Assembly (NCBI RefSeq): GCF_023243045.1
Contig: NZ_JALKFX010000098.1
Coordinates: 1 to 33,566, forward strand
Source of the DNA: Frankia sp. AgB32
Lineage (GTDB): Bacteria; Actinomycetota; Actinomycetes; Frankiales; Frankiaceae
Reading direction: 5' to 3'
DNA: 33,566 bases
Part shown: positions 1-33,566 of the stretch, piece after piece
Layout of the letters: each line of letters opens with the position of its first letter
Numbering within the stretch: the stretch's first letter is position 1
Made by a program: the position numbers and the translations under genes
Notes under the pieces: generated by a model
The model's input: only the letters and a program-made list of their open reading frames with translations
Databases searched by the model: none
Told to the model about the DNA's origin: nothing

Positions 1-365
1 ACCCACACCTTCTGCCCACCAGCCAGTAGAATTGTTGACCGAGCAAGCAGGCTCCCCCTCGACGGCCGGCCCGCACGGCGTTCGGTTTCCCGTAGGTCGC
101 CGCTTTCCCGGCGACTTCGGGAAGCACCAGTTGATCGGAAACGATCCGCCCTGTGAGGATATGACCATGCTGCGTCATCGTCCGGGCCGGGCAGCCTGAC
201 ACCCGATATTCGACCGTCACACCCAGTGCAGCAGAAAGGGTTTCAGGCGCAGGCAGGCCACCGCCTTCCTGCGGCGACCATACCGTTCTCTGCCCCATTC
301 AGACGTTGCCGTGGTCGAGCTTTCCAGACATCAGATGCTGGTCGGACTCGAGGTGGGAGGCAACG
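1..365. other. Upstream region without a supported gene
   Basis: No convincing coding sequence is seen in this stretch. Its open frames are short and lack the strong third-position G/C bias of the real genes. A 12-codon frame preceded by GAGG lies at 161-199 but has no recognisable family. The last bases hold the ribosome binding site for the next gene. The region probably carries the promoter of the 366-3166 gene pair, although I cannot point to a clear -35/-10 pair. Confidence 0.5.
355..360 (+). promoter_or_regulatory. Ribosome binding site deciding a TTG start
   Basis: GGGAGG lies five bases before the TTG at 366. This favours TTG over the upstream in-frame ATG at 306, which has no comparable Shine-Dalgarno sequence. 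Confidence 0.6.
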
Positions 366-659
366 TTGGAGTTCCGCATCCTCGGCCCCGTTGGACTATG
401 GGTTGACAACACCGAACTGGGCACCATCGGATTTTTCCTCCTGATAGCCACTGTGATCACGGTATCGATCTGGCAGCTCGCCGCGACGCGGCGGGCAAAG
501 GTGGTGTTGGCCCGCGAGGGTGAGTACCGCACCATCGCGGACAAGGGAGTACTCGTCCACGAGGCCATCGAGCGCCAGCTCGCCGAGCTGGGCGGCCGAC
601 TCGCCGAGATGCACTCCCGGCTGCACGCCCTTGAGCGGGTGCTGAAAGAGGTCGACTGA
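366..659 (+). CDS. Small single-pass membrane protein with C-terminal coiled coil
   Basis: Encodes about 97 residues from TTG at 366, chosen for the GGGAGG five bases upstream; an in-frame ATG at 306 would add 20 residues of poor-quality sequence. Residues 1-17 (EFRILGP, then a short polar stretch) look like the extreme N-terminus of SARP/AfsR-type regulators. Residues about 19-36 form one hydrophobic transmembrane segment (GFFLLIATVITVSIW). The rest is charged and heptad-like (IERQLAEL, ALERVLKEV), predicted to be a cytoplasmic coiled coil. Small proteins of this TM-plus-coil design occur in actinobacteria, but I know no assigned function. It sits 113 bp before the MMPL exporter and may be co-transcribed with it as an accessory protein. 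The SARP-like start on an unrelated membrane protein is odd. It contains no DNA-binding domain. Confidence 0.6.
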   Translation: MEFRILGPVGLWVDNTELGTIGFFLLIATVITVSIWQLAATRRAKVVLAREGEYRTIADKGVLVHEAIERQLAELGGRLAEMHSRLHALERVLKEVD

Positions 660-772
660 CCCACGGTAGCCAATGCCAGACGGCCGCCGGACTGCCAAAA
701 CAGGAAAAGAAAGCGCGAAACCCGTGACCAGACCGGGAAACAGCTTCTCGCCTGCCGAAAGGACTCCAGGTC

Positions 773-3166
773 ATGCTGCGCGATGAATCAGACCTGCCGC
801 CGGGCGCACCTGCCGAGGCGCGGGTGCGTCCACCACTGGTTGAACGCGTCGTCGGCTGGTCGATCCGGCGCCGACGAAGGGTCATCACCGGATGGTTGGT
901 GCTCGTCGTGCTGACGGTGCTGGCCAGCGGGGCCGTCTCCGGCGGTGGTGCCAGCTCACACGATCCGGGCGAGTCCGGCCGCGCCCAGCGGGTGCTGCGG
1001 GCCGAGCCGAGCTACGAACCCAAGCTCGAGAACGTTCTGGTCCAGGCACGCCAGCCGGGCGGGCCGCTGTTCGCCGACGACCCGGCGCAGCGGGCCGCGG
1101 TCCAGGACCTGCTGACGACGCTGGGACGCACTCCCGGCGTGGTCACCGGCCTGCGCTCGCCCCTCGACAGCCCACGGCAGGTCTCGAAGGACCGGCACTC
1201 CGGCCTGGTCACCTTCTTCGTCGCCGGCCCCAACAACCAGATGACCCGGCACTACCGGGCCGTGACCGCCGCGGTGGCGCAGGTGAGCGCCCGGCACCCG
1301 GACGTGCGGGTGGTCCAGGCCGGCGATCGCAGCCTCGACAACGCGGTCGATGACGCGGTGCAGTCCGACTTCCACCGGTCGGCGACGATCTCCCTGCCGA
1401 TCACCGCGGTGATCCTTCTGCTGGTCTTCGGGTCCCTCGTAGCCGCCGCCGTCCCGTTGCTGCTCGCTGCCGCGACGGTGGCCGCCACATTCGGGTTGGT
1501 GAGCGTGGTCGGCACCTGGGTGCCGGTCAACAGCGCCGCGTCGTCGATGATCCTGCTGGTGGGGGTTGCGGTCAGCGTCGACTACGCGTTGTTCTACCTG
1601 CGGCGGGAGCGCGAGGAGCGCGCGGCCGGGCAGGATGTCGCCCAGGCGCTGCGGACCTCGGCGCGGACCTCTGGACGGGTCGTCGTCGTGTCTGGCGTGA
1701 CGGTGACTCTGTGCGTCGCCGGCCTGCTGTTCACCGGCCTGGACAACTTCCGCGGGCTCGCGGTGGGCACCGCCATGATTGTCGCGCTCGCCGTGCTCGC
1801 CTCGGTGACGCTACTGCCCGCGCTGCTGGCCGTGCTGGGCCGGCGGGTGGAGGCGATCCGGCTGCCATTCCTCGGCCGGCGGCGGGCGCAGGCGCGACCG
1901 TCCCGGCTGTGGCTGGGGATCGCCGGCGCGGTGGTTCGCCGCCCGCTGCTGTGGGGCGGCATGGCAGCCGTGCTGCTGCTGGTGACGGCGGCGCCTACGC
2001 TGGGCATCCACCTGCAGGACGCCGGGCCGACCAACAGCCTGCCGCGCAGCGTCGCCGCTGTCGACGGAGCCGTGCGGATGCAGCAGGCGTTTCCCGGCGC
2101 GCCGAGCCCGGCGAAGGTCGTGGTCTCAGGCCCGGTGGACGACGCTGCCCTGGCCACGACGGTCGATCGGCTGCACGATGAGATCGCGGCGAGCAAGGGC
2201 CTCCTGAACGAGCCGTTGTCGGTCACTCGGATCGACCAGAGCGTGATGATCCGGGTTCCGCTCGCCGGAGCCGGCACCGACCCGCAGTCCAATCGTGCGC
2301 TGGAGAGCCTGCGCGACCGGGTGCTGCCCGCCACCGTCGGCAAGCTCCCCGGCGTCCGGTACGCGGTCGCCGGCAGGACCGCTTTCGCCTACGACTTCAC
2401 CCATCAGGTGCGCCGGACCATGCCGATGGTCTTCGCGTTCGTGCTGGTGCTGGCCTTCTTCCTGCTCGCCGCGGCGTTCCGTACCTGGACGGTGCCGCTG
2501 CTGTCCATCGCGCTGAATTTGTTGTCGATCGGCGCCGCCTACGGCGTGCTGACCTGGGTGTTCCAGGACGGCCACCTGGGCTCCGTACTGGGGTTCACCT
2601 CGTACGGGGGCGTGGTCGACTGGTTGCCGCTGTTCATGTTCGTGCTGCTGTTCGGCCTGAGCATGGACTACCACATCTTCATCCTCAGCCGGATCCGCGA
2701 GCGGTGGTCCGCGGGTGCGCCGGCCCGGACCGCAACCGTGGACGGGGTCGGTGCCAGCGCCGGAGTGGTCACCAGTGCCGCGACGATCATGACGGCCGTG
2801 TTCAGCGTGTTCATCGTGCTCAGCGCGATCGAGTACAAGATGCTTGGGCTGGGCATGGCGATCGCTGTCCTGATCGATGCGACGATCGTGCGCGGCGTCC
2901 TGCTGCCGGCGGGGATGTCCCTGCTCGGGGAACGCGCGTGGACGTCCTCGCGCCGCCGGCGATGGCATCACGGTGCCGACGGTCCGCACGATTCCGACGC
3001 CGGAGACGCCCCCAGCGTGAGCCAGCGCCGGGCCCCGGAGACTACGGTAGCGCGCGGGCCGGCCGGTGAAATTTGCGAACAATGCATTGTTCCATTGCGG
3101 CTACAAATAAGTGCGACACAATGGTTGCCCGCCTTCTCGGCACCTGCGAACATGACTCGTGACTGA
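773..3166 (+). CDS. MMPL/RND-family lipid exporter
   Basis: A 797-residue inner-membrane transporter of the MMPL branch of the RND superfamily, which uses the proton gradient to move lipids or hydrophobic metabolites. A first TM helix (about residues 38-55) is followed by an extracytoplasmic domain, a block of five TM helices (about 200-360), a second TM helix near 395-415, a second extracytoplasmic domain and five more helices (about 545-720). Two conserved MMPL stretches are visible: VGVAVSVDYALFYLRRERE and FGLSMDYHIFILSRIRE, each with the Asp-Tyr pair of proton-relaying RND helices. The ATG at 773 follows AAAGGA. The last roughly 35 codons (from about 3065) lose the third-position G/C bias and overlap a putative promoter, so the native stop may have been lost. 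Directly followed by a sulfotransferase, recalling mycobacterial MmpL8, which exports a sulfated lipid. Confidence 0.9.
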   Translation: MLRDESDLPPGAPAEARVRPPLVERVVGWSIRRRRRVITGWLVLVVLTVLASGAVSGGGASSHDPGESGRAQRVLRAEPSYEPKLENVLVQARQPGGPLFADDPAQRAAVQDLLTTLGRTPGVVTGLRSPLDSPRQVSKDRHSGLVTFFVAGPNNQMTRHYRAVTAAVAQVSARHPDVRVVQAGDRSLDNAVDDAVQSDFHRSATISLPITAVILLLVFGSLVAAAVPLLLAAATVAATFGLVSVVGTWVPVNSAASSMILLVGVAVSVDYALFYLRREREERAAGQDVAQALRTSARTSGRVVVVSGVTVTLCVAGLLFTGLDNFRGLAVGTAMIVALAVLASVTLLPALLAVLGRRVEAIRLPFLGRRRAQARPSRLWLGIAGAVVRRPLLWGGMAAVLLLVTAAPTLGIHLQDAGPTNSLPRSVAAVDGAVRMQQAFPGAPSPAKVVVSGPVDDAALATTVDRLHDEIAASKGLLNEPLSVTRIDQSVMIRVPLAGAGTDPQSNRALESLRDRVLPATVGKLPGVRYAVAGRTAFAYDFTHQVRRTMPMVFAFVLVLAFFLLAAAFRTWTVPLLSIALNLLSIGAAYGVLTWVFQDGHLGSVLGFTSYGGVVDWLPLFMFVLLFGLSMDYHIFILSRIRERWSAGAPARTATVDGVGASAGVVTSAATIMTAVFSVFIVLSAIEYKMLGLGMAIAVLIDATIVRGVLLPAGMSLLGERAWTSSRRRRWHHGADGPHDSDAGDAPSVSQRRAPETTVARGPAGEICEQCIVPLRLQISATQWLPAFSAPANMTRD

Positions 3167-3215
3167 TCGTCGCTTTTCTAGATACCGCCACCGGTGAATA
3201 ACGGGAGCGTCCGAA
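3062..3215. promoter_or_regulatory. AT-rich putative promoter/operator region for the sulfotransferase operon
   Basis: Base composition drops from G/C-rich to mixed just here, overlapping the last codons of the MMPL gene. It contains a perfect 16-base palindrome at 3077-3092 and the octamer CATTGCGG at 3093-3100. Its reverse complement, CCGCAATG, recurs in the divergent promoter region at 22392-22399. GGGAG at 3203-3207 is the ribosome binding site for the GTG start at 3216. No confident -35/-10 pair was identified. Confidence 0.4.
3077..3092. repeat. Perfect 16-bp palindrome, candidate operator
   Basis: GAACAATGCATTGTTC is identical to its reverse complement. About 0.5 such 16-base palindromes would be expected by chance in 33 kb, so its weight comes from its place in an AT-rich stretch before an operon. 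The shape would suit a dimeric TetR- or GntR-type repressor, but no such regulator is encoded in the window. Confidence 0.4.
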
Positions 3216-4343
3216 GTGGACACGATCGGAACAGTCCATGATATTCACGCCGCCGCCACGGCCCTGACCGGGCTCACCGATTTTGGCCCGCCCGACTATC
3301 ACGAGGGGCTTGACGTCATCCTGGCCGCGTACCAGGACGAGGCAGACCTCACTCCGCTCGGCGTCGCGATGGCCCGCGACGAGTTGCGCGACATTCTGGT
3401 GGCCCGATTGTTCAGCGAGGCCGGCTGGCGACGCCATCCGGAGTACGCCGAGGTTCTGGTCGAGCGACCGGTATTCATCGTCGGCATGCCCCGGACCGGC
3501 ACGACCACGTTGCACCGGCTGCTGACCGCCGATCCGGCCCACCAGGGCCTGGAACTGTGGCTGGGCGCGGCACCGCGGCCCCGCCCGCCGCTTCCGACCT
3601 GGGCGAAAGACCCGATCTTCCAGCTCGTCCAGGGGGCGATCCACGGATTCCTGGAGCAGAACCCGGGCTATCTCGGTATCCACAACCGAGACGCGGCGAA
3701 GGTCGAGGAATGCTGGCTGCTGACCCGCCAGTCGATGCTGTCGGCCTTCTTCGAATTCACCGGGCACGTGCCGACCTACTCGAACTGGCTGGCCGAGCAG
3801 GACTGGACCGCCGCCTACGAGCGCCACCGGCGCAACCTGCAGCTGATCGGGCTGCCCACGCCCGGTCGCACCTGGATACTCAAGTACTCCGGCCACCTGC
3901 TGTGCCTGGACGCGCTGCTGGCCACCTATCCGGACGCGCTGATCGTGCACACCCACCGCCGCCCGGCCAGCACCGTTCTCGGCTCGGCCTGCAGCATGGT
4001 GAGCAGGCTCGCGGCGGGCAAGTCCACCAGTTTCCGCGGTGACGCCATCGGCCCGGCCCTGCTGGAGCTGGCCGAGCGCGCCCTGACCCGTTTCGCGGCG
4101 GACCGCGCCCGCCACGACCAGGACCACTTCCACGACGTGGAGTTCGACGACTTCACCGCCGATCCCCACGGTGTCGTCGCCGGGATCTACGCCCGGCTCG
4201 GCCGCCCGGTGACCGAGCCCGCCCGCGCCGCCATGGCCGAGGTGCTCGCCGAGGACGACCGGTTGCGGTCCCACCGTTACGACCTGGCCGAGTTCGGCGT
4301 CACCGCCGAACAGGCCGACGCCCGCCTCGCGGCTCTGGTCTGA
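3216..4343 (+). CDS. PAPS-dependent sulfotransferase
   Basis: A 375-residue cytoplasmic sulfotransferase, predicted to transfer a sulfuryl group from PAPS to a hydroxyl or amine. The 5'-phosphosulfate-binding loop VGMPRTGTTTLHRLL begins at residue 89. The 3'-phosphate-binding region is visible as HTHRRPASTVLGSACS, with Arg and Ser at the expected places. Length and layout match the Sulfotransfer_3-like proteins common in actinobacteria. The start is GTG at 3216, eight bases after GGGAG. The gene lies 28 bp before the oxoamine synthase and just after the MMPL exporter, so its acceptor is probably the lipid product of the locus; that is inference. A less likely alternative is activation of a beta-hydroxy acid for terminal-alkene formation, as in olefin synthases, where the domain is normally fused to the PKS. 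Confidence 0.88.
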   Translation: MDTIGTVHDIHAAATALTGLTDFGPPDYHEGLDVILAAYQDEADLTPLGVAMARDELRDILVARLFSEAGWRRHPEYAEVLVERPVFIVGMPRTGTTTLHRLLTADPAHQGLELWLGAAPRPRPPLPTWAKDPIFQLVQGAIHGFLEQNPGYLGIHNRDAAKVEECWLLTRQSMLSAFFEFTGHVPTYSNWLAEQDWTAAYERHRRNLQLIGLPTPGRTWILKYSGHLLCLDALLATYPDALIVHTHRRPASTVLGSACSMVSRLAAGKSTSFRGDAIGPALLELAERALTRFAADRARHDQDHFHDVEFDDFTADPHGVVAGIYARLGRPVTEPARAAMAEVLAEDDRLRSHRYDLAEFGVTAEQADARLAALV

Positions 4344-4371
4344 CCGCCCACCACACCGAAGCGAGGACATC

Positions 4372-5619
4372 ATGACGATGACGGCGCCCGCCGGGACGAC
4401 GGATGCGGCACTGTCCCGCTGGGGCTTCTCCGAATGGATCACGCGAACTCGACAGACCGGCGAGTTCATCGACACCCCTGAGCTGGAGGGGCGCAATGAC
4501 GCGGTCATCAGCGTCGACGGCCGCCCGATGCTCAACTTCGCGGGCATCGGCATCCTGGGCTGGCAGCACGACCCGGGGGTCCGCCGGGTCTTCGCCGCGG
4601 CGGCGGCCGAGTACGGCCTGGTCGTCGGCGGTTCACGGCTGGTCCAGGGCATCTCCCGACCGCACCTGGCACTCGAGACGCTCGTGGCCGAGATCACCGG
4701 TCACGACAAGGCGCTCACCTTCGCCACCGGTCTGTTGGCCAACCTCGGTTTCGTCCACGCGATGAAGGCCCGGTTCTCCTTCGGCGGCGAACCCGGGGTG
4801 GACAACGCCGACATGGTCCTGGTGCTCGACTGGGACAGCCACTGGAGCATGTGGAAGGCCGCCGACGGGTTCAGGTACGGACGCAACCTGTTCGCCTTCC
4901 CGCACAACGACGTCGCGGCGCTGCGAACGCTGCTGGCCGAACTTGGCGGCCGGCGGGTCGTGGTCGGTTTCGAAACGGTCTACTCGTCCGACGGCTCGAT
5001 GGCCCCGGTGGGTGCGATCCTGGATGCCTGCGAAGAGTTCGGGGCGGTCAGTTTCGTCGATGATGCTAACGGGTTCATGGCCTACGGAAACGGCGGGCAC
5101 CGGTTCGCGGACGAATACGAGGCGCTGCGCCGTGCCACCTTCCGGATGGTGTCGTTCGGAAAGGCCGTCGGTCTTTCCGGCGGCGCCATCGCCGGGCCGG
5201 CGGACGCCATTGACGCCTTTCGTTTCCTGTCGGGGGTGTCGATCTTCACGACGAACATCCAGCCGCCGACTGCCCAGGCCGTCACGCACGTGCTCGAGCG
5301 GATGCGACGCGACCCGTCGGTGATGGAGCGCTATCTCGACCGGATCGACCGGCTGCGCGGACGGCTGGCCGCGATCGGGTGCTCCCTCAATCCCACACCG
5401 ACGTTCGTCATCTCGATCGCCGTTGGTTCCAACGAGACGGCTGTACGGGTGCGTCGGGACTTTCTTGAGCGCGGCTACCTGGTGCCGATGTTCGTCTATC
5501 CGGCGGTCCGGAAGAACGAGGCGGTCATCCGCCTGCTAGTGAACGATCGGCTCTCCGACGAGCAGCTCGACGGTTTCGTCGACACGCTGGCCGAACTGCG
5601 GACGATCCATGGCTTCTGA
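4372..5619 (+). CDS. Alpha-oxoamine synthase (PLP-dependent acyl-CoA/ACP-amino acid condensing enzyme)
   Basis: A 415-residue fold-type I PLP enzyme of the family of 8-amino-7-oxononanoate synthase, 2-amino-3-ketobutyrate ligase and serine palmitoyltransferase. These condense an amino acid with an acyl thioester, with loss of CO2, to give an alpha-aminoketone. Visible marks are the glycine-rich start LNFAGIGILGW, the PLP-stacking His in DSHWS, the ETVYSSDG stretch, the PLP-pyridine Asp in VDDANGF, and the Schiff-base Lys264 in SFGKAVG. The family norm at the Asp motif is D-(D/E)-(A/S)-H; here the His is Asn. The ATG follows GAGGAC. The adjacent overlapping SDR matches the ketosphinganine-synthase plus reductase logic of sphingoid bases, so biotin synthesis is unlikely; no other biotin genes are present. 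Amino-acid and acyl substrates cannot be read from sequence. Confidence 0.85.
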   Translation: MTMTAPAGTTDAALSRWGFSEWITRTRQTGEFIDTPELEGRNDAVISVDGRPMLNFAGIGILGWQHDPGVRRVFAAAAAEYGLVVGGSRLVQGISRPHLALETLVAEITGHDKALTFATGLLANLGFVHAMKARFSFGGEPGVDNADMVLVLDWDSHWSMWKAADGFRYGRNLFAFPHNDVAALRTLLAELGGRRVVVGFETVYSSDGSMAPVGAILDACEEFGAVSFVDDANGFMAYGNGGHRFADEYEALRRATFRMVSFGKAVGLSGGAIAGPADAIDAFRFLSGVSIFTTNIQPPTAQAVTHVLERMRRDPSVMERYLDRIDRLRGRLAAIGCSLNPTPTFVISIAVGSNETAVRVRRDFLERGYLVPMFVYPAVRKNEAVIRLLVNDRLSDEQLDGFVDTLAELRTIHGF

Positions 5620-6454
5620 CACCGCCCGGCCGGTCGCACTGGTCACCGGATGTTCGAGCGGCATCGGGGTGCGCTGCGTCCCGGCGCTGGTCCGGCGGGG
5701 GTTCCACGTGGTCGCCACCCTGCGCGACCTGGGCCGTCGCGCCGCACTCGACGAGGTCACCGACGAGCACGTCACGGTTCTTCGGCTGGACGTGACCGAT
5801 CCGCGGACGATCGACGAGGCCGTCGCCGCCGTCCTGGCCGCGACCGGCCGCATCGACGTCCTGGTCAACAACGCGGGGACGGCGCCGCCGAACTTCGTCG
5901 AGGAGGCACCGCTGGCACAGTGGCGATCGGTGTTCGAGACCAACCTGTTCGGCCAGGTCGCGGTGACCAACGCCGTCCTGCCCACGATGCGGGCACAGGG
6001 CCGGGGCCGGGTGGTGATGGTCTCCAGCGTCGGCGGGCGGGCGCCGACGCCACTGCTCGGCGTCTACTGCGCCTCGAAGTTCGCCCTCGAGGGGTATGCC
6101 GAGACCCTGCGCCTGGAACTGCGACATTCGGGCATCGACGTCGCCGTGGTCGAACCGGGCTCCTACCGCACGCGCATCTACGACACGCCGCTGCTGCACG
6201 CGCCCGTCCCCGTCGATTCGCCCTACGCGGACGACTTCGTCCGGCTGCGCGCGTTCTACCGCGACTACATCGCCCATCACCTGCGCGACCCCGACGAGGT
6301 CGCGGACCTGGTCGCGGCCCTGGCCGCCCGGCCGCGCCGACGCCTACGCCATCCGGTCGGCACCGACGCCTGGATCAAGCTCGCGCTGCACACCCTGCTC
6401 CCCTGGCCCGCCTACGAGCGGCTGACCCGGCGACTGATCGGCCTGCGACCGTAG
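5609..6454 (+). CDS. Short-chain dehydrogenase/reductase, likely reducing the aminoketone
   Basis: A 281-residue classical SDR. The Rossmann motif TGCSSGIG lies near residue 14, NNAG near 89, a catalytic Ser about residue 140 (VSSVGG), and Tyr153/Lys157 in YCASK. Its ATG lies inside the end of the oxoamine synthase gene (11-base overlap, ATGGCTTCTGA), so the two are translationally coupled. By analogy with 3-ketosphinganine reductase it probably reduces the alpha-aminoketone made by its neighbour to an amino alcohol with NAD(P)H. The C-terminal extension past residue 220, with a hydrophobic stretch near the end, is seen in oxidoreductases acting on lipids. Function is inferred from context; the family assignment is secure. 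Confidence 0.87.
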   Translation: MASDTARPVALVTGCSSGIGVRCVPALVRRGFHVVATLRDLGRRAALDEVTDEHVTVLRLDVTDPRTIDEAVAAVLAATGRIDVLVNNAGTAPPNFVEEAPLAQWRSVFETNLFGQVAVTNAVLPTMRAQGRGRVVMVSSVGGRAPTPLLGVYCASKFALEGYAETLRLELRHSGIDVAVVEPGSYRTRIYDTPLLHAPVPVDSPYADDFVRLRAFYRDYIAHHLRDPDEVADLVAALAARPRRRLRHPVGTDAWIKLALHTLLPWPAYERLTRRLIGLRP

Positions 6455-6483
6455 GCCGCCCGTCGCGATGACGAGGAGCGCCG

Positions 6484-8472
6484 ATGACATCGACCTCGCA
6501 GCGACCCGGCGTGGAGACCGCGCCTGGTCCTGACCGTGTGACGCCGAGCGGGCTGTCCGCCCGGCGGCGGCAGGGGGTGCTGGCGGTCTGCTGTCTGAGC
6601 GTCTTCGTCGTGGCGATGGATGCGACGATCCTCAACGTCGGCCTGCCATCGATCAGAAGCGACCTACACGCCACCGACGCCAGGTTGCAGTGGACGGTCG
6701 ACGCCTACAGCCTGGTGCTGGCAAGCCTGTTGCTCCTCGCCGGCTCGATGGGCGACCGGTTCGGGCGACGGCGCGTCTTCCGCACCGGTCTGACACTGTT
6801 CTCGGTGGGATCCCTGCTGTGCGGCCTCGCGCCTGGCCTTGGCTGGCTGATCGCCTTCCGGATGATCCAGGCGGTCGGCGGGTCCATGCTCAACCCCGTC
6901 GCCCTGGCGATCATCACAAACACCTTCACCGACCATCGGGAGCGGGCCCGCGCGATCGGCCTGTGGGCCGCCGTGGTCGGGCTCAGCCTGGCGCTGGGGC
7001 CGGTGCTTGGCGGACTACTGATCGACACGGTCGGCTGGCGGTCGATCTTCTGGATCAACGTGCCGGTCGGAGTCCTCGCGGTGGTACTCAGCGGCCGGTA
7101 TCTGCCCGAATCGCGGGCGCCGCGGGCCCGCCGGTTCGATCCCGCGGGTCAGGCGCTCGTTGCCCTCACCTTCGTCGCCCTCGTGTTCGCGATCATCGAG
7201 GCGCCGAGCGCCGGCTGGACCGCGCCGCGCACCGCCGCCACGTTCCTCGTCGCCGCGCTGGCCCTGGCCGGGCTGGTCTGGTGCGAGAGGCGACGTGCGG
7301 AGCCGCTGCTCGAGCTGCGGTTCTTTCGCAGCGCACCGTTCTCCGGGGCCACCGCCATCGCGGTCTGCGGCTACGCGGCGATGGGCGGATTCCTCTTTCT
7401 GAACACTCTTTATCTCCAGGCGGTGCGGGGCTACTCAGCCATCCATGCCGGCCTGCTCACGCTGCCGATGGCGGCGATCGCCGCGGCGACGTCGCCGGTC
7501 TCCGGGCGACTGGTGGCCCGCCACGGCCCCCGCCCCGCCCTTGTCGTCGCCGGGATCGCGATACCAGCCAGCGGCGTCGTCCTGCTCTCCTTCCTGGGCA
7601 CCAATCCGGGCCTCGCGCCGATCATCTGCGCGTACGTGTTGTTCGGCGTCGGATTCGGGATGGTCAGTGCGCCGACCACGAACGTCGCCGTCTCCGGGCT
7701 GCCGCTCGCCCAGGCCGGCGTGGCGGGAGCCCTCGCCGGTACCAGCCGGCAGCTCGGGCTGTCGCTGGGCGTCGCCGTCTTCGGCTCGGTGGCCGCGCGC
7801 CACGTCGCGGGTGGTCCAGGGACGGCAACCATCGATCCGACCAGCGCCGCCCCCTGGTGGATCATGATCTGCTGTGGGTTGGCCATCGCGGCCCTCGGCG
7901 TTCTCACCACCGGCCGCTGGGCGCACGACACCGCTGCCCGCACCGCGGCGCTTCTCACCCCCCATCCGGCGGACGGCCGGTCAGCTCGTCTCGTGACAGC
8001 CGGTCCCGATCAGCGGGATACTCGACCTGGATCCAGATCGTCGAGCGGATCGGGGACTTCGATGCCGATCACCACCGGCTTCAACCACGTCGCCACCATC
8101 ACGGCGGACCTGGACAGACTCATCAAGTTCTACATTGACGCGTTCGACGCCGCGATCACCTTCGAGATGGCGGCCCGGGATGACCATCCGCGGCTGGTCA
8201 TCCTCGACCTCGGCGGTGGCGCCGCCCTGAACGTGTTCGAGGCGCCCGCCAACGAGATCATCGGCGATCGGCGCCGCCAGGGCGGGCGGGGCCCGATCGA
8301 CCACTTCGGCCTCGCGGTCGACTCGCTCGCGACCCTGGAGGCGACCCGCGACCGGCTACGCGAGCTGGGCGCCCACACCGGCGAGATCCAGCGGCTCGGA
8401 TCCGAATGGTCCTTGTTCTTCCGCGACGTCGACGGCATGGAGCTGGAAGTCTGCTGCCACATCGATCGGTGA
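6484..8472 (+). CDS. MFS drug/lipid exporter fused to a VOC (glyoxalase-fold) domain
   Basis: A 662-residue protein. Residues about 15-495 are a 14-helix DHA2 (EmrB/QacA-type) proton antiporter with motif A (GDRFGRRRVF) and motif C (GLSLALGPVLGG). Residues about 499-526 are a polar Ser/Gly-rich linker. Residues 527-662 are a vicinal-oxygen-chelate domain (FNHVATI, DHFGLAV, MELEV) with His/His/Glu at likely metal positions. VOC proteins include glyoxalases, extradiol dioxygenases and drug-binding resistance proteins. The start ATG follows GAGGAG. The linker codons lose the strong G/C third-position bias of both flanks, and ATG at 8062 could start a free VOC protein. The fusion may therefore come from loss of a stop codon or from a sequencing indel. 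Likely roles are export of, or self-protection from, the locus product. Confidence 0.82.
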   Translation: MTSTSQRPGVETAPGPDRVTPSGLSARRRQGVLAVCCLSVFVVAMDATILNVGLPSIRSDLHATDARLQWTVDAYSLVLASLLLLAGSMGDRFGRRRVFRTGLTLFSVGSLLCGLAPGLGWLIAFRMIQAVGGSMLNPVALAIITNTFTDHRERARAIGLWAAVVGLSLALGPVLGGLLIDTVGWRSIFWINVPVGVLAVVLSGRYLPESRAPRARRFDPAGQALVALTFVALVFAIIEAPSAGWTAPRTAATFLVAALALAGLVWCERRRAEPLLELRFFRSAPFSGATAIAVCGYAAMGGFLFLNTLYLQAVRGYSAIHAGLLTLPMAAIAAATSPVSGRLVARHGPRPALVVAGIAIPASGVVLLSFLGTNPGLAPIICAYVLFGVGFGMVSAPTTNVAVSGLPLAQAGVAGALAGTSRQLGLSLGVAVFGSVAARHVAGGPGTATIDPTSAAPWWIMICCGLAIAALGVLTTGRWAHDTAARTAALLTPHPADGRSARLVTAGPDQRDTRPGSRSSSGSGTSMPITTGFNHVATITADLDRLIKFYIDAFDAAITFEMAARDDHPRLVILDLGGGAALNVFEAPANEIIGDRRRQGGRGPIDHFGLAVDSLATLEATRDRLRELGAHTGEIQRLGSEWSLFFRDVDGMELEVCCHIDR

Positions 8473-8500
8473 TGCTGAGGCCCCCCCCTTCTCCGGTGCG

Positions 8501-9304
8501 TCATCCCAGCTGCGGCCGGGCAAACATCTGTTCGTCGGGGTGAACGAGCAGCTCGCGCCAGCGGCGGATTTCCTCGGCGTCGGCGCCATTGGCGAGGAGA
8601 AATCCGGCAACTCCCCCGTCCGCGCTGTCCAGGACGTCCAGGACGCTGCCGATGATCCGAGGGTCCAGGGCCGGCGCGGCGCGCATGCCGCCGTCGGCGG
8701 AAGGCGTGCCGCGCAGGGCCGCGTATTCCGCCCGGCGGTCCATCGCCGCCCGGACCAGATGGATCCGCTGTCCGGTCGCCAGGTAGTCGGCAATGATCGC
8801 GTCCCGCTCGGCGCCCGCCGCGGCGAGGAGGACCGCCACGACGATACCGGTCCGGTCCTTGCCGGCCGCGCAGTGCACCAACGCCGGCGTTGACCCGCCG
8901 GACACCAGAAACCGCAGGACGCGGACCACGCCGGCACCGGCCGCCTCGAGCATCAGCGCATACAGCCGGGCCAGCTCCTCGCCGGCCCGATACCGCAGCG
9001 CCGCCGGCTCGATCATGCCGGAGAAATCAACCAGCGGTTCGTGTAGCCAGCTGATATCGAGTTCCGAGAACCAGTCGGCCGGCCGCGGATTCTCGAACGG
9101 CGCCCGCAGGTCCACGACGCCACGCAGGCCTACGTCATCCCGCAACAGCGCGATGTCCTCGGCCGTCAACGCGTCAAGGCTGTCGCCCCGGAGCAACACC
9201 CGCGGCCGGACAACACCCCCGGCCGCGGGCAGCCCACCCAGGTCGCGGACGTTGTGCGCGCCGGCAAGGCTGATCCAGAGTGGCTCGTTCCGCGTGGCGG
9301 CCAT
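8501..9304 (-). CDS. Tyrosine-phosphatase-superfamily protein (Y_phosphatase3-like)
   Basis: A 267-residue protein with the dual-specificity-type phosphatase P-loop HCAAGKDRTG, nucleophile Cys145 and Arg151. The N-terminal NVRDLGG motif is characteristic of the secreted/cytosolic tyrosine and lipid phosphatase group that includes mycobacterial PtpB. ATG at 9304 is preferred because the conserved NVRDLGG region follows at normal distance; an upstream in-frame TTG at 9370 adds an unconserved leader. No signal peptide is seen. The gene ends 28 bp from the convergent MFS-VOC gene and lies 161 bp downstream of accE, so it may be the distal gene of the minus-strand operon. The substrate could be a phosphoprotein or a phospholipid headgroup; context does not decide. 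Confidence 0.83.
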   Translation of the reverse strand: MAATRNEPLWISLAGAHNVRDLGGLPAAGGVVRPRVLLRGDSLDALTAEDIALLRDDVGLRGVVDLRAPFENPRPADWFSELDISWLHEPLVDFSGMIEPAALRYRAGEELARLYALMLEAAGAGVVRVLRFLVSGGSTPALVHCAAGKDRTGIVVAVLLAAAGAERDAIIADYLATGQRIHLVRAAMDRRAEYAALRGTPSADGGMRAAPALDPRIIGSVLDVLDSADGGVAGFLLANGADAEEIRRWRELLVHPDEQMFARPQLG

Positions 9305-9465
9305 CTCAGGACACCGCGTCGGGTCGGTGGTCCAGCACTGTGGAAGTACGCATGCGTTCTGCCCAACCAATCACGGGTCGATGGCATCGCGCCGATGGCG
9401 ATGCCTCTGTGCGGGGTGCGGCGCGTGACTCCCGCCGCATGAATCCGAAAGGTGTCGGAAAGGTG

Positions 9466-9657
9466 CTAGCGGTCCCGCCAGGAGACGCTCGAGGAGCGAC
9501 GTGGCCCGGAGGCTGTCCACGCCGGCCGGCCGCCCTTCCCGGTGAGATCCCCGCCGCGGGCGGGGAGCGCCCGCAGGACCACCACCAGCGCGGCGAGTTC
9601 GCTCGCCGTGGGATGGCCGCGAACCACCCGCAGCACCGCCAGCTCGGAACTGGTCAC
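9466..9657 (-). CDS. accE: Acyl-CoA carboxylase epsilon subunit
   Basis: A 63-residue protein. The core LRVVRGHPTASELAALVVVL matches the short epsilon subunits that bind and stimulate actinobacterial acyl-CoA carboxylases. Its GTG start overlaps the accD stop in the sequence GTGA (9654-9657), so the two proteins are translationally coupled, as is usual for this pair. The C-terminal half is Arg/Gly/Ser-rich and ends in a tryptophan-containing tail, also typical. Identification rests on the short motif plus position after accD; together these are strong. The presence of an epsilon subunit is one of the best actinobacterial markers in the window. Confidence 0.85.
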   Translation of the reverse strand: MTSSELAVLRVVRGHPTASELAALVVVLRALPARGGDLTGKGGRPAWTASGPRRSSSVSWRDR

Positions 9658-11216
9658 TGCGGCTGGTTTCCGTGCTTGCGCGCGGGCAGCGCCCGATGTT
9701 TGTGCCGCAGCATGGCGAGCGATCGGATCAGTGTCTGCCGGGTGTCCGCCGGGTCAATGATGTCGTCGACCAGGCCCCGCTCCGCCGCGTAGAAGGGATG
9801 CATCAGCTCGTCGCGGTATTCGGCGATGCGTTGGGCCCGCCGGCCGGCCGGGTCGTCCGCCGCCGCGATGTCCCGCCGAAAGATGATGTTGGCTGCGCCC
9901 TCGGCTCCCATTACCGCGATCTCGTTCGTCGGCCACGCCAGGGAAAGGTCCGCGCCCACCGATCGCGAATCCATCACGATGTAGGCACCGCCGTAGGCCT
10001 TTCGCAGGATGACCTGCACCCGCGGTACCGTCGCGTTGCAGTAGGCATACAGCAGCTTGGCGCCGTGCCGAATGATCCCCTGATGCTCCTGCGCGACGCC
10101 CGGCAGAAAACCCGGCACATCGACCAGGGTGACCAGCGGAATGTTGAAGGCGTCGCAGGCCTGGACGAACCGGGCGGCTTTCTCGCTGGCCTCGATGTTC
10201 AACGCGCCCGCGAACGCGGCCGGTTGGTTCGCGACGATCCCGACGGTGGACCCGTCCAGTCGGGTCAGGGCGCATACGACGTTCGGTGCCCAGGTCTCGT
10301 GGATCTCGAAGTAGTCACCGTCGTCGACGATCTCCTGGATCACCGCTCGCATGTCATAGGAGCGGTATCCCTCGGCGGGCACCATATCAAGCAGGCGGGT
10401 GGTCAGGCGATCGGCCGGGTCGGTGGTGGCCACGGTCGGGGGCAGCTCGCGATTGTTCGCCGGTAGCAGTGACACCAGGTGCCGGACGTTTTCCAAGCAG
10501 GTCGGTTCGTCATCATAGGTGCAGGCCGACACCCCGGACAGCGTGGCATGCACGTCGGCGCCGCCGAGCCCTTCATGGCTGACGGTCTCCCCGGTCACCG
10601 CCTGGACGACGTCCGGCCCGGTGATGAACATCTGCGATATCCCACGCACCATGAAAATGAAGTCCGTCAGTGCCGGCGAGTAGGCCGCACCCCCGGCGCA
10701 CGGGCCGAGAATGACACTGATCTGCGGTATGACGCCGGAGTTCCGGGTGATCTGCTGGAAGATGCCGCCGTAGCCGGCCAGCGCGGTGACGCCCTCCTGG
10801 ATCCGCGCACCGGCGCCGTCGCACAGTCCGATGACGGGGACGCCGGCCGCCGCCGCCATCTCCAACACCTTGATGATCTTCTCCGCGTGCGCCTCACCGA
10901 GCGCGCCACCGAACATCTGGAAGTCGTGGGCGTAGACGAAGGCCGTACGGCCTTCGATCGACCCCCAGCCGGTGATGACGCCGTCGGTGTGCGGCCTCCT
11001 GTGCTCGATGCCGAAACCGCTGGCCCGGTGCCGTCGGAACATCTCGATCTCGTTGAAGGTGCCGTCGTCAAGGAGGTAGTCGATGCGTTCCCGCGCGGTC
11101 CACTTGCCCTTCTTCTTCTGGGCGGTGGTGGCCACGCTGTCCAGGCCTTCACGTATTCCACTGCGGAGCGCGGCGACTTCGTCGGCCGCTTCTCGAAGTC
11201 GGTTCACAGGAGTCAC
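9654..11216 (-). CDS. accD: Acyl-CoA carboxylase carboxyltransferase (beta) subunit
   Basis: A 520-residue carboxyltransferase of the PccB/AccD type, which moves CO2 from carboxybiotin to an acyl-CoA. Both crotonase-fold halves are present, with oxyanion-hole glycine motifs (GAGARIQEGV in the N half, RKAYGGAY and MGAEGAANIIF in the C half). Ile413 in GGAYIVM aligns with the residue that sets acyl-CoA choice in Streptomyces coelicolor (Asp422 in PccB, Ile420 in AccB); an Ile there is compatible with acetyl-CoA use. The start is GTG at 11216; a second GTG lies three codons later. No biotin carboxylase/carrier subunit is encoded nearby, so it must share one from elsewhere. Next to a PUFA-type PKS with a malonyl-type AT, the likely role is malonyl-CoA supply. 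Confidence 0.9.
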   Translation of the reverse strand: MTPVNRLREAADEVAALRSGIREGLDSVATTAQKKKGKWTARERIDYLLDDGTFNEIEMFRRHRASGFGIEHRRPHTDGVITGWGSIEGRTAFVYAHDFQMFGGALGEAHAEKIIKVLEMAAAAGVPVIGLCDGAGARIQEGVTALAGYGGIFQQITRNSGVIPQISVILGPCAGGAAYSPALTDFIFMVRGISQMFITGPDVVQAVTGETVSHEGLGGADVHATLSGVSACTYDDEPTCLENVRHLVSLLPANNRELPPTVATTDPADRLTTRLLDMVPAEGYRSYDMRAVIQEIVDDGDYFEIHETWAPNVVCALTRLDGSTVGIVANQPAAFAGALNIEASEKAARFVQACDAFNIPLVTLVDVPGFLPGVAQEHQGIIRHGAKLLYAYCNATVPRVQVILRKAYGGAYIVMDSRSVGADLSLAWPTNEIAVMGAEGAANIIFRRDIAAADDPAGRRAQRIAEYRDELMHPFYAAERGLVDDIIDPADTRQTLIRSLAMLRHKHRALPARKHGNQPQ

Positions 11217-11312
11217 GTCAGCCCACTCTCATCATTCGGCCGGTCCGTCCGGACCGGCCGTCTGGTGGTGCCTTCCGCGCTTACCGGCGGGTATCGTCGC
11301 CGACTTTGCTGA

Positions 11313-12764
11313 TCACTGCCCGATACCGCCGGTCGTCCACCGCGCGCGGTCGGCGGATGACCGACGGGCCAGTGTCATCGTGAAGCCAGCCGGCTTGAGG
11401 GTCAGCGTCTGGCGCACGTTCAGGGTGTAGTTCGCGTGATCGAGTAGGCGGTACCGGTGAATGAGCAGTGCCAGGACCAACATGCCCTCGTGCATCGCGA
11501 ACTGCTGCCCGATGCAGGAACGCTGCCCGGTGCCGAACGGCTTGTACGAGTGCGGTGGCCGCTGGGCCATCTGCTCGCGGCTGAACCGACTGGGATCGAA
11601 CAACTCGACGTTGTCACCCCACACCGGATCGCGGTGCAGCATGGCCGTCACCACACTGATCGTCTCGCCGGCCCGGACCGGGTAACGGCCCGCCAGCAGG
11701 GTGTCGCCCAGTGGGCGCCGGTCGAACGACGGCGCGGTCGGCCACAGCCGCAACGCCTCCTGCAGAATCTGCCGGAGGTAGGGAAGTTTCCGGACCTCGG
11801 CATACGTCGGTTCAGGATTCGGGTCGCTACCAAACGCGGCATCGACCTCCTGCTGGGCCAGGTGGAGCGTCGCCGGGTTCTTCATCAGATAGAAGAGGGC
11901 GAAGGACAGCAGCCCGGACGTCGTCTCGTGGCCGGCGATGAGAAAGCTGATCACCTGGTGACGGACGTTCAGATCGTCGAGCAGTTCCCCAGTCCGCGAA
12001 TACGGCGAGGTCAGCATGAGGTCCAGCAGGTCCTTCGGGCCGGTGGTGGGGAGGGACCGCCGGGCTTCGATCACCTCGTCGACAGTCTCCGCCATGGTCA
12101 CGCAGTCAGCCTGGTACTGCCTGGTCAGAGCTGGATCCTCGGCACCGGGAGCCCAGCCCACCCGTAGCCGGCTGTAGGTGAGAGCTCCGTTCATCGCGCT
12201 GACGAAGGGATGCGGCTCGTCGCGTGTGAAGGAGTCGAGATCGTAGCCGAAGCCGGCCAGGCCAATGGTGTCCAGCGTCATTCTGGTCAGGTCGGCCGGC
12301 ACGTCGATCGAGGTGGCACCCGCCCCTTCGGAGCCGGCCGCCTGGTCCCACCGGTCAAGCAGCCGGCGCACCGCACGAAGCATGAATGTGTGGTAGCTCC
12401 GCAGACCATCGACCGCGAACGCGGGCCGCAGGATGGTGTGCGCCTTGTGCCAGTTCGCCTCCTCCGTATAGGCGGTGAACAAGCCGTCCCCGATGTACTC
12501 GCGGGCAAAGCGCAGGCCGGCGCCGAGGTCCTTGCCGAAACGTGCGTCGTCGCAGACGTCCGCCACCAGTTCCTGAGCGGAGATGAGCAGCGGTGCGTAG
12601 TCCTCGCTGATACGCCAGCGGTAGATCGGCCCGAGCCGGCGGGCCACCCGGACACAGGCCAGGCTGTACCCGTCATCGCCGAATTCCGCTGGGCTGACTG
12701 TCGCGGCTGGTATCTCGTCGGGAGCTATCAGCGCGGAAGGGGCGCTGGCGGCCCTGGCTGCCAT
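11313..12764 (-). CDS. CYP102-like cytochrome P450 (stand-alone heme domain)
   Basis: A 483-residue P450 that resembles the heme domain of Bacillus P450 BM3 (CYP102A1) along its whole length. Shared landmarks are GDGLFT, FLIAGHETTSGLLSFAL (I helix), EALRLWPTAP (ExxR), FGTGQRSCIGQQFA with heme Cys417, and LTLKPAGF near the end. Unlike BM3 it stops after the heme domain; no diflavin reductase follows, so it needs a separate electron donor. The BM3 carboxylate-anchoring residues Arg47 and Tyr51 are replaced (Tyr56 and Leu60 by my alignment), whereas Phe87 is kept as Phe96. It is therefore probably a fatty-chain hydroxylase whose substrate may not be a free acid. The ATG follows AGAGGA. It lies 78 bp downstream of the AMP ligase, in the same orientation. 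Confidence 0.9.
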   Translation of the reverse strand: MAARAASAPSALIAPDEIPAATVSPAEFGDDGYSLACVRVARRLGPIYRWRISEDYAPLLISAQELVADVCDDARFGKDLGAGLRFAREYIGDGLFTAYTEEANWHKAHTILRPAFAVDGLRSYHTFMLRAVRRLLDRWDQAAGSEGAGATSIDVPADLTRMTLDTIGLAGFGYDLDSFTRDEPHPFVSAMNGALTYSRLRVGWAPGAEDPALTRQYQADCVTMAETVDEVIEARRSLPTTGPKDLLDLMLTSPYSRTGELLDDLNVRHQVISFLIAGHETTSGLLSFALFYLMKNPATLHLAQQEVDAAFGSDPNPEPTYAEVRKLPYLRQILQEALRLWPTAPSFDRRPLGDTLLAGRYPVRAGETISVVTAMLHRDPVWGDNVELFDPSRFSREQMAQRPPHSYKPFGTGQRSCIGQQFAMHEGMLVLALLIHRYRLLDHANYTLNVRQTLTLKPAGFTMTLARRSSADRARWTTGGIGQ

Positions 12765-12842
12765 GATGACGTCCTCTCTTGTCGAGGATGTGACGGCCGC
12801 AGATCGCTCGGCGTCAGCGAGCGGGCGACCGAGACAAGGCGC

Positions 12843-14477
12843 TCAGCGGTAGAGCGCGTCGACCTCGTCCGCCAGGTCGAGCAGAACCCTGGCCCGGACG
12901 AGCTTTCCCGAACTGGTGAGGTGGCCGGCGGCCACGCTGAACTCGTCGGGGACGAGCCGCCACCGGCGAATCGATTCGGCCCGGGACACCGACGCGTTCG
13001 CGGCATCGACGGCACGCTGTAGCCGGGCTTCGATGTCCGCGCGCGACAGTCGCAGCCGGGCCGCCTCGGCGGCGTCCACCGCGATCAGGGCGCTGACGTA
13101 CGGCCGTTGGTCGCCGACGACGACGCACTGGGTGATCAGCGGGTCGACGCGCAGCCGGTCCTCCAGCGGGGTGGGGGCGACGTTCTTGCCCGCCGAGGTC
13201 ACCAGAATGTCCTTGCGCCGGCCAGTGATCCGAATGAAGCCGTCGTCGTCGACGACACCGAGGTCGCCGGTATTCACGGAGAACGGCCCGGATCCACAGC
13301 TGTCGAGATCGACCTCACCCCAGTAACCGGGCGAGACGTTGTCGCCAGTTATGATCAACTCACCCGCGTCGTCCACGACGACGGACGTTCCCGGATTCGG
13401 CCGGCCGACCGTGCCAAGCCGGTTGTCCGCGGCCCGGTTGATCGCCGCGGCGGCCGCCGACTCCGTCATTCCGTAGGCGCCGAGGACGGTGATCCCCCGC
13501 CGGCGGAAGGACTCCTGGTGTTCGGGCGCCAGGGACGCCCCGCCGCAGATGACGTAGGCCAGCGCGCCCATCGCCCGGGCCGCGCCGTCGCCACCCGCCC
13601 GTTCGTACTCCTGCACTGTCCGATGGAGTTTGTCCAGCAGATATGGGGTGAGTGCGAGAAAGGTCGGCGACTGGTGGCACATCGCCTCGAACATCTCGCC
13701 CGGCTGTCGCACGACCGCCGCCTCACCGCCGGCGAGCAGCGTCGCCAGCAGCGTCGAACGGCCGTACATGTGCGCCAGCGGCAGCGCGATCACCGTGCGG
13801 CAGGGCGTCCCGTCCGCCGGAGTGAAGATCTCGGGCAGCGCGGCCGCGACATTCGCCGCCCCACTGTGGACGTTGCGATGGGTTAGCACGCAGCCCTTGG
13901 GCTCGCCGGTGGTGCCGCTGGTGAAGACGATGGTGGCGATGTCCGCGGCGCGCACCGGGCGGTCGCCGGCGGCGGCCGCGACCGGCGGGCCGGCGGCCGT
14001 CGATGCCGACCGCGGAGCTGAGGTCGGGTCGACGATGACGCTGCCGACACCGGCGTCGCGCAACAGGGCGAGTCGCTGCGGGGAGTCGGCGACGCCCAAC
14101 GCCGGGGCGGTGGTCCGGACGATGTGGACCACCTGATCGACCGAACTGGTCGGGTAGATCGGCACCACCACGGCACCGATACGCAGCGCCGCGAGATCTG
14201 CGACGATCCAGTCCAGGCTGCTGTCCCCCATCAGCGCCAGCCGGTCGCCGTGCCCCAGACCGTGCTCACGCAGTCGGGCGCCGAACCGCTCCACCAGCTC
14301 GGCGAGGCGCCGGTGCGTCATGGCCTCCCAGCCCCAGCCGGCCCGGTGGCGGAGGGCGGTCCGCTCACCGTGGTGGCGCAGGCCCTGGTCGAGCAGGGAC
14401 CAGATGCCGTCCGCCCCAGCAGGGTCCCCGCCGTCGACCCCGACCGCGGGGACCGAGCCCGACTCACCGCTGGACAT
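12843..14477 (-). CDS. Long-chain fatty-acid AMP/CoA ligase (FadD-like)
   Basis: A 544-residue ANL-superfamily enzyme that adenylates a carboxylic acid and passes it to CoA or an ACP. Motifs in order are YPTSSVDQVVHIV, the P-loop FTSGTTGEPKG (about residues 184-194), YGMTESAAA, GELIITGDNVSPGYW, and the hinge ITGRRKDILVTSAGKNVAPTPLE. This matches AMP-forming long-chain acyl-CoA synthetases of the FadD15/FAA type. ATG at 14477 is used; it overlaps the end of the thioesterase gene by 14 bases, so the two are coupled. An upstream GTG would extend it into the thioesterase further. It probably activates a fatty-acid starter or the released chain for the oxoamine synthase. Confidence 0.9.
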   Translation of the reverse strand: MSSGESGSVPAVGVDGGDPAGADGIWSLLDQGLRHHGERTALRHRAGWGWEAMTHRRLAELVERFGARLREHGLGHGDRLALMGDSSLDWIVADLAALRIGAVVVPIYPTSSVDQVVHIVRTTAPALGVADSPQRLALLRDAGVGSVIVDPTSAPRSASTAAGPPVAAAAGDRPVRAADIATIVFTSGTTGEPKGCVLTHRNVHSGAANVAAALPEIFTPADGTPCRTVIALPLAHMYGRSTLLATLLAGGEAAVVRQPGEMFEAMCHQSPTFLALTPYLLDKLHRTVQEYERAGGDGAARAMGALAYVICGGASLAPEHQESFRRRGITVLGAYGMTESAAAAAINRAADNRLGTVGRPNPGTSVVVDDAGELIITGDNVSPGYWGEVDLDSCGSGPFSVNTGDLGVVDDDGFIRITGRRKDILVTSAGKNVAPTPLEDRLRVDPLITQCVVVGDQRPYVSALIAVDAAEAARLRLSRADIEARLQRAVDAANASVSRAESIRRWRLVPDEFSVAAGHLTSSGKLVRARVLLDLADEVDALYR

Positions 14478-15039
14478 GGCCCGGCAGGCTCTCGTCCTCG
14501 GCACCGATCGCGCCAATCGCACCGAACGCGCAGGCCAACTCGAGATAGGCCTTTCCGATCAGGTTCTGCTCGCTGTCCCGCAGATAGGCCTTGGCGTCAC
14601 AGGTGAGACGCAGCGGGCCGGGATCGGCCAGCGCGGCGGCGAGGAGCCGCTCGTCCATCACGACCGTGACCGACGCGTCGCCGGCGCCGGGCTTCAGGAA
14701 GTCGATCCGGCAGCTGCGCAGGAAGAACATGCTCAGCCCCCGCAGCCGGCGGGCGGTCGCGCCCAGGAAGGCCGCCGCGCCCGCCATGTCGGCCGCCAGG
14801 AAGAGCACCCCGGCGTGCAGCGTGCCGACGGAGTTGGTGAGCTCCGGGCGGTAGGTGATCGTGACCCGACCGGCGGTCGGACCGACCTCGGCGATGGTCA
14901 GGTCGACGAGGTCGTTGAAGGGGACGGTGGTCTGGAGAACCGCGCGCAGACCGTCATAGTCGGGGCTCTCGCCCGCGAACGGGTAATACGGCGAGAATGG
15001 TGTGGACCTGGCTCCGGTTTGCGCCGGCATGCTCGTCAC
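14464..15039 (-). CDS. Hotdog-fold thioesterase (PaaI/DUF4442-like)
   Basis: A 191-residue hotdog protein. The motif NSVGTLHAGVLFLAADMAG forms the central helix region typical of PaaI/DUF4442 acyl-thioesterases. The GTG start at 15039 overlaps the ATPase stop in GTGA, with AGGAG 7 bases upstream; an ATG nine bases downstream has no well-placed ribosome binding site. The protein ends inside the start of the AMP ligase gene. A thioesterase coupled to a ligase suggests release of a chain from ACP or CoA followed by re-activation, or editing of stalled chains. The PKS seen here has no thioesterase domain of its own. Substrate length is unknown. Confidence 0.82.
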   Translation of the reverse strand: MTSMPAQTGARSTPFSPYYPFAGESPDYDGLRAVLQTTVPFNDLVDLTIAEVGPTAGRVTITYRPELTNSVGTLHAGVLFLAADMAGAAAFLGATARRLRGLSMFFLRSCRIDFLKPGAGDASVTVVMDERLLAAALADPGPLRLTCDAKAYLRDSEQNLIGKAYLELACAFGAIGAIGAEDESLPGHVQR

Positions 15040-16193
15040 AGCCTCACTCCTGTCTGCGCGTCGAACTGGTGCAGGGACTCCGCGGGGACCAGCACGCGAA
15101 GCCGTTGGCCGACCGTGACCGGGGTTGCCGCCGGGAACTCGACGCTCCAGGTGCCGTGGTCGTTGACGCAGTGGGCGACCCGCCGGTCCCCGACGAACTC
15201 GGCGACGTCGACGACGCCCTCGAACACCTGGCCCGGGTCGTCCCGCGCGGGCAGCGGACCGGCGGCGTCGACCGCGACCGCGTCGGCCGGGCGCCAGCCC
15301 TGCAGCCGGCGCTGGTCGCCCGAATCGGCCTCGCGGGAGACCGGCAGGATGTTCATCGCGGGACTGCCGAGGAAGCGGGCGACGAACAGGTTCGCCGGGC
15401 GGCGCCAGATCTCCTCCGGCGTGCCGACCTGTTCGAGCCGACCGGCGTTGAGGACGACCACTCGTGTTCCGAGCGACAGCGCCTCGGCCTGGTCGTGGGT
15501 GACCAGGACGAAGGTTCCCGCCACCTCGCGGTGCAGCCGGATGAGTTCGGCCCGGGCCGGCGCGCGCCGGCCGGCGTCGAGGTTCGACAGCGGCTCGTCG
15601 AGCAGCAGCACGGGCTTGCGGCGCACGAGAGCGCGGGCCAGGGCCACCCGCTGCCGTTCCCCGCCGGAGAGCTCGCGGGGCTTGCGGGCGAGTTTGTCGC
15701 CCAGACCCAGAAGATCGCACATGTCGCCGACCCGCCGCTGGATCTCCGCTCGTGACAGGCCGTTACGGCGGTCGTGCTTCGCTTCGAGGGTCAGCCCGAA
15801 GCCGACGTTGCGGGCCACCGTCATGTGCGGGTACAGGGCGAAGTCCTGGAACACGATCGCCACGCCCCGCTCGCCGGGCCCGGCGGTGGTGACGTCCCGC
15901 CCGTCGATGTGGATCTGCCCGGCCTCCGGCGTCTCGAGACCGGCGATCATCCGCAGCAGCGTGGACTTGCCGCACCCGGACGGGCCGACGAGCACCGTGA
16001 ACGAGCCCGCCGGGATGTCCAGTGCCGGCAGGTCCGCCGCCAGCGTCGAACCGTAGGACTTGCGGACCGAGCGCAGCTTGATGCCGCCGGAGACCGCGGC
16101 CACCGCGGTCGTCGCCGGGTTCGCCCTGGCGGGCGCGGGGATCAGCGTCCGCCCGGGCGCCGCGGGTTCGGAGGGCCGCACTGCGTTCGTCAT
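15036..16193 (-). CDS. ABC importer ATPase (CUT1/MalK-UgpC type)
   Basis: A 385-residue nucleotide-binding subunit. Walker A is GPSGCGKST, the Q-loop FQDFALYPHMTVARNVGFGL, the signature LSGGERQRVALARAL, Walker B VLLLDEPLSNLD and the switch His LVTHDQAEAL. A C-terminal regulatory (TOBE/MalK-like) region of about 130 residues follows. ATG at 16193 overlaps the permease stop as ATGA; longer upstream reading frame in this phase runs inside the permease gene and is rejected. The N-terminal 40 residues are Ala/Pro-rich and precede the usual start of the fold. It energises the permease pair encoded directly upstream. Confidence 0.92.
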   Translation of the reverse strand: MTNAVRPSEPAAPGRTLIPAPARANPATTAVAAVSGGIKLRSVRKSYGSTLAADLPALDIPAGSFTVLVGPSGCGKSTLLRMIAGLETPEAGQIHIDGRDVTTAGPGERGVAIVFQDFALYPHMTVARNVGFGLTLEAKHDRRNGLSRAEIQRRVGDMCDLLGLGDKLARKPRELSGGERQRVALARALVRRKPVLLLDEPLSNLDAGRRAPARAELIRLHREVAGTFVLVTHDQAEALSLGTRVVVLNAGRLEQVGTPEEIWRRPANLFVARFLGSPAMNILPVSREADSGDQRRLQGWRPADAVAVDAAGPLPARDDPGQVFEGVVDVAEFVGDRRVAHCVNDHGTWSVEFPAATPVTVGQRLRVLVPAESLHQFDAQTGVRL

Positions 16194-17035
16194 TTGATCC
16201 CCGATTGAAGGAAGGCGTTGGTGATACGTCGCGAGGCGAAGGCGTAGATCGCGAGAACCGGGAGAGTCGTGATCATGGCGGCCGCGAGCAGCGCCCCGGA
16301 CGTCGGGCCCTCCTGGTTGCCGAGGAGCTGGAGCCCGGCCTGGATGGTCGTCCGGTTCGCCTGGGGTGCGATCAGCGTCGGCCACAGGTACTCGTTCCAG
16401 GTGTTGATGAAGACGAGGATCGACACGGCGGCGAGCGCCGGCCGCAACAGCGGCAGGACGACCAGGCGCAGCGTCTGCGCGGGCCGGGCGCCGTCCACGA
16501 TCGAGGCCTCGATCAGGCTCGCGGGAATGGCGGCCAGGTACTCCCGCAACAGCAGGATCGGCAGACCGCACGCCGCGAGCTGCGGGACGATCAGTCCGAG
16601 GTAACTGTTACGCCAGCCCAGGTGGGTGGCGGCCAGGAACTGAGGAATGATCAGCGCCTGCGGCGGGATGAAAACCGCCGCGCCGGCCAGCAGCAACAGG
16701 GCGCCCGTCCAGCGAGGACGGAAGCGCACCACCGCGTACGCCGCACCGATAGCCACCGCGAGCTGCAGCACGGTGGCGCCGACCGCCATGATCACCGTGT
16801 TCAGCAACATCATCCTGAGGGGGAACCGAAACAACGCGTCCCGGTAGTTCTCCGTCGACATCGGCCAGGGGATCGGGCTGGTGGAGTACAGCTCGTTCGC
16901 CGGCCGCAGCGACGTGACCGCCACCCAGAACAGCGGAAACAGCAGCGCGACGATGACGATCAGCACACCGGCGTGCCAGGCGGACGCCACGGCCATGGAC
17001 CGCAACCGGGATCGGGCGGGCGACATCGGGTTCAC
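16190..17035 (-). CDS. ABC importer permease 2 (CUT1, MalG/UgpE type)
   Basis: A 281-residue integral membrane protein with six predicted helices. The cytoplasmic coupling (EAA) loop is seen as EASIVDGARPAQTLRLVVLPLLRPAL, matching binding-protein-dependent sugar permeases. NTWNEYLWP and the C-terminal SRRITNAFLQSGIK are highly characteristic of the MalG/UgpE branch. The start is GTG at 17035, overlapping the stop of permease 1 as GTGA. It forms the membrane channel together with the preceding permease. Confidence 0.9.
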   Translation of the reverse strand: MNPMSPARSRLRSMAVASAWHAGVLIVIVALLFPLFWVAVTSLRPANELYSTSPIPWPMSTENYRDALFRFPLRMMLLNTVIMAVGATVLQLAVAIGAAYAVVRFRPRWTGALLLLAGAAVFIPPQALIIPQFLAATHLGWRNSYLGLIVPQLAACGLPILLLREYLAAIPASLIEASIVDGARPAQTLRLVVLPLLRPALAAVSILVFINTWNEYLWPTLIAPQANRTTIQAGLQLLGNQEGPTSGALLAAAMITTLPVLAIYAFASRRITNAFLQSGIK

Positions 17036-18024
17036 CCGGCCGCGGGCGCGCCAGCGCGCCGGATTCGTCCGGTCACCAGGCGCACCGCCGCATAGCCGAT
17101 GGCGACGCCCCCAGTGATCACGACCGCGGCCGCCGCCGCGGTGCCGGTGTCGAAGAACGTGAACGCGTACGTGTAGATGCGGTAGAAGGCATTGTCGGTC
17201 GATCCGTCCGGACCGCCCTGGGTCACGAGGGCGACGTTAGTGAAGATCCACTGCCCGGCCAGCAGCACGCACAGCAGGCCGAGCAGGGCGACCGGCCGAA
17301 CCAGCTGGGGCACCACGACGTAGCGGACGATCTCCCAGCTGGTGGCGCCGTCGATCCGGGCCACCTCGATGGTGGACAGGTCGATCGCCGACAGGGAGGC
17401 GGAGAACAGCAGCGTGTTGAGACCGACGATCTTGCCCGTCGTGATGGCCACGATGACCAGCGGCGCCCACGACGGGTCGTTCAGCCACCCCGGGCCCGGC
17501 AGCCCGACACCGACGAGGACCGCGTTCGTGACCCCCTGGAGCGGATTGAGGATGAACTGCCAGGAGACCGCGTTGGCGGCCGGCGCCAGCACCACCGGCA
17601 GGAACAGCAGCGCACGGTAGACGCGGGACGCCCGTCCCGGCCGTAGCCACAGAGCGATGGCCAGCGCCAGCGGCACCGCCGTGGCCAGCGGCAGCATCAT
17701 GATCACATACGACCCTGTCTGCCACAGCGCGCGGTAGAAGTCGTGGTCGGCGAGCAGGCGGCGGTAGTTCGCCAGGCCAACGAAACGGGCTGGCGTGGTG
17801 AGGTTCCAGTCCAGCAGGCTCGCCACACCGGTGGCGACCATGGGCACGTAGACCCAGGCCAGCAGCGAGAGGATGGCCGGCGCGGAGTACGCCCAGGGCC
17901 CCGACCGGGTCCCGATGCCGGTGACCACGCGGCCATCCCGGCCTCCCCGGCCTTTCCGGCCATCCCGGGCGGACTGGGCGGTCCCGGGTGCGGCACCCGC
18001 GCCGGCCATCGTCGCTCCGGTCAT
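17032..18024 (-). CDS. ABC importer permease 1 (CUT1, MalF/UgpA type)
   Basis: A 330-residue permease. A charged, Gly/Arg-rich N-terminal tail of about 40 residues precedes six membrane helices; YSAPAILSLLAWVYVPM is the first. The EAA coupling loop is EVARIDGATSWEIVRYVVVPQLVRPV. ATG at 18024 overlaps the binding-protein stop as ATGA. The family imports carbohydrates or glycerol-3-phosphate-like polar solutes; the exact solute cannot be told from the permease. Confidence 0.9.
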   Translation of the reverse strand: MTGATMAGAGAAPGTAQSARDGRKGRGGRDGRVVTGIGTRSGPWAYSAPAILSLLAWVYVPMVATGVASLLDWNLTTPARFVGLANYRRLLADHDFYRALWQTGSYVIMMLPLATAVPLALAIALWLRPGRASRVYRALLFLPVVLAPAANAVSWQFILNPLQGVTNAVLVGVGLPGPGWLNDPSWAPLVIVAITTGKIVGLNTLLFSASLSAIDLSTIEVARIDGATSWEIVRYVVVPQLVRPVALLGLLCVLLAGQWIFTNVALVTQGGPDGSTDNAFYRIYTYAFTFFDTGTAAAAAVVITGGVAIGYAAVRLVTGRIRRAGAPAAG

Positions 18025-19352
18025 CGCGCCAGCGAACGAATCTTGTTCGCGGCGGCGGTGAGCACCGGTGCCGCATCCTTGCCCTGCAGAATGACCGGCG
18101 TGACGGCCTCGTCCTGGAGCACGACCACCGCCTGGTTGGCGCGGCTACCCTGGAAGTAGGTGTAGGGCGTCACGTCACCGATCTGGGCCAGCGACGGCAG
18201 CAGGCGCTTGTCCTGCTTGAAGTAGTCCCCGAGGTAGGCCGGATCGGACACGATCGCCGGCCGCAGTGGCAGATACCCGATGGACTTCGTGAGAATCGTG
18301 AAGCCCTGCGGGCTGGTGAGGAACTGGATGAACTTCCAGGCCGCCTGCTGCCTGCCCTTGTCCTTGCCGAGGACCGCCAGACCGGCCCCCGAATAGGTGG
18401 GCCTGGGCGCGGACCCGTCGAACGAGGGGAACGCGGCGGTGCGCAGGTCGAACTTGCCCTTCGCCGACTTCTCGAACGTCGACATGGCCGCCGTCGTGAA
18501 AATCATCATGCCGATGTTCCCGCCGGCGAAAGCCGCCTGGGCATCGGTCGCCGTCACCTTGGGCTGTTGCCCGCCGACAACGAGGTCGCGAATCGCGTTC
18601 AGGCCGGCGATCGACCGCGGCGAGTCGACGGTGACGGCGCCGCTGCCGTCCACCTCTCCGCCACCCGAGCTGTTCATAATCGATTGGGTCAGGTAGTCGG
18701 ACTTGCCGGGGTCGGCGACCCCGAAGTAGACGCCCTGCTTACCCGTCCTGGTGATGGCGGTGGCGGCGGCCTTCACCTCGGCCAGCGTCTTCGGTGGCCG
18801 GGCAGGATCCAGACCCGCCTTGATGAAGAGGTCCGCGTTGTAGTAGAGGACCGGCACCGAGATCGAGAACGGCATGATGTCGACCTTGCCGGTCCCGGAG
18901 TTGCTGACCGCCTTCAGGATGTTCGGGTAGATCCCGTCGGTGCCGGACTTCCACTCGGCCGCGGTCGGGATGTCCTGGACCGGGACCAGTGGAAGGGCCG
19001 AGCGGGCCTCGCCGGCCTTGCTCCAGCCAAGCTGGACCACGTCCGGCGGGCTGCCCGCCGCCGTCTCGGTACGCAGCTTGGTCAGCACATCCGCGGCCGC
19101 CACCGCCTCCGGCTTGATCGTGATGTTCGGGTTCGCCTTCTCGAACTCGTCGATCAGCTGCTGCGTACCCGCGCCGCAGCAGGGCGTCCCGTAGTTGTAC
19201 GACATGAAGCGGATAGCGATCGGACCACTATCCTTTGCCGCCACACCCTCACCTGAACTGCCGCAAGCTGTCACCGTCAGTCCCAGAGCTGCCGCGACGG
19301 TCGCCGCTACCAGGCCGAGACGGAACCTTCCTCCCCCCGTTCTCATAGTCAC
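18021..19352 (-). CDS. ABC importer substrate-binding lipoprotein (CUT1 family)
   Basis: A 443-residue exported lipoprotein. A basic n-region and hydrophobic core end in the lipobox LTVTAC, giving lipidated Cys30. The mature part (FMSYNYGTP, LIDEFEKANPNITIKPEAV) follows the fold of family-1 solute-binding proteins for sugars or glycerol-3-phosphate. GTG at 19352 overlaps the stop of the metallohydrolase gene as GTGA; an ATG two codons later is an alternative. The Cys-Cys pair near residues 62-63 is unusual for this family. Coupling to a hydrolase on one side and to lipid enzymes on the other suggests that the imported solute serves the lipid pathway, for example as a headgroup precursor; that is inference. 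Confidence 0.88.
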   Translation of the reverse strand: MTMRTGGGRFRLGLVAATVAAALGLTVTACGSSGEGVAAKDSGPIAIRFMSYNYGTPCCGAGTQQLIDEFEKANPNITIKPEAVAAADVLTKLRTETAAGSPPDVVQLGWSKAGEARSALPLVPVQDIPTAAEWKSGTDGIYPNILKAVSNSGTGKVDIMPFSISVPVLYYNADLFIKAGLDPARPPKTLAEVKAAATAITRTGKQGVYFGVADPGKSDYLTQSIMNSSGGGEVDGSGAVTVDSPRSIAGLNAIRDLVVGGQQPKVTATDAQAAFAGGNIGMMIFTTAAMSTFEKSAKGKFDLRTAAFPSFDGSAPRPTYSGAGLAVLGKDKGRQQAAWKFIQFLTSPQGFTILTKSIGYLPLRPAIVSDPAYLGDYFKQDKRLLPSLAQIGDVTPYTYFQGSRANQAVVVLQDEAVTPVILQGKDAAPVLTAAANKIRSLAR

Positions 19353-20188
19353 CGCCCGCTATTCACGAGGGTCGAGAAGGTCATACCGGGCTCACCGATG
19401 TGAATCGGGCCGGAGAACTCCGTCGCGGCATCCGCCTGCCGCGCCTGCTTCCACGCGGGCTCGGGTGCGGTGAAATGCGTCAGCACGAGCTCCCGCACGC
19501 CGGCCCGGCTCGCCACCCGGCCGACCTCCGTTCCGGAGAGATGACCGTGGTTGGTGTGATCGGGCTCCCGCAGCGATGCCTCGGCGAGGAGGATGTCGGC
19601 GTCCCTGGCCAGCGTCACGAGGTTCTCGTTGTAGCCGGTGTCACCGGTGAATCCGAGACTGCCGGTCGGGGCCTCGATCCGGATTCCACAGTCCGGCGAC
19701 GAATGCACCATCGGAACCATGTTGACGGTGCAGTCGGCGATGTCATAGGAGCCACCGCGCTCGTATTCGATGACCTCGTAGGCGAGCTCGAAGGCCCGAT
19801 TCAGCTGCGGGATCGCCCGGACCGGGAACAGCTCGGCGAGCCGGTCGAGCGTCGCGGCCGCGCCCCGCGGCACGAGCAGCTTGATCCGGCGGTCGGTGTC
19901 ATCGCCATGGAAGTCGCCCTTGCCGTCGGTGTCGACCAGCCAGGTCTTCCCGTACGGGAGCAGTGCCTGCTTTCCGATGGGCAGCACGTCGTAGCAGTGG
20001 TCAAGGTGCATGTGGCTGATGACGACCGCGTCCAGCTCACTGGCATGGGTGTATTTCGTCAGCATGACCGCGACCCCCGGGCCACAGTCCATCAGTATCC
20101 TGGCCCGCTTGGTCCGTACCAGGTAGCCCGAACTGGCCGCGCCGTCCGCAGGCATGCCGGCACGGTTTCCTATTATCGTCAACTCCAT
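19349..20188 (-). CDS. Metallo-beta-lactamase-fold hydrolase
   Basis: A 279-residue cytoplasmic metallohydrolase of the RNase Z/arylsulfatase-like branch. The di-metal motif SHMHLDH gives His59, His61, Asp63 and His64; further ligands are likely at the Asp in FTGDTGYN and the His in LTHF, with GHLSGTEVG between them. ATG at 20188 follows GAGG at good spacing. It is the first gene of a chain of 4-nt overlaps leading into the ABC importer. Members of this fold act as thioesterases in some polyketide pathways, as phosphodiesterases, or as alkyl-sulfatases. In a locus with a sulfotransferase and a PKS lacking a thioesterase, ester or thioester hydrolysis is plausible but unproven. No signal peptide is seen. 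Confidence 0.82.
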   Translation of the reverse strand: MELTIIGNRAGMPADGAASSGYLVRTKRARILMDCGPGVAVMLTKYTHASELDAVVISHMHLDHCYDVLPIGKQALLPYGKTWLVDTDGKGDFHGDDTDRRIKLLVPRGAAATLDRLAELFPVRAIPQLNRAFELAYEVIEYERGGSYDIADCTVNMVPMVHSSPDCGIRIEAPTGSLGFTGDTGYNENLVTLARDADILLAEASLREPDHTNHGHLSGTEVGRVASRAGVRELVLTHFTAPEPAWKQARQADAATEFSGPIHIGEPGMTFSTLVNSGR

Positions 20189-20496
20189 ACTCGCCTCATT
20201 CTGGGATGATTTGATGTGGAGCTCAGCCTAGACCCGGGCGAACGACAGTCCGGAGAAACATTTGGACTGCCAATAGCTCTATCTGACCGGTGATTAGAGC
20301 CGAGTTTTTCGACGGCCGATCCCGGCAGAAGTTCCGAATCTGGACGAGTGTTTACGTGGGGTTTTTCCAGATGTCTCGACATAGTTTCCTGGATCTGATT
20401 TTCATCTGGTACGGACGGCGTCGAGCGGTAGGCTCCTGAGCAGCGCCGATGGCCGGCGATGCCGCCGCCGCACGCCGACGTCACGGCCACCTCGAC
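20189..20496. promoter_or_regulatory. Intergenic region, probable promoter of the metallohydrolase-ABC-ligase operon
   Basis: 308 bases with no gene. The stretch about 20250-20420 is markedly richer in A/T than its flanks, as at the other two presumed promoter regions. It holds a short inverted repeat TGTCTCGACA near 20370-20384. No clear terminator hairpin for the upstream pfaD-like gene was found, so read-through from that gene remains possible. No confident -35/-10 elements. Confidence 0.4.
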
Positions 20497-22068
20497 CTAC
20501 CCCGTCGTGGGTAGCGGGCGATAGCGGCTGGCCCGTGGCGGCGGAGTTACGCCGTGAAAACGCAGCGCGGCCACCCGTTGATGAAAGGCTGCGCCCCGCA
20601 TGATGTGGTGGGCGAGTTCCGGTGCCCGGCGGGCGCCAACCGGTTCCAGATAGGTTCCGCGCAGCCAGGTGTTGCAGGCCCCCATCGCCGGTCCACACCA
20701 GATCTGATAGTCCGCGACTCGGTCGGCGGCTCCGGACGTGGCCCATCGCGAGGACAACCCGAGATACCAACGAAAGACCAGTGCCATGCGTCTCCGCTCA
20801 TTACCCTCCGCCCGCTCCAATTGGGCGGGATCGCGCTCGGCGAAGTAGCGCCGCGTTTCTGCCCAGACCTCCTCCAGGGGCGCCCGGAAGACGTTTCGCT
20901 CCAGCGCGGCGCGGTCCGCCGCCGGAATGTCCGCGAGGCCGTCATGGCGCCGGTAGAGCTCGTACAACTGGCGGGCACGGGCCGCGAACATCGACCCTCG
21001 CCGCAGCACCTGGACCTCGGCACCGATCTCGAACATGTCCGCCGAGGGCGCCATCTCGCAGTCCGCCATGTCAGCCGCGCCCAGCATGGCCTTCGCCGCC
21101 GCGGACTGGTCGGACTCGACACATGCCTGGTTGATCGACCCGGTGACGACGTAGTCGGCGCCCATCGTGAACGCCGCCGCCGCGGCTGTCGGCGTCCCGA
21201 TCCCGCCGGCCGCGCCGACCCGGGCGGCACGGCCGGCATGACTCGCCCCGATCTCGTCCCGCAGGGCGATGATCTCGCCGAGCAGGACGGTGAGGGGGCG
21301 TCCGTCGGTGTGGCCGCCGGAGTCGGACTCGGCGGTGATGTCGTCGGCCAGCGGCACGGCAGCGGCGAGCCGCGCCTGCTCCGCGGTGATGAGGTCCTCG
21401 CGGAGCAGGGCATCGAGGAGCCCCGGCGGGGCCGGCCGCAGGAACAGCTCGGCGACCTCCCGACGGGACACCTTCGCGATGACCCGGTTGGCGATCTCGA
21501 CCTGCCCGTCGCGGGCCTCGCGCAGGCCGCGCGCGCGGTAGCGCACGATGTCCGGGGTCAGTCCGAGAAAGGCCGACGCCTCGACGCATCGCACCCCGTG
21601 GCGCAGGCACGCGTCGACCGTTTCGCGCTCCATCGCCGGCTCGCTCGGGCTGTGGATGACGTTGCACGCGTACGGCCGGCCGGGCAGTCGACGTTCCAGC
21701 AGCGCCAGCGCGCCGTCCAACCGGTCGGCCGGCAGACCGGCGGCGCCGAACGAGGCGAGCAGCCCGCGTTCGGCCATACTGATCACCAGGTCCGCGGAGG
21801 AGATTCCGCCCGCCATCGCCCCGGCCTGGTAGCACTGGCGAACCCCATGGGCGCGGAGGAAATCGCGGGAACCGAGGCGTTCGGGCGGTAGCGGCCCAAG
21901 GGTGAGCAGACGGCGCGCGGGTGAACCGTCCGGACCGCTCCCGTCGTTGGACAGCCAGTATCCGCCCGCGTGCCGGACGACGTGGACGGGCTCGGCCAGC
22001 CTGCTCAGGACCGCGTACACAGCGGCCGCCGACTGGCTCCGGGCTCCGGCGTCGAGAACGTGCGCCAT
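20497..22068 (-). CDS. pfaD: PfaD-like trans-acting enoyl reductase of a PUFA-type synthase
   Basis: A 523-residue flavoprotein closely resembling PfaD/OrfC-type enoyl reductases, an FMN TIM-barrel related to nitronate monooxygenase. Signature stretches are YQAGAMAGGISSADLV, LLASFGAAGL, NVIHSPSEPAMER, CVEASAFLGLTP, VIAKVSRREVAELF, DDITAESDSGGHTD, GIGTPTAAAAAFTMGADY, TGSINQACVE, MAPSADMFE and FRWYLGLSSRW. PfaD works in trans, reducing enoyl-ACP intermediates on the multidomain synthase; here its partner would be the PfaA-like protein starting at 27908. ATG at 22068 follows GAGGGGA. It is the first gene of the minus block and is divergent from the SDR at 22629, so both blocks are likely driven from the shared intergenic region. 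The symbol reflects family membership; the product is not necessarily EPA or DHA. Confidence 0.92.
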   Translation of the reverse strand: MAHVLDAGARSQSAAAVYAVLSRLAEPVHVVRHAGGYWLSNDGSGPDGSPARRLLTLGPLPPERLGSRDFLRAHGVRQCYQAGAMAGGISSADLVISMAERGLLASFGAAGLPADRLDGALALLERRLPGRPYACNVIHSPSEPAMERETVDACLRHGVRCVEASAFLGLTPDIVRYRARGLREARDGQVEIANRVIAKVSRREVAELFLRPAPPGLLDALLREDLITAEQARLAAAVPLADDITAESDSGGHTDGRPLTVLLGEIIALRDEIGASHAGRAARVGAAGGIGTPTAAAAAFTMGADYVVTGSINQACVESDQSAAAKAMLGAADMADCEMAPSADMFEIGAEVQVLRRGSMFAARARQLYELYRRHDGLADIPAADRAALERNVFRAPLEEVWAETRRYFAERDPAQLERAEGNERRRMALVFRWYLGLSSRWATSGAADRVADYQIWCGPAMGACNTWLRGTYLEPVGARRAPELAHHIMRGAAFHQRVAALRFHGVTPPPRASRYRPLPTTG

Positions 22069-22140
22069 GAGAGTCCCCTCGTGTAGGTGCCGTGGTCACG
22101 CGGGCCACGCCGGGCCTCGTTCGCCCGGACTGATCAGCCC

Positions 22141-22172
22141 GGCCACCCGGCCACCCGGCCACCCGGCCACCC
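22141..22172. repeat. 8-bp tandem repeat, four perfect copies
   Basis: GGCCACCC is repeated four times head to tail, with degenerate partial copies on both sides (CAGCCC before, GGCCGCCG after). It lies 73 bases upstream of the pfaD-like start, inside its leader or promoter. Copy-number slippage could change promoter spacing. Confidence 0.85.
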
Positions 22173-22391
22173 GGCCGCCGGGCCGAACCGCCGGCGGGGC
22201 CGGTAGATCAGACGCCTGCGGCGCGGCAGAAAGAGAAGGAAGAGATGGCGGCCCGCTCATGCCGTCTGTACGGCTGCGGATCGGGCCCGGACCCAACGTT
22301 TACGGTGGCACCTGAACTGGCAGTGAACAAGGCATCACGATATTGCCAAAGGCGTCTTAATTGCCGTGGCGCAGGACCGATCGAGACGGTA

Positions 22392-22410
22392 CCGCAATGT
22401 GAATCATTGC
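22392..22410. promoter_or_regulatory. Candidate operator: octamer plus interrupted palindrome
   Basis: CCGCAATGTGAATCATTGC: 6-base arms GCAATG/CATTGC around TGAAT. The first eight bases recur on the opposite strand at 3093-3100, next to the 16-bp palindrome. Both copies lie in A/T-rich stretches ahead of lipid-gene operons. Two occurrences are weak evidence. Confidence 0.35.
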
Positions 22411-22628
22411 AAAGGCCGATCCATCCGGTACAGGCGGACCGGCATGTGTTGAAATAAGATCACCAGCTCGACGGGTCGGCACTCCAGGCCGCCCGAGCGA
22501 ATGAGGCCACCTGACGCGGGCGTCGCGGATAGACGCCTCGGCGGCGATGAGCTGACGTTGGGCCCACGACCGCCTTTACCCCCGATCCGGCCCGTCGAAG
22601 ACGCCCCCAGCTGCAACTATAAGGGAAT

Positions 22629-23411
22629 ATGATGATGCCGCGGACAATGCATGGTCGAACGGCTATGGTGGTCGGAGCCTCCGGCGGAATCGGTCGGGCG
22701 GTAGCGCTGGCTTTCGCCCGCGAAGGTGCTGATGTGGCTCTGGCGGGTCGCGACGAAGCAGCACTTGAGCGGGTCGCCGAAAACTGCCGGGACCAGGGTG
22801 TGTCGGTTTTCACAGCACCGTTCGACCTGGCCGACGAGGAGGCTTGCCGCCGCGCGGTCGCGAAGGTCAAAGCTGGGTTCACCGCGCCAAACGTTCTGGT
22901 CAACGCCGCAGGAGTGGCGGACAGCAGGCGGTTCGCGGACATCACCGTCGATCTCTGGCGGAGCCTCATGCAGGTGCACGTGGAAGGCCCTCTCGTACTC
23001 ATGCAGGCGGTCCTGCCCCATATGATTTCCAGCGGCGTCGGCGCGATAGTGAACATCGGGTCGACCGCGTCCGTCCACGGCCTGCCCTACGCCGCTCCCT
23101 ACACTGCCGCGAAACACGCGCTGCTCGGGTTGACCAGGTCCGCCGCCGCCGAGTACGCCGATCGCGGGATCACCGTGAACTGCATCTGCCCGTACTATGT
23201 GGACACTCCGATGACCCATCAGGCCATTGACGAACGTATGCGGTCGACGGGGCGCGACCACGAAGCCGCGATCAGACCGCTCCTTAGTCCGCAGGGCCGA
23301 CTGATATCCACCGACGAGGTCGCGGCCACCTGCGTTTTTCTTGCCTCCGACGGCGGGGCGGCTATCACCGGTCAGGCGCTGCGCGTCGACGGTGGAAAGG
23401 TCCAGGGTTGA
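22629..23411 (+). CDS. FabG-like short-chain dehydrogenase/reductase
   Basis: A 260-residue classical SDR close to 3-oxoacyl-ACP reductases. It has VVGASGGIG (Rossmann), NAAG, NIGSTAS with the catalytic Ser, Tyr158/Lys162 in YTAAK, and the C-terminal LRVDGG that ends many FabG proteins. Three ATG codons in a row (22629, 22632, 22635) follow AAGGGAA; the second or third has the better spacing, so the true start may be 3-6 bases later. It heads block 3 and probably reduces a ketone in the lipid or its precursor. It differs from the SDR at 5609, which carries a C-terminal extension. Confidence 0.87.
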   Translation: MMMPRTMHGRTAMVVGASGGIGRAVALAFAREGADVALAGRDEAALERVAENCRDQGVSVFTAPFDLADEEACRRAVAKVKAGFTAPNVLVNAAGVADSRRFADITVDLWRSLMQVHVEGPLVLMQAVLPHMISSGVGAIVNIGSTASVHGLPYAAPYTAAKHALLGLTRSAAAEYADRGITVNCICPYYVDTPMTHQAIDERMRSTGRDHEAAIRPLLSPQGRLISTDEVAATCVFLASDGGAAITGQALRVDGGKVQG

Positions 23412-23435
23412 ATCCGGTGCCCGCACCAGCGAGCT

Positions 23436-23441
23436 AGGAGG
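23436..23441 (+). promoter_or_regulatory. Strong ribosome binding site
   Basis: AGGAGG seven bases before ATG at 23449. It fixes the start of the flavoprotein-reductase fusion and excludes the in-frame ATG at 23341, which lies inside the SDR gene. Confidence 0.85.
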
Positions 23442-23448
23442 AATCGCG

Positions 23449-25794
23449 ATGCCTGACGTCGAAAGCAGTCGCGACAGCGCACCTCGGGGACATGTTTATG
23501 TTCTCGGCGCGAGCATCGCGGGGCTGCTGGCCGCACGCGTTCTCGCGGATCACTTCGAGCGGGTGACCGTGCTCGAACGCGACCCGTTCACAGCCGGGGG
23601 TTACCGCGACGGCGTCCCACAGGGCCGGCACATCCACGCCCTCATGCACGGTGGCAGTCAGATCATGGCGGAGCTCTTCCCCGGCCTGCTGGCGGAGATG
23701 ACCTCCCTGGGGGTGCCCCACACCCGATGGCTGGAGCAGTCGCGCTGGTATCTGGGCGGGACTTCGATGCGGGCGCCCCGCCATACCGAGACGACCCTGG
23801 CCACCCCGAGCCGCCCCCTGTTGGAGTACCTGTTGCGGACCCGGGTGGCGTCCTACCCAAACGTGACGCTGCGCGACCAGACCAGAGTGATCGGCCTTAC
23901 TCACACGCCTGGCCGGATCACCGGGATCCGGGTGATGGCCGCCTCGTCCGACACCACGGAGATCCTCCCGGCCGATCTCGTCGTCGACACGACGGGGCGC
24001 AACTCCGCAGCCGGTCGCTGGCTGGCCGAACTCGGCTACCCGACCCCGGTGGAGTCGCGGGTCGAGGTCGACCTCGGCTACTGCTCGCGGCGCTACCGCC
24101 GTCGGCCGGGTGACCTCGGTGGAGATGTCGCGCTGACCGCGTCGACGGTGCCGGGCATGCCGGGCGCCGCCGTACTCGCCGTCGAGGGCGACGCCTGGCA
24201 CGTCACGCTCTCGGGCACGCTCGGCCGGCGAGCACCGACGGACCCGATCGGTTACCTCGACTACGCCGCCCGACTGCCCATCCCGGACGTGTTCGAGCTG
24301 ATCCGAGACGCGCAGGCGTTGGACGATCCGGTCCAGCACCGGGTGCGCGACTCCATCCGCCGCCGCTATGAGGACCTTCCGCATCCGCCCGCCGGCTTCA
24401 TCTCGATGGGCGATGCGGTGACGAGTTTCAACCCCATCTACGCCCAGGGCATGACGGTCGCCGCGCAGGAGGCACTGGTGCTGCGGGCGATACTGCGCGA
24501 ACCGGGCCCGGTGCGACCACGGCGGTGGTACCGCGGCATCGCGCCCGTCATCGACGCCGCCTGGGGGATGTCCACCGCCATCGACCTGCGCTCGCCGCTG
24601 GTCAACGGGGAACGGACGTGGGTCGGCACCCTGTTCGGGCGGTACCTCAAGCGTGTCCAGCTGGCGACTGCCCACTCCCCTTACGTCACCGCTCGGATGC
24701 TCGAAGTCATCAACCTCACCCGACATCCCCGCATCCTGCTGCGCCCAGGGGTCGCCGTGCGACTGGCGGCGCTGGCCGTGACCCGCGGCCGGCCGACCAC
24801 CGCGGCACCCCGCGACAGCGGCGCACCCCCGGCCGCACCCGAGGTGGGCACCGTGGTCGTGCGCGACCGGATCGACGCGGCCGACGGGGTGATCTCGCTG
24901 CTCCTCGCCCGCCCGGACGGCGCGCCGCTGCCACCCTGGACGCCCGGCGCCCACATCGACGTCCGGGTCGGCGACGACGAGATCCGCCAGTACTCGCTGT
25001 GCGGCGACCCGGCCGAGGCCACGCGGTGGCGCATCGCGGTGCTGCGCGAACCAGCGGGCCGGGGCGGCTCGGCCTACCTGCACGAGCGGGCGGTCGGGGG
25101 CGCGCTGCTGGCGGTGGGCGGCCCGCGCAACAACTTCCCGTTCCTCCCCGGCACCCATACGGTGCTGATCGCCGGCGGTATCGGCATCACCCCGCTGCTT
25201 CCGATGATCGACCAGCTGCGGGCAACGGGCCGCTCGTGGTCGCTGCACTACGGCGGGCGCGATCGGGCGGCGATGGCCTTCGCCGCCAGGCTGGCCGGTG
25301 ACCCGAACTGCACGCTGTATCCCCAGGACGAGGTCGGCCCGTTGCCGCTGGAGACCATCCTCGACGCCCAGCCGGCGGACGGCACGGCGGTGTACTGCTG
25401 CGGGCCGGAAGGGCTGCTCACCGCCGTCGAACTGCTCTGCCGCGAGCGACCGGCCATCTCCCTGCACGTGGAACGGTTCCATCCCCGCCCGACCGGCACG
25501 GACACCACGGCCGGTGCCGCCCCAGACCGGCCCTACGAGTTGGAACTACGCCGCTCCGGGCGCATTCTCACGATCGAGCCCGGCCAGTCGATCATCGACG
25601 GACTGTGCGCGGCCGGCGTCGAGGTGCCCTTCTCCTGCCGGGAGGGCACCTGCGCGAGCTGCGAGACACCGGTGCTCGCCGGCACGATCGTCCACCGCGA
25701 CTCGGTGCTGACCGAGGAGGAGCGGCTGGCCGGCAACACCATGATGCTCTGCGTCTCGACGGCCAGCTCCGAGCGCCTCGTCCTCGATCTCTGA
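23449..25794 (+). CDS. Flavin monooxygenase fused to a phthalate-dioxygenase-reductase-type module
   Basis: A 781-residue two-part protein. Residues about 14-450 are an FAD-dependent oxidoreductase of the squalene-epoxidase/hydroxylase-like group: Rossmann VLGASIAGLLAARVL, ERDPF, and the second FAD motif SMGDAVTSFNPIYAQGM. Residues about 467-680 are a ferredoxin-NAD(P)H-reductase-type module of the phthalate dioxygenase reductase class, with RQYSL (flavin) and GGIGITPLLPMI (nicotinamide). Residues about 690-781 are a C-terminal plant-type 2Fe-2S domain with Cys730, Cys735, Cys738 and Cys768. The start follows AGGAGG. Each half is a familiar family, but joining them in one chain is unusual: the reductase may feed electrons to the flavin half or to the lone CYP102-like P450. 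The linker (about 24790-24845) keeps the coding composition, so the fusion looks genuine. Confidence 0.85.
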   Translation: MPDVESSRDSAPRGHVYVLGASIAGLLAARVLADHFERVTVLERDPFTAGGYRDGVPQGRHIHALMHGGSQIMAELFPGLLAEMTSLGVPHTRWLEQSRWYLGGTSMRAPRHTETTLATPSRPLLEYLLRTRVASYPNVTLRDQTRVIGLTHTPGRITGIRVMAASSDTTEILPADLVVDTTGRNSAAGRWLAELGYPTPVESRVEVDLGYCSRRYRRRPGDLGGDVALTASTVPGMPGAAVLAVEGDAWHVTLSGTLGRRAPTDPIGYLDYAARLPIPDVFELIRDAQALDDPVQHRVRDSIRRRYEDLPHPPAGFISMGDAVTSFNPIYAQGMTVAAQEALVLRAILREPGPVRPRRWYRGIAPVIDAAWGMSTAIDLRSPLVNGERTWVGTLFGRYLKRVQLATAHSPYVTARMLEVINLTRHPRILLRPGVAVRLAALAVTRGRPTTAAPRDSGAPPAAPEVGTVVVRDRIDAADGVISLLLARPDGAPLPPWTPGAHIDVRVGDDEIRQYSLCGDPAEATRWRIAVLREPAGRGGSAYLHERAVGGALLAVGGPRNNFPFLPGTHTVLIAGGIGITPLLPMIDQLRATGRSWSLHYGGRDRAAMAFAARLAGDPNCTLYPQDEVGPLPLETILDAQPADGTAVYCCGPEGLLTAVELLCRERPAISLHVERFHPRPTGTDTTAGAAPDRPYELELRRSGRILTIEPGQSIIDGLCAAGVEVPFSCREGTCASCETPVLAGTIVHRDSVLTEEERLAGNTMMLCVSTASSERLVLDL

Positions 25795-25935
25795 TCCACG
25801 TTCCCCTCCACCGGTCCGCGCCGCCGCCCTCGGCACGGCGCGGTCTGTCCTGCCCGCATCGGCCGCGGCGGGCTGGATCCCCCCGTCCAGCCCCGCCCGC
25901 GGCGCGCGGAAACCCCCTTCTGGAAGGAATCCACG

Positions 25936-27162
25936 ATGTACGACGTGATCGTCGTCGGCGCCCGCTGCGCCGGATCTCCCCTCGCGATGCTGCTGGCCCG
26001 CGCCGGGAGAAGGGTCTTGCTGGTGGATCGGGCGACGTTCCCGAGCGACACGGTCTCGACCCACTTCATCCAGCAGACCGGCCTCGCGCTGCTGCGCGAC
26101 TGGGGCGTGCTGGCGGCAGCGGTGGGTGACGCCACGCCCATCCGGTACATGACCTTGTCCTTCAAGGACATCAGGATCAGCGGCTTCTCAGATCCCATCG
26201 ATGGCATCGACGCGGTCTACGCGCCCCGGCGGACGGTGCTGGACGCCGCCCTCGTCGAGGCGGCGCAGAGCGCCGGAGCGGAGGTCCGCCAGGGCTACTC
26301 GGTCGAGGAGCTCGTCTTCGACGACGAGGGCCGGGTGGTGGGCATCCGCGGGCGGTCGGCCGCCGGAACGGTCAGCGAGGAGCGGGCGCGGGTCGTCGTG
26401 GGCGCCGACGGCGCGAACTCCACCATCGCCCGGCTGGCCGGCGCCACCACCTACAACCACGTGCCGGCGTCGTGCTTCATCTACTACAGCTACTTCGCCG
26501 GCCTGCCGTGGTCCTCCTTCCACCACCGCACCGGCCACGACGAGCAGCAGATGGGGGCCTGGCCGACCAACGACGGGCTGCACCTGGTCGCCGTCATGCG
26601 CAAGCGGCCCCGGTTCCGGGCGTTCCGCGCCGCCGACGAGGCGAACTTCCAGGAGGTCGTCGATCAGGTCACCCCCGATCTCGGGGACGATCTGCGCCAG
26701 GCCGAGCGGGTCGCGCCGCTGCAGCCCATGCTCTATCCGGACAACTACTACCGGCAGGCCAGCGGGCCGGGCTGGGCGTTGGTCGGCGATGCCGGCTACT
26801 ACAAGGATCCGTACACGGGAAACGGTATCGCCGACGCGTTCCGCCACGCCGGAATGCTGTCGAGCGCACTGTTGTCCGGGCTGGACACGGACGACCAGGT
26901 TCTCGACACGGCGCTGCGGGCGTATGGCGCGCACCGCGACGAGGAAACCGCCGAGACCTACAACTTCACCTGCACGATCTCCGAACTCGACCTGCCGTCG
27001 GACATCTACGACGCCTTCGACGCGTCGAGCCGCCACGAGCGTTACCGCACGGAGTTCTTCCGACTCCTGGCCGGCGCCACGCCCGGTCATGAGTTCTTCG
27101 CCCCCGAGCGGCTCGAGCGCATGTACCGCGAGGTCGGATTCCAGCCGACCGTCGGAGCCTGA
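25936..27162 (+). CDS. FAD-dependent monooxygenase/reductase (geranylgeranyl-reductase-like)
   Basis: A 408-residue class A flavoprotein. The N-terminal FAD motif VVGARCAGSPLAMLLARAG is followed by VDRATFPSDT, then VVGADGANSTIARLAG and the GD motif VGDAGYYKDPYTGNGIADAF. The layout fits the geranylgeranyl reductase/halogenase/hydroxylase superfamily; I see none of the classic flavin-halogenase tryptophan motif (WxWxIP). ATG follows GGAAGGAA. It lies 141 bp after the fusion flavoprotein and 33 bp before the SGNH gene. Hydroxylation, epoxidation or double-bond reduction of the lipid chain are all possible. Confidence 0.85.
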   Translation: MYDVIVVGARCAGSPLAMLLARAGRRVLLVDRATFPSDTVSTHFIQQTGLALLRDWGVLAAAVGDATPIRYMTLSFKDIRISGFSDPIDGIDAVYAPRRTVLDAALVEAAQSAGAEVRQGYSVEELVFDDEGRVVGIRGRSAAGTVSEERARVVVGADGANSTIARLAGATTYNHVPASCFIYYSYFAGLPWSSFHHRTGHDEQQMGAWPTNDGLHLVAVMRKRPRFRAFRAADEANFQEVVDQVTPDLGDDLRQAERVAPLQPMLYPDNYYRQASGPGWALVGDAGYYKDPYTGNGIADAFRHAGMLSSALLSGLDTDDQVLDTALRAYGAHRDEETAETYNFTCTISELDLPSDIYDAFDASSRHERYRTEFFRLLAGATPGHEFFAPERLERMYREVGFQPTVGA

Positions 27163-27195
27163 CCGCTCGCCGATTCCGCCCTGGGAGGGACAGCT

Positions 27196-27849
27196 ATGCC
27201 CGTCCGACTCGTGGTCATCGGCGACAGTTTCGTCGAGGGCCGCGGCGATCCCGCTCCGCACGGGTCCGGCTACCGTGGCTGGCTACCGACCTTCGCGGGC
27301 CTGCTCGGCCTGCGCGACGACGAGTGTCGCAACCATGGTGAGCACCTCGCGACCACGGCCGCGGTCCTCGACCGGCAACTCGACGCGGTCCGCTCCGCCC
27401 GCCCGCGGCTCGCCGGGATGATCGCCGGCTTCAACGACATCGTCGGCGAATACCGCCCGGCCGAGTTCCGAGCGAATCTCACGACGATTTTCGACGCCCT
27501 GACGCGCCACGCGTCCCTGGCGTTCACCGCCACCTATCCGGACGTCACCCGGCGCATGGCCCTCGCCGCCCCGGCCGGGGCGGAGATCAGGGCCCGGATC
27601 CGGGATGCGAATGCCGCGCTGCGCACCGTCGCGGCGGAGTTCAACCTGGTCTGCCTCGACACGGCCCGCCCGGGAAACGGATGGGACGCCGACGAACTCT
27701 GGTCCGCCGACGGGATACATCCCAACCGCGCCGGCCACCTGCGCTTCGCCGGGGAGATGGCCGACGCCGTCGCCGACAGCCTGGGAATCGCGCTCACCGC
27801 GACGGCGCCGGACCCGGCTCCGCCGCTTCCGGCGCTTGCGTTCCACTGA
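27196..27849 (+). CDS. SGNH/GDSL-family hydrolase
   Basis: A 217-residue esterase/acyltransferase-fold protein. Block I is VIGDSFVEG with nucleophile Ser11, block III is the Asn in GFNDI, and block V is DGIHPN with Asp172 and His175. The start follows GGGAGGGA. There is no signal peptide, so it acts in the cytoplasm. The family hydrolyses or transfers acyl esters; here it may add or remove an acyl group on the lipid or release a chain. It sits between the flavoprotein and the PKS in what looks like one transcript. Confidence 0.88.
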   Translation: MPVRLVVIGDSFVEGRGDPAPHGSGYRGWLPTFAGLLGLRDDECRNHGEHLATTAAVLDRQLDAVRSARPRLAGMIAGFNDIVGEYRPAEFRANLTTIFDALTRHASLAFTATYPDVTRRMALAAPAGAEIRARIRDANAALRTVAAEFNLVCLDTARPGNGWDADELWSADGIHPNRAGHLRFAGEMADAVADSLGIALTATAPDPAPPLPALAFH

Positions 27850-27907
27850 TCCACTGACGCGCCGCCGCGCGCCGGGCCGCGTGCGGAACCACGAGAAAGA
27901 AGAAATC

Positions 27908-30900
27908 ATGGATTCGACTTCCTCGTTCGACGATCGACGGCTGGCGAACACTCCGATCGCCATCGTGGGAATGGCCGGGCTGTTCCCACAGGCCCGGAAC
28001 AGCGGCGAGTACTGGCGGAACATCGTGGCCGGGGTCGACTGCTCGTCCGAGGTCCCGCCCGACCGCTGGCGGGTCGCGGACTACTACGATCCGGACCCCG
28101 CGGTACCGGACAAGGTCTACGCCAAACGCGGCGGATTCCTTCCCGACATCGACTTCAGCCCGATCGAGTTCGGCCTGCCACCGAATCTGCTCGGGGTGAC
28201 CAGCAGCCTCCAGACGTTGAGCCTGCTGGTGGCCCGGGACCTCCTGGCCGACGCGGGCGCGGTCGGTTCCGCGTGGTACGACCCGGCCCGCACCGGCGTC
28301 GTCCTCGGGGTCGTCGGTTGTGTCGGCCTGATGCACCCGCTGGCCATGCGGCTGTCGACCCCGGTCCTGCGCGAGGTCGTGCGCAGCTGCGGGCTGACGG
28401 AGGCCGACGCCGAGGAGATCTCCGACCGGTTCGCCAGGGCCTTCGCGCCCTGGGAGGAGAACAGCTTCCCCGGGCTGCTGGCCAACGTCACCGCCGGGCG
28501 CATCGCCAACCGGCTCAACCTCGGCGGGATGAACTGCACGGTCGACGCCGCCTGCGCCGCCTCGCTGTCGGCCGTGCGGATGGCCGTCAACGAGCTCGTC
28601 GACGGCCGCGCCGACATGATGATCACCGGTGGCTGCGACACCGAGAACTCGATCTTCACCTACATGTGCTTCAGCAAGACCGGCGCCCTGGCCCACTCCG
28701 ACCGGGTCCGGCCGTTCGACCAGTCCGCCGATGGCACGCTGCTGGGCGAGGGCATCGGGCTGCTGGCACTCAAGCGGCTGGCCGACGCCGAGCGCGACCA
28801 CGACCGGATCTACGCGGTGATCCGCGGCATCGGCGCCTCCAGCGACGGGCGGGCCAAGAGCATCTACGCGCCCCGGGCCGAGGGCCAGCAGCTCGCGCTG
28901 CGGCGCGCCTACGACGACGCCGGCTTTCCCATCTCATCGGTGGAGCTGTTCGAAGCGCATGCGACGGGCACCGCGGTGGGCGACCGGACCGAGATCGGCG
29001 CCCTCGTCTCGGTCCTCGACGAGTCCACCACCGACCGCGGGTACGCGGCGATCGGGAGTGTGAAATCGCAGATCGGGCACACCAAGGGCGCGGCCGGCGC
29101 GGCGAGTCTCATGAAGACCGCGCTGGCGCTGTTCCATAAGGTCGTGCCGCCGACGATCGGCATCGACAGCCCGAACAAGGCGATCGAGGGCGGTCCGCTC
29201 TACCTCAACACCACCGCTCGCCCATGGATCCGCGATCCCGACCGGCCGCAGCGCCGGGCCGGCGTGTCCGCGATGGGCTTCGGCGGCACCAACTTCCACG
29301 TCGTGCTGCAGGAGCACGGCCCGGCGCCGGCCGTCGCGCTCCATCGGCGCGCCCGGATCCTCTGCTGGCACGCCGAGGACACCGCCGCGCTGGCCCAGGC
29401 GGTCCGGTCGGGCCCGGCCGCGACGACGGACGGTCCGATCCCCGCCGACGCACCGCGGCTGGCCCTGATCACCACCGACGAGGACCGAGTGGCCGAGCTG
29501 TGCGAGGTGGCGGCCGGCCTGCTCGAGGCCCGGCCCGACGCGGACGACTGGTCCGCCCCGGCCGGGATCTACTTCCGCTCCCGCGCGCTGCGTCGGCCCC
29601 GGGTGGGTGCGCTGTTCGCAGGCCAGGGCAGCCAGTACGTCAACATGGGGATCGAACTGGCCCTGACCGACCCTGCGGTCAGGCAGGCCTTCGACGAGGC
29701 CGAGTTCGCCTTCGCGGGCGCCGGCGGGCGCCTGGGACCAGCGGTTTATCCGCCGCACGCCTTCCGGGAGCAGGACGCCGGCGAGGCAGAGGAGACGCTG
29801 CGGCAGACGCGGTTCGCCCAGCCCGCCATCGGCGCCCTGGCCGTCGGCCAGTTCAGGGCGCTACGTGAGCTCGGGCTGAGCTGTGCCGCCTACCTCGGGC
29901 ACAGCTTCGGCGAGCTCACCGCACTGTGGGCCGCCGGCGCGCTCACCGACGGCGACTTCTTCCGGTTGGCCTGCGCGCGCGGACGGGCCATGGCCCCGCG
30001 TCACCCGGACGACGAGGCCGGCGCGATGGCCGCGTTGCAGTGCTCGGCCGCGCACGCCGGTCCCCTGCTGGCAGCCGCGCCGGAGGTGACGATCTGCAAC
30101 TTCAACGCACCGGACCAGGTGGTCGTCGGGGGTCCGACAGCACAGGTCGAAGCGGTCGTCGCCGCCGGCCAGGAGGCCGGAATCAAGGCCCGACGGCTGC
30201 CCGTGTCGGCCGCGTTCCACACCTCGCTCGTCGCCCACGCGGTCGAGGACTTCCGGGCCGCGGTCGCCGGAGTCGACCTGCGCGCCCCGGACGGACCCGT
30301 CCACGCCAACACCGCCGGCTCCAGCTACGGGCCGGATGTGGCGGCGAACCGCGACGTGCTGGTGAACCAGTTGCTGAGCCCGGTCGACTTCGCCGGCGGG
30401 GTGCGGGCCATCACCGCGGAATCCGGCTGCAACATCCTGGTGGAGTTCGGGCCCAAGCAGGTACTCACCCAGCTGGCCCGCCGGACCGTCGCCGAGGACG
30501 TGGTCACCGTCTCCGTGGACGCGGGCCCGCTCGGCGACAGTGAGGTCGCCTTTCACCGCGCCGTCGCGCAGTTGGTCGTGCTCGGCGTCCCGCTGCGCGT
30601 GCCGCTCTCGTCGGCGGCGGCACCCGCTCTGGGGAGCGGCGCCGCGGGCACGCCCGCCGCCGGGACGGTGTCCCTGACCGGTGCGGAGTACGTGCCGCCG
30701 GCCCGCCGGCAGGCCTACGTCGACGCGATCCAGGTCGAGTACCACCCCGACGCGGCCACACCGGCGCCGCTGCCGGCCCACGTAGCCCCGCCAGCCCCGC
30801 AGGCGCTGCCAGCTCCACAGCCGAGCACGCAGTTCACCCACGGCGACGGACACATGCCGACGGAGGGGCCGGATCCCGACGATTCGCTGTGGCGCTTCGC

Positions 30901-33566
30901 CGACGTCCTGAGCCGCCAGACTGATCTGCACACCCGGTACCTCGACGGCCAACTGAAGATCACCGATGAGCTGCTGACCGCGCTGCGCGGGCCCGCCGCA
31001 GCGGGGCGGCCTGCCCTGGTCGGCCACATCGCGACAGTCAGTGCGGCGATCAGCGGCGCGCACTCCGCGGCGAACAACGTACTCGCCCGGCTGGCCCAGG
31101 CCGGGCTGGCCCAGGCCGGGCTGGGCGAGTCCGGGCTGGGCGATGGCCCGGCCGCCGCCGCACCGATCGACGTCCCCGCAGCGGGTGATGGGGATACCGA
31201 GGCAAGATCGGTGCTGCTCTCCCCGCCGATTGCCGCCGCGCCGCTCCTGCCCGCCGTGCCGCTGCCACTGACCGGCGCCCCGCCCGCCCTGGACTCCGGC
31301 CCCGCACCTGCCGGCGGATCGATGGCAGCACCGCCGACGACAGCCCAGGCCGGTGCCGCGAGCGGCCGCCCGGCGGGGGAGTCGCTGCGGGTGGCCGTCG
31401 TGGAGATGGTCGCCGACCGCACGGGCTACACCGTCGAGATGATCGACCCGGAGATGGACCTCGAAGCCGACCTCGGCGTCGACTCCATCAAACGAGTACA
31501 GATCGCCGGCCTGCTCCGCGAACGCTACCCACACCTCCCCGCACTCGGCCCGGAAACACTCGCCGAACTACGCACCATCACCCAACTCGTCGGCCACCTC
31601 GCCACCCCCGACCCGCAACCCGCCGAGGACGCGGCGCCCGTCGGCGACGAGGCGACGGGGGCCGGCGGCAACAGCGGCCCGCTCACCATCATCCCGCGGT
31701 ACCGGTTGCTGACCGTGCCGCTGGCCCCGGCCGACCAGGCGCCGAACCCCTTTCCGGCAAGGCCGACGGCGGCCGTCGTCCGGCTGGGACCGGGCGCCGA
31801 CGATGCTCGTGCGCTGCGGGAACACCTTGGTGGCGCGGGCTGGACGGTCGACGAGTTGCTGCTGGACGACGAGCCTGCGGCGGGCTGGCTCGGCGCGGAC
31901 TGGGACGACGCCGGCCTGGAACAGCGGTTGGCCACGTTCTTCGCCGCTCGGCCCCGCCTCGATGCCTGTGTCGTATGTGTTGCGGCTTCGCGCGACCCCG
32001 GTCGCGACGTCCGCCTCCTCGCCGACACCGTGCTCGTGGCGAAGCACGCGACCACCCGGCTACGCGCGGCCGGCGCCGACAGCCGGGCCGCCTTCGTCAC
32101 CCTGACCCGGATCGACGGAAGCATGGGCGGGCCGGGCACCGGCGCGGATGCTTCGCCGGACCCGGCGAGCCGAGTACTCGGCGGTCTGGCCGGCCTGAGC
32201 AGAACGATCGCCGCCGAGTCGCCCGCCCTGTTCGCCCGAGCGCTGGACATCCATCCCGGCCTACCCGCGCATCGGCTCGGGCCCCACCTCCTGGCGGAAC
32301 TGCGCGATGCCGCCGTCGTCCCGGCGGTGGTCGGAATCGACGCCGCCGGGAACCGGTGCACGATCGCGGCGATTCCCCAGGCGAACGCGGACGGCGGGCC
32401 CGATCAGACCGCGGGCGCGCAGCCGGCCGTGCGCGCCGATGATGTCATTCTGGTCACCGGGGGCGGTCGAGGCATCACCGCCCGCTGCGTCATCGCGCTG
32501 GCGGCGGCGGTCCCGGCCGAGTTCGTCCTGCTCGGCCGGACCGACGTCACACACCCCCTGCCCGCCTGGTCCATCGGTGCCGAGGACGCCGATCTGGCTC
32601 GCGAGATGATCGCCGACCACTCGCTCACGGGGGCCCCACCGCATCCGCGGGCCGTCGCGGCGGCGGTTGCCCAGGTGCGGGCGCAACGGGAGATCGCGAG
32701 AACCCTCCAGGCGGTGGAGGCCGCCGGCGCCCGAGCCCGCTACGTCAGCGTGGACATCAACGATCCGGCCGCCGTCGCCAGCGCCCTCGAGGCGGATCGG
32801 GACCGGATCAGCGTGCTCGTGCACGGTGCCGGCGCGCTGGCCGACGGCCTGCTCGCGCACAAGCGCGGCGACGATCTGCGGCGGGTCTTCGGCCCCAAAC
32901 TGGCCGGCCTGGCCGCGGTTCTCAGCGCGGTGGCGGGCGCGCCGCTGCGCCAGGTCGCGTTGTTCTGCTCGGTGGCCGGCGTCTTCGGCAACAGCGGGCA
33001 GTCCGACTACGCCGTCGCGAACGAGGCGTTGAGCCGCTGGCCCGTCCCGGCGTCCCACGGCCCACGCCCGCGCGTCACCGCGATCGCCTGGGGCGCGTGG
33101 GACGGCGGCATGGTGACCGCCGATCTGCGGGCGCTGTTCGAGTCACGGGGTGTGCCTCTCCTCGACGCCGACGCGGCCGCCGAGGCATTCGTCGCCGAGC
33201 TGGTCGACCGCCGGGACAGCGGCAGCGTCCTGCTCGCGCCGCCACTGGCGCTGCACGGCCACCATTCGCAACCAGCCGGCACGGACCATGTCGCCTGTCG
33301 CGACATCGACCCGGGGGCCGACGACCTCCTCAGGGCACACCGGATCGACACAACGATCGTGCTGCCAGCGGCCCACGCGATCGGCTGGATGATCTCGGTG
33401 ATCGAGGCCGCATACCCGGACCACCGGGTGGACACGATCGAGGGGTTCGAGGTGCTGCGGGGGATCACGTTCGACACGGACGGCGAACGCCCCCACCATG
33501 TGCGGCTATCAGCCCGCTCCGGCGACGCGGGCGAACTGGTCGTGGGGGGGGGGGGGGGGGGGGGGG
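27908..33566 (+). CDS. PfaA/HglE-like iterative type I polyketide (PUFA-type) synthase, 3'-truncated
   Basis: An open frame runs from ATG at 27908 (after GAAAGAAG) to the window edge, about 1,886 codons, with no stop. Domains: ketosynthase about 12-440 with Cys216 in VDAACAASL, EAHATGT and KSQIGHTKGAAG; acyltransferase about 565-870 with FAGQGSQY, Ser666 in GHSFGE and AAFH ending at His771, as in malonyl-specific ATs; a long Ala/Pro-rich linker; one acyl carrier domain with Ser1193 in LGVDSIKRVQI; a ketoreductase with TGGGRGI from about 1517 and Ser1688/Tyr1701; then the start of a hotdog dehydratase-like domain (HRIDTTIVLP from His1811). The KS and the DSIKR carrier motif are those of PUFA synthases and heterocyst-glycolipid synthases. 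PUFA synthases carry several tandem carriers; only one is seen here. The missing dehydratase end and partner subunits should lie beyond the window. Confidence 0.92.
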   Translation, partial: MDSTSSFDDRRLANTPIAIVGMAGLFPQARNSGEYWRNIVAGVDCSSEVPPDRWRVADYYDPDPAVPDKVYAKRGGFLPDIDFSPIEFGLPPNLLGVTSSLQTLSLLVARDLLADAGAVGSAWYDPARTGVVLGVVGCVGLMHPLAMRLSTPVLREVVRSCGLTEADAEEISDRFARAFAPWEENSFPGLLANVTAGRIANRLNLGGMNCTVDAACAASLSAVRMAVNELVDGRADMMITGGCDTENSIFTYMCFSKTGALAHSDRVRPFDQSADGTLLGEGIGLLALKRLADAERDHDRIYAVIRGIGASSDGRAKSIYAPRAEGQQLALRRAYDDAGFPISSVELFEAHATGTAVGDRTEIGALVSVLDESTTDRGYAAIGSVKSQIGHTKGAAGAASLMKTALALFHKVVPPTIGIDSPNKAIEGGPLYLNTTARPWIRDPDRPQRRAGVSAMGFGGTNFHVVLQEHGPAPAVALHRRARILCWHAEDTAALAQAVRSGPAATTDGPIPADAPRLALITTDEDRVAELCEVAAGLLEARPDADDWSAPAGIYFRSRALRRPRVGALFAGQGSQYVNMGIELALTDPAVRQAFDEAEFAFAGAGGRLGPAVYPPHAFREQDAGEAEETLRQTRFAQPAIGALAVGQFRALRELGLSCAAYLGHSFGELTALWAAGALTDGDFFRLACARGRAMAPRHPDDEAGAMAALQCSAAHAGPLLAAAPEVTICNFNAPDQVVVGGPTAQVEAVVAAGQEAGIKARRLPVSAAFHTSLVAHAVEDFRAAVAGVDLRAPDGPVHANTAGSSYGPDVAANRDVLVNQLLSPVDFAGGVRAITAESGCNILVEFGPKQVLTQLARRTVAEDVVTVSVDAGPLGDSEVAFHRAVAQLVVLGVPLRVPLSSAAAPALGSGAAGTPAAGTVSLTGAEYVPPARRQAYVDAIQVEYHPDAATPAPLPAHVAPPAPQALPAPQPSTQFTHGDGHMPTEGPDPDDSLWRFADVLSRQTDLHTRYLDGQLKITDELLTALRGPAAAGRPALVGHIATVSAAISGAHSAANNVLARLAQAGLAQAGLGESGLGDGPAAAAPIDVPAAGDGDTEARSVLLSPPIAAAPLLPAVPLPLTGAPPALDSGPAPAGGSMAAPPTTAQAGAASGRPAGESLRVAVVEMVADRTGYTVEMIDPEMDLEADLGVDSIKRVQIAGLLRERYPHLPALGPETLAELRTITQLVGHLATPDPQPAEDAAPVGDEATGAGGNSGPLTIIPRYRLLTVPLAPADQAPNPFPARPTAAVVRLGPGADDARALREHLGGAGWTVDELLLDDEPAAGWLGADWDDAGLEQRLATFFAARPRLDACVVCVAASRDPGRDVRLLADTVLVAKHATTRLRAAGADSRAAFVTLTRIDGSMGGPGTGADASPDPASRVLGGLAGLSRTIAAESPALFARALDIHPGLPAHRLGPHLLAELRDAAVVPAVVGIDAAGNRCTIAAIPQANADGGPDQTAGAQPAVRADDVILVTGGGRGITARCVIALAAAVPAEFVLLGRTDVTHPLPAWSIGAEDADLAREMIADHSLTGAPPHPRAVAAAVAQVRAQREIARTLQAVEAAGARARYVSVDINDPAAVASALEADRDRISVLVHGAGALADGLLAHKRGDDLRRVFGPKLAGLAAVLSAVAGAPLRQVALFCSVAGVFGNSGQSDYAVANEALSRWPVPASHGPRPRVTAIAWGAWDGGMVTADLRALFESRGVPLLDADAAAEAFVAELVDRRDSGSVLLAPPLALHGHHSQPAGTDHVACRDIDPGADDLLRAHRIDTTIVLPAAHAIGWMISVIEAAYPDHRVDTIEGFEVLRGITFDTDGERPHHVRLSARSGDAGELVVGGGGGGG
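31091..31150 (+). repeat. 15-bp in-frame tandem repeat in the PKS linker
   Basis: Two perfect copies of CTGGCCCAGGCCGGG are followed by two degenerate copies, encoding LAQAG, LAQAG, LGESG and LGDGP in the flexible segment between the AT and the carrier domain. It probably arose by slippage in low-complexity linker sequence. Confidence 0.8.
33544..33566. other. Terminal run of 23 G, likely sequencing/assembly artefact
   Basis: The window ends in an uninterrupted G homopolymer inside a conserved coding domain. Poly-G tails at contig ends are a known artefact of two-colour Illumina chemistry, where no signal is read as G. The glycines it would encode should not be treated as protein sequence. 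Confidence 0.85.

Follow-up and report, generated by a model that had tools for sequence, protein, structure and literature searches.

A gene encoding a predicted fusion of an Lsd18/MonCI-type flavin monooxygenase with a PDR-type reductase in PfaA/PfaD-type lipid clusters of Frankia and Nocardia

The DNA analyzed here, hereafter the window, is a 33,566-nucleotide stretch of Frankia sp. AgB32 (assembly GCF_023243045.1, contig NZ_JALKFX010000098.1, forward strand). Positions 23449-25794 (+) of the window form one uninterrupted reading frame, from an ATG at 23449 to a stop at 25794, and encode a 781-residue protein that joins a flavin monooxygenase (FMO) of the Lsd18/MonCI type (residues 1-455) to a PDR-type reductase (residues ~467-781), an assignment drawn from the single frame, Pfam, phmmer searches of PDB sequences, and the same fusion at two other loci (L009 and L010). 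A ribosome-binding-site-like AGGAGG (23436-23441, +) lies seven bases 5' of the start codon. The FMO half, encoded like all parts of the gene on the forward strand, contains a dinucleotide-binding motif, GASIAG (residues 20-25; 23506-23523), which aligns with GGGMAG of Lsd18 and is the same in the three fusions save for I/V at residue 23. It also carries the motif GDAVTSFNPIYAQGM (residues 321-335; 24409-24453), conserved across the FMO family, and His63 (23635-23637), which is invariant in 23 aligned rows and is the counterpart of Lsd18 His71 in the phmmer alignment. In Lsd18, this histidine stacks on the isoalloxazine ring (PMC12144862).

A proline- and alanine-rich linker (residues ~445-466; 24781-24846) connects the halves; its length varies among the three fusions, and its predicted structure has pLDDT values below 50 at residues 447-462. 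Third-position GC remains at 0.78-0.97 through the junction (40-codon windows, codons 401-520), so that the linker reads like coding DNA, as a sequence-only reading of the window had proposed. Within the reductase half, we take the flavin-binding motif RQYS (residues 513-516; 24985-24996) to bind FMN, and GGIGITP (residues 576-582; 25174-25194) and CGPEG (residues 651-655) presumably bind NAD(P). Four predicted 2Fe-2S ligands, recognized with PF00111 and spaced C730-x4-C735-x2-C738-x29-C768 (25636-25752), complete the set. RQYS, GGIGITP, CGPEG, and the four cysteines are identical in an alignment of the three fused homologues. Judged by these motifs, the C-terminal half is a complete PDR-type module with FMN, NAD, and 2Fe-2S sites; the sequence-only reading had likewise described a complete reductase with NAD, flavin, and 2Fe-2S sites.

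The fusion belongs to a group of fourteen genes that are collinear in the window's genome, Frankia sp. R82, and Nocardia arizonensis, in the order P450, FadD, thioesterase, four ABC transporter genes, metallo-beta-lactamase fold protein, PfaD, SDR, fusion, FMO2, GDSL hydrolase, and PfaA. On the reverse strand of the window lie a P450 resembling the heme domain of CYP102/BM3, without a reductase of its own (11313-12764; its counterparts in the other two fusion clusters are 83% and 75% identical to it); a FadD-like acyl-CoA/ACP ligase (12843-14522; Pfam; same place in both other clusters); a thioesterase-like protein (matched stretch 14554-14964; 39% in a tblastn search with a thioesterase-like protein of contig C44); the ABC transporter genes (15039-19352), comprising an ATPase (matched at 15039-16235), two permeases, and a substrate-binding protein (18021-19352); and a PfaD-type enoyl reductase (20497-22068; TIGR02814, 599.1 bits against a cut-off of 449.25). 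The forward strand carries an SDR oxidoreductase directly upstream of the fusion (22629-23411) and, downstream of it, a second FAD enzyme resembling geranylgeranyl reductases and halogenases (FMO2, 25936-27162; PF01494, with TIGR02032 under its cut-off), which adjoins the fusion in all three species. A GDSL/SGNH hydrolase (27196-27849) and a PfaA-type synthase with KS-AT-ACP-KR domains follow; the latter (27908-33566; TIGR02813, 1363.8 bits against a cut-off of 1010.1; domains from Pfam) is cut by the contig end at 33566. The SDR and the hydrolase, both assigned by Pfam, keep their places in L009 and L112.

PfaA and PfaD pass the NCBI curated cut-offs for PUFA-synthase-type proteins and are a few genes away from the fusion in each of the three species, which makes an unsaturated chain a plausible substrate. 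Downstream, N. arizonensis encodes a protein with a FabA-like domain. Frankia genomes are known to carry PfaA/PfaD-type secondary lipid synthases, whose products are described as unknown (PMC3098273). Genes at 773-11216 of the window are absent from the regions beyond the P450 that we read in R82 (about 15 kb) and N. arizonensis (about 13 kb), and were left out of the core cluster for this reason.

Sequence and structure searches place each half in a known family. In Pfam, PF01494 (FAD_binding_3, residues 15-349) and PF00111 (Fer2, residues 701-772) score above their cut-offs; PF08030 (NAD_binding_6) merely equals its own (22.2 against 22.2, with no single stretch significant alone), and PF00175 (NAD_binding_1) falls under it (20.6 against 22). 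When PDB sequences were searched with phmmer, the FMO half matched Lsd18/LasC (1.3e-55 over residues 16-384) and MonCI (1.5e-51), with no further PDB sequence at 1e-6. The reductase half matched 6kbh (5.7e-71) and 6laa (6.7e-70), which are the reductase halves of self-sufficient CYP116B-type P450s, followed by 7ylr and 2pia (9.4e-53 for 2pia). These alignments run through the NAD region, and the half shows the order FMN-binding, NAD-binding, and C-terminal plant-type 2Fe-2S domain. Foldseek searches with an AlphaFold model agree: Lsd18 and MonCI lead for the FMO half (5.5e-43, 446 columns), and 6kbh, 6laa, and 2pia match the reductase half. The model (mean pLDDT 75.1, pTM 0.59) is good in the FMO half and poorer in the reductase half; it is therefore uninformative on the placement of the domains, and no structure puts the 2Fe-2S cluster close to the FAD. 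Its alignment had 23 rows, three of which covered the reductase, and was built without L026 and L034, whose ranges contain stops, and without L011, L047, L057, L058, and L065.

With a GxGxxG-type motif, the stacking histidine, and a GD motif, the FMO half has the FAD site of Lsd18/MonCI-type FMOs, and on this evidence it is a member of that polyene-epoxidase family. An earlier comparison of the protein with squalene epoxidase therefore holds for epoxidases in the Lsd18/MonCI sense; the likeness to squalene epoxidase itself is general, since PF08491 (SE) reaches 14 bits against a cut-off of 20.1, and in fold comparisons human SQLE falls well behind Lsd18 and MonCI. Two other class assignments were considered and rejected. 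The protein is not a CYP116B P450, as PF00067 is not among the 10 families found at E <= 0.1 and the N-terminal half is an FMO; nor is it of the StyA2B type, as no flavin reductase family appears at E <= 0.1 and the reductase half is PDR-type. A search for a defense role gave no PADLOC match at 1e-3.

The domain order that the sequence-only reading had pointed out is present in other genomes. Among 80 genome loci examined, two contain full-length matches to the fusion, those of N. arizonensis (L009) and Frankia sp. R82 (L010); in the remaining 78, the reductase is absent from the examined stretch of up to 6 kb on either side. Over their whole length, the three proteins share 67-81% identity (R82, 81%; N. 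arizonensis, 67%); the cofactor motifs of both halves are constant save for the one I/V change, and the linker is the variable part. The fusion occurs in at least 2 of 393 genomes of the class (that of the window plus R82), at least 1 of 396 of the phylum (the window's own), at least 1 of 301 of the N. arizonensis family, and at least 1 of 148 Nocardia genomes, 23 of which have some match at 1e-100 and one a full-length match. These counts are lower bounds that diverged fusions could escape, with two or three candidates scored per genome for class, phylum, and family and seven for Nocardia.

Two genes joined by an assembly or sequencing artifact would be another way to obtain such a frame, and split homologues together with a frameshift near 24800 had been named as its signature. 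The homologues are not all split: two other species have the same fusion, with coding third-position GC across the linker. Where adjacent split homologues exist, their order is the reverse of that in the fusion, an arrangement beyond the reach of any frameshift near 24800; as far as sequence can show, such a frameshift is thus ruled out, and we regard the chance of an artifact as negligible. By sequence, then, the fusion is genuine, rare, and conserved, and each of its halves is recognizably from a known family. The combination of an FMO with a PDR-type reductase is new to us, and a search of the open-access literature, with subscription journals and preprints outside its scope, gave no title or opening of an abstract that reports a fusion of this kind. 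A candidate second fusion in the window's own genome, on contig C215, was rejected: there, a PDR-like reductase follows a separate upstream frame that we read, by inspection only, as a fumarylacetoacetase-type hydrolase.

The same two proteins also occur as separate genes. On contig C44 of the window's own genome, a reductase gene is followed directly by an FMO gene, and such adjacent pairs, always reductase first, are present in 11 of 13 genomes of the genus; in two of the 11 (G006 and G009), the FMO is cut by a contig end. The other two genomes (G003 and G012) yielded no reductase-FMO pair at E <= 1e-40. In all nine complete pairs, the earliest possible FMO start is a TTG, giving an 11-base overlap with the reductase gene. 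This TTG is the only ATG, GTG, or TTG 5' of the FAD motif in four of them (L103, L105, L106, L109); L108 and L110 each offer a single alternative, one codon ahead of the motif, and for L089, L104, and L107 a more internal GTG could plausibly serve instead. With alternative GTG starts available, the overlap is not proven in these five pairs. A Rhizobium plasmid shows the same reductase-FMO order, with the reductase read in three frames of the record. Among 961 matching plasmid records, no other was covered over more than 80%, but we rejected it as a full-length fusion, since its 94% coverage comes from a reductase and then a separate FMO. The occurrence of this pair both fused, as FMO-reductase, and separate, as reductase-FMO, is what a functional partnership, but not a chance joining, would lead one to expect.

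Beyond the genus, the partners come apart. At eight FMO loci of other Frankiaceae genera (L111, L115-L121), two of them on contigs of about 4-5 kb, the stretch fetched contains no reductase of this type near the FMO. Two genomes (G017 and G019) encode FMO and reductase on one contig about 38 kb apart; at E <= 1e-40, G014 has the FMO without the reductase, and G024 and G031 have the reductase without the FMO. In a quick tree of 98 FMO rows, the fused FMOs cluster with those of Frankiaceae in a group of 21 rows (SH-aLRT 99), and a careful tree of 37 reductase rows unites the fused and Frankiaceae reductases in a 22-row group (support 97/94), apart from the sampled Rieske-associated reductases and from three P450-fused ones (L143-L145, which we labeled CYP116B-like from the P450 in the same frame). 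In both trees, the fused proteins fall outside the group of pair genes, indicating that the fusion did not derive from within the sampled pairs. The Rhizobium rows are long branches of unsure placement. Duplicates, short fragments, and one plasmid locus (L001-L008, L010, L091-L100, L102) were left out of the trees, as were FMO pieces of 300 residues or less, hence the cut FMOs of L113 and L114.

P450 genes accompany many of these loci. The pair clusters share an acyl-CoA dehydrogenase, a thioesterase, an alpha/beta hydrolase, ABC transporter parts, and up to three P450s; a P450 is present at eight of the nine complete-pair loci, and the ninth (L104) stops just past the FMO. At five of the nine (L103, L105, L106, L109, L110), the P450 designated P450_2 begins 12 bases 3' of the FMO on the same strand. 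P450s are also near seven of the eight FMO loci of other Frankiaceae genera; the eighth, L118, has PfaA-like (31%), FMO2-like (32%), and transporter genes instead. In related genera, this reductase clade adjoins transporter genes at 8/8 loci and is near a P450 at four of them (L127, L128, L130, L140), in each case without an FMO. A crude regular-expression scan for a P450-type small ferredoxin, covering the fused, paired, and related stretches other than L152, L113, and L114, gave four motif hits, none convincing.

We propose that the protein may be a catalytically self-sufficient FMO, in which the reductase half feeds its own FMO, and we hold this reading with belief and doubt in about equal measure. 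It draws on the complete cofactor motifs of both halves, conserved in three species, on the polyene epoxidases, to which the FMO half is closest in sequence and fold among solved proteins, and on the coupling of reductase and FMO genes in relatives. Of the two functions suggested by the sequence-only reading, a self-sufficient epoxidase and a hub that also reduces the P450, the overlapping gene pairs within the same genus favor the former. In the scheme that we infer, NAD(P)H would donate a hydride to the FMN of the PDR-type half, and single electrons would travel from there through the 2Fe-2S cluster to the FAD of the Lsd18/MonCI-type half. The twice-reduced FAD would bind O2 as a C4a-(hydro)peroxide, and the FMO half would then oxygenate, most likely epoxidize, a double bond of an acyl chain made by the neighboring PfaA/PfaD-type synthase; a polyene substrate is suggested solely by this neighborhood. 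The reductase half may, in addition, serve other oxygenases of the cluster. Counting against an exclusive partnership are the P450 genes at fused and paired loci and the separation of the two proteins in other Frankiaceae genera.

Several precedents bear on this scheme. Ferredoxin is said to be the electron donor of some PHBH-fold flavoproteins, among them archaeal geranylgeranyl reductase and plant zeaxanthin epoxidase, and on that footing a route from 2Fe-2S to FAD would be chemically reasonable; a search of the open-access literature for ferredoxin-driven zeaxanthin epoxidase as a precedent returned nothing usable. In CYP116B enzymes, electrons are described as running from NAD(P)H through FMN and 2Fe-2S to heme, from a reductase at the same C-terminal position (PMC7260179), and by analogy the fused module could feed the FAD of the FMO as the CYP116B reductase feeds heme. 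More tentatively, since we think it somewhat more apt to fail in some part than to hold as a whole, the protein may be a flavoprotein counterpart of CYP116B: a PHBH-fold FMO with its FAD reduced one electron at a time by an attached 2Fe-2S reductase, tailoring PUFA-synthase-like lipids and possibly sharing electrons with the P450 and the second flavoenzyme.

The gene neighborhoods favor a shared electron supply as much as a partner serving the FMO only. The fused reductase might mainly, or also, reduce the BM3-like P450 (11313-12764) or FMO2 (25936-27162), with the fusion keeping one supply protein at the assembly line. Conservation of both candidate recipients in the three fusion clusters is consistent with such a role, as are the co-directional P450_2 genes of the pair loci, the FMO-free loci of related genera, and the outcome of the ferredoxin scan, although that scan was crude and confined to the fused, paired, and related stretches. 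StyA2B/IndA2B, thought to act mainly as a reductase and also for a partner FMO, offer a precedent (PMC6165268). However, the reductase is attached to the FMO, and not to the P450, in 3/3 species, the FMO frame of the pairs starts inside the reductase gene, and BM3-type P450s are normally fed by an FAD/FMN reductase (PMC7260179). We consider such a distributing role less likely than not, but it is the main rival of the self-sufficient reading.

A less probable arrangement, which we doubt, is that the halves are largely independent: NAD(P)H would reduce the FMO directly, the mechanism proposed for Lsd18 and MonCI, and the reductase half would be a flavin reductase or a leftover of operon fusion. 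MonCI is reported to work with NADH or NADPH when FAD is added, an added flavin reductase gaining about 20%, and a C4a-hydroperoxide is predicted for it (PMC10560226); the authors of the Lsd18 study, in which farnesyl acetate served as a test substrate, suggest a PHBH-like mechanism with direct reduction by NADPH (PMC12144862). Since MonCI turns over with no reductase present, a partner is not an obvious requirement in this family, which also counts against the self-sufficient reading. Moreover, the fused FMO shows no clear loss of family-conserved residues of the kind that would mark an abandoned NAD(P)H route. Of the alignment columns with 85% conservation or more in 76 relatives from beyond the Frankiaceae group (with the Rhizobium FMO left out of the groups), the fused set departs only from those at 410 (D to S) and 417 (F to M/L). 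Retention of these residues is compatible both with a class A FMO in the narrow sense, a single component reduced directly by NAD(P)H, and with an FMO fed by a partner. A leftover reductase, however, would hardly retain every motif, including the four cysteines, in three species whose proteins are 67-81% identical. In PDR-type reductases, electrons leave by way of the cluster, and we know of none that hands out free reduced flavin. The attached module may thus accelerate or control direct reduction of the FAD, or take its place.

The fusion recalls several known systems and differs from each. Lsd18/LasC and MonCI resemble its FMO half in sequence, are its top fold matches, and share the histidine on the flavin ring, but the solved enzymes are described as stand-alone proteins of polyether polyketide pathways, whereas the fusion has a PDR reductase and a PfaA/PfaD-type synthase as neighbor. 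CYP116B P450s (6kbh, 6laa) likewise consist of an N-terminal oxygenase, a linker, and a C-terminal PDR-type reductase with FMN, NAD, and 2Fe-2S sites; their oxygenase is a heme protein, and that of the fusion is a PHBH-fold flavoprotein with an FAD acceptor that needs two electrons before O2. The same three-part reductase is found in phthalate dioxygenase reductase (2pia) and in the L090 reductase beside a Rieske gene. In Rieske-type systems, the partner is a separately encoded Rieske oxygenase; in the fusion, it is the attached FMO. PDR-type reductases are known to feed iron centers, namely heme and Rieske clusters. StyA2B/IndA2B is likewise a natural FMO-reductase fusion, usually described as clustered with another FMO (PMC6165268). 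Its reductase supplies reduced FAD, in contrast to the PDR-type iron-sulfur reductase of the fusion. The FMO-reductase fusions known to us rely on flavin reductases, with reduced FAD as what is transferred.

If our reading is correct, the coupling of a PDR reductase to an FAD oxygenase would give a large family of oxygenases an electron route of another kind. Because the same pair is fused, adjacent, or apart in close relatives, the way in which polyene-epoxidase FMOs are reduced would become directly testable, and a self-sufficient polyene epoxidase, should this be one, would be useful in biocatalysis. For Frankia and Nocardia, the fusion ties an uncharacterized PfaA/PfaD-type lipid cluster to an oxygenation step.

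Separate reductase and FMO genes, in that order, occur in Frankia at L089 (7611-10083) and at the related loci L103-L110. All nine complete pairs share an 11-base overlap between the two reading frames and a conserved TTG; in four of them this TTG is the sole start ahead of the FAD motif. These overlapping frames likely represent translational coupling. A reductase-FMO pair is also found on a plasmid of Rhizobium sp. RCAM05350 (L101, 12025-14394); here the reductase is spread over three frames of the plasmid record, and an annotated epoxide hydrolase gene lies approximately 3.5 kb ahead of the pair on the opposite strand.

The cluster holding the PUFA-synthase-like genes, of PfaD type (window 20497-22068) and PfaA type (27908-33566), is collinear between Frankia and Nocardia arizonensis. 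The window spans the entire contig, the end of which falls within PfaA, at a glycine run of its translation. All three fusion clusters retain a P450 (window 11313-12764, minus strand) very near BM3/CYP102-type heme domains (1.1e-123 to 8hkj and 4e-120 to BM3) but lacking an attached reductase.

Elsewhere in the window, a single plus-strand ORF (6484-8472) codes for an MFS transporter and continues in the same frame into a glyoxalase/VOC domain, each exceeding its Pfam cut-off. This ORF is possibly a second fusion, or possibly the product of an indel joining two genes.

At L118, from another Frankiaceae genus (genome G032), no reductase was detected within the 14 kb read, which holds an FMO of the same clade beside PfaA-like, FMO2-like (the second FAD enzyme adjoining the fusion), MBL and ABC transporter genes. 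This arrangement may resemble the pre-fusion state.
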